A stretch of 49,979 nucleotides of DNA from contig NZ_SMKM01000011.1 of NCBI RefSeq assembly GCF_004348665.1, positions 1-49,979 on the forward strand, written 5' to 3'. The notes under the pieces are model-generated. The model worked only from the letters and a program-made list of their open reading frames with translations, ran no database searches and was not told the DNA's origin. This DNA comes from Actinomadura sp. GC306. Its GTDB lineage: Bacteria > Actinomycetota > Actinomycetes > Streptosporangiales > Streptosporangiaceae. A program made the translations under genes and the position numbers. Positions 1 through 49,979 of this stretch are shown here, piece after piece; position 1 is the first letter of the stretch, and each line of letters opens with the position of its first letter.

Positions 1-337
1 CCAAAACGATCATCAGCCTCCCAGGCAGGGGTCCCCCAACTCCCTCAAGACAAACCCGTCCACACTATGCAAATGATCACGGGAAGCTCCCCCGAAGTCC
101 GCCACCACCCGACACGGCTCACCGTGCGCTGACGGGGTCTCGGAGGGCCGCCGCCGGACCGGCACCGGCCTGCATGATCATCCATTCAGGTGATCACTGA
201 CCTGCATGATCACCCCACGGGTCGTGCGGCTGGAGGGCGCTCTAGCGCCCGGAGGTCGCAGGACCCGCCGAGCGGCGGGCCGTTTCACGAGACGCGCCAG
301 CGGATCGGGAAACGGTTCGCCGCTCGCAACGGGGGTT
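1..337. other. Non-coding left edge
   Basis: No convincing gene lies here. The open frame beginning at 190 has poor codon character (Arg/Gly/Ser-rich) and runs antisense into the nuclease-domain gene. The stretch holds three evenly spaced TGATCA palindromes (listed separately), a fourth at 74-79, and a small GGGCGC/GCGCCC hairpin at 235-250. The gene that begins or ends left of base 1 cannot be identified. Confidence 0.6.
169..212. promoter_or_regulatory. TGATCA repeat array, possible operator
   Basis: The 12-mer CCTGCATGATCA occurs at 169-180 and again at 201-212. TGATCA itself recurs at 175, 191 and 207, exactly 16 bases apart, and once more at 74. CAGGT (187-191) and ACCTG (200-204) form an inverted repeat across the middle copy. 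Regular spacing of palindromes is what a cooperatively binding repressor would need, but no gene in the window is positioned to be its obvious target, so a regulatory role is only an inference. Confidence 0.3.
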
Positions 338-357
338 CCAGGGGGTCGCCCCCCTGG
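338..357 (-). terminator. Hairpin after the nuclease-domain gene
   Basis: CCAGGGGG (338-345) pairs with a complementary C-rich arm ending at 357, giving an 8-bp stem with a tiny loop, 10 bases beyond the stop of the minus-strand gene at 368. There is no U tract, which is usual for high-GC actinomycetes. It probably ends the FHA-ftsR-nuclease transcript. Confidence 0.5.
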
Positions 358-367
358 GTGAACACCT

Positions 368-838
368 CTAACCAGCCCTGCCGAAGTCCTCTGGGGAGAT
401 CGTGTCGAGGAACTCGCGGAACTTCTCGACTTCGTCCTCCTGCTCGTCCGGGATGGCCACGCCGGCTTCTTCCAGGACGTCTTCGCTGGCGAAGATCGTG
501 GCGCCGGTGCGGAGGGCGAGGGCTATGGAGTCGGAGGGGCGGGCGCTGACCTCCACGCCGTTGGAGAAGATGAGGTCGGCGTAGAAGATGCCTTCGCGGA
601 GGTCGGTGATGTTCACGGTGCGCAGTTGGACGCTGAGGGCGTCCAGGACGTCGCGGAACAGGTCGTGGGTGAGCGGGCGGGCCGGCAGCACCCCCTGCTG
701 GGCGAAGGCGATCGCGGTCGCTTCGACCGCCCCGATCCAGATGGGCAGGTAGCGGTCGCCCTCCGTCTCCTTCAACAGGACGATCGGCTGATTGGAGGGC
801 ATCTCGACCCGGACGCCGACGACCTCCATCTGCTTCAC
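368..838 (-). CDS. Bifunctional nuclease (DUF151) family protein
   Basis: The 156-residue product has the DUF151/bifunctional-nuclease fold signature: an N-terminal strand with VVGVRVEMPSNQPIVLLKE, then YLPIWIGAVEATAIA and ARPSDSIALALR, followed by an acidic tail (EQEDEVEKF). Family members in plants have RNase/DNase activity; the bacterial role is not settled. The start is GTG at 838, about 7 bases after GGGAG. It lies 142 bases downstream of the FtsR-type regulator, as in mycobacteria where the homologous gene follows the MerR gene. Family assignment is firm; biochemical function is not. Confidence 0.9.
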   Translation of the reverse strand: MKQMEVVGVRVEMPSNQPIVLLKETEGDRYLPIWIGAVEATAIAFAQQGVLPARPLTHDLFRDVLDALSVQLRTVNITDLREGIFYADLIFSNGVEVSARPSDSIALALRTGATIFASEDVLEEAGVAIPDEQEDEVEKFREFLDTISPEDFGRAG

Positions 839-980
839 TGCGGCTCCCTGCTGGTTCTCGCTGTCTCGATCACCTTGTGCAGCGGATCGATTCGTGACCG
901 AACCCTGTAGCCAACGTACACCCGTGCCCGGACGGCTCGTGATTCCGCGGGTGCGGGAAAATCCTCCGCGGCCCCCATGG

Positions 981-1703
981 TCAGCGGTCCAGGCTTTCGC
1001 GGAGACCGGCCGAGACCAGCGCGGCGTGCAGCTTGACCGACAGCGCGGCGATCTCCCGGGCGGTCTCGGCGGCCTGCTCGTGGGCGCCGCGGCTGCGGCG
1101 GCGCAGCTGGGGCGCGACCATCTGCTCGATGAGGCCCGCCTGCCGGTCGGCGGCGGCCTTGACGGCGCGCAGGTGCCGGACCTCGAACCCGTACTCGCCG
1201 AGCGCCGCGGCGGCCCGCGCGATGCTCAGCGCGTCGCCCTCGTAGTGCGTGCCGGCGCGGCGGACGAGCCCGTACTCCTCCAGCCGGGCGAGGAGGGCCT
1301 CGTCGATGCCGGCGCCGTCCAGGAGCTGGCGGCGCGTCAGCCGGACGGCGGGGTCCTCGGCGGTGGTGTCGGCGGCGACGAGGGTGCGGGGGCGGCGCGG
1401 CTCGGGCGCGCCGAGGGGCGGGACGTCCTCGCCGCGGTCGCGCGCCTCCAGGTGCTCCCGGATCACGCGCAGCGGGAGGTAGTGGTCGCGCTGGGCGGCG
1501 AGGACGAACCGGAGCCGCTGCACGTCGGCGTCGCAGAACTTGCGGTAGCCGGACGGGCTGCGCTCCGGCTCGACGAGCCCCTCGGCCTCCAGGAACCGGA
1601 TCTTGGAGATGGTGATGTCGGGGAAGTCCGGCCGGAGCAGGCCGAGGACGTCCCCGATCGTCATCAGGGACCGGGCTGGCTGCGCGTTCACGGCCCCTCC
1701 CAT
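981..1703 (-). CDS. MerR-family regulator, FtsR type
   Basis: A 240-residue MerR-type regulator. Residues about 14-85 form the winged helix: MTIGDVLGLLRPDFPDITIS, then KIRFLEAEGLV and SGYRKF, in the insertion-bearing style of FtsR/Rv1828-like proteins rather than metal-sensing MerR. The C-terminal part has a second helical region (QMVAPQLRRRS) and no metal-binding cysteine pair. FtsR homologues in corynebacteria act on ftsZ expression; the same target here is an inference. ATG at 1703 is supported by GGGAGGA 9 bases upstream; a GTG at 1691 is an alternative. It follows the FHA gene by 23 bases, in the conserved order. Confidence 0.85.
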   Translation of the reverse strand: MGGAVNAQPARSLMTIGDVLGLLRPDFPDITISKIRFLEAEGLVEPERSPSGYRKFCDADVQRLRFVLAAQRDHYLPLRVIREHLEARDRGEDVPPLGAPEPRRPRTLVAADTTAEDPAVRLTRRQLLDGAGIDEALLARLEEYGLVRRAGTHYEGDALSIARAAAALGEYGFEVRHLRAVKAAADRQAGLIEQMVAPQLRRRSRGAHEQAAETAREIAALSVKLHAALVSAGLRESLDR

Positions 1704-1726
1704 CGTCGCGCGTCCTCCCGCCCGCG

Positions 1727-2257
1727 TCAGCCGTGGGCCGGGTTGGTCAGGAACACCAGCCGGAACTTGCCGATCTGGACCTCGTCGCCGCCCGACAGCG
1801 CGGCCTGGTCGATCCGCTGCCGGTTGACGTAGAGGCCGTTGAGGCTCCCCACGTCGCGGACGGAGAACGCGTGGCCCTGCCGGGAGAACTCGGCGTGCCT
1901 GCGGGAGACGGTGACGTCGTCCAGGAAGATGTCGCTCTCGGGGTGCCGGCCCGCGGAGGTGCGGTCCTTGTCGAGGAGGAAGCGGCTGCCCGCGTTGGGG
2001 CCCCGCTTGACGACGAGCAGCGCGGTGCCCGGGGGCAGCGCCTCCATGGCCATCTGGTCGGGGCCGAGGGACTCCTCGGCGCCCGCGTCGGTGTCCAGGG
2101 CCTCGAAGCCGCCGATGGATATCGTGGACGTGGACTCGCCGGGTGACTCACGGTGCGGCGGCGGCGCGTTCCGGGTCAGCGGAGTGCCGCAGTTCGAGCA
2201 GAAGCGGGCATCATCCGGGTTGGCGTGACCGCACTGCGTGCAGTAGACGCTCGGCAT
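1727..2257 (-). CDS. Zinc-ribbon FHA-domain protein, GarA/OdhI-like
   Basis: The 176-residue product begins with a zinc ribbon (Cys6, Cys9, Cys20, Cys23), followed by a Ser/Thr segment (residues 42-47, STSTIS) and an FHA domain with the phosphothreonine-binding signatures GR (103-104), SRRH (118-121) and GSLNG (137-141). GarA/OdhI proteins are phosphorylated by Ser/Thr kinases on an N-terminal threonine and switch off 2-oxoglutarate dehydrogenase; Thr43 and Thr45 occupy the comparable place but the canonical ETTS motif is not exact. ATG at 2257 has AGGAGG at 2270-2275; an upstream extension of the frame is Arg-rich and was rejected. First gene of the FHA-ftsR-nuclease unit. Confidence 0.85.
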   Translation of the reverse strand: MPSVYCTQCGHANPDDARFCSNCGTPLTRNAPPPHRESPGESTSTISIGGFEALDTDAGAEESLGPDQMAMEALPPGTALLVVKRGPNAGSRFLLDKDRTSAGRHPESDIFLDDVTVSRRHAEFSRQGHAFSVRDVGSLNGLYVNRQRIDQAALSGGDEVQIGKFRLVFLTNPAHG

Positions 2258-2566
2258 CGATCCGCTCGGCCTCCTACCTTCGGCGTACCGCCCGCGAACC
2301 CCCCGCCGCAGCGGGAGCCGCCTGCGCCACGCGCTCCATCCGACCAACCCACGCCGGGGAACCGCCCCCGGCCACGGTCCAGCTCACCGGCCGCTCACGC
2401 GACGGTCGCCGCAACTTACGCGGGTATTACCCGAGGGGTCAACTGGAACGGCGAGCCGACTGGACCAAACTACATTCGTCAATGATCGCAGGTCTACGCC
2501 GCCGCGCGGACGGCCGGTCCCGGCGGCCGTGCCGGGCCCCCGGTCCACCGCGTCCCCCGTTCCCCT
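2258..2566. other. Intergenic, promoter region of the FHA operon
   Basis: About 310 bases separate the FHA start from the DUF881 stop. In relatives gcvH sits at this point; no glycine-cleavage H protein is encoded here in any frame. The stretch contains the minus-strand promoter with a palindromic spacer described at 2413-2442 and a second TTGACG-like hexamer near 2488; the rest shows nothing recognisable. Confidence 0.6.
2413..2442 (-). promoter_or_regulatory. Promoter with palindrome in the -35/-10 spacer
   Basis: Read on the minus strand, TTGACC (2437-2442) and TAAGTT (2413-2418) are separated by 18 bases. The spacer contains the perfect palindrome CGGGTA-T-TACCCG (2421-2433), centred within half a base of the spacer midpoint. 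This geometry is typical of MerR-family operators. The transcript would lead into the FHA gene (start 2257) and then the MerR-type ftsR gene, so autoregulation is a natural reading. The 5' leader would be about 150 bases. Confidence 0.5.
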
Positions 2567-3376
2567 CTACGGAGACCGTACCGCGCCGACGGCCACTTTC
2601 GCGCGGGGGTTGATCAAGACGCCGGCGCCCTTCCCCTGCAGCGTCCCGACCAGGCCGCCGGGGATGTTCATGGCGGTGGCCATCGTGTGGGGGTCGCCGA
2701 TGGCGAGGAACCGGTACGGGGCGGTGAGGAGCGCACCGCCGGACTCGATGCCGCGCGGGCCGTCCACGAAGTAGGTGTCGACCCCGGCGCGGACGTCGTT
2801 GACCTGGACGACCTCGGCGCCCGCGTCGCGGAGTTCCTCCAGGGCGTCCAGCAGGTCGATCGCCTTGACGCGGCCTCCCGGGTCGCTGATCACCATCTCG
2901 ATGCCGGGCCCTTCGGCGGGGAGGGTGCCCGCCAGGAGGCCGTAGGCGGTGGTGCGTTCGCGCGCCTCCTGCAGCGCGGTCTCGCCCTCGGCGTCGCGTT
3001 CCAGTTCCGCCTTGGTGTTCTCCAGTTCGCGGAGGTCGCCTCTCAGCCGCTCTGAGCGCTGGCCCAGATCGGACAGGATGCCGACGAGTTCGTCCTGGCG
3101 CGCGGTGGCGAAGGCGGTGTCGCGCTTGGTCGCCTGGACCTGGACGACGACCGCGAAGCCCAGCAGGAGGCACAGCAGCCCGCCGGCGAGCTGGCCGCGG
3201 CTGACTCGCGGCCGCAACAGCCCGGCGAGCCCGCGCAGGCCCGCCGGCTCCGGCGGCCCCTCCTCCGCGAGCGCGTCAGCGGACGTGTCGGCGGACGTGT
3301 CGGCGGACGTGTCGGCGGACGTGTCGGCGGACGTGTCCGCGGGCTCGGTGGCGCGCTCGTCCTCGCGGGCGGTCAT
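2567..3376 (-). CDS. DUF881 family membrane-anchored protein, first copy
   Basis: A 269-residue protein: Thr/Ser/Ala/Asp repeats (residues about 14-35), one membrane segment (LAGGLLCLLLGFAVVVQV, about 65-82), a coiled-coil-like stretch (RSERLRGDLRELENTKAELE), then the DUF881 core with IEMVISDPGG, IDLLDALEELRDAGAEVVQV and the ending ATAMNIPGGLVGTLQGKGAG. DUF881 (YlxW/YlxX-like) proteins lie near small basic protein genes in many Gram-positives and their function is unknown. ATG at 3376 overlaps the stop of the small basic protein gene by four bases. The frame extends far upstream but without gene-like sequence. Confidence 0.85.
   Translation of the reverse strand: MTAREDERATEPADTSADTSADTSADTSADTSADALAEEGPPEPAGLRGLAGLLRPRVSRGQLAGGLLCLLLGFAVVVQVQATKRDTAFATARQDELVGILSDLGQRSERLRGDLRELENTKAELERDAEGETALQEARERTTAYGLLAGTLPAEGPGIEMVISDPGGRVKAIDLLDALEELRDAGAEVVQVNDVRAGVDTYFVDGPRGIESGGALLTAPYRFLAIGDPHTMATAMNIPGGLVGTLQGKGAGVLINPRAKVAVGAVRSP
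3276..3335 (-). repeat. 12-bp coding minisatellite (5 units)
   Basis: Five tandem 12-base units (TCGGCGGACGTG on the plus strand, the first with one mismatch) encode five successive TSAD tetrapeptides in the cytoplasmic N terminus of the DUF881 protein. As the unit is a multiple of three, copy-number change would keep the frame and only alter tail length. Confidence 0.85.
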
Positions 3377-3705
3377 GCGCCGAACACCCGCCGCCGGATT
3401 CCCGCGACGTTGGCGAAGATCCGGATGCCGAGGACGACCACGACGCCGGTCGACAGCTGGGAGCCGACGCCGAGCTGGTCGCCGAGGAAGACGATCAGCG
3501 CGGCGATGACGGCGTTGCCGACGAACGAGACCACGAACACCTTCTCGTCGAAGACGCCCTCCAGCCGGGCGCGGAGCCCGCCGAACATGGCGTCGAGGGC
3601 CGCGACGATCGCGATCGGCAGGTACGGCTGCAGCCACAGCGGCACGTCGGGCTGCAGCAGCAGGCCCAGCGCCGCGCCGATCAGCAGCCCGAGCAGGGCG
3701 ATCAT
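3373..3705 (-). CDS. Small basic protein (DUF1290, Sbp)
   Basis: A 110-residue integral membrane protein with three hydrophobic segments: MIALLGLLIGAALGLLLQP at the N terminus, YLPIAIVAALDAMFGGLRAR in the middle and VVSFVGNAVIAALIVFLGD toward the end, closing with GIRIFANVAGIRRRVFGA. This matches the DUF1290 small basic protein, usually found between two DUF881 genes exactly as here. The function is unknown; association with the division or envelope machinery is inferred from gene neighbourhoods in other Gram-positives. Its stop overlaps the next start as ATGA. Confidence 0.9.
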   Translation of the reverse strand: MIALLGLLIGAALGLLLQPDVPLWLQPYLPIAIVAALDAMFGGLRARLEGVFDEKVFVVSFVGNAVIAALIVFLGDQLGVGSQLSTGVVVVLGIRIFANVAGIRRRVFGA

Positions 3706-3757
3706 CCCCGGGTCACCTCTCCCCCGCCCGCCGGCCGTCCCGCGCCCGGCCGACCGC

Positions 3758-4633
3758 TCACCGGCCGCCCTCCGCGCCGGGGACGGCGTACCGCAGCCGG
3801 ACCGGCGCCGCCGCGGGCAGCCGCGCGTCCGGCGCGCCGCGCGTGCCGTACTCGATCCGGTAGCGCTGCTCCAGGGCCCGCAGCCGCCGGTCGGCGGCCG
3901 AGCCGGTGAAGGCGTCCCGCAGGCGGCGCGGGTCGCCCAGCGCCGTCACCTCGTAGGGGCGGGCCAGCGGCCGGTAGTCGACCAGGATCGCCTCCCCGGC
4001 GGAGCGGATCGCCGTCGTCGCCGTGAGCCGCCGGCCGTTGACGCCGATCGCCTCGGCGCCCGCGGCCCAGAGCCCGTTGACCAGGACCTGGAGGTCACGA
4101 TCATAGACCCGCCCGCGAGCGGCCCCGGCCTCGTCGCGCGGGGAGTCGTCGAGGGTGACGACGATCCCCTCGCCGGCGGCGGGCGCGGCGGCCGCGGCGG
4201 CGGCCGCGCGGCCGAGCCGGAGGCGGACGCCCTCGCCGGCGTCGCCGCGGGCGAGGGCGGCGGCGCGGTGCCGCTCGGTCTCGGCGTGGAGCAGGTCGAC
4301 GCGCCGCTGGAGCCCGTCGGTCTCCGCGGTGCGGGCGCGGATCTCCTCGACCAGCCGCGAGCGCTGCTCGGCCGCCACGGGTGCGCCGCGGCGCACCTCG
4401 GCCCCGGCGACGGCGATCAGCGTGCCGGTCAGCGCGAGCACCAGCAGGACGCCGCCGCCGCGGCCCCGCCGCGGGGGCGCGGCGTCCGGGCGGCGGGCCC
4501 GCCGCGCCGCGGCCTCCGCGTAGCCGGGGTCGAGGAGCTTGCCGGCGAGCATGTCGGCGAGCAGCGAGGGGGAGGCGCCGGGCCGCCCCGGGGCGCGGCC
4601 GCGGGGCTCGCCGGGGTCCTGTCGTGCGGTCAC
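3758..4633 (-). CDS. DUF881 family membrane-anchored protein, second copy
   Basis: A 291-residue protein with a basic N terminus, one membrane segment (VLLVLALTGTLIAVAGAEV, about residues 52-70), a helical heptad-rich region (SRLVEEIRARTAETDGLQRR) and a DUF881 core containing GIVVTLDDSP, DLQVLVNGLWAAGAEAIGVN, RLTATTAIRSAGEAILVDYR and YEVTALGDPRRL. The start is probably GTG at 4633 (reading VTARQDPG), because no ATG or closer ribosome site fits better; this is not certain. It is the first gene of the DUF881-sbp-DUF881 set, 52 bases before sbp. Confidence 0.85.
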   Translation of the reverse strand: MTARQDPGEPRGRAPGRPGASPSLLADMLAGKLLDPGYAEAAARRARRPDAAPPRRGRGGGVLLVLALTGTLIAVAGAEVRRGAPVAAEQRSRLVEEIRARTAETDGLQRRVDLLHAETERHRAAALARGDAGEGVRLRLGRAAAAAAAAPAAGEGIVVTLDDSPRDEAGAARGRVYDRDLQVLVNGLWAAGAEAIGVNGRRLTATTAIRSAGEAILVDYRPLARPYEVTALGDPRRLRDAFTGSAADRRLRALEQRYRIEYGTRGAPDARLPAAAPVRLRYAVPGAEGGR

Positions 4634-4668
4634 CGCCCCATCATGGCAAGGGACGGCGGTACCGTCCC

Positions 4669-5337
4669 TCAGCCGACCCGCGGCATGCGCAGGACGTAGC
4701 CGACCCGCGGCACGGTGTGGATGAGGCGGGGGTCGTGGTCGTCCAGTTTGCGGCGCAGGGAGCTGATGTAGGTCTGGACGACGCCCTCGCCGCCGGTGAA
4801 GTCGTACTGCCAGACGTGGTCGAGGATCTGCCGCTTGGTCAGCACCCGGCCGGAGTTGTGGAGCAGGTAGCGCAGCAGCGTGAACTCGGTGGGCGCCAGG
4901 TCGATCGGGACGCCGCCGCGCCGCACCTCGCAGGCGTCCTCGTCGAGTTCCAGGTCGGCGATGGTCAGCCGCGCCCGTTCGCGGCCGGCGGGCCGGGTGC
5001 GGCGGAGCACGGCGCGGACGCGGGCGGCCAGCTCGTCGAGGCTGAACGGCTTGGGCACGTGGTCGCAGCCGGGCGCCCCCGCGGCCCCGTGCATGGCGCC
5101 GGGGCCGGTGAGGAGGACGACCGGGGCCTCGCACCCGTTCCGCCGCAGCCGGGCGCGGACGTCCGGCAGCGCCGCGTCCAGCACGATCAGGTCGGGGCCG
5201 AAGCGGGGAGCGTCCGCCAGCGCCTCGGCGCCGGAGCGGGCGACGGCGGTCTCGTAACCCTCGTACCGCAGGGCGTTCGCGGCGAGGTCCGCGACGTAGG
5301 CGTCGCCGTCCACGACGAGGATCTTGGTGGGGTTCAC
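4669..5337 (-). CDS. OmpR/PhoB-family response regulator (orphan)
   Basis: A 222-residue two-domain regulator. The receiver domain has the acidic pair near residues 10-12, the phosphoacceptor Asp54 (DLIVLDAALPDV), Thr77 and Lys96 (VPKPFS). The effector is an OmpR winged helix (APTEFTLLRYLLHNSGRVLT, VWQYDFTGGEGVVQTYISSL, LIHTVPRVGYVLR). GTG at 5337 is chosen because it starts directly before the first strand. No histidine kinase gene is adjacent on either side, so its partner and targets are unknown. It lies between DUF881 and lysE on the same strand, apparently inserted into the conserved block. Confidence 0.9.
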   Translation of the reverse strand: MNPTKILVVDGDAYVADLAANALRYEGYETAVARSGAEALADAPRFGPDLIVLDAALPDVRARLRRNGCEAPVVLLTGPGAMHGAAGAPGCDHVPKPFSLDELAARVRAVLRRTRPAGRERARLTIADLELDEDACEVRRGGVPIDLAPTEFTLLRYLLHNSGRVLTKRQILDHVWQYDFTGGEGVVQTYISSLRRKLDDHDPRLIHTVPRVGYVLRMPRVG

Positions 5338-5418
5338 CGTGCCAGTCTGTCCCCTTGCGATCCGCCGCCGCACCGCGGGACGCCGTGGCTCCGCTCACGT
5401 GGGCGGGTCGGGCGCGGG

Positions 5419-6057
5419 TCAGGCGGAGGCGGGCCGGGCCAGGCCCAGGTGGGCGGCGAGCCCGGCGAGCACCGATCCCATCAGGTACCGCTGGGCGCGC
5501 CGCCAGCCGGGCCGCCGGGCGAGGAAGACCGCGATGGAGCCGGCGCCGAGCACGATGAGGGCGTTGACCGTCACCGCGACGGTGAGCTGGGTGAGACCGA
5601 GCAGGACGCTCTGCACGGCGACGTGACCGCGGTCCGGATCGGTGAACTGCGGGAGCAGCGACACGTACAGGACCGCGATCTTCGGGTTGAGCAGGTTGGT
5701 GACGAGGCCCATCGTGAACAGCCTGCGGGGCGGGTCGGCGGGCAGGTCCGCCGGGGTGAACGCCTCCGTCCCGCCGGGCCGGACCGTCTGCCAGGCGAGC
5801 CACAGCAGGTAGGCCGCGCCGGCGGCCTTGAGCACCGTGTAGAGGGGCGGGACGAGCGTGAACACGGCGGTGATCCCGGCGGCGGCCGCGAGGATGTAGA
5901 CGCCGAACCCGGCGGCGACGCCCGCCAGGGAGATCAGGCCGGCCGTGCGGCCCTGCGTCACCGACCGCGATACCAGGTAGAGCATGTTGGGGCCGGGGGT
6001 GAGGACGAGGCCGAGGGCGACGAGGGCGATGGCCGCCAGCGCGGTGGACGAGATCAT
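5419..6057 (-). CDS. LysE/RhtB family amino-acid exporter
   Basis: A 212-residue, six-helix LysE/RhtB translocator: the N terminus carries the family motif LTPGPNMLYLVSRSVTQGR, the middle has LKAAGAAYLLWLAWQ, and GLVTNLLNPKIAVLYVSLLP is the second conserved region. Members export amino acids such as lysine, homoserine, threonine or cysteine; the substrate cannot be told from sequence. ATG at 6057 is preceded by GGGGAG. It is divergent from a MocR-type regulator with a shared 94-base control region, so the regulator probably controls it. Confidence 0.9.
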   Translation of the reverse strand: MISSTALAAIALVALGLVLTPGPNMLYLVSRSVTQGRTAGLISLAGVAAGFGVYILAAAAGITAVFTLVPPLYTVLKAAGAAYLLWLAWQTVRPGGTEAFTPADLPADPPRRLFTMGLVTNLLNPKIAVLYVSLLPQFTDPDRGHVAVQSVLLGLTQLTVAVTVNALIVLGAGSIAVFLARRPGWRRAQRYLMGSVLAGLAAHLGLARPASA

Positions 6058-6103
6058 GGCACTCCCCGATCGATGATGATTCGAGCCTAGATCTCCGCAT
6101 AAA

Positions 6104-6137
6104 CTCGGTGCAATACTGACATTGCTCTCGGTGCAAT
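6104..6137. promoter_or_regulatory. MocR-type operator between lysE and its regulator
   Basis: CTCGGTGCAAT is repeated at 6104-6114 and 6127-6137, 23 bases apart, and an ATTGC arm at 6121-6125 makes inverted repeats with both GCAAT copies. Mixed direct and inverted repeats of this kind are typical of MocR/PdxR/GabR binding sites, where the dimer spans two half sites. It lies just before the regulator start and some 50 bases before lysE. Confidence 0.6.
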
Positions 6138-6151
6138 CGTCCGGAGGTCCG

Positions 6152-7489
6152 GTGGATTACCAGAGGATCGCGGACGCGGTGGCCGCCGACATCGCGACGG
6201 GCCGGCTGCGCCCCGGCGACCGGCTGCCCCCGCAGCGCGTCTTCGCCCGGCGGCGCGGGATCGCGAACTCGACGGCGGGCCGCGTGTACCGGGAACTGGC
6301 GGCGCGCGGCCTGGTGACCGGCGAGGTGGGGCGCGGCACGTTCGTCCGCGCCGGGCGGGACCGGCCCGGCCCCGCCCTCGCGGAGCCCGCCGCCGCCCGG
6401 ATCGACCTGGAGCTCAGCAACCCCTCCGTCCCCGGGCAGAGCGAGCTGATGCGGGCCGGGATGGAGCGGCTGCTGCGCCGCGACGTCCTCGCCGCGGCGC
6501 TCGGCCCGGCCGGGACCACCGGGACGCCCGCCGCGCGGGAGGCGGCGGCCGGACTGCTCGCCGCGCCCGGGTGGCGGCCCGCCCCGGCGCGCATCCTGTT
6601 CGCCGGGAACGGTCGGCAGGCGATCGCGGGCGCCGTGGCCGCGCTCGTCCCGCCCGGCGGCCGGCTCGCGGCCGAGGCCGTGACCTACCCGGTGGTCAGG
6701 GGCATCGCGGCGCGGCTCGGCGTCACGCTCGTGCCGGTCGAGACCGACGGGCACGGCCTGTGCCCGGACGCCCTGGCCGCCGCCCACCGCCGTGCCCCGC
6801 TCGGTGCCGTCTACCTCCAGCCGACGCTGCACAACCCGTACGGGACGACGATGCCGCCCGAGCGCCGCGCGGAGCTGGCCGCCGTCCTGGAGCGGCTCGG
6901 CCTCCACGCGGTCGAGGACCGCGTCTGGGCGTTCCTCCCGGAGGACGGCCCGCCGCCGCTGGCGGCGGAGGCGCCGCAGCGGACGGTCGTGGTCGACAGC
7001 CTCTCCAAGCGCCTCGCGCCCGGCCTCAGCGTCGGGTTCGTGGTGCCGCCCGCCGCGCTGGCGGGCCGCGTCGGCGCCGCGCTGCGGTCCGGCGCGTGGG
7101 GGCCGACGGCGTTCGCCTTGGAGGCGGCGACCGGCTGGATCAGGAACGGGACGGTCGCGGCGGTGACCGGGGCCAAGCGCGCGGACGCGGCCGCGCGGAC
7201 GCGGATCGCCGCCGAGCGCCTCCCGGGGGCGGCGGACCGGTCCGCCCCGTGCGCCTACTTCCGCTGGTGGGAGCTGCCGCCCCGGTGGCGCGCGGAGACC
7301 TTCGTCGCGGCGGCGGCGCGGCGCGGCATCGCCGTCACGCCCGGGGCCGCCTTCGCCGCCGGGACCGGCTCGTCCCCCCGCGCGGTGCGGGTCGGCCTGG
7401 CGTCCCCGCCGCTGGAGCTCCTCGGCGACGCGCTCGGCGTGCTCGCGGAGATCGCCGCCGGGTCGCCCGAGGACGACGCCGTCGACTGA
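6152..7489 (+). CDS. MocR-type GntR regulator with aminotransferase domain
   Basis: A 445-residue MocR protein. Residues about 1-70 are a GntR winged helix (DYQRIADAVAADIATGRLRP, GIANSTAGRVYRELAARGLV); the rest is a fold-type-I aminotransferase domain with YLQPTLHNPYGTTMP and the PLP-lysine motif DSLSKRLAPGLSVGFV. Such proteins sense PLP or amino-acid aldimines and regulate an adjacent gene, here very probably lysE. GTG at 6152 follows GGAGG by 4 bases; an in-frame TTG at 6122 would place the start inside the operator and is less likely. Convergent with the manC-like gene. Confidence 0.88.
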   Translation: MDYQRIADAVAADIATGRLRPGDRLPPQRVFARRRGIANSTAGRVYRELAARGLVTGEVGRGTFVRAGRDRPGPALAEPAAARIDLELSNPSVPGQSELMRAGMERLLRRDVLAAALGPAGTTGTPAAREAAAGLLAAPGWRPAPARILFAGNGRQAIAGAVAALVPPGGRLAAEAVTYPVVRGIAARLGVTLVPVETDGHGLCPDALAAAHRRAPLGAVYLQPTLHNPYGTTMPPERRAELAAVLERLGLHAVEDRVWAFLPEDGPPPLAAEAPQRTVVVDSLSKRLAPGLSVGFVVPPAALAGRVGAALRSGAWGPTAFALEAATGWIRNGTVAAVTGAKRADAAARTRIAAERLPGAADRSAPCAYFRWWELPPRWRAETFVAAAARRGIAVTPGAAFAAGTGSSPRAVRVGLASPPLELLGDALGVLAEIAAGSPEDDAVD

Positions 7490-7528
7490 CGGCACGGTCG
7501 GGAGCCGGTGCGGCCGGGAACCGGTGCG

Positions 7529-10027
7529 TCAGGAGCCCGCGCGCTCCACGACGGCGGCCCACTCCGCCAGGAGCGCCTGGGCGGCGTCCGCGTCCGGGCC
7601 CTCGGCCCACAGGTGGGTGACCGGCTCGGACGGGTCGGGCAGCACCAGGACCCAGCGGCCGTCGTCCTCGACCACGCGGACGCCGTCGGTGGTGTCGACC
7701 GTGCGGGGGCCGGCGGCCTCCACGACGTGCCGCATCACGCTGCCCTTGGCCGCCCACGGCGTGGGGACCGAGCGGCGCAGCAGGTGCGCCTCGGGGATGC
7801 GGCGGTCGATCTGCGACAGCGTCAGCCGCGTCCGGGCGACCAGGCCGACGAGCCGGACGAACGCCGCGATCCCGTCGACGGTGCCGCTGAACTCGGGCAT
7901 CAGGAAACCGCCCCGCCCGTCGCCGGCGAAGACCACGCTGGGCTGGGCGGCGGCCTTGGTCAGGACGTCCTGGGACGTGGACGTCCACTCGACCTGGACG
8001 CCGTGGAACCGGCACACCTGCTCGGCGACCCGGGTCGTCGTCACCGGCAGCGCGACCCTGCCGCCGCGCCGCTCGGCCGCGACCAGGTCGAGCATGACCA
8101 GCAGGGCGCGGTCGTCGCCGACCAGCTCGCCGTTCTCGTCCACGAGCGAGATCCGCTCCCCGACCGGGTCGAAGCGGACGCCGAACGCGGCCCGCGACGA
8201 CGACACCAGCTCGCCGAGCCGTTCCAGGTCGCGCATGCGCTCGGCGAGCGTCTCGGTGGGGTTGGCCTCGTCCAGGCCGGCGTTGCGGGTGAGGACCTCG
8301 ACGCCGACCTTGCCGAGCAGGTTCGGCAGGACGAGCGACGCGACGCCGCCCGCGCAGTCCAGGACGATCTTCAGCCCGGCCTCGCGGACACCGCGGATGT
8401 CGACGCGCCGCAGCAGCTCGCGGGTGTAGGTCTCGACGACGCGGGGCGGGTAGGTCAGCTCCGCGATCTCGCCGGGGAACGCGCGGCGGTACTCCTGCCG
8501 GCCGAAGACGCGCTCCAGCTTGCGCTGCGCGGCCTGCGACAGGTCGGCGCCGCCGGGGTCGAGGAAGAGGATGTCGACGCCCTGCGGGTCGCCGAGGGTG
8601 GTGCGGATGTAGATGCCGCCCACGCTGTCCTCGCGGCCGGTCTCGAACCGGGCGACGGTCAGCGGGGTGGCCTCCAGGTCGCGGACGTTGATCGCGCTGG
8701 CGGTCAGCGCGCTGTTCACCGCGCGTTTCAGCGTGCGGGCCGCGCGGGACACGTCGCGGCCGGTGACGACCGTGGTGCCCTTCTTCAGCGTCGTCGCGTA
8801 CGCGCTGGCGAGCCGGACCGCCAGCTCCGGCGTGATCTCCACGTTGACCAGCCCGGACACGCCGCGCGGGCCGAACAGGTTGCGCTGCCCGCGCGACTCC
8901 CAGATCACGCTGGTGTTGACGACCGCGCCGGCCTCGATGGTCTTGAACGGGTAGACCTTCACGCCGCTGGAGACGTACGCCTCGGCCTCGATCACGCACT
9001 CGTCGCCGATGACCGCGCCCTCCTCGACGCGGGCGCCGGCCATGATGTCGGTGTTCTTGCCGACCACGCAGCCGCGCAGGTTCGTGGACGGCGCGACGAA
9101 CACGTTGTCGTGGACGATGGCGCGGTGCAGGAACGCGCCCTCCTTCACGACGACGTTGCTGCCGAGGACGGTGAACTCGCGCAGCTCGACGCCCGCCTCG
9201 ACCTTGGCGTAGTCGCCGATGTAGAGCGGGCCCTTCAGCACGGCCTCGGAATCGACCTCGGCGCCCTCGGCGACCCAGACGCCGGGCGACATCTCGAAGC
9301 CGTCCAGGTCGACGGCGACCGCTCCGGACAGCATGTCGGCCTGCGCCTTGAGGTAGCTCTCGTGGGTTCCGACGTCCTCCCAGTAGCAGTCGGCGATGTA
9401 GCCGAACAGCGGGGCGCCCTCCGCGAGGAGCTTGGGGAACACGTCCCCGGACCAGTCGACCGGCTCCCCCTCGGCGACGTGGTCCAGGACCTCCGGCTCC
9501 ATCACGTAGATGCCGGTGTTGACGGTGTCGGAGAAGACCTGCCCCCACGTCGGCTTCTCCAGGAACCGCTGCACGCGGCCGTCGTCGTCCACGATGATGA
9601 TGCCGAACTCCAGCGGGTTCGGGACGCGCTTGAGCCCGATGGTGACGAGGGCGCCGTTCTCCTCGTGGAACCGGACCATGTCGGTCAGGTCGATGTCGGT
9701 GAGCGCGTCGCCGGAGATGACGAGGAACCGGTCGTCGCGCAGCGCCTCCCCCGCGTTCTTGACGCTGCCGGCGGTGCCGAGCGGGACCTCCTCGGTCGCG
9801 TAGCTCAGCGACATGCCGAGCTCCTCGCCGTCGCCGAAGTAGTTGCGGATCAGCGCCGCCAGGAACTGGACGGTGACCACGGTCTCGCTGAACCCGTGCC
9901 GCTTCAGCAGCCGCAGCACGTGCTCCATGATCGGCCGGTTGACGAGGGGCAGCAGCGGCTTGGGCTGGTTGGCGGTCATCGGACGCAGCCGCGTCCCCTC
10001 GCCACCCGCCATCACGACGGCCTTCAT
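7529..10027 (-). CDS. Mannose-1-phosphate guanylyltransferase with degenerate phosphomannomutase domain
   Basis: An 832-residue fusion. Residues 1-230 are a nucleotidyltransferase (MAGGEGTRLRPMT, QPKPLLPLVNRP, VISGDALTDIDL); about 245-375 is a left-handed beta-helix; about 380-830 resembles phosphohexomutase. The mutase part lacks the expected phosphoserine loop: the segment at 470-492 reads GGIYIRTTLGDPQGVDILFL rather than a TASHNP motif, and the metal loop at 620-625 is DPVGER instead of DGDGDR. It is therefore likely to make GDP-mannose (or another NDP-sugar) from a sugar 1-phosphate but not to interconvert 6- and 1-phosphates. Its ATG overlaps the pgsA-like stop by four bases. Confidence 0.85.
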   Translation of the reverse strand: MKAVVMAGGEGTRLRPMTANQPKPLLPLVNRPIMEHVLRLLKRHGFSETVVTVQFLAALIRNYFGDGEELGMSLSYATEEVPLGTAGSVKNAGEALRDDRFLVISGDALTDIDLTDMVRFHEENGALVTIGLKRVPNPLEFGIIIVDDDGRVQRFLEKPTWGQVFSDTVNTGIYVMEPEVLDHVAEGEPVDWSGDVFPKLLAEGAPLFGYIADCYWEDVGTHESYLKAQADMLSGAVAVDLDGFEMSPGVWVAEGAEVDSEAVLKGPLYIGDYAKVEAGVELREFTVLGSNVVVKEGAFLHRAIVHDNVFVAPSTNLRGCVVGKNTDIMAGARVEEGAVIGDECVIEAEAYVSSGVKVYPFKTIEAGAVVNTSVIWESRGQRNLFGPRGVSGLVNVEITPELAVRLASAYATTLKKGTTVVTGRDVSRAARTLKRAVNSALTASAINVRDLEATPLTVARFETGREDSVGGIYIRTTLGDPQGVDILFLDPGGADLSQAAQRKLERVFGRQEYRRAFPGEIAELTYPPRVVETYTRELLRRVDIRGVREAGLKIVLDCAGGVASLVLPNLLGKVGVEVLTRNAGLDEANPTETLAERMRDLERLGELVSSSRAAFGVRFDPVGERISLVDENGELVGDDRALLVMLDLVAAERRGGRVALPVTTTRVAEQVCRFHGVQVEWTSTSQDVLTKAAAQPSVVFAGDGRGGFLMPEFSGTVDGIAAFVRLVGLVARTRLTLSQIDRRIPEAHLLRRSVPTPWAAKGSVMRHVVEAAGPRTVDTTDGVRVVEDDGRWVLVLPDPSEPVTHLWAEGPDADAAQALLAEWAAVVERAGS

Positions 10028-10725
10028 CGGGGGGTCTCAGCTCCCTTCTGGTCGCCGGCCGGCGGATCCGCGCCCGGGTCGGCCCCCGGACCGGCGCCCG
10101 GGTCCGCGCCGGGCACGGCGCCGGGCCCGGCGGGCGGGGGCGAGCCGCGGCCGGCCAGCACCAGTTGCCGCGTCTGCACCCAGTAGAGGACGGCCGCCCA
10201 CCAGTACAGGGCCGTCCCCCAGATGGCGAACGACCATCCGGCGACCTTCGCCGCGGTCGCCGCCGCGCCGTCGTGGTCGCCCAGCAGCAGCAGCGGGAAC
10301 GCGTACAGCAGGCACATCGTCCCGGCCTTGCCGATGAAGTGCACCGGGAGCGTCCCGCCGTAGCCGAGCCGCCGGATGACCGGCGCGATCGGCAGGATCG
10401 CGACCTCCCGCGCCACCAGCACCACGACCAGCCACAGCGGGATGATCTCGCGGATCGTCAGGCCGACCAGCGTCGCCAGGATGTAGAGCCGGTCGGCCGC
10501 CGGGTCGAGCACCGCGCCGAGCTTGCTCGCCTGGTTCAGGACGCGGGCGAGCTTGCCGTCCAGCCAGTCGGACAGGCCCGCGAACACCAGCACGCCGAGC
10601 GCCCACCAGTCGGCCTCGATCAGCACCAGCCAGAGGAACAGCGGGACGCCCAGGAGCCGGGCCAGGCTCAGGGTGTTCGGCACCGTGAAGATCCGGTCCT
10701 GCGGGGCTTCCTGCTGTGTGCTCAC
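10024..10725 (-). CDS. CDP-alcohol phosphatidyltransferase, PgsA-like
   Basis: A 233-residue membrane enzyme with the complete CDP-alcohol phosphotransferase signature at residues 53-78: Asp53, Asp56-Gly57, Ala60-Arg61, Gly70, Asp74 and Asp78. Several membrane helices follow. In mycobacteria the gene at this locus is pgsA2; the alcohol acceptor is uncertain (glycerol phosphate or inositol phosphate). The last 30 or so residues are a low-complexity tail of Pro/Gly/Ala/Asp repeats (PGADPGAGPGADPGADP). GTG at 10725 follows GGGGAGG by 11 bases. It is translationally coupled to the guanylyltransferase gene. Confidence 0.88.
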   Translation of the reverse strand: MSTQQEAPQDRIFTVPNTLSLARLLGVPLFLWLVLIEADWWALGVLVFAGLSDWLDGKLARVLNQASKLGAVLDPAADRLYILATLVGLTIREIIPLWLVVVLVAREVAILPIAPVIRRLGYGGTLPVHFIGKAGTMCLLYAFPLLLLGDHDGAAATAAKVAGWSFAIWGTALYWWAAVLYWVQTRQLVLAGRGSPPPAGPGAVPGADPGAGPGADPGADPPAGDQKGAETPR

Positions 10726-10759
10726 CGACGCGCTCGCCTCCCCTGGTCCCTTGATCCTG

Positions 10760-10776
10760 ACCCTACCGGTAAGGGT
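10760..10776 (-). promoter_or_regulatory. Possible -10 and inverted repeat upstream of pgsA-like gene
   Basis: ACCCT (10760-10764) and AGGGT (10772-10776) flank the palindrome TACCGGTA. On the minus strand TAGGGT (10760-10765) is a good -10 hexamer about 35 bases before the GTG start, but no good -35 is seen. The inverted repeat overlapping the -10 could be a repressor site. Confidence 0.35.
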
Positions 10777-10921
10777 TGTGAAAGCCCCCGATGACGTCGG
10801 GCCCATTCGGCGGGCCGGCCCGCACGTACCGGGCCGCCGCCGCTTGACACCACTGGTCAGGCCGCGGGCGCGGGCCGGCGACCGCCTATAGTTCTGCACA
10901 CTCCCGGACGAAGGGCTGAAG

Positions 10922-11995
10922 GTGTCCGTCCCCCCGCCCGCGCTCACGATCACCCTGGGCGGGAACGCCTACCGGTGGCCGCTCCGCATCTGCCTGACCG
11001 CGCTGACGGCCGGGCTGGCCGGCACGCTGTCCACGCTCACCGGCCCGGGGGCGTGGGAGCCCGAGGAGGCGGGGAGGGCCATCGCCGCATTCGGCGGCGG
11101 CGCCGTCCTCATCGCCCTCGCGGCGGCCGTGTGGGCTCTCGTTATCCACCGCGACCGCCTCACCGTGACGATCGGCCGGGACGGCCTGACCCTGCGCCGC
11201 CGCGGGCGGGAGGCGGTCGTCCCCGCCGCCGCGGTGGACGCCGTCGGGATCACCTGGCCCGTCGCCGACCCCGTCTGGACGGTCTGGTTCGATCCGGAGG
11301 CCGCGCCGGGCGTCGACGCCGTCACGAAGGTCGAGGGGCGCGCGGCGGCCCTGCTGCCGGAGCGGTCGCTTCCCCAGGGCTGGCTGGAGGCCGTCCACGC
11401 CACCGCCACCGAGACCCTGGGGGCCCGCTGGCGCGTCCTGGACGACGAGGGCGAGGAGGTGGACCGGCTGCCCGAGGACGCGCTGCGCGAGGCCGACGAC
11501 ATCCTCGTGGACGGGGACGGGCGCCACCGCGACGGCCGCACCGGCGCGCTGCTCGCCGTGGCCTGCGGCCCGCCCGCGGACCGGTCCGGCCTGCCGCTCC
11601 CCGGCCGGGTGACCGTGCTGCGCGATCCCCACGCCCGCCCGCTGCTGGAGCTGCGGAGGGGCCTCCCGGGCGGCGGCCGGGTGCGGGTGTTCCTCCCGGA
11701 CGGGCGGCCCGCCGGCGAGATCCGCGGCTCGGACGAGCCGTCCTTCCACACGGCCGGCGGGACGCTCCTCGGCACCACCCGGGCGGCCGGCGGCCGCTGC
11801 GTCGTCACCGGCGTGGACGCCCGGGAGTCGGCCACGCTCCGGATCGAGAAGGACGGCGGCGGCCCGCTGCGGCTGGAGCGGTCGCCGTCCACCCCCGAAC
11901 CGCTCCGCACCCTCGCGCTGGCCCTCCCCTGGGTCGTCCGCGGCGGCCCGCGCCGTCCCGCCAGGTGGACGGGCCGCACGTCAGGGCGGGTCTAG
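10922..11995 (+). CDS. Membrane protein with possible LURP-one-like domain
   Basis: A 357-residue protein I do not recognise with certainty. Residues about 20-36 and 58-76 are hydrophobic helices (ICLTALTAGLAGTLSTL and AVLIALAAAVWALVI), followed by a PH-like strand region (LTVTIGRDGLTLRRRGREAV). The C-terminal third (VTVLRDPHARPLLELRRG, RVRVFLPDGRPAGEIRGS) reads like a LURP-one/scramblase-type beta barrel. Function unknown. GTG at 10922 follows GAAGG; TATAGT at 10887-10892 is a plausible -10 about 30 bases upstream. Divergent from the pgsA-like gene. Confidence 0.65.
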   Translation: MSVPPPALTITLGGNAYRWPLRICLTALTAGLAGTLSTLTGPGAWEPEEAGRAIAAFGGGAVLIALAAAVWALVIHRDRLTVTIGRDGLTLRRRGREAVVPAAAVDAVGITWPVADPVWTVWFDPEAAPGVDAVTKVEGRAAALLPERSLPQGWLEAVHATATETLGARWRVLDDEGEEVDRLPEDALREADDILVDGDGRHRDGRTGALLAVACGPPADRSGLPLPGRVTVLRDPHARPLLELRRGLPGGGRVRVFLPDGRPAGEIRGSDEPSFHTAGGTLLGTTRAAGGRCVVTGVDARESATLRIEKDGGGPLRLERSPSTPEPLRTLALALPWVVRGGPRRPARWTGRTSGRV

Positions 11996-12016
11996 GGCGG
12001 GTTCGACGACGGGTTC

Positions 12017-12038
12017 GACGGCGTCCCGGCCCGCCGTC
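12017..12038 (+). terminator. Hairpin after the LURP-like gene
   Basis: GACGGCG (12017-12023) and CGCCGTC (12032-12038) form a 7-bp stem with an 8-base loop, 22 bases after the stop. A 12-base-period duplication of GTTCGACG lies just before it (12001 and 12013). It would insulate the riboswitch-controlled thiC gene. Confidence 0.4.
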
Positions 12039-12099
12039 CTTATCCCATGGACGCCGGTTGCGGCAAGGCCGGTGCGGCGGGTTAGCGTCGGGGACGACA

Positions 12100-13936
<1,837 letters not shown>

Positions 13937-13944
13937 CCGGACGG

Positions 13945-13984
13945 CGGTCCGCTCCCGGCGTCCCCGAACGCCGGGAGCGGACCG
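13945..13984 (+). terminator. Strong terminator hairpin after thiC
   Basis: A perfect 17-bp stem (13945-13961 with 13968-13984) with a 6-base loop CCCCGA starts 8 bases after the thiC stop. No U tract follows, as is usual in this group. Confidence 0.8.
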
Positions 13985-13995
13985 CGGGACCCGCC

Positions 13996-14043
13996 GCGGC
14001 ACGGGCCTCAGCACGGGCTTCGGCACGGGCTGCGGCACGGCCG
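13996..14043. repeat. Intergenic 12-bp tandem repeat (4 units)
   Basis: GCACGG(G/C) recurs at 13999, 14011, 14023 and 14035, exactly 12 bases apart, with the flanking bases also largely conserved. It lies just past the thiC terminator in a region with no gene, and its unit length equals that of the coding minisatellite at 3276. Confidence 0.7.
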
Positions 14044-14175
14044 CGGCGGGTCCGCGCCTCCCCCCGGCGAGGTCCGCGGACGGGCGCGGCTACTATCAAG
14101 GGACCGTTCCAAAGCCGCGGATCCCCTCGAAACGCCGCAGGCCCGTTGCCCCGCCGGGAAGGACCGACGACCCAG

Positions 14176-14763
14176 TTGACCAGCGACGACTCACCGAAGG
14201 CGCGCGTCCGCGCGGTGCGCGCCGACGTGCGCCGCAACCGGGCCAGGCTGATCGGCGCGGCACGGGAGGCGTTCGAGCGCGACGGAGCCGACGCGTCCCT
14301 GGAGGGCGTCGCCCGGCTCGCCGGCGTCGGCATCGGAACGCTCTACCGCCACTTCCCGACGCGGCAGGATCTGCTGGAGGCGCTGCTCGCCGACGCCTAC
14401 GGGGAACTCGCCGCCAGGGCGCGCGATCTCGCGCTCTCGGCCTCGCCGGGGGACGGCCTGCTGGAGTGGCTGCGGGAGTTCGTCTCGGCGGTCACGGCGT
14501 TCCGCGGGATGGCGGCGGCGGCCGTGGTGTCGCTGCGCGACGACCGGCCGGAGGCGTCCCGGGCGATGCGCGAGGCCGGCGAGGCGCTGTTCGCCCGCGC
14601 CCAGGAGGCCGGGGACGTGCCGGCGGACGCCGCGTTCATCGACGCGCTCCGGCTCGCGGGCGCGATCGCCATCGTCACCGAGGACGACGCGGAGGCGTCC
14701 GGCCGCCTGCTGGCGCTGGCCGCCACGGGAATGGTCCCCGGCAAGGCGGCCGCACCGCGCTGA
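14176..14763 (+). CDS. TetR-family transcriptional regulator
   Basis: A 195-residue TetR regulator. The N-terminal helix-turn-helix is clear (RARLIGAAREAFERDGAD, VARLAGVGIGTLYRHFPTRQ); the C-terminal helical domain is of the SBP-like type seen in many actinomycete TetR proteins. TTG at 14176 (LTSDDSPK) with GGAAGGA upstream is the most likely start; a GTG inside the N terminus (near 14215) is an alternative. No divergent partner gene sits beside it, so its target is not apparent. It converges with the phosphoesterase gene. Confidence 0.85.
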   Translation: MTSDDSPKARVRAVRADVRRNRARLIGAAREAFERDGADASLEGVARLAGVGIGTLYRHFPTRQDLLEALLADAYGELAARARDLALSASPGDGLLEWLREFVSAVTAFRGMAAAAVVSLRDDRPEASRAMREAGEALFARAQEAGDVPADAAFIDALRLAGAIAIVTEDDAEASGRLLALAATGMVPGKAAAPR

Positions 14764-14794
14764 GGCCCGCGGGCTCCCTGGGCCCTGTGGCCGG

Positions 14795-15631
14795 TCAGTC
14801 CGTCTCCGGGTCGGGCAGGATGCGGCGGGGCCCGCGCGGCGCCTCCGCCCGCTTGCGCCACTCGCGGGGGTAGCCGACCGACACCTCGATGTGGGGAACG
14901 TCACCGGTCCAGATCGTGCGGGGGATGTGGAGGTGCCCGTACACGACGGACACCGCGCCGAAGCGGCCGTGCCAGCCGGCGGTGCGCTCGGTGCCGCACC
15001 ACTGGGCGAACTCCGGGTACCACAGGACGCGGGTGGGCTCCCGGACGAGCGGCCAGTGGTTGACGAGCACGGTCCGCGTCCCCGGCGCCAGGGCGGACAG
15101 GCGCTTCTCGGAGTAGGCGACCCGAGCGTCGCACCAGGCGTCCCGCGTGGGGTGCGGGTCCGGGTGGAGGAACACCTCGTCGGTGCACACGACGCCCGCC
15201 TCGTGCGCGATCGCGAGGGCCTCCTCCTTGGTGGCGGCCCCGTCCGGCCGGAACGTGTAGTCGTACAGGACGAACAGCGGCGCGATCGTCACGGGCCCGC
15301 CGTCGCCCTCCCACACGGGGTACGGGTCCTCGGGGGTCAGGACGCCGAAGCGCCGGCACATGTCGACGAGCCTGCGGTAGCGGGCCTCCCCGCGCAGCCG
15401 CACCGGGTCGTCCTTGACCGTCCACAGCTCGTGGTTGCCGGGCGTCCAGATCACGGTGGCGAAGCGTTCGCTCAGGGTGCGCAGCGTCCACTCGACGTCC
15501 GCGAAGCGCTCGGCGACGTCGCCGGCCACGATGAGCCAGTCATCGCCGGACGCGGGCCGCAGCCCCTCGACGAACGCGCGGTTCTCGGGGAACCCGACGT
15601 GCAGGTCGCTGATCGCGTACACACCGCTCAT
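14795..15631 (-). CDS. Calcineurin-like metallophosphoesterase
   Basis: A 278-residue metallophosphoesterase with the five metal-ligand motifs: DLHVG (near residue 9), GDVAERF, GNHE (PGNHELW), a histidine in VNHWPL and the final GHLH. Two divalent metals are expected. The substrate is unknown; the long insertion between GNHE and the VNH motif with FVLYDYTFRP resembles cytosolic actinobacterial paralogues often found near phosphopantetheinyl transferases, none of which is here. The ATG at 15631 has a TACGAT -10-like hexamer 7 bases upstream and may be leaderless. Confidence 0.9.
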   Translation of the reverse strand: MSGVYAISDLHVGFPENRAFVEGLRPASGDDWLIVAGDVAERFADVEWTLRTLSERFATVIWTPGNHELWTVKDDPVRLRGEARYRRLVDMCRRFGVLTPEDPYPVWEGDGGPVTIAPLFVLYDYTFRPDGAATKEEALAIAHEAGVVCTDEVFLHPDPHPTRDAWCDARVAYSEKRLSALAPGTRTVLVNHWPLVREPTRVLWYPEFAQWCGTERTAGWHGRFGAVSVVYGHLHIPRTIWTGDVPHIEVSVGYPREWRKRAEAPRGPRRILPDPETD

Positions 15632-15655
15632 CCTTGAGATCGTAGGCCCTGCGCG

Positions 15656-16159
15656 TCACGCGTCCTTTCCCCAGAGGTACACGCCGAGGCTCATCGCGAG
15701 GACGCTCGCCCAGCTCGCCGCGGCCCGCAGGTGGTTCCAGGCCGTCCAGCGGCCGGAGTAGTCCGTCCAGACCTTCGCCGCCTCCCCCGCGTCCGCCGGA
15801 ACCGCCGCGGCGTCCAGGGCGTTGTTCATCGGGATGTTCACCGCGAAGCTCGGGACGAGCGCACCCGCGAAGTACATCCCGGCCGCGACGAAGAACAGCG
15901 CGGCCGCGGACTTCTCGTCCAAGGTCAGCAGCAGTGCCCCCGCCGCGGCCGCCGCCACCGGGACCAGCAGGAACATGGCGATGAACAGCGGGTTCTGGAT
16001 CTTCTGGTTGATGCCCTGCATGGCTTCGATCGCCGACGCCGGACGCGCCGCGCCCAGGCCCGGCATCACGCCTGTGGAGAAGGCGAAGTAGGTTCCGGTC
16101 ATGCCGGCGGCCATGATGAGGGAGAGGGTCACCGAAGTCCCGGCGAGTACGGATCTCAT
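15656..16159 (-). CDS. DUF1772 (anthrone oxygenase-like) membrane protein
   Basis: A 167-residue protein with four hydrophobic segments (LSLIMAAGMTGTYFAFST, PLFIAMFLLVPVAAAAAGAL, AALFFVAAGMYFAGALVP, and a C-terminal helix ending in LGVYLWGKDA) and the family stretch NIPMNNALDA with a following W-x-x-W-N-H-L-R region. DUF1772 proteins are small membrane proteins; one branch has anthrone oxygenase activity, but most members are of unknown role. It is divergent from an AraC-type regulator, the usual arrangement for this family, and is probably its target. Confidence 0.8.
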   Translation of the reverse strand: MRSVLAGTSVTLSLIMAAGMTGTYFAFSTGVMPGLGAARPASAIEAMQGINQKIQNPLFIAMFLLVPVAAAAAGALLLTLDEKSAAALFFVAAGMYFAGALVPSFAVNIPMNNALDAAAVPADAGEAAKVWTDYSGRWTAWNHLRAAASWASVLAMSLGVYLWGKDA

Positions 16160-16359
16160 CGTCGTTCCACTCTGTCGGAAGGGGTTGTCGGTGGTGCCAT
16201 GTCAGGTGTTCCAGACGCCGCTGGCGGCGGTGCGCCGCGCGTAGTCGGCGAAGTCCCGTCGCGCTTGCCGTTCGCCATGTCTCCGAGTCAACAGCCGGAC
16301 GGTTCCGGCCACCATCGTCGAGAAGCTCGCCCGCATACGCCGGCGTCTACGCTTGCCGC

Positions 16360-17376
16360 ATGGACGCCCTGACCGACCTCCTCGACGGGCCCCGGGCGCG
16401 CGGCGCGTTCCTGCTCCGCGCGGCCCTCAGCCCGCCGTGGTCGCTGCGCGTCCAGGACGAGGCGCCCCTCACGCTGCTGTCGATGGTCCGCGGCGACGCG
16501 TGGCTGATCCCCGGCGGCGCCGAGCCGCGGCGCGTCTCCCCCGGCGACATGGCGGTCTTCCGGGGCCCCGATCCCTACACCGTCGCCGACTCCCCCGGAA
16601 CCGAGCCGCGTGTCGTCATCCACCCCGGGCAGGTGTGCACCGCGCCGGACGGGACGCCCATGTCGGGGGCGATGGACCTCGGCGTCCGCGCCTGGGGCAA
16701 CGACCCGGACGGGTCGGCGGTCATGCTGATCGGCACCTACCCGATGCGCGGAGCCGTCACCCGGCGGCTGCTGGCGGCCCTCCCGCCGGTGGCGGTCGTC
16801 CGCGGCACCGAATGGCGGTCGCCGCTGGTGGACGTGCTCCGCGAGGAGGTCGGCCGGGACGAGCCCGGGCAGGAGACCGTCCTCGACCGCCTGCTCGACC
16901 TGCTGCTCGTCGGGACGCTGCGCGCCTGGTTCGGCCGCCCGGACGCCGCGGCGCCCGGCTGGTACCGCGCCCACGGCGACGCGGTCGTCGGCCCCGCCCT
17001 GCGGCTGCTGCACGACGACCTGGCGCACCCCTGGACCGTCGCCGGGCTCGCCGCCGCGGTCGGCGTCTCCCGCGCCGCGCTCGCGCAGCGGTTCACGAGG
17101 CTGACCGGCGAACCGCCGATGGCGTACCTGACCGGCATCCGGCTGGCCCAGGCCGCCGACCTGCTCCGCGAGGGCGACGCGACGCTGGACGCGGTGGCGC
17201 GCCGGGTCGGCTACGGCACCGCGTTCGCGCTCAGCACGGCCTTCAAGCGCGAGTACGGGGTCAGCCCGCAGGAGTACCGCTCCGCCCCCGGTCAGGTGCC
17301 GATGCGGAGGGTGGGTTCGGCGCGGACGGGCGAATCGTCGGCCGTGTCCGGGATGAACGAGACGACGAACGCGTAG
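16360..17376 (+). CDS. AraC-family regulator with cupin sensor
   Basis: A 338-residue protein: an N-terminal cupin-type domain (LTLLSMVRGDAWLIPGGAEP, VSPGDMAVFRGPDPYTV) and a C-terminal AraC double helix-turn-helix (WTVAGLAAAVGVSRAALAQR, DAVARRVGYGTAFALSTAFK, YGVSPQEYR). Members of this cupin-AraC type usually regulate a divergent oxidoreductase or DUF1772 gene, as here. ATG at 16360 lies 6 bases after TACGCT with no ribosome site, suggesting a leaderless transcript. The last 28 or so residues extend past the normal AraC end and overlap the PfkB gene on the other strand for 85 bases. Confidence 0.88.
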   Translation: MDALTDLLDGPRARGAFLLRAALSPPWSLRVQDEAPLTLLSMVRGDAWLIPGGAEPRRVSPGDMAVFRGPDPYTVADSPGTEPRVVIHPGQVCTAPDGTPMSGAMDLGVRAWGNDPDGSAVMLIGTYPMRGAVTRRLLAALPPVAVVRGTEWRSPLVDVLREEVGRDEPGQETVLDRLLDLLLVGTLRAWFGRPDAAAPGWYRAHGDAVVGPALRLLHDDLAHPWTVAGLAAAVGVSRAALAQRFTRLTGEPPMAYLTGIRLAQAADLLREGDATLDAVARRVGYGTAFALSTAFKREYGVSPQEYRSAPGQVPMRRVGSARTGESSAVSGMNETTNA

Positions 17377-18413
17377 TCGGCCAGGACCGACTCGGGCACC
17401 TCGCCCGACTCGCCGAAGGCGGCGATCTCGCCCCAGCACGGCGCACCCAGCGAGCCGCTGTGGTGCCGGACCGACAGCCCCGCGCACAGGTTGGCGAACC
17501 GGAGCCGCTCGGCGAGCGGGAGGCCGGCGAGGGTGCCGAACACGAAGCCGGCGGCGAAGACGTCGCCCGCGCCGGTCGGGTCGAGCGCCTCGACTGGCAG
17601 CGCGCCGACCTCGGCCCGCTCCCCCGTCGCCGAGTCGATCGCGATGGCGCCGTCCCCGCCGCGCTTGACCACGACGACCGGGACGCGTCCGGCGAGGGCC
17701 TCGGCGGCCTCCACCGCCGTGCCGGTGCGCGTGTAGGCCATCGCCTCGGCGGCGTTCGGCAGGAACACGTCCACGTGCCGGAGCCGGTCGAGGACCTCGG
17801 CGGGCCATGCGCCGGTCTGGTCCCAGCCGAGGTCGCCGAAGACCAGCGCGCCGCGGCCGCGCATGGCGGGGATCCACGGCGGGACCGGGCGGTCGACGTC
17901 GACGAAGCACGCCCGGGCGGACGGCGGCGGCGCGCCCGCCAGGTCGTCCACCGGGCCGGGCACGGGGCGGGCGTAGGTCACCATGCTGCGGTCGGAGTCG
18001 TAGGCCATCGACACCGTCACCGGCGTCGGCCAGCCGCGCACCCGCCGCGACAGCCCGAGGTCGACGCCCTCCTGCTCGGCGAGGGTCCGCCAGAGGTAGG
18101 CGCCGAACATGTCGTCGCCGAACGGCGCGGCGAGCCCGACCCGCAGGCCGAGCCGGCTCATCGCGACGGCGATGTTGGCGACGCCGCCGGGGGCCGAGCC
18201 GAGCCCGTCGGTGACGAGCTCGGTGCCCGGCGGCGGCAGCCCCGGCAGCCCGGTGAAGATCATGTCCATGAACACCCGGCCGGACAGGAACACGTCCAGC
18301 GCGGGCGCCGGGCCGCTCCCGCCGCGCAGCCGCTCCCCCGCCGCCCCGCGCTCGGCGCAGGGGTCGGCGAGGGACGGCTCCGGCGGCACGCCCGGCGCGG
18401 TCTGCTGAGTCAC
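17292..18413 (-). CDS. PfkB-family carbohydrate kinase
   Basis: A 373-residue PfkB/ribokinase family kinase. It has the N-terminal glycine-rich motif GSAPGGVANIAVAMSRLG, a substrate lid region, FLPNAAEAMAYTRTG and the anion-hole/catalytic motif DPTGAGDVFAAGFVFG with the catalytic Asp. The Thr/Pro-rich first 35 residues are probably disordered. The sugar substrate cannot be named. GTG at 18413 is used; a TAGGGT -10-like hexamer on the minus strand at 18453-18458 fits a short leader. Its 3' end overlaps the AraC gene tail to tail. Confidence 0.88.
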   Translation of the reverse strand: MTQQTAPGVPPEPSLADPCAERGAAGERLRGGSGPAPALDVFLSGRVFMDMIFTGLPGLPPPGTELVTDGLGSAPGGVANIAVAMSRLGLRVGLAAPFGDDMFGAYLWRTLAEQEGVDLGLSRRVRGWPTPVTVSMAYDSDRSMVTYARPVPGPVDDLAGAPPPSARACFVDVDRPVPPWIPAMRGRGALVFGDLGWDQTGAWPAEVLDRLRHVDVFLPNAAEAMAYTRTGTAVEAAEALAGRVPVVVVKRGGDGAIAIDSATGERAEVGALPVEALDPTGAGDVFAAGFVFGTLAGLPLAERLRFANLCAGLSVRHHSGSLGAPCWGEIAAFGESGEVPESVLADYAFVVSFIPDTADDSPVRAEPTLRIGT

Positions 18414-18798
18414 GAGGCCCCCCGGGTGCGCGGCTCGGGCACGGTCTCCCGGACCCTAGCCCGCACGACTGACGAAAACGTCTACGTCGAACGTACAGCC
18501 GGAACCCCGCCACCGGCCTGCCCGCTTCACCCGCCGGGTCCTCTCCTCTTCGTATGGAATGCGGAGATCCGGGACGTACTGTGTGCGGCTGGAGAACCGT
18601 GTGCGGCTTTGCGGCGAGCGGCGCGGTCCGCCGCCGGCCCGGAGGGAGGCGCCGCCCGATGCCGGAGCGGTACCGGCACCGGGCACCCGAACTTACCGAC
18701 GAGTAGGAACGCCCTTCCCCCGCGGCGTTTCGCCTCTTGACCGGCTCGCTCCTTATGACATGATGCGTGGCCACATCGGAGCGGGAACGAGGAGCGAG
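18414..18798. other. Divergent intergenic region with two candidate promoters
   Basis: No gene is supported in these 385 bases. On the minus strand TAGGGT (18453-18458) could serve the kinase gene. On the plus strand TTGACC (18737-18742) and CATGAT (18759-18764), 16 bases apart, could serve the EF-hand gene, whose ATG has AGGAG just upstream. A GTGTGCGGCT 10-mer occurs twice around 18578-18607. The open frame on the plus strand here lacks coding character. Confidence 0.5.
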
Positions 18799-19056
18799 AT
18801 GACGACGAGACCGGCCGGGGACGACCTTCTTGCCGTGTTCAAGCGTGCGGACCTCGGCGGCGACGAGCGGCTCGACCTGATGGAGTTCACGCTCGTCCTC
18901 GACGAGCTCGGGCTCGCCTGGACGCGCGCCGAGACGCAGGACAGGTTCGAGAAGGCGGACAGCAACCTCGACGGGTTCATCTCCTACGAGGAGTACCGCG
19001 CGATCCTGGAGTCCCAGGGCTGGGCCGAGGGCCCGCTGCCCGGCGCACGCGCCTGA
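18799..19056 (+). CDS. Small two-EF-hand calcium-binding protein
   Basis: An 85-residue cytosolic protein composed almost entirely of two EF-hands. The first loop reads DLGGDERLDLME (Asp1, Asp5, Asp9, Glu12) and the second DSNLDGFISYEE (Asp1, Asn3, Asp5, Gly6, Ile8, Glu12), both with proper calcium ligands. It resembles the calerythrin/CabC-type calcium proteins of actinomycetes, where some act in calcium buffering or sporulation. ATG at 18799 follows AGGAG by a normal distance; the upstream frame extension was rejected. It is followed at once by a bidirectional terminator shared with pgi. Confidence 0.88.
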   Translation: MTTRPAGDDLLAVFKRADLGGDERLDLMEFTLVLDELGLAWTRAETQDRFEKADSNLDGFISYEEYRAILESQGWAEGPLPGARA

Positions 19057-19072
19057 ACCCCGGCGGAACGGG

Positions 19073-19104
19073 GACGGGCCCGCCGGTCGTCCGGCGGGCC
19101 CGTC
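19073..19104. terminator. Bidirectional terminator between EF-hand gene and pgi
   Basis: A perfect 14-bp stem (19073-19086 with 19091-19104) closed by a TCGT loop lies between the two convergent stops. Confidence 0.8.
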
Positions 19105-19121
19105 GCCGTCCGGCGGCGGTG

Positions 19122-20768
19122 TCAGGCCCTGCGGCCGCGCAGTTCGCGGTACCGGCGGACGAGGGCCGCGGTGGACGCGTCGGGCGCGTCGGCCGGCGGC
19201 TCGGCGGAGGTGAGCGCGGGCACGAGGTCCATGGCCATGACCTTGCCGAGCTCGACGCCCCACTGGTCGAAGGAGTCGATGCCCCAGATCGTCCCCTCGA
19301 CGAACACGACGTGCTCGTACAGGGCGACCAGGGAGCCGAGCGTCTTCGGGGTGAGCTTCGGCGCCAGGATCGTGCTGGTCGGGCGGTTGCCCGGCATGAC
19401 CTTGTGCGGGACGAGCTCCGCGGGCGTCCCCTCGGCGGCGATCTCCTCGGCGGTCTTGCCGAACGCGAGCGCCGAGGTCTGCGCCAGCAGGTTCGCGGTC
19501 AGCAGGTCGTGCATGCCCGCCGGCCCTTCCGCCGCCGGCTCCGCGAACGGCTCGGCGAAGCCGATGAAGTCGGCGGGGACGAGCCGCGTCCCCTGGTGGA
19601 GGAGCTGGTAGAAGGCGTGCTGCCCGTTGGTGCCGGGCTCGCCCCAGAAGATCTCGCCGGTCTGCGCGACGACGGGCGCGCCGTCGGCCCGCACCGACTT
19701 GCCGTTGGACTCCATCGTGAGCTGCTGGAGGTAGGCGGGAAACCGCGCCAGCCGCTGCGCGTAGGGCAGGACGGCCCGGGTCTGCGCGCCGAAGAAGTCG
19801 GTGTACCAGACGCCGAGCAGCCCCATCACGACCGGCATGTTCTCCTCGAACGGCGCCGCGCGGAAGTGCTCGTCGATCTCGCGGAACCCGGCGAGCATCT
19901 CGCGGAACGCCTCCCCGCCGATCGCGATCATCAGCGAGAGGCCGATGGCGCCGTCCAGGGAGTAGCGGCCGCCGACCCAGTCCCAGAAGACGAACATGTT
20001 GGCGGGGTCGATGCCGAACTCGGCGACGCGCTCGGCGTTGGTGGACACCGCGACGAAGTGCCGGGACACGGCGGCGTCGTCGCCGAGCCGCTCGACCAGC
20101 CACCGCCGCGCCGCCTTGGCGTTGGTGAGCGTCTCCAGCGTGCCGAACGTCTTGGAGCTGACGACGAACAGCGTCTGCTCGGGGTCGAGGCCGGCGAGCT
20201 TCCCGACGATGTCGGCGGGGTCGATGTTGGAGACGAACCGGCAGGTGATCCCGGCGTCCGCGTAGTCGCTGAGCGCCTCGTAGGCCATGGCGGGGCCGAG
20301 GTCGGAGCCGCCGATGCCGATGTTGACGACGGTCGTGATGCGCTTGCCGGTGAAGCCCGTCCACTCCCCCGAGCGGACGCGGCCGGAGAAGTCGGCCATC
20401 TTGTCCAGGACGGCGTGGACGTCGCCGGCGACGTCCTGCCCGTCCACGGTCAGCGCCTCGCCCGGCGGGAGCCGCAGCGCGGTGTGCAGGACGGCGCGGT
20501 CCTCGCTGACGTTGATGCGCTCCCCGGTGAACATGGCCTCGATGCGGGCGCGCAGCCCGGCCCGCTCGGCGAGCGCCGTCAGCAGCCGCATCGTCTCGCC
20601 GGTGACGCGGTGCTTGGAGTAGTCCAGGTGGAGGTCCCCCGCGGTGACGGTCATGCGGCCGACGCGTCCCGGATCGTCCGCGAAGAGCTCGCGCAGGTGC
20701 CGCCCGGCGAGTTCCGCCTGATGCGCCGCCAGGGCGGACCATTCGGGCGACTCGGTGATATCTGGCAT
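19122..20768 (-). CDS. pgi: Glucose-6-phosphate isomerase
   Basis: A 548-residue phosphoglucose isomerase, the expected length. Conserved stretches include [53 protein letters not shown] (the family signature), [26 protein letters not shown] with the catalytic Glu and His, and [13 protein letters not shown] with the C-terminal Lys. It interconverts glucose 6-phosphate and fructose 6-phosphate. Two ATGs compete: 20780 (MREAMPDI) and 20768 (MPDI). The purine-rich GAGGAG sits directly against the first and 12 bases from the second, so 20768 is preferred. Confidence 0.97.
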
Positions 20769-20943
20769 TGCCTCTCTCATCTCCTCAGGGGCGGGCCGGG
20801 CACCGAACCCCCCGGGCGCCGCGCCGCCCCACCGGCGATCATAGGTCGACCGCGCGTGACCGTATCAGGGCCGGTCCCCGCCGCGCAGGCGACCGGAGCC
20901 GCCGGTAGGGTCGCCTCCGGTGCCAGGCGCAGGAGGTTTCCGG

Positions 20944-21759
20944 ATGAGCGAGGTCCCCATGGAGCTCACGCGGATGTTCGAGCTCACCCCGCTCGGCGGG
21001 GACGCCTTCCTCGCCACCTCCCCGCCGGTGGGCCGGCCGCGGCTGTTCGGCGGCCAGGTGGCCGGGCAGAGCCTGCGCGCCGCGTGCCTGACGGCGGACG
21101 GGCGGCCGCCGCACTCCCTGCACGCCTACTTCATCCGGCCGGGCACGCCGGACGAGCCGCTGACCTACGACGTCGCCCGCACCCGCGACGGCCGGTCGTT
21201 CTCGACCCGGCACGTCACCGCGAGCCAGGGCGGGAAGCCGATCCTGGAGCTCATCGCCTCCTTCCACGACCCGGAGGACGGGTTCGACTGGCAGGAGCCC
21301 GCCCCGGCGGCACCGGCCCCGGAGGGGCTGGAGCCCCTGGAGCTGCCCGCCTACTTCCGCCATCCGCCGGGCCTCGATCTCCGCGTCGTGGACCCGCCCC
21401 CGGACGGCGACTGGCCGGTCACCCACCCGTTCTGGATCCGGGCCGCCGGGCCGGTCGGCGACGATCCGGCGCTGCACGCCTGCCTGATCGCCTACCTGTC
21501 GGACATGGGGGTGGTCGGCAGTGCCCGCGCGCCGGGCTCGCCGCGGGAGCTGGCCACGGCCGTCACGCTCGACCACGCTGTGTGGTTCCACCGGCCGGCG
21601 CGCGCCGACCGGTGGCTGCTGTACTCGGTCGCCCCGGTCACGAACCACGGCGCCCGCGGCCTCGCGCGCGGAACGCTCCACACCGCCGACGGGACGCTGG
21701 TGGCGTCGATCGCGCAGGAGGCGCTGCTGCGTCCCGCGGCCGGCGCCGGACAGGCATAG
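20944..21759 (+). CDS. tesB: Acyl-CoA thioesterase II (TesB family)
   Basis: A 271-residue double-hotdog TesB thioesterase. The N-terminal hotdog has RLFGGQVAGQSLRAA and SLHAYFIRPGTPDEPLTYDV; the second holds the catalytic aspartate in YLSDMG, and a Gln in the ending IAQEALLR completes the active site. It hydrolyses medium- to long-chain acyl-CoA. ATG at 20944 is fixed by a perfect AGGAGG (20931-20936) 7 bases upstream. It is followed 84 bases later by an aldehyde dehydrogenase gene on the same strand. Confidence 0.93.
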   Translation: MSEVPMELTRMFELTPLGGDAFLATSPPVGRPRLFGGQVAGQSLRAACLTADGRPPHSLHAYFIRPGTPDEPLTYDVARTRDGRSFSTRHVTASQGGKPILELIASFHDPEDGFDWQEPAPAAPAPEGLEPLELPAYFRHPPGLDLRVVDPPPDGDWPVTHPFWIRAAGPVGDDPALHACLIAYLSDMGVVGSARAPGSPRELATAVTLDHAVWFHRPARADRWLLYSVAPVTNHGARGLARGTLHTADGTLVASIAQEALLRPAAGAGQA

Positions 21760-21843
21760 TCCGGCCCACGGCGACTCGGCGTTTCCGGGACGGCCCCTCG
21801 GGCACCCCGCTGACAACAGCGGACATCGAGGGAGTATCCCGGC

Positions 21844-23223
21844 ATGACGACGATCGCCACGACCAACCCCGCCACGGGCGAGGTCGAGAAGACCTTCGAC
21901 GCGCTGGCCGACGAGGAGGTCGACCGGCGCATCGCGCGGGCGGCGGAGACGTTCGCCTCCTTCCGGACGACGGACCTCGCGCGGCGGGCGGAGTGGATGC
22001 GCGCGGCCGCCGGCATCCTCGACGAGGAGGCCGGCCGGATCGGCGCGATGCTGACGGCGGAGATGGGCAAGACGCTCAAGGCGGCCGAGGCCGAGGCGGC
22101 GAAGTGCGCCCAGGCGTGCCGGTTCTACGCCGGCCACGCCGGGGAGTTCCTCGCCGAGCGGCGCCCCGCCGACGCCGGGGACGTGGGGGCGCGCGACGCC
22201 TACGTGCGCTACGAGCCGCTCGGCCCGGTGCTCGCGGTCATGCCGTGGAACTTCCCGCTCTGGCAGGTGATCAGGTTCGCGGCGCCGAACCTGATGGCGG
22301 GCAACGTCGGGCTGCTGAAGCACGCCTCGAACGTCCCGCAGACGGCCCTGTTCCTGGAGGACCTCTTCCGCCGCGCCGGGTTCCCCGAGGGGGCGTTCCA
22401 GACGCTGCTGATCGGCTCGGCCGAGGTCGAGCGGGTGCTGCGCGACCCGCGGGTGAAGGCCGCGACGCTCACCGGCAGCGAGCCGGCCGGGCGGTCGGTC
22501 GCCGCGATCGCCGCGGACGAGGTGAAGCCGACCGTGCTGGAGCTCGGCGGCAGCGACCCGTTCGTGGTGATGCCGTCGGCCGACATCGAGGCCGCCGCGC
22601 GCACCGCGGCGGAGTCGCGGTGCCTCAACAACGGGCAGAGCTGCATCTCGGCCAAGCGCTTCATCGTCGACTCCGCGTGCGCGGACGAGTTCGAGCGGCT
22701 GTTCGTCGCGAACATGCGCGCGATGAGGGTCGGCGACCCGATGGACGAGGCCACCGACGTCGGCCCGCTCGTCAGCGAGGCCCAGCGCGCCGAGGTCGAG
22801 GAGCTCGTCGCCGACGCGGTGGGCAAGGGCGCGGCGGTGCTGTGCGGCGGCGAGCGCCCGGAGGGGCCCGGCTGGTTCTACCCGCCGACCGTCCTGTCCG
22901 GCGTGACGCCGCGGATGCGCATGTACGACGAGGAGGTCTTCGGGCCGGTCGCCTCCCTGTTCCGGGTCGACGGCATCGCGGAGGCGATCGGCCTCGCCAA
23001 CGCGACCGGGTTCGGGCTCGGCTCCAACGCCTGGACGCGCGACGACGCCGAGCGGGAGCGGTTCGTCCGCGAGCTGGACGCCGGGCAGGTCTTCATCAAC
23101 GGCAAGACCACCTCCTACCCGGAGCTGCCGTTCGGCGGCGTGAAGCGCTCCGGCTACGGCCGCGAGCTGTCGGCCGAAGGCATGCGCGCCTTCTGCAACG
23201 CCAAGACGGTGTGGGTCGGCTGA
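21844..23223 (+). CDS. Succinate-semialdehyde dehydrogenase (GabD1-like)
   Basis: A 459-residue aldehyde dehydrogenase. MPWNFPLWQVIRFAAPNLMA and LKHASNVPQTAL are typical of the short GabD1/NADP-dependent succinate-semialdehyde dehydrogenase group; the catalytic glutamate is in VLELGGSDPF and the cysteine in NNGQSCISAKR; the end motif is PFGGVKRSGYGRELS. It would oxidise succinate semialdehyde to succinate, as in the GABA shunt or the mycobacterial 2-oxoglutarate bypass. The partner decarboxylase or transaminase is not in the window. Converges with paaZ through a hairpin. Confidence 0.88.
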   Translation: MTTIATTNPATGEVEKTFDALADEEVDRRIARAAETFASFRTTDLARRAEWMRAAAGILDEEAGRIGAMLTAEMGKTLKAAEAEAAKCAQACRFYAGHAGEFLAERRPADAGDVGARDAYVRYEPLGPVLAVMPWNFPLWQVIRFAAPNLMAGNVGLLKHASNVPQTALFLEDLFRRAGFPEGAFQTLLIGSAEVERVLRDPRVKAATLTGSEPAGRSVAAIAADEVKPTVLELGGSDPFVVMPSADIEAAARTAAESRCLNNGQSCISAKRFIVDSACADEFERLFVANMRAMRVGDPMDEATDVGPLVSEAQRAEVEELVADAVGKGAAVLCGGERPEGPGWFYPPTVLSGVTPRMRMYDEEVFGPVASLFRVDGIAEAIGLANATGFGLGSNAWTRDDAERERFVRELDAGQVFINGKTTSYPELPFGGVKRSGYGRELSAEGMRAFCNAKTVWVG

Positions 23224-23247
23224 CCCGGCCGGGAGCGCCCGGCCGGG
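23224..23247. terminator. Bidirectional hairpin between gabD-like gene and paaZ
   Basis: CCCGGCCGGG occurs twice (23224-23233 and 23238-23247) around an AGCG loop; since the unit is itself palindromic the two copies form a 10-bp stem. It sits between convergent stops. Confidence 0.7.
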
Positions 23248-23260
23248 CCCGGACCGTCCG

Positions 23261-25300
<2,040 letters not shown>

Positions 25301-25446
25301 GTGGACCTCCTCGTCCATTGCTCTGAGTCTTCCTGCCACCTACGAGCCTCGTTCACGCCTCGCAGAGATGACAGCCGGTACGCGGTCCTTTTGTGTACTC
25401 GCACCCCCGCTCCGCGGCCCGCACCCCTGCGGCAAAAGGACATATC

Positions 25447-25476
25447 TTGTGGATCTGTCCTTCACTTGCGTACGCT
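25447..25476 (+). promoter_or_regulatory. Promoter of the acyl-CoA ligase gene (leaderless)
   Basis: TTGTGG (25447-25452) and TACGCT (25471-25476) are 18 bases apart. Transcription would start at or next to the ATG at 25484, and there is no Shine-Dalgarno sequence before it, so a leaderless mRNA is likely. Confidence 0.55.
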
Positions 25477-25483
25477 GCCGGTC

Positions 25484-27061
25484 ATGGTCACGCGCACCCG
25501 TATCTCCGCCGAGCTCAACGGGCTGCGTGCCGCCGCCCGCGCCGGGATGATCGGCCCGATGCCTCCCCGGGCCCTCGCCGCATCGGCGCGGGCGATGCGG
25601 CGGTACGGGCCGCTCGGCGCCGCGACGGCACTGCCCGCGCACCGCTTCCCGGAGCGGACCGGCCTGGTCGACGACCGCGGCGGCCTCACGTTCGGCGAGC
25701 TGGACCGGCGCTGCAACGCCCTCGCCAACGCGCTGCTGGCGCGCGGCATCGGCGCCGGCGACACCGTGGGCATCCTGTGCCGCAACCACCGCGGGCTCCT
25801 GGAGGCGATGTCGGGGGCCGCGAAGACGGGCGCATCCGTACTGTTCCTCAACACCGACTTCGCCGCGCCGCAGCTCCGCGACGCCGTCACCCGCGAGGGC
25901 GTCACCGCCGTCGTCCACGACGAGGAGTTCGCCCCCGTGGTGGACGGGCTCGTGGTGGACGGCCGCACCATGCCGTGCTTCTCCGAGACCGACCTGGACG
26001 AGCTCATCGGCGGCGCGGACGACGCGCCGCCGCCCGCGCCGTCCCGGCACGGCTCCATGGTGATCCTGACCAGCGGCACGTCCGGGCGGCCGAAGGGCGC
26101 GCCGCGGTCGCAGCCCCGGTCGGTGGCGCTGCCCGGCGGCATCCTGTCGAAGGTGCCGTTCCGCGGCGGGGAGCCCATGTTCGTCGGCCCGCCGCTGTTC
26201 CACGGCCTCGGGCTGACCTCCGCGATCCTCGCGCTGGGCCTCGGGTCCACGCTGGTGCTGCGGCGGCGGTTCGACGCGGCCCGCGTCCTCGACGACCTGG
26301 AGACGCACCGGTGCGCGTCCCTCGTCGCGGTCCCGGTGATGCTGAGCCGGCTGCTGGCGGTCCCCGGCGCGCGGGAGCGCAGCCTGCCCGGCCTGAAGGT
26401 GGTCATGACGGGCGGCGCGCGGCTCGACCCCGACCTCGCGAACCGCGTCCTGGCGGCGTTCGGGCCGGTGCTCTACAACTTCTACGGCTCCACCGAGGCG
26501 TCCTGCATCACGATCGCCACCCCGGACGACCTGGCCGCCGCGCCCGGCTGCGTCGGCCGCCCGCCCGCCGGGACGACGGTCGCGATCCTCGGCGACGACG
26601 ACCGGCCCGTGCCGCCCGGCGGCACCGGCCGCATCTTCGTCGACACCCCGGCCCGGTTCGCCGGCTACACCGGCGGGGGCGGCAAGGAGGAGGTCGGCGG
26701 GCTGATGGCGGTCGGCGACCTCGGCCACCTCGACGGCGCCGGCCGGCTGCACGTCGACGGCCGCGCCGACGACATGATCGTGTCGGGCGGCGAGAACGTC
26801 CACCCCGGCGAGGTCGAGGACCTGCTCGCCGCGCACCCCGATGTGGAGGAGGCCGCCGTCACCGGCGTGCCCGACGCCGAGTTCGGGCAGCGGCTGCGCG
26901 CCTACGTGGTCCGCGCGGGCGGCGCCGCGCTGACCGAGGACGACGTCAAGGGGCACGTCGCCGCCAACCTCGCCCGGCACAAGGTCCCCCGCGACGTGGT
27001 CTTCCGCGACCGGCTGCCGCGCAACCCCGCGGGCAAGGTCCTCAAGCACGCCCTGGATTGA
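25484..27061 (+). CDS. Acyl-CoA synthetase (FadD-like AMP-binding enzyme)
   Basis: A 525-residue ANL-superfamily ligase. The P-loop is LTSGTSGRPKGAPRS, then FYGSTEAS, GDLGHLDGAGRLHVDGRADD, IVSGGENVHPGEVEDLL, and the catalytic lysine in PRNPAGKVLKHALD. It activates a carboxylic acid with ATP and transfers it to CoA; the acid may be a fatty or aryl acid and cannot be fixed. It is divergent from paaZ, so an acid-activating role in the same catabolic context is possible, but a dedicated phenylacetate-CoA ligase (PaaK) would look different. ATG at 25484 appears leaderless. Confidence 0.88.
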   Translation: MVTRTRISAELNGLRAAARAGMIGPMPPRALAASARAMRRYGPLGAATALPAHRFPERTGLVDDRGGLTFGELDRRCNALANALLARGIGAGDTVGILCRNHRGLLEAMSGAAKTGASVLFLNTDFAAPQLRDAVTREGVTAVVHDEEFAPVVDGLVVDGRTMPCFSETDLDELIGGADDAPPPAPSRHGSMVILTSGTSGRPKGAPRSQPRSVALPGGILSKVPFRGGEPMFVGPPLFHGLGLTSAILALGLGSTLVLRRRFDAARVLDDLETHRCASLVAVPVMLSRLLAVPGARERSLPGLKVVMTGGARLDPDLANRVLAAFGPVLYNFYGSTEASCITIATPDDLAAAPGCVGRPPAGTTVAILGDDDRPVPPGGTGRIFVDTPARFAGYTGGGGKEEVGGLMAVGDLGHLDGAGRLHVDGRADDMIVSGGENVHPGEVEDLLAAHPDVEEAAVTGVPDAEFGQRLRAYVVRAGGAALTEDDVKGHVAANLARHKVPRDVVFRDRLPRNPAGKVLKHALD

Positions 27062-27090
27062 GGCCGTCCCGCTGCTGGGATACTCCGGGC

Positions 27091-28116
27091 ATGACCTACG
27101 TGGCGGACAGTGAGCGGTACGAGCGGATCCCCTACCGGCGGTGCGGGCGCAGCGGGCTGCGGCTCCCGGCGATCTCGCTGGGGCTGTGGCACAACTTCGG
27201 CGACGACCGGCCGCTGGAGGTGCAGCGGGCCATCCTGCGGCGCGCGTTCGACCTCGGCGTCACGCACTTCGACCTGGCGAACAACTACGGGCCGCCGTAC
27301 GGCTCGGCGGAGCTCAACTTCGGCCGGGTCATGCGGGAGGACCTGCGGCCGTACCGGGACGAGCTGATCATCAGCACGAAGGCCGGCTACGACATGTGGC
27401 CCGGCCCGTACGGGGACTGGGGCTCGCGCAAGTACCTGCTGGCCAGCCTCGACCAGTCGCTGAGCCGGATGGGCCTGGACTACGTCGACATCTTCTACAG
27501 CCACCGCTTCGACCCGGAGACGCCGCTTGAGGAGACGATGGGCGCGCTGGACAGCGCCGTCCGGTCCGGGAAGGCGCTGTACGCGGGGATCTCGTCGTAC
27601 TCGGCCGAGCGCACCGCGCAGGCCGCGGCGATCCTGCGGGAGATGGGGACGCCGCTGCTGATCCACCAGCCGTCCTACTCGATGCTGAACCGGTGGATCG
27701 AGGGCGGGCTGCTCGGCACGCTCGAACGGGAGGGCGTCGGCTGCATCGCCTTCTCGCCCCTGGCGCAGGGGATGCTGACCGACAAGTACCTCGGCGGCGT
27801 GCCCGCGGGGTCGCGGGCCAGCAAGGGCACGTCGTTCTCGGCGGACCTGCTCACCGAGGAGAACGTCCGGCACGTCCGGACGCTGAACGAGATCGCCCGG
27901 GGACGCGGGCAGTCGCTCGCGCAGATGGCGCTGGCGTGGTCGCTGCGCGACGGCCGGGTCACCTCGTCGCTGATCGGCGCGAGCAGCGTCGGCCAGCTGG
28001 AGGAGAACCTCGCGGCGCTGGACCGGCTGGACTTCACCGAGGACGAGCTGGCAGCGATCGACCGGGACGCCGTCGACGCGGGCGTCAACATCTGGGCGGC
28101 CTCCAGCGCGGGCTGA
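27091..28116 (+). CDS. Aldo/keto reductase (YghZ/MgrA-like)
   Basis: A 341-residue TIM-barrel aldo/keto reductase of the Kv-beta/YghZ branch. The catalytic tetrad is visible: Asp in HFDLANNYGPPYGSAE, Tyr in the same segment, Lys in IISTKAGYD and His in FYSHRFDP; NADPH-binding residues follow in SLIGASSVGQLEEN. YghZ-type enzymes reduce methylglyoxal or L-glyceraldehyde 3-phosphate. The ATG is preceded by GATACT 6 bases upstream and no ribosome site, again suggesting a leaderless message. It lies 29 bases after the acyl-CoA ligase. Confidence 0.9.
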   Translation: MTYVADSERYERIPYRRCGRSGLRLPAISLGLWHNFGDDRPLEVQRAILRRAFDLGVTHFDLANNYGPPYGSAELNFGRVMREDLRPYRDELIISTKAGYDMWPGPYGDWGSRKYLLASLDQSLSRMGLDYVDIFYSHRFDPETPLEETMGALDSAVRSGKALYAGISSYSAERTAQAAAILREMGTPLLIHQPSYSMLNRWIEGGLLGTLEREGVGCIAFSPLAQGMLTDKYLGGVPAGSRASKGTSFSADLLTEENVRHVRTLNEIARGRGQSLAQMALAWSLRDGRVTSSLIGASSVGQLEENLAALDRLDFTEDELAAIDRDAVDAGVNIWAASSAG

Positions 28117-28157
28117 CCGCCGCGCATCGACCGGCCGCGACCGGGCACGAGCACCCC

Positions 28158-28529
28158 ATGGTTTCCTCTCCCGACCAGAACGACCCCCGCGAACAGGCAT
28201 CCGGCGGACAGGCTCCCGGCGGGCGGCCGCCCGGCGGGGACGGCGCGCCGGCGCCCGAGTGGAGCGACCCGGACTGGCGCGGCCCCGGCTCGCGGGGCCG
28301 CTACCGGCACGGGCAGCCGAGCGGGAGCGAGCCGCTCACCGCCCGCAGCCCGCTGCGGCTGCGGGCGATCCTGTCGGCGGTCGCGCTGGTCCTCGCGGTG
28401 GGCGGCGCGATCGGGTTCGCGGTGACCGCGGACGGCGACGGCATGTGGGCGGCCGCGGCCATCTGCGCGGTGGTCGCCGTCATCGCCGCCGTCGACCTGG
28501 TCGTGCTCGCCCGGCGGACCCGCACCTGA
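28158..28529 (+). CDS. Small two-helix membrane protein, DUF6343-like
   Basis: A 123-residue protein with a disordered Pro/Gly/Ser-rich N terminus of about 60 residues and two membrane helices (AILSAVALVLAVGGAIGFAV, MWAAAAICAVVAVIAAVDLV). The sequence EPLTARSPLRLRAIL before the first helix resembles DUF6343 proteins of streptomycetes. The function is unknown. It ends 7 bases from the convergent glycosyltransferase. Confidence 0.7.
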   Translation: MVSSPDQNDPREQASGGQAPGGRPPGGDGAPAPEWSDPDWRGPGSRGRYRHGQPSGSEPLTARSPLRLRAILSAVALVLAVGGAIGFAVTADGDGMWAAAAICAVVAVIAAVDLVVLARRTRT

Positions 28530-28536
28530 CGCGCCG

Positions 28537-29364
28537 TCAGTAGTCCGCGAGGCGGGCGCGCGCCGCCGCCACCGCCGGCGGGACGGGGCGGCGCGCGCCG
28601 GCCAGCGCGGGCAGGGCGCGGGCGGCGTCCGCGAGGCCCGCGCGGCCGTCCCGGGTGCCGAGCGCCGCGGCGGCGGCGCCGGCGACCGCCGGGAGCGGGC
28701 GGCGCAGCCAGGCGGTCAGCAGCCGGTTGCGCGCCTCCCTGCGGCGGCGCCCGGCCGGGTCGCGGCCCGCCGTGGACGGGTGGTGGTGGACGACCAGTTC
28801 GGGCACGTACGCCAGCCCCCACCCGGCGGCGGCCAGGTCCAGGGCGAGGAGTTCCTCCTCCCCGCCGAAGTGCAGCACCTCCGAGAAGCCGCCGGCGTCG
28901 AGGAACGCGTCCCGCCGGACGATGACCGAGCAGGCGAGGAAGCCGAGGATCGCCGGTCCGGGCAGCCCGTCCGGCCGGCCGAGCGGGGCGCGGGCCATCT
29001 CCGCCGAAACCGGCTCCAGCCGCTCCTCCTCGCCGACGAGGACGCGGGCGGCGAGCAGCGCCGTCCGCGGGTGCGCGTCCAGGATCTCCACGGCGCGGTC
29101 CAGGGCGCCGGGGGCCCACCAGGAGTCGTCGTCGGCGAACGCGACGTAGCGGGTCGAGGCGTGCCAGGCCGCGGTGGTGCGGGCGGCGGCGCCCAGGTTG
29201 CGCGGCAGCCGCAGCACCGCGGCGCCGGCCTCCTCGGCGACGGCGGCCGTGCCGTCGGCGGAGGCGTTGTCGGCGACGATCACCGGGGCGGTGTGCCGGG
29301 CGAGGCTGCGGCGCAGTTCCGGGGCGCGGTCGCGGGTCGCGACGACGACCGTGACGGCGGGCAT
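28537..29364 (-). CDS. Glycosyltransferase family 2, first paralogue
   Basis: A 275-residue GT-A glycosyltransferase. The nucleotide-binding start is VTVVVATRDRAPELRRSLAR, with VIVADNASADGTAAV and the metal-binding DxD-type motif ADDDSWW. The acceptor region contains GGEEELLALDLAAAGWGLAYV. It is clearly paralogous to the gene at 29378, matching it through the DDD, GGEEELL, WGL/WQL, VVHH and R-N-x-L-x-x-A/T-W-L-R-R-P-L-P segments. Its AGGAGG overlaps the stop of that gene, so the two are coupled. The donor and acceptor are not known; it is likely part of the adjoining glycan cluster. Confidence 0.87.
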   Translation of the reverse strand: MPAVTVVVATRDRAPELRRSLARHTAPVIVADNASADGTAAVAEEAGAAVLRLPRNLGAAARTTAAWHASTRYVAFADDDSWWAPGALDRAVEILDAHPRTALLAARVLVGEEERLEPVSAEMARAPLGRPDGLPGPAILGFLACSVIVRRDAFLDAGGFSEVLHFGGEEELLALDLAAAGWGLAYVPELVVHHHPSTAGRDPAGRRRREARNRLLTAWLRRPLPAVAGAAAAALGTRDGRAGLADAARALPALAGARRPVPPAVAAARARLADY

Positions 29365-29377
29365 CGGCGGCGTCCTC

Positions 29378-30265
29378 CTAGCTCACGTAGCGGCGGGCCC
29401 TGGACGCCCGCTGGGACGCCTCCAGGCTCCGGAGCCGCTCCTCGACGTCGGGGGGCAGCGGGCGGCGCTCGCGCGCGACCCAGGCCAGCCCCGCGGCGGC
29501 CTCGGCGAGCGCGGCGGCCGTGACGCGGTCGCGCGGCAGGGTGCGCAGCAGCCCGGCCGTGCGCCGCGCGGCGGCGGGCAGCGGGCGGCGCAGCCAGGTG
29601 AACCACAGCGTGTTGCGGATGCCGTGGCGGCGCCGCAGGTGCGGCTCGCGCAGCGGGGACGGCTCGTGGTGCACGACGACGTCCTCGGCGAAGCAGAGCT
29701 GCCAGCCCAGCGTCATCAGGTCGGCGCTGAGCAGCTCCTCCTCGCCGCCCAGCCACAGGCGCGGGGAGAACCCGCCGGCCTCGCGGAACGCCTCGGCCCT
29801 GACCATGGACGCCCCGGCGAGGAACGAGCCGAGGGCCGGGCCGGGCAGCCACGGCGGCCCGGGGACCGGCGAATGCCGCAGCTCCGGCACGATCGGGTCC
29901 TCGCGGCCGCCGGGGTCGACGAGGATCCGCCCGGTGACGACCGCGAGCCGCGGGTGGGCGTCGAGCAGGTCCGCGGCGCGCGACGGGGCGTCCGGCTCCC
30001 ACCAGGTGTCGTCGTCCCAGAACGCCACGTACGGAGTGCGGACGTGGTCGACGGCCAGATTCCGGGCGACGGCGCCGAGATTGCGCGGGGAACGGATCAG
30101 CTCCACCTCGGGGAATTCCGCCGCGACGGCGTCGGAAGCGCCGTCCCGCGACGCGTTGTCGACGACGATGACCGGGGGCGATTCCGTGATCTTCCGGGTG
30201 CGCGCGAGGGCGGCCAGCAGCGAATGCCGGCGGTCCCGGGTGATCATTACGACGGTGAAGCGCAT
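29378..30265 (-). CDS. Glycosyltransferase family 2, second paralogue
   Basis: A 295-residue GT2 enzyme beginning FTVVMITRDRRHSLLAALAR with VIVVDNASRDGASDA, the WDDDTWWEP metal motif, and GGEEELLSADLMTLGWQLCF. It shares its layout along the full length with the gene just downstream, so a tandem duplication is the simplest origin. ATG at 30265 begins the fold; the upstream frame extension was rejected. It is divergent from the carbamoyltransferase that starts the main glycan operon, with 224 bases between. Confidence 0.87.
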   Translation of the reverse strand: MRFTVVMITRDRRHSLLAALARTRKITESPPVIVVDNASRDGASDAVAAEFPEVELIRSPRNLGAVARNLAVDHVRTPYVAFWDDDTWWEPDAPSRAADLLDAHPRLAVVTGRILVDPGGREDPIVPELRHSPVPGPPWLPGPALGSFLAGASMVRAEAFREAGGFSPRLWLGGEEELLSADLMTLGWQLCFAEDVVVHHEPSPLREPHLRRRHGIRNTLWFTWLRRPLPAAARRTAGLLRTLPRDRVTAAALAEAAAGLAWVARERRPLPPDVEERLRSLEASQRASRARRYVS

Positions 30266-30370
30266 ATCGCCGCGGGTACCCCCGGGACCCGGATCTATGT
30301 GTGCTTCCCGCCCACTAGCTGCTACTTCGCCTGACAGCGACTTTCCGGACGGCAACGTTTAGAGCCCCAG

Positions 30371-30399
30371 TTATCGGCAATCTCGGAATCACCTATAGG
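30371..30399 (+). promoter_or_regulatory. Candidate promoter of the glycan operon
   Basis: In a relatively AT-rich part of the 224-base divergent gap, TTATCG (30371-30376) and TATAGG (30394-30399) are 17 bases apart, about 90 bases before the carbamoyltransferase ATG. The -35 match is poor, so this is tentative. Confidence 0.3.
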
Positions 30400-30489
30400 G
30401 GATTTGCTTCTCGATAGACCCGCCAAGCACCGGTGCCCACGACGACGTCACCGGTACACCACCGATTGCAGCGCCGAAACGGGGCTCAT

Positions 30490-32130
30490 ATGCGCGTGCT
30501 CGGAATCAATGCGATCTTTCATGACCCGGCGGCCGCACTGGTCGTCGACGGGGCCGTCGTCGCGGCGGCGGAGGAGGAGCGCTTCAGCCGCCGCAAGCAC
30601 GGCAAGCGGCCGGTGCCCTTCGCCGGCTGGGAACTGCCGGAGCAGGCCGCCCGCTGGTGCCTCGCCGAGGCCGGGCTGGAGCCCGGCGACCTCGACGCCG
30701 TCGCCTACTCCTACGACCCGGACCTCGTCGAGCCCGGGCTGGACGGGCACGACGTCCAGTGGGAGAGGCTGCGGACGCTGTACGCGCGGCGGGCGCCGAA
30801 CTTCCTGGCGACCGCGCTGCCGGGCCTCGACCCGGGGATCGTGCGGTACGTGCCGCACCACGTGGCGCACGCCGCGTCCGCCGCGCTCGCCGCGCCCGGC
30901 CCCGGCGACGGCGACGTCCTGGTCCTGGACGGCCGCGGCGAGTCGCACTCGCACCTCGCCGGGACCTACGAGGGCGGCGTCCTGAACCCGCTGCGCGCGC
31001 AGCGCCTCCCCCACTCGCTCGGCCTCATGTACGAGGACCTCACCCAGCACCTCGGCTTCCTGCGCTCCAGCGACGAGTACAAGGTCATGGCGCTGGCCTC
31101 CTACGGCGAGCCGCGCTTCCTGAACGAGCTGCGCGAGCACGTCCACGCCACCGGGGACGGCGGCTTCGCCGTCGCGGGCATCGACTGGGGCGCGCTGGCC
31201 AAGCCCCGCCCGCCGGACGGCGAGTGGACCCGCGACCACGCCGACCTCGCCGCGAGCGTCCAGGCCCGTCTCGAAGAGGTCCTGCTGGACCTGGCGTCCT
31301 GGCTGCACGGCCGCACCGGCTCCCGTCGGCTGATGCTCGCCGGCGGCGTCGCCCTCAACTGCGTCGCGAACTCGCGGCTCGCCGAGGCGGGGCCCTACGA
31401 CGACATCTGGGTGCAGCCCGCCGCGGGCGACGCCGGCACGGCGCTCGGCGCCGCGCTGCACGTCGCGCAGGCGGGCGGCGACCCGCCGTCGGCCATGCCC
31501 GGCGCCGATCTCGGGCGCCGGTGGGACGACCGGGAGATCGCGGCCTTCCTGGACACCGCCAGGATCCCGTACGAGCGTCCCGGCGACCTGGCCGCGGAGG
31601 TGGCCGGCGCCCTCGCCCGCAACGAGATCGTGGCGTGGTTCCAGGGGCGGTCCGAGTTCGGGCCGCGCGCGCTCGGCCACCGGTCGCTGCTCGCCCACCC
31701 GGGCCACGAGGAGAACCTGGAGCGGCTCAACGACGTGAAGGGCCGCGAGCAGTTCCGGCCGATCGCGCCGATGGTCGCGCTCGACCAGGCGGCGGAGGTC
31801 TTCGACGGGCCGCTGCCCAGCCCGTACATGCTGTTCGTCCAACGGGTGCGGCCCGGCTGGCGCGAGCGGATCCCCGCGGTCGTCCACGTGGACGGCACCG
31901 CCCGGATCCAGACGGTCGACGCCGCCGACGAGCCCCTTGTCGCGCGGCTGCTGGCGGAGTTCCGCGACCGGACCGGCCTGCCGGTGGTCGTCAACACGAG
32001 CCTGAACACCGCCGGGCGCCCCATGGTCGACGACCCGCGGGACGCGCTGGAGTGCTTCGGCTCCGCCCCGGTGGACCTGCTGGCCATCGGGCCGTTCGTC
32101 GTCCGCCGACGGGAGGTGCACGCCCGATGA
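30490..32130 (+). CDS. Carbamoyltransferase (NodU/CmcH/TobZ family)
   Basis: A 546-residue O-carbamoyltransferase. The N-terminal Kae1-like domain has LGINAIFHDPAAALVVDG and the metal-site motif HHVAHAASA, then VLVLDGRGES and MLAGGVALNCVANSRL; the C-terminal YrdC-unrelated domain has QGRSEFGPRALGHRSLLAHP and VVNTSLNTAGRPMVDDP. It moves a carbamoyl group from carbamoyl phosphate, via carbamoyl-AMP, to a hydroxyl of a sugar. First of ten plus-strand genes; its stop overlaps the next start. The acceptor is probably a sugar of the glycan made by this cluster. Confidence 0.93.
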   Translation: MRVLGINAIFHDPAAALVVDGAVVAAAEEERFSRRKHGKRPVPFAGWELPEQAARWCLAEAGLEPGDLDAVAYSYDPDLVEPGLDGHDVQWERLRTLYARRAPNFLATALPGLDPGIVRYVPHHVAHAASAALAAPGPGDGDVLVLDGRGESHSHLAGTYEGGVLNPLRAQRLPHSLGLMYEDLTQHLGFLRSSDEYKVMALASYGEPRFLNELREHVHATGDGGFAVAGIDWGALAKPRPPDGEWTRDHADLAASVQARLEEVLLDLASWLHGRTGSRRLMLAGGVALNCVANSRLAEAGPYDDIWVQPAAGDAGTALGAALHVAQAGGDPPSAMPGADLGRRWDDREIAAFLDTARIPYERPGDLAAEVAGALARNEIVAWFQGRSEFGPRALGHRSLLAHPGHEENLERLNDVKGREQFRPIAPMVALDQAAEVFDGPLPSPYMLFVQRVRPGWRERIPAVVHVDGTARIQTVDAADEPLVARLLAEFRDRTGLPVVVNTSLNTAGRPMVDDPRDALECFGSAPVDLLAIGPFVVRRREVHAR

Positions 32131-33665
32131 GCCGACCCGCCGACGGCATCACCGTCGTCATCCCGACGATCGGCCGGGAGAGCCTGCGCGGCACGCTGCG
32201 GGCGCTGCTCGCCGGGCTCGGCGGCGCGGCGCGGCCCGCGATCCGCGAGATCGTCGTCGTGGACGACCGTCCCGCGCCCGGAGCGCCGCTCCCCCTGCCC
32301 GCGGACATGCCGCCGGCCGGGCCGGAGGTCCGGGTGATCCGCTCGGGGGGCCGCGGGCCCGCCGCCGCCCGGAACGCGGGCTGGCGCGCCGCCGCGGCCG
32401 GGTGGGTCGCCTTCCTGGACGACGACGTCGTCCCCGCGCCGGACTGGCCCGCCGCCCTCGCCGCGGACCTCGCGGACCTGGCGCCCCAGGTGGGCGGCTC
32501 CCAGGGCCGCGTCACGGTCCCGCCGCCGGACGGCCGGGCCCCGACCGACTGGGAGCGCAACACCGCGGCCCTCGCGGACGCGGAGTGGATCACCGCCGAC
32601 ATGGCCTACCGCCGCGGCGTCCTCGCCGAGCTGGGCGGTTTCGACGAGCGGTTCCGCCGCGCCTACCGCGAGGACGCGGACCTGGCGCTGCGCGCCATGG
32701 ACGCCGGGCACGGGCTCGTCCTCGGCGAGCGGAGGGTGACCCACCCGGTCCGGCCCGCCGGCTTCTGGGCGTCGGTGCGGGCGCAGGCGGGCAACGCCGA
32801 CGACGTCCTCATGTGGCGGGTCCACGGCGGCTCGTGGCGCGAGCGCGCCGGCGAGGGCCGCGGCATGCTCCGCCGCCACGTCCTCACCACCGCCGCCGCC
32901 CTGGCCGCCGCCGGATCGCCCGCGGTGCTGCGCGGCCGCCGCGGCCGGGCCGCCGCGCTGGCCGCCGGAGGCGTCTGGGGCGCGCTGACCGCCGGGTTCG
33001 CCCACCGGCGGATCCGGCCTGGCCCGCGGACGCCCGGGGAGGTCGCGAAGATGCTGGTGACCAGCGCCGCCATCCCGCCCGCCGCGGTGTGGCACCGGGT
33101 GCGCGGCCTGGCCGTCCATCGCGGGGCACGGCCCTGGGGCGGGCCGCGGGTCGTGCTGTTCGACCGCGACGACACGCTCATCCGCGACGTCCCCTACAAC
33201 GGGGACCCGGAGCGGGTGGAGCCGATGCCGGGGGCGCGCCGCGCCCTGGACCGGCTGCGGCGGCACGGCGTGCTGATCGGCGTCGTGTCCAACCAGTCGG
33301 GCGTGGCGAAGGGCCTCATCACCGCCGGGGACGTCCGGCGCGTCAACGCGCGGGTCGAGCGGATCCTCGGCCGGTTCGACGTGTGGGAGTTCTGCCCGCA
33401 CGACGGCGGCGACGGCTGCGAGTGCCGCAAGCCGCGGCCGGCGATGATCGAGCGCGCGGCCCGGCGGCTCGGGGCGCGCCCGTCCGACTGCGCCGTCATC
33501 GGCGACATCGGCGGGGACGTCGAGGCCGCGGCCGCGGCCGGCGCGCGCGGCATCCTCGTCCCGACCCGCCGCACCCGCCCCGAAGAGGTGGCGAGCGCGG
33601 CCGAGACGGCGCCGACGCTCCGCGCGGCCGTCGATCTGGTCCTCGGCGGAAGGCGGCGCCGATGA
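32127..33665 (+). CDS. Fusion of GT2 glycosyltransferase and GmhB-like heptose bisphosphatase
   Basis: A 512-residue two-domain protein. Residues 1 to about 330 are a GT2 transferase (GITVVIPTIGRESLRGTLRA, VVVDDRP, AFLDDDVVPAPDW, YREDADLALRAMDAGH). From about 342 it is an HAD phosphatase of the histidinol/heptose-bisphosphatase group: FDRDDTL with the nucleophile Asp, SNQSGVAKG, the zinc-binding set in CPHDGGDGCECRKPRP, and IGDIGGDVEAA. GmhB removes the C7 phosphate from heptose 1,7-bisphosphate. With GmhA and HldE downstream this supplies the missing step. Four-base overlaps at both ends. Confidence 0.9.
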   Translation: MSRPADGITVVIPTIGRESLRGTLRALLAGLGGAARPAIREIVVVDDRPAPGAPLPLPADMPPAGPEVRVIRSGGRGPAAARNAGWRAAAAGWVAFLDDDVVPAPDWPAALAADLADLAPQVGGSQGRVTVPPPDGRAPTDWERNTAALADAEWITADMAYRRGVLAELGGFDERFRRAYREDADLALRAMDAGHGLVLGERRVTHPVRPAGFWASVRAQAGNADDVLMWRVHGGSWRERAGEGRGMLRRHVLTTAAALAAAGSPAVLRGRRGRAAALAAGGVWGALTAGFAHRRIRPGPRTPGEVAKMLVTSAAIPPAAVWHRVRGLAVHRGARPWGGPRVVLFDRDDTLIRDVPYNGDPERVEPMPGARRALDRLRRHGVLIGVVSNQSGVAKGLITAGDVRRVNARVERILGRFDVWEFCPHDGGDGCECRKPRPAMIERAARRLGARPSDCAVIGDIGGDVEAAAAAGARGILVPTRRTRPEEVASAAETAPTLRAAVDLVLGGRRRR

Positions 33666-34672
33666 AGGTCCTCGTCGCCCGCCAGGACAACATCGGCGAC
33701 GTGCTGCTCGCCGGCCCGGCCGTGCGGGCGGTCGCCGGACGCGCCGACGAGGTCGTGCTGCTGTGCGGCCCGCGCGGGCGCGCGGCCGCCGACCTGCTGC
33801 CCGGCGTCGACCGCGTCATCGAGTGGTGCGCGCCGTGGATCGACCCGGACCGGGTGCCGGTCGAGCGGGACGACATCGACGGCATCACCCGCCGGCTCCG
33901 CGGCTTCGACCGGGCGCTGATCCTGACCTCGTTCCACCAGTCGCCGCTGCCGCTGGCGCTGCTGCTGCGGCTGGCCGGGACGCCGTGGATCGGCGGCATC
34001 AGCGAGGACTACCCCGGGTCGCTGCTCGACCTGCGGCACCGCCCCGGCGAGGACATGCCCGAGCCGCTGCGGATGCTGTCGCTCGCGGAGGACGCCGGGT
34101 TCCCCGCCCCGGCCGACACCCGGCTGCGGGTGCGGGAGCCGCTCCCGGACACCGACCACCTCACCGGCGGCCCCGGGTACGTCGTCGTGCACCCGGGCAC
34201 GTCCGTGCCCGCGCGGGCCTGGCCGCCGGAGCGCTGCGCAGAGGCCGTCCGGCTGCTGCGCGCCGCGGGCCGCCGCGTCGTCGTCACCGGCCACGGGGAG
34301 GAGAAGGAGCTGACCGCGCTCGTCGCCGGCGAGGACGGCCTCGACCTCGGCGGCCGGACGTCGCTCGCCGAGCTGGCGTCGGTGCTGCGGGGCGCGTGCG
34401 CCGTGATCGCCGGCAACACCGGCCCCGCGCACCTCGCCGCGGCCGTCGGGACGCCGGTCGTGTCGCTGTTCGCGCCGACCGTGCCCGCGGCCCGGTGGGC
34501 GCCGTTCGGCGTCCCGATGGCGCTGCTCGGCGACCAGATGGCGCCGTGCAAGGACAGCCGCGCCCGCGAATGCCCGGTCGAGGGGCATCCCTGCCTGGCG
34601 TCGGTCCGCGCGGACGAGGCCGCCGCGGCCGTGGAGATCGTGGCCTCGGTCGAGGAGGTGCCCACCCGGTGA
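33662..34672 (+). CDS. GT9 heptosyltransferase-family glycosyltransferase, first copy
   Basis: A 336-residue GT-B enzyme of family 9: N-terminal VARQDNIGDVLLAGPAVRAV, central YVVVHPGTSVPARAWPPERC, and the donor-site region NTGPAHLAAAVGTPVVSLFA followed by PTVPAARWAPFG. GT9 enzymes transfer heptose from ADP-heptose to LPS core in Gram-negatives; with the heptose pathway encoded alongside, a heptosyltransferase role here is plausible. The usual DTGP is NTGP. The C-terminal CKDSRARECPVEGHPC segment has three cysteines often seen in actinobacterial GT9 proteins. Confidence 0.88.
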   Translation: MKVLVARQDNIGDVLLAGPAVRAVAGRADEVVLLCGPRGRAAADLLPGVDRVIEWCAPWIDPDRVPVERDDIDGITRRLRGFDRALILTSFHQSPLPLALLLRLAGTPWIGGISEDYPGSLLDLRHRPGEDMPEPLRMLSLAEDAGFPAPADTRLRVREPLPDTDHLTGGPGYVVVHPGTSVPARAWPPERCAEAVRLLRAAGRRVVVTGHGEEKELTALVAGEDGLDLGGRTSLAELASVLRGACAVIAGNTGPAHLAAAVGTPVVSLFAPTVPAARWAPFGVPMALLGDQMAPCKDSRARECPVEGHPCLASVRADEAAAAVEIVASVEEVPTR

Positions 34673-35664
34673 GAGTGCTGATGTGGCACGTGCACGGCTC
34701 TTGGGCGACGTCGTTCGTCCACGGGCCGCAGACCACGCTCGTCCCCGCGACCCCCGGCCGGGACGCCGACGGGAAGGGGCGGCCCGACACCTTCCACTGG
34801 CCCGGCCGCGCGGTCGAGGTCGCGCCGGAGCGGCTCCGCCACGAGGACGTCGACGTCGTCGTGCTGCAGCGGCCCCATGAGCTGCGGCTGGCCGAGGAGT
34901 GGCTGGGGCGCCGGCCCGGACGCGACGTCCCCGCCGTCTACGTCGAGCACGACACTCCCCGCCGGACCCCGTCCGACATCGGCATGCCCGAGGAGGTCGT
35001 GCCCGACAGCCGGCACTTCCTGCACGACCGCTCCGACATCCCGGTCGTCCACGTCACCCATTTCAACCGGCTGTTCTGGAACTGCGGGCGGGCACCGGTC
35101 AGGGTCATCGAGCACGGCGTCGTCGACCCCGGCCACCGGTACACCGGCGAGCTGCCGCGCGCGGGCGTGGTCGTCAACGACCCGCTGCGCCGCGGCCGCG
35201 TCGCCGGCACCGACCTGCTGCCCGAGCTCGCGGCGGCCGTCCCCCTCGACCTGTTCGGCATGAACGTGCGGGACGCCCCCGAACGGCTCGGGATCGCCCC
35301 CGAATCCCTCTGGACGTTCGAGGACCTGCCGCAGGCGCAGATGCACGAGCTGCTCGCCCGCCGCCGCGTCTACGTCCACCCCTACCGGTGGACCTCGCTC
35401 GGCCTCGCCCTGATCGAGGCCATGATGCTCGGCCTGCCGGTGGTGGCGCTCGCCACCACCGAGGCGGTCGAGGCGGTGCCGCCGGAGACCGGGGTGCTGT
35501 CCACGCGCGTCGCCGCACTCGCCGACGCCGCGCGCAGCCTGGCTGCCGACCCGCCGCGAGCCCGCCAGATGGGCAAGGAGGCGCGGGCCTACGCCGTCGA
35601 GCGGTACGGCCTGCCGCGGTTCCTGCGCGACTGGCGGCGAACTCTCCAGGAGGTAGCGCGATGA
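34669..35664 (+). CDS. GT-B (GT4-like) glycosyltransferase
   Basis: A 331-residue glycosyltransferase. The N-terminal half (VLMWHVHGSWATSFVHG, DVDVVVLQRPHEL, AVYVEHDTPRRTPSDIG) is unlike textbook GT4, but the C-terminal half has the nucleotide-sugar pattern: VYVHPYRWTSLGLALIEAMM and GLPVVALATTEAVEAVP, with the E-x7-E type region replaced by T-S-L-G-L-A-L-I-E. GTG at 34669 overlaps the preceding stop as GTGA. The sugar is unknown; it is bound to the operon by overlaps on both sides. Confidence 0.82.
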   Translation: MRVLMWHVHGSWATSFVHGPQTTLVPATPGRDADGKGRPDTFHWPGRAVEVAPERLRHEDVDVVVLQRPHELRLAEEWLGRRPGRDVPAVYVEHDTPRRTPSDIGMPEEVVPDSRHFLHDRSDIPVVHVTHFNRLFWNCGRAPVRVIEHGVVDPGHRYTGELPRAGVVVNDPLRRGRVAGTDLLPELAAAVPLDLFGMNVRDAPERLGIAPESLWTFEDLPQAQMHELLARRRVYVHPYRWTSLGLALIEAMMLGLPVVALATTEAVEAVPPETGVLSTRVAALADAARSLAADPPRARQMGKEARAYAVERYGLPRFLRDWRRTLQEVAR

Positions 35665-36893
35665 GGATAGCCATGATCTCCGAGCACGCCAGCCCGCTCG
35701 CCGCCCTAGGCGGCCCCGCGGGACTCGGCGGAGCGGACGGCGGCGGGCAGAACGTGTTCGTCGCGGAACTGGCCGCCGAACTCGGCCGGCAGGGGCACTA
35801 CGTCACCGTCTACACGCGGCGGGACGCGCCCGGCCCGCCGGACCGGGTGCGGCTCGCGCCCGGCGTGACCGTCGAGCACGTCCCGGCGGGCCCGCCCGAG
35901 CGCATCGCCAAGGACGAGCTGCTGCCCTGGATGCACGACTTCGGGCGCTACCTGGAGCACCGCTGGTCGGCGGATCCACCGGACGTCGCGCACGCCCACT
36001 TCTGGATGAGCGGCCTCGCGGCGGTCCAGGCCGCGCAGCCGCCCGCGGCGCCGCGCGTGCCGGTCGTGCAGACCTACCACGCGCTCGGCACCGTCAAGCG
36101 CCGCCACCAGGGCGGCAGGGACACCAGCCCGGCGTCCCGGGTGCGGCTGGAGCGCGCGCTCGGCCGCGCCGCCGACACCGTGATCGCGACCTGCTCGGAC
36201 GAGGTCGCCGAGCTGACCGCGATGGGCGTGCCCCGCGACCGCGTCCGGGTGGTCCCGTGCGGCGTCGACCTCGGCCTGTTCTCGCCCGGCGGCGGCGCGG
36301 CCGGGCCCGCGCCCGGCGGCCGGCACCGCCTGGTGGTGCTGTCGCGGCTCGTCGAGCGCAAGGGCGTCGACACCGCCATCCGCGCGCTGGCGCACCTGCC
36401 GGACGCCGAGCTCGCCGTCGCCGGCGGACCGCCGCACGGCGGCCTCGACGGCGACCCCGAGGTGCGCCGCCTGCGGGCGGTCGCGCGGGAGGCGGGCGTG
36501 TCCGGCCGCGTGGAGTTCCTCGGCCGGCTCGGCCGCGCCGAGGTGCCCGCGCTGCTGCGGTCGGCGAGCCTCGTGCTCACCCTCCCCTGGTACGAGCCGT
36601 TCGGGATGGTGCCGCTGGAGGCGATGGCCTGCGGCGTCCCGGTCGTGGCGAGCGCCGTCGGCGGGCACCTCGACACCGTGGTGGACGGCGTCACCGGGAC
36701 CCTCGTCCGGCCGCGCGACCCCGAGGCCGCCGCCCGCGCGGTCCGGGCGCTGCTCGACGATCCGGACGCGCGGGCCGCGATGGGGATCGCCGCCGCCGGC
36801 CGGGCGCGCGAGCGCTACTCCTGGGCGAGCGTCGCCGCCGGCACCACCGAGGTCTACCGGCACGCCGCGGCGCGGAGCGAGGTGCCCGCATGA
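35661..36893 (+). CDS. GT4 glycosyltransferase
   Basis: A 410-residue GT-B family 4 enzyme. It starts IAMISEHASPLAALGGPAG and has GGADGGGQNVFVAELAAELG, the acceptor-site AHFWMSGLAA, VVPCGVDLGLFSP, VVLSRLVERKGVDTAIRA and the donor E-x7-E motif in YEPFGMVPLEAMACGVPVVA. Retaining GT4 enzymes use UDP-, GDP- or ADP-sugars. A perfect AGGAGG lies at 35648-35653 inside the preceding gene, so translation may be boosted here. Overlaps gmhA by four bases. Confidence 0.9.
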   Translation: MRIAMISEHASPLAALGGPAGLGGADGGGQNVFVAELAAELGRQGHYVTVYTRRDAPGPPDRVRLAPGVTVEHVPAGPPERIAKDELLPWMHDFGRYLEHRWSADPPDVAHAHFWMSGLAAVQAAQPPAAPRVPVVQTYHALGTVKRRHQGGRDTSPASRVRLERALGRAADTVIATCSDEVAELTAMGVPRDRVRVVPCGVDLGLFSPGGGAAGPAPGGRHRLVVLSRLVERKGVDTAIRALAHLPDAELAVAGGPPHGGLDGDPEVRRLRAVAREAGVSGRVEFLGRLGRAEVPALLRSASLVLTLPWYEPFGMVPLEAMACGVPVVASAVGGHLDTVVDGVTGTLVRPRDPEAAARAVRALLDDPDARAAMGIAAAGRARERYSWASVAAGTTEVYRHAAARSEVPA

Positions 36894-37486
36894 CGGCCCC
36901 CGCCCGCACCAGGACCGCGACCCCGCAGGACCGGCGGCTGGAGGCGCTCGCCGAGGCCGCGCTGCGGTTCCGCGAGCAGGTCCCCACCATCGAGGCGTGG
37001 GGGCGGCGCCTCGCCGGCGTCCTGCGCGGCGGCGGGCGGCTGCTGGCGTGCGGCAACGGCGGCAGCGCCGCCGAGGCGCAGCACCTGACCGCCGAGCTCG
37101 TCGGCCGGTTCGAGGACGAGCGGCGGCCGCTGTCGGCGATCCCGCTGCACGGCGACACCTCGTCGGTCACCGCCATCGGCAACGACTACGGCCACGCCAG
37201 CGTCTTCGCGCGGCAGGTGCAGGCGCACGGGCGGCCCGGCGACGTGCTGGTGTGCCTGTCGACCAGCGGCCGCAGCCCCAACGTGATCGCGGCGGCGCGC
37301 GCGGCCCGGCACCTCGGCATCACCGCGTGGGCGATCACCGGGCCGGGGCCGAACGCCCTCGCCGGCGCGTGCGACGACGCCGTCACCGTGGACGCGGCCG
37401 CCACCTCGACCGTCCAGGAGATCCACCTCGCCGCGATCCACCTGCTGTGCGGGGTGATCGACGACGCTCTGGGGGTGACGCCATGA
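36890..37486 (+). CDS. gmhA: Sedoheptulose 7-phosphate isomerase GmhA
   Basis: A 198-residue SIS-domain protein that matches GmhA: LLACGNGGSAAEAQHLTAEL with the zinc-ligand His and nearby Glu, AIPLHGDTSSVTAIGNDYG, VLVCLSTSGRSPNVIAAA and the C-terminal STVQEIHLAAIHLLCGVID with the second histidine. It turns sedoheptulose 7-phosphate into D-glycero-D-manno-heptose 7-phosphate, the first step to ADP-heptose. Coupled to hldE by a four-base overlap, as expected for consecutive pathway steps. Confidence 0.93.
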   Translation: MTAPARTRTATPQDRRLEALAEAALRFREQVPTIEAWGRRLAGVLRGGGRLLACGNGGSAAEAQHLTAELVGRFEDERRPLSAIPLHGDTSSVTAIGNDYGHASVFARQVQAHGRPGDVLVCLSTSGRSPNVIAAARAARHLGITAWAITGPGPNALAGACDDAVTVDAAATSTVQEIHLAAIHLLCGVIDDALGVTP

Positions 37487-38892
37487 CCGCCCCGCTGGTG
37501 GTCGTCGGGGACGTCCTGCTCGACATCGACATCGTCGGCAGCAGCAGCCGGCTCTGCCCGGACGCGCCCGTGCCCGTCGTCGAGCAGGCCGAGGAGCTGC
37601 CCCGCCCGGGCGGCGCCGGGCTGGCGGCGCTGCTCGCGGCCCTGCAACCGGGCAATGCCGGGCGCGAGGTGGTGCTCGTCACCGCCCTCGCCGACGACGA
37701 GCCCGGCCGGCGGCTGCGCGCGATGCTCGAGAAGCACATGGAGGTCGCCGCCCTGCACCTGCACGGCGGCACCCCCTGCAAGCTGCGCATCCGGTCCGGC
37801 GGCCAGTCGGTGGCGCGCCTGGACGCCGGGGAAGGGCAGGCCCTCGACGGGCCCGTCGGCCCGCGCGTCACCGACGCCATCGCCGGGGCGGGCGCGGTGC
37901 TGGTCGCCGACTACGGCCGCGGCGTCACCCGGCACCGCGCCGTCCGGTCCCTGCTGAGCGGGCTCCCCGCGGAGGTCCCCGTCGTGTGGGACCCGCATCC
38001 GCGCGGCGAGGCGCCCGTCCCGGGCGTGCGGCTCCTCACCCCGAACGCGGCCGAGGCCGCCCGGCTCGCCGCCGCGTGCGGCGCCGAGGTCACCGGGACG
38101 GGGCTGTCGGCGGCGGGGCGGTGCGGCCGGTACCTGGCCGGCGCCTGGGGCATCGAGGGCGTCGCGGTCACGCTCGGCTCGGAGGGCGCGCTGCTGTGCG
38201 ACGGGTCGGAGGCGCCGCTGCTGGCGCCGGCGCGGCCCGCCCGCGGCGACTCGTGCGGCGCGGGCGACAGCTTCGCGGCGGGCGCCGCGGGCGCGCTCGC
38301 CGACGGCGGGTCGCTCGCCGACGCCGTCACCGAGGGCGTCGACCTCGCCTCGGAGTTCGTCCGCGCCGGGGCCGCCGCGGGCGTCGCGGCGCAGCTCGCC
38401 GAGACCGGCACCGCGCGGCTCGTCCCCGAGCGCGGCGAGGACGCCTGGGACATCGTCGAGCGGACGCGGCGGGCCGGCGGGACGGTCGTGGCGACCGGCG
38501 GCTGCTTCGACCTGCTGCACGCCGGGCACGTCAGCATGCTGCAGCAGGCGCGGCGGCTCGGCGACTGCCTGATCGTGTGCGTCAACTCCGACGCCTCGGT
38601 CCGGCGGCGCAAGGGGCCGACCCGCCCGGTGACGCCCGCCGCCGACCGCGTCCGGGTCCTGGAGGCGCTCAGCGACGTCGACGCCGCGCTGGTGTTCGAC
38701 GACGACACGCCCGCCCCGCTGCTGGAGCGGCTGCGCCCGGACGTGTGGGTGAAGGGCGCCGACTACGCCGGAACCACGCTGCCCGAGGCCGAGACGGTCC
38801 GGGCCCATGACGGGGAGGTGGTCCTGCTCCCCCTGCTGGAGGGGCGGTCCACCACCCGGCTGCTGTCCACCACGAAGGGAAACGCGTCATGA
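37483..38892 (+). CDS. hldE: Bifunctional heptose 7-phosphate kinase / heptose 1-phosphate adenylyltransferase HldE
   Basis: A 469-residue fusion of the length of E. coli HldE. Residues 1-310 are the PfkB-type kinase (VVVGDVLLDIDIVG, CPDAPVPVVEQ, DYGRG, LTPNAAEAARLA, catalytic Asp in SCGAGDSFAAG near 260). Residues about 330-469 are the cytidylyltransferase-type domain (GGCFDLLHAGHVSMLQQARR, VNSDASVRRRKGPTRPV, VKGADYA, EGRSTTRLL). The kinase PGGAANVA motif reads PGGAGLAA, a mild departure. It phosphorylates C1 and then adds AMP (nucleotide choice inferred from the family). Confidence 0.92.
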   Translation: MTAPLVVVGDVLLDIDIVGSSSRLCPDAPVPVVEQAEELPRPGGAGLAALLAALQPGNAGREVVLVTALADDEPGRRLRAMLEKHMEVAALHLHGGTPCKLRIRSGGQSVARLDAGEGQALDGPVGPRVTDAIAGAGAVLVADYGRGVTRHRAVRSLLSGLPAEVPVVWDPHPRGEAPVPGVRLLTPNAAEAARLAAACGAEVTGTGLSAAGRCGRYLAGAWGIEGVAVTLGSEGALLCDGSEAPLLAPARPARGDSCGAGDSFAAGAAGALADGGSLADAVTEGVDLASEFVRAGAAAGVAAQLAETGTARLVPERGEDAWDIVERTRRAGGTVVATGGCFDLLHAGHVSMLQQARRLGDCLIVCVNSDASVRRRKGPTRPVTPAADRVRVLEALSDVDAALVFDDDTPAPLLERLRPDVWVKGADYAGTTLPEAETVRAHDGEVVLLPLLEGRSTTRLLSTTKGNAS

Positions 38893-39566
38893 ACGTCCTC
38901 ATCACCGGTGGCGCCTCCGGACTCGGCGCGGCCGTCGCGCGCAGGGTCGCGGCCGACGGCGGGCGGCCGCTCGTCCTCGACCGGCACCCGCCGAAGGACG
39001 AGTTCGAGTACATGCAGGCCGACCTGGCCGACCGGCGGTGCGCCGAGCGGGCCGTGCACGGCCTGGCCCGCGCCGCCGGCGGGCTGAACGCGGTCGTCAC
39101 CGCCGCGGGCATCGACGCCTGCGGGACGCTGTGCGAGGTCCCCGCCGAGGACTGGGAGCGGGTCGTGCAGGTGAACCTGCTCGGCACCGCCGCCGTCGTC
39201 CGGGCCGCGCTCCCCTACCTGGAGAACGAGCCGCACGGGCGGGTCGTGACCGTCGCGTCGACGCTGGGGTTCCGGGCGGTGAGCGACGCGACCGCGTACT
39301 GCGCGTCCAAGTTCGGCGTCGTCGGGTTCACCCGGGCCCTCGCCGTGGAGATGGCGGGCCGCGTCGCGGTCACCATGGTCGTGCCCGGCGGCATGGACAC
39401 CGCGTTCTTCGACGACCGCACCGAGCAGTACAAGCCCGGTCCGGACGCGAAGCTCAACCGCCCCGAGGACGTGGCGGCGACGGTGGCGTTCGCGCTGTCC
39501 CAGCCCGCGGGCTGCGAGGTGCGGGAGATGGTCGTCTGCCCGTCGCAGGAACCGTCGTGGCCGTGA
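38889..39566 (+). CDS. Short-chain dehydrogenase/reductase
   Basis: A 225-residue classical SDR: LITGGASGLGAAVARRVA cofactor motif, an acidic residue after strand two (LVLDRHPP) favouring NAD, VVTAAGIDACG, the catalytic Ser in VASTLGFRAV and YCASK (Tyr/Lys). The C-terminal RPEDVAATVAFALSQ is typical. It may oxidise or epimerise a cluster sugar, but nothing in the sequence fixes the substrate. The classical SDR architecture is not that of the extended-SDR epimerase HldD. Overlaps at both ends place it in the operon. Confidence 0.88.
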   Translation: MNVLITGGASGLGAAVARRVAADGGRPLVLDRHPPKDEFEYMQADLADRRCAERAVHGLARAAGGLNAVVTAAGIDACGTLCEVPAEDWERVVQVNLLGTAAVVRAALPYLENEPHGRVVTVASTLGFRAVSDATAYCASKFGVVGFTRALAVEMAGRVAVTMVVPGGMDTAFFDDRTEQYKPGPDAKLNRPEDVAATVAFALSQPAGCEVREMVVCPSQEPSWP

Positions 39567-40495
39567 CGGGCCACCGGGTCCTGGTGCTGCGCGCGCTCGG
39601 CCTCGGCGACCTGCTGACCGGCGTCCCGGCGCTGCGGGCTCTGCGCCGCGGGGCGCCCGGCGCGCGGATCACGCTCGCCGCACCGGCCGCGCTCGGCTTC
39701 ATCGCCCGCGCCAGCGGTGCGGTCGACGACGTCCTGCCGGTGGACCGGCTGGCCCCGCTGCCGCACTTAGGCCCGGTGGACCTCGCGGTCAACCTGCACG
39801 GCAGCGGCCCGCAGAGCCACCGCGTCCTGGCCGGGCCGCGGCCGGACCGCCTCGTGGCGTTCGCCTGCGCCGAGGCGGGCCACACCGGCGGCCCCGCCTG
39901 GGATCCCGCCGAGCACGAGGTCGCGCGATGGTGCCGGCTCGTGTCGGCGTACGGGTTCGGCGCCGACCCCGCCGACCTGGACCTGCCCGCGCCGCCGGAG
40001 CCGTCGCCCGCGCCGGGCGCCGTCGTCGTCCATCCGGGCGCGGCGTACCCGGCGCGCCGCTGGCCCGCCGAGCGGTTCGCGGCCGTCGCGCGCGCGCTGC
40101 GCGGCCGCGGCGAGCGCGTCGTCGTCACCGGCGGCCCCGGCGAGGCGGGACTCGCGCGGCGCGTCGTGGAGCTCGCCGGGCTCGGCGGCGCTGCCGACCT
40201 GTCGGGCCGCACCGGCCTGGCGGAGCTGGCCGCGCTCGTCGCGGCGGCGCGGCTCGTGGTGTGCGGCGACACCGGCGTCGCCCACCTCGCGACCGCGTAC
40301 CGGACGCCGTCGGTCCTGCTGTTCGGCCCGACGCCCCCGGCCCGGTGGGGCCCGCCGGACCGGGCGGAGCACCTGGTCCTGTGGGCCGGGCGGCCGGGAG
40401 ACCCGCACGGCCGCGAGCCCGACCCGGGGCTGCTGGAGATCTCCGCGGGCCAGGCCGTCGAAGCCGCGGGCCGAGCGCTCACCGCCAACCGCTGA
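39563..40495 (+). CDS. GT9 heptosyltransferase-family glycosyltransferase, second copy
   Basis: A 310-residue GT9 enzyme: [20 protein letters not shown] at the N terminus, [20 protein letters not shown] in the middle, and [20 protein letters not shown] then [12 protein letters not shown] at the donor site. It is paralogous to the enzyme at 33662 but keeps the DTG sequence. In Gram-negatives WaaC and WaaF add successive heptoses, so two GT9 genes may mean two heptose transfers. GTG at 39563 overlaps the SDR stop; an in-frame GTG 6 bases earlier is an alternative. Confidence 0.88.
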
Positions 40496-40505
40496 GGGGG
40501 ACATC

Positions 40506-41462
40506 ATGAGACACCCACGCGCCGTCGTCACCGGAGGCTCCGGCTTCCTCGGCTCGCACCTGTGCGAGGCCCTGCTGGACCGGGGCATCTCCGTGGTGTG
40601 CCTGGACAACCTGCTGACCGGCACGTCCCGCAACATCGCCCACCTGGCCGAACGGCGCGACTTCCGGTTCCTGAGGCGCGACCTCACCGAGCCGGTGCAC
40701 GTGCCCGGCGAGGTCGGCTACGTGTTCCACCTGGCCTCGGCGGCGTCCCCGGCCGACTACCTGCGGCTGCCGATCCAGACGCTGGAGGTCGGCAGCCTCG
40801 GCACCCGCAACGCGCTCGGCCTCGCCGAGGCCAAGGGCGCCCGGTTCGTGCTGGCGTCCACGTCCGAGGTGTACGGGGACCCGCTCGTGCACCCGCAGCC
40901 CGAGTCGTACTGGGGCAACGTGAACCCGGTCGGGCCGCGCAGCGTCTACGACGAGGCCAAGCGGTTCGGGGAGGCGCTGACGTCGGCGTTCCGGCACTCC
41001 CGCGGCCTCGACACCGCGATCGCGCGGATCTTCAACAGCTACGGCCCGCGGATGCGGCCCGACGACGGCCGCGCCATCCCGACGTTCGTGCGGCAGGCGC
41101 TGACCGGGGAGGACCTCACGGTCACCGGCGACGGCTCGCAGACCCGCTCGATCTGCCATGTGGACGACACCGTCCGGGGCATCATGGCGCTCGCGACGGC
41201 CGGCCACCCCGGGCCGGTCAACATCGGCAGCCCCTACGAGGTGTCCATGGCCGAGCTCGCCCGGCTGATCATCGAGCTGACCGGGTCGCGGTCCCGGCTG
41301 CGCTTCGTCGACCTGCCGGAGGACGACCCGCGCGTCCGGCGGCCCGACACCACGCTCGCCGAGGAGGCGCTGGGCTGGCGCCCCCGCGTCTCGGTCGAGG
41401 ACGGCCTGCGCGCCACGATCGAATGGTTCGCCGGGCAGCTCCCTGCCGCCCGCCCGGCGTGA
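40506..41462 (+). CDS. UDP-glucuronate decarboxylase (UDP-xylose synthase)-like epimerase/dehydratase
   Basis: A 318-residue extended SDR. It has [33 protein letters not shown], the TSEVYGDP motif, [19 protein letters not shown] with the catalytic Tyr/Lys, and [20 protein letters not shown]. The YWGNVNP-x-GPRS and TSEVYGDP combination is characteristic of UDP-xylose synthase. It would make UDP-xylose from UDP-glucuronate; a UDP-glucose dehydrogenase is not in the window. ATG at 40506 follows GAGGGGGA; 10 bases separate it from the GT9 stop. Epimerisation of the heptose instead cannot be excluded. Confidence 0.82.
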
Positions 41463-41478
41463 CCCGGCGGGGCCGTCC

Positions 41479-42369
41479 TCAGCGGACGCCCAGGACCGCC
41501 AGCAGCTCACCGATCAAGGGCGTGCCGGGGGCCGGCCCCGGCACGCCTTCCGGTGACCGGCACCAGTCCCACCAGCGGTCGAGCTCGTCCGGGTCCAGCA
41601 GCGGCCCGTCCTGCCCGGTGCCGCGTTCGCCGACGGTCACGACGGCCGGCCACGACCACGCCCGCGCCTGCGCGGTGACCTTCGCGCCCCCGCGCACCGG
41701 GTCGACGGCCAGCGCGGGCACCCCGTTCTTCAGCGCCAGGACCAGCCCGTGCAGGCGCGTGGTGACCACCAGGTCGAGCCTGCGCAGCACCGACTCCAGC
41801 TCGGCCGCCGTCGTGCACAGCCGCCAGTCGCGCGGGTCGAGCCGCGTGTCCAGGGGCAGCCGGGCGCACTCCCGGGCGGCGAGCCACTCCGTCAGCTCCC
41901 GCTCGACCCGGTCGTGCAGCCGCCGCGTCCCGTACTCCGCCTGGCCGGGCGCCAGCACGACCCCCGCGACGGGCACCCGCGGGGTCTCCGGCAGCGCGGC
42001 CAGATCGGTCCGCGGCGGCGCCGCGGGCGCGTCGCGGGCGAGGACCGCGTCGAAACCGGTGACCGCGGGGCCGGCGGGGTCGATGACCGAGACCCCGACG
42101 GCGACGCGCGTGCAGCGGGCGTACCGGCGGTGCAGCTCCTCGACCTGCGGGCCGTGCAGCGGGCCGCAGGCGAACACCAGGTGGGTGTAGCGGCCGGGGT
42201 CGGCGCGGTCGAGGTCCAGGCCGCCCGGCCGGAGCACCGGGCTCCACGCCAGCTCGCACCGCACCCCGGCGCCGGCGAGCGCCCGCCGCACCGCCTCCAT
42301 CGCCAGGACGTCGCCCGCCGTCGCCTCGCCGTGCAGGAAACTCGGCCACCCCGTCACCAGGACGCGCAT
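41479..42369 (-). CDS. Polysaccharide pyruvyltransferase family protein
   Basis: A 296-residue protein of the CsaB/WcaK-like polysaccharide pyruvyltransferase family: start VLVTGWPSFLHGEATAGDVL, VFACGPLHGPQVEELHRR, the conserved TTRLHGLVLALKNGVPALAV and DPVRGGAKVTAQAR. These enzymes add pyruvate ketals to surface sugars using phosphoenolpyruvate; some members are glycosyltransferase-like instead. It converges on the glycan operon with a 16-base gap, so it may have its own regulation although its activity suits the cluster. Confidence 0.8.
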   Translation of the reverse strand: MRVLVTGWPSFLHGEATAGDVLAMEAVRRALAGAGVRCELAWSPVLRPGGLDLDRADPGRYTHLVFACGPLHGPQVEELHRRYARCTRVAVGVSVIDPAGPAVTGFDAVLARDAPAAPPRTDLAALPETPRVPVAGVVLAPGQAEYGTRRLHDRVERELTEWLAARECARLPLDTRLDPRDWRLCTTAAELESVLRRLDLVVTTRLHGLVLALKNGVPALAVDPVRGGAKVTAQARAWSWPAVVTVGERGTGQDGPLLDPDELDRWWDWCRSPEGVPGPAPGTPLIGELLAVLGVR

Positions 42370-42844
42370 CCGCCGTCCGCCCCTCTCGCCGTCCGTACCG
42401 CCCGTGCCAGCCGTGCCGCCCGTGCCGTCCGGTGGCCGGTGTGCCCGCTCCCCGCGGCGGCACTCCCGCCGGACGGGCCCTTCCCGGACCGGGACATTGA
42501 GACACCTACCGGTTTACCGAGGCGCCCGGGCGGGCAGAGTCTGTTCGCGGCCCACTCGCCGAGTTCCGAGCCGGTTGCCCGGAGCTGCGAGTCTGGGCCG
42601 CACCAGCTTTCACGACCCCGGGGGCGGGCCCCGCCTGCGCGGCGTGCGCCGCCGGCCGGCGGCCCCCTCGGCATCTTCCTGCGTCTCCACCTGCCGCGGC
42701 CACCTGGCGCGGTCGGCGTGGACCGGCCCGATTCCCCACGCCGGAGGCGGTTTCCGTGTGATCCACCGTTTGGCGGGTAGTGGGTCCAGACCGAGCGATC
42801 ACCCCTGTCCTCGCCGGCCCCGCTCCGGAAGGGAGAACGTCCGC
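42370..42844. other. Intergenic region upstream of the sigma factor gene
   Basis: About 475 bases without a credible gene; the long plus-strand frame has no coding character before the ATG at 42845. The left part is the leader of the minus-strand pyruvyltransferase gene. The right part holds a SigB/SigF-type promoter (42756-42780) and the GGAAGGGAG ribosome site (42827-42835). Confidence 0.6.
42756..42780 (+). promoter_or_regulatory. SigB/SigF-type promoter
   Basis: GTGT (42756-42759), a 15-base spacer and GGGTAG (42775-42780) match the GNNT-N14-16-GGGTA pattern of promoters read by streptomycete SigB/SigF-type sigma factors. It would start transcription near 42787 and leave a leader of about 58 bases before a gene of that sigma family, so self-activation is suggested. 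Confidence 0.5.
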
Positions 42845-43633
42845 ATGACGTCGGCGCAGCCCACCACGAGGTTCAACGACGGACAGGCCGAGAACCTCCT
42901 GGCGGAGATGAACCGGCTGGCGGAGGGAGATCCCCGGCGGGAACGGCTGCGGTCGCGCATCGTCGACATGCACGCGCCGCTCGTCCGCGGGGTGGCGCGC
43001 CGGTACGCCAACCGCGGGGAGCCCATCGACGACCTCCAGCAGGTCGCCTACCTCGGCCTGGTCAAGGCCATCAACCGGTTCGACCCGGGCATCGGCGACC
43101 GGTTCGTCACCTACGCCTACCCGGTGGTGACCGGGGAGGTGAAGCGGCACTTCCGCGACAAGACCTGGGGCATCCGGGTGTCGCGGCGCATCCAGGAGCT
43201 GCGCCCGATCCTGCAGCGCACCATCCAGGAGCACACCCGCGAGCACGGCGTCTCCCCCACCACGGCGGAGATCGCCTCCCTCATGGGCATCACCGAAGAG
43301 GAGACCGTCGAGGTCATCATCGCCTGCGACGCCTACCGGCCGCTGTCCCTGGAGGCCCCGGCGGACGGGTCTCCCGACGGCGACGCCGGCACCGTCGGCG
43401 AGTACCTCGGTTCGGACGACCCCGCCCTGGACGCCTTCATCGACGGGCACGCCCTCCGCCCGCTGATCGACGAGCTGCCCGAGCGGGAGCGGACCATCCT
43501 GCTGCTGCGCTTCTTCGGCAACAAGACCCAGACGCAGATCGCCGAGCAGATCGGGCTGTCGCAGATGCACGTCTCGCGGCTGCTCCGCGCCACGCTGGAG
43601 CGGCTCCGCACGGGGCTCCTCACCGAACGCTGA
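42845..43633 (+). CDS. SigB/SigF-family RNA polymerase sigma factor
   Basis: A 262-residue group 3 sigma factor. Region 2 is seen in HAPLVRGVARRYANRGEPID, DLQQVAYLGLVKAINRFDPG and FVTYAYPVVTGEVKRHFRDK; region 3 in IQELRPILQRTIQEHTREHG and TTAEIASLMGITEEETVEVI; region 4 ends LPERERTILLLRFFGNKTQT followed by the helix-turn-helix IAEQIGLSQMHVSRLLRATL. It belongs to the stress/differentiation class controlled by anti-sigma kinases (RsbW-like), but none is adjacent. ATG at 42845 lies 9 bases after GGAAGGGAG. Confidence 0.93.
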   Translation: MTSAQPTTRFNDGQAENLLAEMNRLAEGDPRRERLRSRIVDMHAPLVRGVARRYANRGEPIDDLQQVAYLGLVKAINRFDPGIGDRFVTYAYPVVTGEVKRHFRDKTWGIRVSRRIQELRPILQRTIQEHTREHGVSPTTAEIASLMGITEEETVEVIIACDAYRPLSLEAPADGSPDGDAGTVGEYLGSDDPALDAFIDGHALRPLIDELPERERTILLLRFFGNKTQTQIAEQIGLSQMHVSRLLRATLERLRTGLLTER

Positions 43634-43648
43634 CCGGCGCGCCGGCGC

Positions 43649-43678
43649 GGCCGGCGACCGGGGGCCCGGTCACCGGCC
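43649..43678. terminator. Bidirectional hairpin between sigma factor and protease
   Basis: GGCCGG-C-GACCGGG (43649-43662) pairs with CCCGGTC-A-CCGGCC (43665-43678) with a single C/A mismatch, between convergent stops. Confidence 0.65.
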
Positions 43679-43687
43679 GCGGGACCG

Positions 43688-44542
43688 TCACGGCCTCGGC
43701 AGCGCGCACTTCCCGTCGAGCACCACGTCGTTGCCCTTGCCGAGGCAGCGGGCCAGCCGGTAGGTCTGCTGGCCGTAGTTGATCCCCTGGCGGACGGTGA
43801 CGTTCCCGCGCCGGTCCACCTCGCACGGGTTGTTCAGCGTGCAGCGCTCGCCGTCCTCGTTGCCGGTGTTGTTCACGCCGACGACGCGGCGGGTCCGCGC
43901 GTCGACGATCGGCGAGCCGGACGTGCCGCCGATCGTCTGGCAGTCCGGCGTGTAGCGGATGGAGTTCTGCCACGTCCAGCCGGCCTCGCGCAGCCGGTGG
44001 ACGGTGGCGTCGATCTTGCAGCCGTAGATCGTCCGCCAGTAGCCCGACACGACCCGGATCGGGGTGCCGTCGTGCGGCCTGGCGACCGACAGGCGCAGCG
44101 CGGGGACGCCGTGGCGCTCGCGGATGGCGGCGTAGGTGGTGTCGAGCCGGTAGAGGGCCACGTCGGTGTCGGTCATCGTGGCGTACTCGATCCGCGTGGC
44201 GCGCAGCGTGCCGAGCTCCTCGGTGCCGGTCCGGTCGAGGAGCGTGAACGTCCGGGACGAGTCCCGGTCCACGATGACCTCGCCCGCCGCGGGCATGCCC
44301 GTCTCCAGGCAGTGGCCGTTGGTCAGGACCAGCGCCCGGTCGGTGTCGCGGGTGCGCGGGCCGCGCACGAGGGAGCCGGAGCAGTTGCTGAGCGCGACGA
44401 TCCCGGTGAAGTCGACGTCGGCCCTGAGCGGCGCGGGAGCGGCGGGCGCGGCGGGGGCGGCCTGCGCGGCCCCGGCCGAGGCCAGCGTGGCGGCGCCCAG
44501 CACGGCGGCGAGGGCGGCGGAGGCGAGGCGGCGTCGGGTCAT
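43688..44542 (-). CDS. Secreted trypsin-like serine protease (S1 family)
   Basis: A 284-residue exported protein. Residues 1 to about 29 are a signal peptide (basic MTRRR, hydrophobic core, ending AGAAQAA). The chymotrypsin-fold triad is visible: His in LTNGHC, Asp in TDTDVALYRL and Ser in GGTSGSPIVD; cysteine pairs (CSGSL/NGHC, GCKI/DCQT) probably form disulfides. The C terminus CLGKGNDVVLDGKCALPRP adds another likely disulfide. Similar proteins occur widely in streptomycetes. Start fixed by ATG at 44542 with AAAGGA upstream. Own transcription unit. Confidence 0.9.
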   Translation of the reverse strand: MTRRRLASAALAAVLGAATLASAGAAQAAPAAPAAPAPLRADVDFTGIVALSNCSGSLVRGPRTRDTDRALVLTNGHCLETGMPAAGEVIVDRDSSRTFTLLDRTGTEELGTLRATRIEYATMTDTDVALYRLDTTYAAIRERHGVPALRLSVARPHDGTPIRVVSGYWRTIYGCKIDATVHRLREAGWTWQNSIRYTPDCQTIGGTSGSPIVDARTRRVVGVNNTGNEDGERCTLNNPCEVDRRGNVTVRQGINYGQQTYRLARCLGKGNDVVLDGKCALPRP

Positions 44543-44558
44543 CGGAGTCCTTTCGTAG

Positions 44559-44582
44559 CGGCCGGCGAAGGCGCGCCGGCCG
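44559..44582 (-). terminator. Hairpin downstream of glpK
   Basis: CGGCCGGCG (44559-44567) and CGCCGGCCG (44574-44582) form a 9-bp stem with a 6-base loop, about 60 bases past the glpK stop and upstream of the protease ATG. Confidence 0.5.
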
Positions 44583-44643
44583 GTGGCGGGCTGTCCGGGT
44601 GGGAAGGGCGAAGGGCGGGCGGGCCGCGGTGTTCCGGTCGCAT

Positions 44644-46161
44644 TCAGTCCACGTCCACCCAGCCGTAGGTGCGCTCGACGGCCTTCTTCCAGCCGGCGTA
44701 GCCCTCCCGGCGCCGCTCCTCGTCCCAGGTGGGCTCCCAGCGGCGGTCCTCGTTCCAGTTCCGGCGGAGCTCGTCGGTGGTGTTCCAGAACCCGACGGCC
44801 AGCCCCGCCGCGTACGCGGCGCCCAGGGCGGTGGTCTCGGCGACGACGGGCCGCGACACCGGGACGCCGAGGATGTCGGCCTGCATCTGCATGCACAGCT
44901 CGTTGGCGGTGACCCCGCCGTCGACCTTGAGCACGTCCAGGGAGACGCCGGAGTCCTCGCGCATGGCCTCGACGACGTCGCGGGACTGGTAGCAGATCGA
45001 TTCGAGGGTGGCGCGGGCCAGGTGGGCGTTGGTGTTGTAGCGGGACAGGCCGACGATGGCGCCGCGGGCGTCGGAGCGCCAGTACGGGGCGAACAGGCCG
45101 GAGAAGGCGGGGACGAAGTAGACCCCGCCGTTGTCCTCGACCTGCCGGGCGAGCGACTCGCTCTGGGCGGCGCCGGAGATGATGCCGAGCTGGTCGCGCA
45201 GCCACTGCACCGCCGACCCGGTCACCGCGATCGACCCCTCCAGCGCGTAGACGGGCCGCTGGTCGCCGAACTGGTAGCAGACGGTCGTCAGCATCCCCGC
45301 CTTGGACCTGACGAGCTCCTCACCGGTGTTGAGCAGGAGGAAGTTGCCGGTGCCGTAGGTGTTCTTGGCCTCGCCGGGCGCGAAGCACACCTGCCCGACC
45401 GTCGCGGCCTGCTGGTCGCCGAGGATGCCGGTGAGCGGGACCTCGCCGCCGAAGGGCCCGTCGGCGCGGGTCGTCCCGTACGGGTCGGGCGCCGACGACG
45501 GCTTGATCTCCGGGAGCATCCGCCGCGGGATGCCGAAGAACGACAGGAGCTGGTCGTCCCAGTCGAGGGTCTCCAGGTCCATCAGCATGGTGCGGCTGGC
45601 GTTGGTCGGGTCGGTGACGTGCACGCCCCCGTCCGTCCCGCCGGTCAGGTTCCACAGCACCCAGGTGTCGACGTTGCCGAAGAGCGCGTCGCCGTTCTCG
45701 GCGGCCTCGCGGACGCCGTCGACGTTCTCCAGGATCCACTGGACCTTGCCGCCGGAGAAGTACGTGGCGGGCGGCAGGCCGGCGCGGTGCCGGATCGTGT
45801 CCCCCCTGCCGTCGCGTTCGAGGGCGGAGGCGATGCGGTCGGTGCGGGTGTCCTGCCAGACGATCGCGTTGTGGTAGGCGCGGCCGGTCCGCCGGTTCCA
45901 CACCACGGCGGTCTCGCGCTGGTTGGTGATCCCGACCGCCGCGAGGTCGGCATGGGTGAGGTTCGCCCGGTTCATGGCGGACTGGATGACCGACCGGGTC
46001 CGCTCCCAGATCTCGGTGGGGTCGTGCTCGACCCACCCCGCCCGCGGCAGGATCTGCTCGTGCTCCAGCTGGTGCCGCGCGACCTCATTGCCGGCGTGGT
46101 CGAAGATCATGAAGCGGGTGCTCGTGGTGCCCTGGTCCAGCGCTCCGACGAAGTCGGCCAT
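44644..46161 (-). CDS. glpK: Glycerol kinase
   Basis: A 505-residue FGGY kinase that phosphorylates glycerol to sn-glycerol 3-phosphate. Recognisable parts are [73 protein letters not shown] and the C-terminal [20 protein letters not shown]. Length is normal. ATG at 46161 follows GGGAGA. It comes 11 bases after glpF, forming a glpF-glpK operon; a glpD or GylR-type regulator is not inside the window. Confidence 0.97.
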
Positions 46162-46172
46162 GGACTCTCCCT

Positions 46173-47018
46173 TCAGGAAACGTCGTATTCCGGCTTCGGT
46201 TCGGTGGGCGCGGCCTCCTCCTCCTCGCCCGGGATGTTGCGCCCGACGAGGAGGATGTAGAGGCCGGCCCCGATCACGCCGCCGATGAGCGGTCCCGCGA
46301 TCGGGACCCAGAAATACAGATCTCCGTACTGATCGCTCCACGGGCTCTCGTAGCCCGTCATCCACTGGACCAGCCGCGGGCCGATGTCGCGGGCCGGGTT
46401 GATCGCGTACCCGGCCGCCGAGCCGAACGCCATCCCGATCGCCACCACGATGAGGCCGATGATGAACGGCGCCAGGTTCGCCAGCGGCGGCGCGTTGCGC
46501 GGGTCGGTGACCGCCAGCACGAGGAACAGCAGGATCGCGGTGCCGATGATCTGGTCGCGGAACGCGCCCCAGGTCCCGATCGGCAGCGTCCCGTTGCCGG
46601 GCATGGTGGAGAAGACGATGTGCGACTTCTCCGTCAGGCCGGGGTCGAACTTCTGCAGGATCTCGCTGTAGTTCCACCGGACGATCAGCGCGCCGACGAA
46701 CGCCCCGAGGATCTGGGCGAAGGAGTAGGGCAGCACCTTGCGCCAGGGGAAGCCCTTGAACACCGCGAGGGCGACCGTGACGGCCGGGTTGATGTGCCCG
46801 CCGCTGATCCGGGCCGACACGTACACGCCGAGCGTGACCCCGATGCCCCACGCCCACGAGATGCTGTCGTGGTCGCCGAGGCTCTGCGGCTCGCCGAGCC
46901 CGCTGCCCGCGATGACCTGCGCGACGACGCCGACCCCGAACAGGATCAGGATCAGCGTCCCGGCGAACTCCGCGGCCATCGACCGGGCCAGCGGGGGGAG
47001 CTCCGGCCCGCGCGTCAT
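46173..47018 (-). CDS. glpF: Glycerol uptake facilitator (aquaglyceroporin)
   Basis: A 281-residue MIP-family channel. Six membrane helices and the two half-helix motifs are present: first [15 protein letters not shown] with NPA, second [17 protein letters not shown] with NPA and the following Arg/Asp typical of glycerol-permeable members. It lets glycerol cross the membrane for the kinase encoded next. ATG at 47018 has AGGAGGAGAG just upstream; a start at 47051 was rejected. The acidic tail [18 protein letters not shown] is cytoplasmic. Confidence 0.95.
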
Positions 47019-47061
47019 CTCTCCTCCTCGGGGGCGGGTGACGTAAGGCACGGCCGCCGCG

Positions 47062-47091
47062 AAGGTAAACGCGCGGGACGAGATCCGTCAA
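47062..47091 (-). promoter_or_regulatory. Promoter of the glpFK operon
   Basis: On the minus strand TTGACG (47086-47091) and TACCTT (47062-47067) are 18 bases apart, placing the transcript start near 47055, 37 bases before the glpF ATG. The 10-base palindrome CATGATCATG at 47153-47162 lies about 60 bases upstream of the -35 and could bind a regulator. Confidence 0.6.
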
Positions 47092-47202
47092 CGGTGCGGC
47101 GGCGGCGATGCCGGCGCGCGGTCCCGGCCGTCCCCAGGGAGTCGGTCACGGACATGATCATGCCCGGGCGGCGCCCCCCTACACCGCTCCCGCGGCGGGC
47201 GG

Positions 47203-48885
47203 TCAGTGGCCGCGGAACGCCTCTTCGAGCCACCAGGCGGGACGGTCCCGGGTGACCTTGGCGTCCACGAGCATCGGGCGGTCGCGCGGCCCCGCCAGCC
47301 ACTCCGACACCGCGGCGAGGTCCGCCCGCCGCCGGACGGTCGCCGCCGCGCAGCCGAACCCGCGGCCGATCGCGGCCAGGTCGGCGGGCGGGAACGTCAC
47401 CGTGTCCAGCGGGTGCCCGCCGGGGCCGAAGTGGTGCACCTCCGCGCCGTACGCCTCGTCGTCGTAGACGACGATGAGGAGGTCCAGCCCCAGCCGGACG
47501 GCCGTCTCCAGCTCCGCGGCCGACATCAGCGCGCCGCCGTCCCCGAGCGCGGCGACGGTGAGGCGGCCGGGCCGGGCCACGGCGGCGCCGATGGCGGTGG
47601 CGAGGCCGAGCCCGACCGACTGGAACGCCTGGGTGAACACGAGCGCGTCGGCGTCGGGGACGTCCAGGAACATCGCCGGGTAGCCCATGAAGTTGCCGGA
47701 GTCGACGGCGACGGTGCGCTCGCGGGGCAGCATGCCGTCCAGCGCGATCGACAGCGTCCGCGGATCGATGCGGGGCCCGCCGGAGTCGTCGTCCCCGGCG
47801 GGGTGCTCCTCGTACGGGACGTCCTGCCAGCGCCCCTCCCGGGCGAGGCGGCCGGCCACCTCCGGGGTGCGGTAGCCGGTCGCGGTGTGCCCGCGCGCCG
47901 CCAGCTCCGCGGCGGCGGCCCGCGCGGTCTCGGCGGCGTCGCCGATGAGGCCGAGGTCGACGGGGTGGTGCGCGCCGAGCGCGCGGGCGTCCACGTCGAC
48001 CTGGACGACCCGCGCGTCCCGGGCGACGAGGGCGCCGTGCCGGGTCGTCCACATGTTCAGCGAGCAGCCCCAGCCGACGACGAGGTCGGCGCCGCGGATC
48101 AGCTCCGCCGCGGCCGGGGTGGCGAACCCGCCGCTGACGTCCAGGGCGAACGGGTCGCCGGCGAACAGTCCCCGCGCGACGGCGGAGGTGGCCGGCAGCG
48201 CGCCGCAGCGCCCGGCCAGCTCGGCGAGCGGCTCGCGGGCGCCGGACAGCCGCGCGCCGCGGCCAGCGACGAACACCGGCCGCGCGGCGGCCTGGAGCAG
48301 GTCGGCGAGGCGGGCGACCGCGGCGGGCGGCGGCACCGGCAGCGGCGGGACGGCCGGCCGCCCGCGCGCGGCGGGGAGCTCCGCCGGGTCGCCGGGGTGC
48401 TCGGCCTCCTGGATGTCGAGCGGGAGGCCCAGCAGGACGGTGCGGCGCTCGGTGACCGCCGTGCGGCAGGCGCGGGCCACGTCGGCGAGCGCGGTCTCCG
48501 GGGAGTGGACCCGCTCGGGGACCGCGCCGACCGCCGCCGCGATGGCCGCCTGGTCGACGCGGAAGTTGGAGCGGACCGCGCCGGCGGCCGTCTCGCCCGC
48601 GACCACCAGCAGCGGCGTGCGGCTCTTGGCGGCCTCGGCGATGCCGGTGACCGCGTTGGTGAGGCCCGGCCCCTGGTGCAGCGACACCACGCCGAGTTCG
48701 CCGCTCACCCGCGCGTACGCGTCGGCCATCGTGGCGGCGCCGCCCTCGTGCCGGGCGGCGACGAACCGCGCGCCGCCCGCGACGAGCGCGTTGGTGACGT
48801 GGAAGTTCCCGCTGCCGACGACCCCGAAGACGGTGCCGGCGCCGAGGCGCGCGAGGGCGCCGCCCACGGCCTCCGCGACGTTCAT
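47203..48885 (-). CDS. Thiamine-diphosphate-dependent enzyme (acetolactate synthase-like)
   Basis: A 560-residue three-domain ThDP enzyme. The PYR domain has VFGVVGSGNFHVTNALVAGG and the catalytic Glu in ARHEGGAATMADAYAR; the PP domain has ALGDGGALMSAAELETAVRL then IVVYDDEAYGAEVHHFGPGG, the GDG-x-NN motif with NN replaced by DD. Relatives include acetolactate synthase, benzoylformate decarboxylase and other 2-keto-acid decarboxylases; conserved residues do not fix the substrate. It is translationally coupled (ATGA) to an upstream cyclase-family hydrolase gene, so both probably act in one pathway. Confidence 0.85.
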   Translation of the reverse strand: MNVAEAVGGALARLGAGTVFGVVGSGNFHVTNALVAGGARFVAARHEGGAATMADAYARVSGELGVVSLHQGPGLTNAVTGIAEAAKSRTPLLVVAGETAAGAVRSNFRVDQAAIAAAVGAVPERVHSPETALADVARACRTAVTERRTVLLGLPLDIQEAEHPGDPAELPAARGRPAVPPLPVPPPAAVARLADLLQAAARPVFVAGRGARLSGAREPLAELAGRCGALPATSAVARGLFAGDPFALDVSGGFATPAAAELIRGADLVVGWGCSLNMWTTRHGALVARDARVVQVDVDARALGAHHPVDLGLIGDAAETARAAAAELAARGHTATGYRTPEVAGRLAREGRWQDVPYEEHPAGDDDSGGPRIDPRTLSIALDGMLPRERTVAVDSGNFMGYPAMFLDVPDADALVFTQAFQSVGLGLATAIGAAVARPGRLTVAALGDGGALMSAAELETAVRLGLDLLIVVYDDEAYGAEVHHFGPGGHPLDTVTFPPADLAAIGRGFGCAAATVRRRADLAAVSEWLAGPRDRPMLVDAKVTRDRPAWWLEEAFRGH

Positions 48886-49655
48886 CGCTCGATCAGCGCG
48901 AGCACGCGGGCGGGGCTGCCCGAGCCGCCGACGATCGGCAGCGGCGAGGCGAGCAGCACGGCGCCGCGGGCGGGGAGCCGGTCGAGGTTCTGCAGCTGGG
49001 TGAGGCCGTACTTGCCGGCGCCGAGGAAGTAGGAGTGGCAGGGGAACGGCGGGTCGAACGCGTGCGCGCCGCCCGCGTCGGTGCCGACGGTCTCGACGCC
49101 GAGGCCGATGAGGGGGGTCTCCTCGGCGAGCCACCGCGCGCACTCGGCCGAGACGCCGGGCGTGTGCGGGCCGTTCTCGTCGGCGTTGAGGAAGGTGTCC
49201 TGGTCGCCGGAGCGCGCGTCCCAGCCGGTGCGGAAGAGGAGCCAGCCGCCGTCCGGCAGCGGCCCGTGCGCCTCCTCCCATTCCCGGACGTGCTCGATCT
49301 CCAGCAGGAAGTCGGGGTCGGCGGCGGCGCGCGCGGAGGCGTCCAGCACGACGGCCGGGGCGACGAGCCTGCCCGGCGGCACCTGCGACACGTCCTCGCC
49401 GTCGCGTCCGGTGGCCCAGTGCACGGGCGCGTCGAAGTGGGTGCCGACGTGCTCGCCGGTGACGAGGTTGTTCCAGTACCAGGCGGGACCGCGGTCGTCG
49501 TACCGGCTGATCTCCTCCAGCCGGAACGGGACCGTGTTGGCGAACGGCTCCGGCAGCCGGAGGATCGGCGTCCGCTCCGACAGCGGGGCGGTCAGGTCGA
49601 CGATCTCCACCCGCCCGTCGGAGAGGGCGGCGAGCAGCTGGTCGAGCAGGGACAT
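48882..49655 (-). CDS. Cyclase-family metal-dependent hydrolase (kynurenine formamidase/isatin hydrolase-like)
   Basis: A 257-residue protein of the Cyclase family. The metal motif HVGTHFDAPVHW (HxGTHxDxPxH) is intact, with FRTGWDARSGD, VSAECARWL and IGLGVETVGTD, the second conserved region. Family members hydrolyse amide or lactam bonds of kynurenine derivatives, isatin or carbapyrimidines. ATG at 49655 follows GGAGG; the upstream frame extension is rejected. Coupled to a ThDP enzyme that could decarboxylate a 2-keto acid product. A long leader contains a hairpin at 49724. Confidence 0.85.
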   Translation of the reverse strand: MSLLDQLLAALSDGRVEIVDLTAPLSERTPILRLPEPFANTVPFRLEEISRYDDRGPAWYWNNLVTGEHVGTHFDAPVHWATGRDGEDVSQVPPGRLVAPAVVLDASARAAADPDFLLEIEHVREWEEAHGPLPDGGWLLFRTGWDARSGDQDTFLNADENGPHTPGVSAECARWLAEETPLIGLGVETVGTDAGGAHAFDPPFPCHSYFLGAGKYGLTQLQNLDRLPARGAVLLASPLPIVGGSGSPARVLALIER

Positions 49656-49723
49656 CGGGCCTCCGGCGGGCGCGGGGTCGGGCTGGTGATCGCGGTGCGC
49701 CACGAACGTACCGCAGGCGGCCT

Positions 49724-49757
49724 GCTCGGAGGGGGTCCCCCGGGGGCCTCTCCGAGC
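49724..49757. repeat. Inverted repeat in the leader of the hydrolase gene
   Basis: GCTCGGAG (49724-49731) and CTCCGAGC (49750-49757) pair perfectly, with more G/C and wobble pairs inside. It lies about 70 bases upstream of the hydrolase ATG and could be a terminator, an attenuator or a regulator site. Confidence 0.45.
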
Positions 49758-49887
49758 GGGCCGTCTCCGTTGGTCCGTGTCCATGCCGGGGCCCCGTTTT
49801 CGTTACTTGACCACATGGACGCGTCCCCCCGGGGCGCTCACCATCGGGGGCGGAACCCCGGCCGATCCCGCCCCCACGGAGGTCCGC

Positions 49888-49979
49888 ATGCGCCGCAGGC
49901 CCTGGTCGCTCGCGCTCGCCCTCGCAACCCTGCCCCTGGCCCTGTCCGCTCCGCCGGCACACGCCGCTCCCCCGCCGTC
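49888..49979 (+). CDS. Start of a secreted protein, cut by the window end
   Basis: ATG at 49888 lies 5 bases after GGAGG (49878-49882). The 30 visible codons give a signal peptide: a basic start (MRRRPW), a hydrophobic core rich in Leu/Ala and a signal peptidase site AHA-A, followed by prolines. The frame is open to the end. The mature protein is outside the window, so no function can be given. Confidence 0.65.
   Translation, partial: MRRRPWSLALALATLPLALSAPPAHAAPPP

Follow-up and report, generated by a model that had tools for sequence, protein, structure and literature searches.

An Actinomadura counterpart of the cwg operon of Streptomyces coelicolor, with a putative heptose-nucleotide pathway and a SigB/SigF-type promoter-like element

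Heptose enzymes are part of the actinomycete antibiotic route of hygromycin B. They are also found in the cwg operon of Streptomyces coelicolor, for which the cited source is said to be Hong, Paget and Buttner 2002. In PMC5839063, PMC6767563 and PMC4630627 this operon (SCO6179-6190, "cell wall glycan") is described as vancomycin-induced and partly sigma-E-dependent. SCO6186 is named a phosphoheptose isomerase and SCO6187 a bifunctional synthase/transferase in the published excerpts, cwgE is a putative heptosyl transferase in PMC5882110, and a cell wall glycan as the product is a prediction only in these sources, even in S. coelicolor. Our literature search (search listings and openings of abstracts, along with PMC11461863 and, in part, PMC5839063, PMC6767563, PMC4630627, PMC8346170, PMC13011467, PMC5882110 and PMC3902916) found no structure for the product of the cwg operon.

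In this study, a 49,979-nucleotide stretch of Actinomadura sp. GC306 DNA (the window) was analysed, and 13 genes were called between positions 28537 and 42369 from open reading frames, codon-position GC and start sites, with domains assigned by Pfam and NCBIfam profiles. These genes, the putative control elements among them and the adjoining sigma-factor gene are the following:

28537..29364, minus strand: GT2a, family 2 glycosyltransferase (Glycos_transf_2, 66.7 bits; 48% to its L191 homolog)
29378..30265, minus strand: GT2b, family 2 glycosyltransferase (Glycos_transf_2, 66.2 bits; 62% in L191)
30357..30381, plus strand: SigB/SigF-type promoter-like element GTTTAG-N13-GGCAAT, 133 bases ahead of the carbamoyltransferase start
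30387..30404, no strand assigned: near-perfect 18-bp palindrome AATCACCTATAGGGGATT, a possible operator over the transcription start
30490..32130, plus strand: O-carbamoyltransferase of the NodU/TobZ family, CwgB counterpart (Carbam_trans_C 219, Carbam_trans_N 178.7 bits)
32127..33665, plus strand: GT2c-GmhB fusion, CwgC and CwgD counterparts (profiles, structure comparison)
33662..34672, plus strand: GT9a, heptosyltransferase family, CwgE counterpart (Glyco_transf_9, 85.2 bits)
34669..35664, plus strand: GT4x, GT4-like glycosyltransferase (Glycos_transf_1, 47 bits)
35661..36893, plus strand: GT4m, GT4 glycosyltransferase, a relative of MshA and Tll1590, CwgG counterpart (133.1 bits)
36890..37486, plus strand: GmhA, sedoheptulose-7-phosphate isomerase, CwgH counterpart (profiles, solved relatives, motifs)
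37483..38892, plus strand: HldE, heptose-7-phosphate kinase / heptose-1-phosphate nucleotidyltransferase, CwgI counterpart (profiles, motif LLEGRSTT)
38889..39566, plus strand: SDR-family reductase (adh_short, 141.8 bits)
39557..40495, plus strand: GT9b, heptosyltransferase family, CwgJ counterpart (Glyco_transf_9, 103.2 bits)
40506..41462, plus strand: UXS, relative of UDP-glucuronate decarboxylase (UDP-xylose synthase), CwgA counterpart (322 bits)
41479..42369, minus strand: PyrT, weakly polysaccharide-pyruvyltransferase-like, convergent neighbour (PS_pyruv_trans)
42845..43633, plus strand: sigma factor of the SigB/SigF/SigG family beside the cluster (TIGR02980, 270.6 bits, cut-off 234.35)

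Judged by homology and gene order, the cluster is the Actinomadura counterpart of the cwg operon and not the new kind of cluster that the first-pass annotation had implied. The comparison was run through genomes with the cwg promoter rather than through the S. coelicolor genome itself; the promoter pattern occurs in 10 genomes, eight of which were examined for cluster genes. Five of the eight hold all twelve genes, G578 retains only GT2c- and GT4m-like remnants, and in G816 and G820 no cluster gene was matched over 40% of its length. In G686 the published cwg promoter recurs letter for letter and is followed by twelve genes, each with a homolog in the window (12 of 12 enzyme families, 48-74% identity), the eleventh corresponding to GT2a, and the published names of SCO6186, SCO6187 and cwgE agree with the gene positions. 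The SDR gene is missing from cwg operons carrying the sigma-E promoter.

The gene-order comparison proposed at first pass, when carried out, placed cluster genes around HldE in 28 of 29 re-fetched loci (28 genomes), thus the arrangement is not due to chance. Within the genus, 25 of 36 genomes carry the gene set, counted by HldE, and related clusters are present across many actinomycete families and genera, which does not support the earlier view that antibiotics account for most of what is known of heptose routes in actinomycetes. GmhB and GT9 homologs are missing from seven Streptomyces loci (L118, L120, L121, L127, L131, L132 and L134), which were taken as a different heptose cluster. The two GT9, two GT4 and three GT2 domains and the carbamoyltransferase, a relative of TobZ, GdmN and the novobiocin carbamoyltransferase, exceed their Pfam cut-offs, WaaF/WaaC being weak relatives of GT9a, and the most likely start of GT2b is 30265, favoured over 30355.

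As the first-pass annotation had stated, GmhA, HldE and a GmhB-type domain share one locus with glycosyltransferases. Their catalytic motifs are intact, those checked being invariant or almost so in 82 (GmhB), 95 (GmhA) and 96 (HldE) relatives. The enzyme list given there stands as a gene set, except that GmhB is not alone, a third GT2 being fused at its N-terminus: the fusion comprises a GT2 part (about 1-235), a helical part (about 248-330) and a HAD-IIIA heptose-bisphosphatase-like part (about 341-480; 111.6 bits, cut-off 44.6), the last falling under the cut-offs of GmhB-specific models. Among solved structures a D,D-heptose 1,7-bisphosphate phosphatase comes closest to this part, and Foldseek gives a TM of 0.81 to 3l8h. 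GmhA scores 90.9 bits against SIS_2 (cut-off 27) and 177.5 bits against the phosphoheptose isomerase model NF010546, whose cut-off of 276 is not reached. Both halves of HldE exceed their Pfam cut-offs (PfkB 74.2, CTP_transf_like 76.7 bits), the rfaE_dom_II scores of 179.7 and 183.1 bits in two scans lie on either side of the cut-off of 181.5, and the score against NF008454 (262.9 bits) stays under 521. Isomerase, kinase, phosphatase and nucleotidyltransferase of an NDP-heptose pathway are thus all present, with scores under NCBI equivalog cut-offs, which suggests that several of the cluster enzymes are divergent subfamilies. The fifth position of the HldE motif LLEGRSTT is Arg, a residue tied to CDP/UDP-heptose synthesis (PMC11461863). 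A whole-genome search found no ADP-heptose 6-epimerase (HldD) over the cut-off (best 114.2 bits against 274.6).

Taken together, we consider it likely, with good confidence, that this cwg counterpart makes a heptose-containing surface oligosaccharide and is probably served by a SigB/F-type promoter and operator. GmhA, the kinase half of HldE, the GmhB domain and the nucleotidyltransferase half of HldE would convert sedoheptulose 7-phosphate to NDP-D-glycero-D-manno-heptose, which GT9a and GT9b would transfer; the enzyme set and intact motifs support the earlier proposal of a heptose-nucleotide route feeding glycosyltransferases. UXS, matching UDP-glucuronate decarboxylase 1 (4gll, 2b69) at 322 bits, would provide UDP-xylose or a related pentose, the three GT2 and two GT4 domains would attach more sugars, and the carbamoyltransferase, perhaps PyrT too, would decorate them. 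The most likely product is a short, LPS-core-like surface oligosaccharide that would be assembled in the cytosol and leave the cell through proteins whose genes lie elsewhere; in it we infer heptose, carbamate, xylose and, as the weakest of the four, pyruvate. For PyrT the family match claimed at first pass does exceed its cut-off (36.2 bits against 25.3), but it is weak, with a best stretch of 38 residues; the predicted fold is GT-B-like (mean pLDDT 89.3) and superposes poorly (rmsd near 20, TM near 0.3), so the structure decides neither for nor against a pyruvyltransferase.

Among the alternatives, the best placed is a glycolipid anchored to lipid or inositol instead of a wall glycan, in which GT4m would begin on inositol or a phosphoinositide and the other enzymes extend the chain. 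GT4m is indeed related to MshA (TIGR03449, 239.4 bits; 3c48, 181.7 bits), with PimA a more distant relative, and profiles find no priming phosphoglycosyltransferase, flippase, polymerase or ABC exporter among the 13 genes, in keeping with what the first-pass annotation had seen of the last three. The MshA score, however, is far under its cut-off of 462.5, Tll1590 is the better solved relative (200.7 bits) and an acceptor is not readable from sequence, thus we rate the glycolipid as possible but rather doubtful. Clearly less probable is cytosolic sugar transfer onto a protein, with no free glycan. GT9-related TibC-type enzymes heptosylate proteins, GT9a weakly matches TIGR04414 (18.5 bits) and all 13 proteins appear soluble or peripheral in a hydropathy scan, whereas the number of glycosyltransferases suits a longer chain and, in 42 sampled loci, neither an adhesin nor any other acceptor gene is a recurrent neighbour of the cluster. 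The highest 19-residue hydropathy means (GT4x 2.15, GT9b 1.68, HldE 1.66, GmhA 1.62) were rejected as membrane helices, the peaks lying inside predicted soluble domains. The same 42 loci, window included, show no recurrent exporter beside the cluster; their neighbours are house-keeping-like genes, with UDP-glucose dehydrogenase in L052, L105 and L201, that in L105 counting in favour of the preferred explanation. A specialised-metabolite cluster for a small heptose-containing antibiotic like septacidin or hygromycin B is the least credible of the three. In its favour, Streptomyces fimbriatus employs heptose enzymes to make septacidin (PMC11461863), the carbamoyltransferase resembles the antibiotic enzymes TobZ and GdmN, and in an Amycolatopsis locus (L101) GmhB, GmhA and HldE occur but the remaining cluster genes do not. 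Against it, the 13 genes include no PKS, NRPS or amino-sugar gene, encode seven glycosyltransferase domains, are conserved as a set within the genus and across families and are homologous to a cell-envelope-stress operon, all of which upholds the surface glycan over the antibiotic, as first proposed.

Turning to control of the putative surface-oligosaccharide cluster, the SigB/SigF-type consensus was taken from PMC8346170 and tested as a GTTT-type -35 and a GGG-A-type -10, 12-15 bases apart. With a relaxed pattern the promoter-like element turns up in 26 of the 27 Actinomadura/Spirillospora regions (shuffled sequences: mean 0.155, maximum 2). Its -10 box, GGCAAT in the window, has no G at the third position there or in most relatives, GGGTA occurring in just four loci. 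The palindrome core is conserved in 23 of the 27 regions (shuffled sequences: mean 0.11, maximum 1), and no other copy was found in its own genome at up to two mismatches. A stricter sigma-E pattern had no match ahead of the carbamoyltransferase in any of the 27 regions; looser, GC-rich matches some 25 bases ahead of the start codon (L069, L072, L074-L077) and single ones in L078, L081 and L088 were not counted as promoters. The stricter pattern does have matches on the divergent GT2b side, those in the window, L074 and L078 included. As far as motif conservation indicates, the promoter used in Actinomadura is probably of the SigB/F type, with the palindrome as its operator, and not a sigma-E promoter. 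In Streptomyces, a sigma-E site is present in only 5 of the 25 regions scanned upstream of cwg-type clusters, and a SigB-type site upstream of UXS (scans that left out L109) appears only in L097, L099, L117 and L135 and in none of the five loci with the sigma-E promoter. At 16 of the 30 Actinomadura/Spirillospora loci (one partial) the cluster adjoins a SigB/F-type sigma gene, and we hypothesise that the one at 42845..43633 controls the cluster; the promoter-like element also occurs at loci where no sigma gene is adjacent. In PMC13011467, salt activates cwgA and SCO6178 without sigE induction and the cause is left open, for which a SigB-family route is one possible answer. A bolder reading, which we hold less likely than not, is that a SigB/SigF-family sigma factor (osmotic stress or sporulation) and a dedicated palindromic operator control the cluster in Actinomadura in place of envelope-stress sigma-E, that its HldE accepts more than one nucleotide, and that the monoderm cell would thereby gain a regulated coat, a core-like D,D-heptose oligosaccharide that is carbamoylated and not polymerised. 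These results tie the cluster to a known envelope-stress operon, extend that type of operon over many actinomycete families and offer as leads the possible presence of heptose in a monoderm envelope, its activating nucleotide and the controlling sigma factor.

Compared with known systems, the Gram-negative LPS pathway to ADP-heptose (GmhA-HldE-GmhB-HldD, with WaaC/WaaF) resembles the cluster in its first four reactions and, by family, in its GT9 transferases, but the window genome has no HldD over the cut-off, its enzymes are divergent subfamilies, its HldE has Arg at motif position 5 and a lipid A context is absent. The septacidin route likewise uses heptose enzymes in an actinomycete (PMC11461863), whereas, compared with this and the hygromycin B route, the window lacks scaffold genes, has many glycosyltransferases and is broadly conserved. 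The closest likeness is to cwg: the core CarbT-GT2-GmhB-GT9-GT4-GT4-GmhA-HldE-(SDR)-GT9 keeps in the window the order that it has in L191, both sets share the carbamoyltransferase, the phosphoheptose isomerase, the bifunctional HldE, UXS and two GT9 enzymes, and a PyrT homolog lies convergent beside the cwg-type operon too. Synteny is partial, however: in the window GmhB is fused to GT2, an extra SDR is inserted before the second GT9, UXS stands last instead of first, GT2a and GT2b are divergent whereas cwg is one co-directional 12-gene unit, and a SigB/F-type element with a palindrome is found where cwg has a sigma-E site.

Frame analysis resolved the cluster into three blocks:

28537–30265, two divergent family 2 glycosyltransferase genes (GT2a, GT2b)
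30490–41462, + strand, ten overlapping or almost abutting genes
41479–42369, one convergent gene

The window makes up the whole of C22, one contig of a draft genome totalling 7.08 Mb; at the cluster, Actinomadura livida and Actinomadura sp. 6K520 come out as the nearest named relatives among the matches listed (97% for HldE). Family scans and solved relatives bore out the gene list of the first-pass annotation, which had proposed a heptose-carrying surface glycan, except on three points that were corrected. The gene at 32127–33665, previously read as a GmhB-type phosphatase domain, is a GT2-GmhB fusion; the UDP-xylose-synthase-like enzyme (UXS) is closely related to UDP-glucuronate decarboxylase (322 bits to solved relatives); and the pyruvyltransferase assignment (PyrT) is weak. 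Two further SIS_2 (GmhA-family) domains lie near each other elsewhere in the genome (G000:C210:9723-10977, loci L002 and L003). A nucleotidyltransferase fused to a phosphomannomutase-like part, at 7529–10027 (-) and 20 kb away from the cluster, is a possible supplier of activated sugar.

Similarity to an S. coelicolor locus, the cwg ("cell wall glycan") operon SCO6179-6190, was checked by promoter search. Across 392 genomes of one genus (that of G389, presumably Streptomyces), the published sigma-E-type cwg promoter was matched with up to three mismatches in 10, one of them, G686 (8.63 Mb contig), exactly; in G686 it is followed by UXS-CarbT-GT2c-GmhB-GT9a-GT4x-GT4m-GmhA-HldE-GT9b-GT2a-GT2b and then convergent PyrT, with 48-74% identity to the window. 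The surroundings were compared for 8 of these 10 genomes, and contained all twelve genes in five, remnants in one and nothing recognisable in two. This order agrees with the published SCO names that were compared: SCO6186 is named a phosphoheptose isomerase, SCO6187 a bifunctional synthase/transferase and SCO6183 the putative heptosyl transferase cwgE (PMC5882110), while SCO6182, whose position GmhB occupies, is printed as a dehydratase. Given the gene order behind the exact promoter and the fit to these names, the window cluster is of cwg type, real and well conserved, and its kind was already known.

At least 115 relatives were found, and the 79 nearest listed loci from named genomes were retained, some cut by contig ends. 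Among these 79, the whole or most of the cluster occurs in Actinomadura, Spirillospora, Actinoallomurus, Nonomuraea and Streptomyces, as well as in one Mycobacterium, one Nocardioidaceae bacterium and one Frankiales bacterium. Sinomonas and Amycolatopsis carry portions of it. Homologs at ≥40% identity cover all twelve genes in 31 of the 79 and ten in 57, contig-cut loci included. The HldE nucleotidyltransferase domain exceeded the cut-off in 25 of 36 genomes of the genus, and the window HldE was matched at E < 1e-100 in 29 of 396 genomes evenly sampled from the phylum, own genome included in both counts. Cluster genes flank HldE in 28 of 29 regions (one centred on a below-cut-off match) from 28 genomes inside and outside the genus. 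Seven Streptomyces loci (L118, L120, L121, L127, L131, L132, L134) carry UXS, carbamoyltransferase, GT2, GT4, GmhA and HldE without a GmhB or GT9 homolog, and may represent another type of heptose cluster. Tandem HldE pairs, one cwg-like and one divergent, occur in L140 (Sinomonas atrocyanea) and L035 (G041).

Motifs were compared in 99 loci, the 79 above plus 20 from the promoter-search surroundings. The catalytic motifs GAGD, GGCFD and HxGH in HldE (96 loci), the GNGGSA loop and QEIH in GmhA (95 loci), and DRD, CxH...CxCRKP and GD in GmhB (82 loci) are invariant or nearly so. All three enzymes score below the NCBI equivalog cut-offs and thus represent divergent subfamilies. Arg as fifth residue of (F/L)XXGXSTT is reported to allow these enzymes to produce CDP- or UDP-heptose too (PMC11461863). 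The window has LLEGRSTT, and among the 96 HldE position 5 is Arg in 84, His in 8, Tyr in 3 and uncovered in one, with Phe or Leu at position 1 in just 34. No ADP-heptose 6-epimerase exceeds the cut-off in the genome (best 114.2 against 274.6 bits), so the heptose is expected to remain D-glycero-D-manno.

Most likely, a heptose-containing oligosaccharide would be assembled in the cytosol through two GT9 steps using NDP-heptose. Pentose would be supplied from UDP-xylose; a UDP-glucose dehydrogenase adjoins the Mycobacterium cwg-type cluster (L105:12952-14253), with relatives in L052 and L201. The product would then be carbamoylated and exported by proteins encoded outside the cluster. For the cluster's own 13 proteins, hydropathy values gave no convincing sign of a membrane-spanning stretch. 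Six LytR-CpsA-Psr and three weak Wzx-like matches elsewhere in the genome, none tied to the cluster, suggest that attachment and flipping machinery may be present.

Three features may bear on control:

30357–30381, SigB/SigF-type promoter-like element GTTTAG-N13-GGCAAT, upstream of the carbamoyltransferase gene
30387–30404, AATCACCTATAGGGGATT, 18-bp near-perfect palindrome beginning 5 bases after the -10 box
42845–43633, SigB/F/G-family sigma gene, one of three over the cut-off in the genome

The pattern GTTT-N14/16-GG[GTC][TA]A occurs in 26 of 27 Actinomadura/Spirillospora regions (window included, loci with contigs ending short of the gene excluded; L084 is the exception), against a mean of 0.155 and a maximum of 2 in dinucleotide shuffles, and nowhere in the 40 remaining upstream regions (overall 26/67 versus 0.53 expected); these counts overstate independence, since the pattern was shaped on these same, related sequences. 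The 40 regions lacking it include those of the Actinomadura-related L091, L093, L096 and L107, whose gene order differs. The canonical GGGTA form in L081, L083, L085 and L111 is a better argument for a SigB/F-type element than match counts. In the published consensus for S. coelicolor SigB homologues, three G of the -10 box hardly vary, although the promoters listed there include TGGCAT and GGTAAA (PMC8346170); GGCAAT in the window deviates from this consensus. The palindrome, a possible operator, keeps its core in 23 of the 27 regions and has no second site in the genome at ≤2 mismatches. Of 30 Actinomadura/Spirillospora loci, 16 have a relative of the sigma gene next to the cluster. A sigma-E site precedes UXS in only 5 of 25 scanned Streptomyces regions, which counts against a simple 'switch' story. 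In the intergenic region that holds the promoter-like element, the divergent strand leading to GT2b bears a sigma-E-like match, probably by chance; it occurs in the window and also in L074 and L078.

The interest of the window cluster lies in its product, its predicted HldE nucleotide range and its differing control region. In arrangement it departs from cwg in that GT2c and GmhB are fused, an SDR-family reductase stands between HldE and GT9b, UXS takes last place, and GT2a and GT2b are divergent. In the fusion model (mean pLDDT 85.8), helices at ~248-330 separate a GT-A-like domain from a HAD domain resembling solved GmhB. One or both of GT2c and GmhB are missing in 18 of the 79 nearest listed loci; in the 61 with both, they form a single open frame in 34, are split in 12, lie on opposite strands in 14 and are reversed in order in one.
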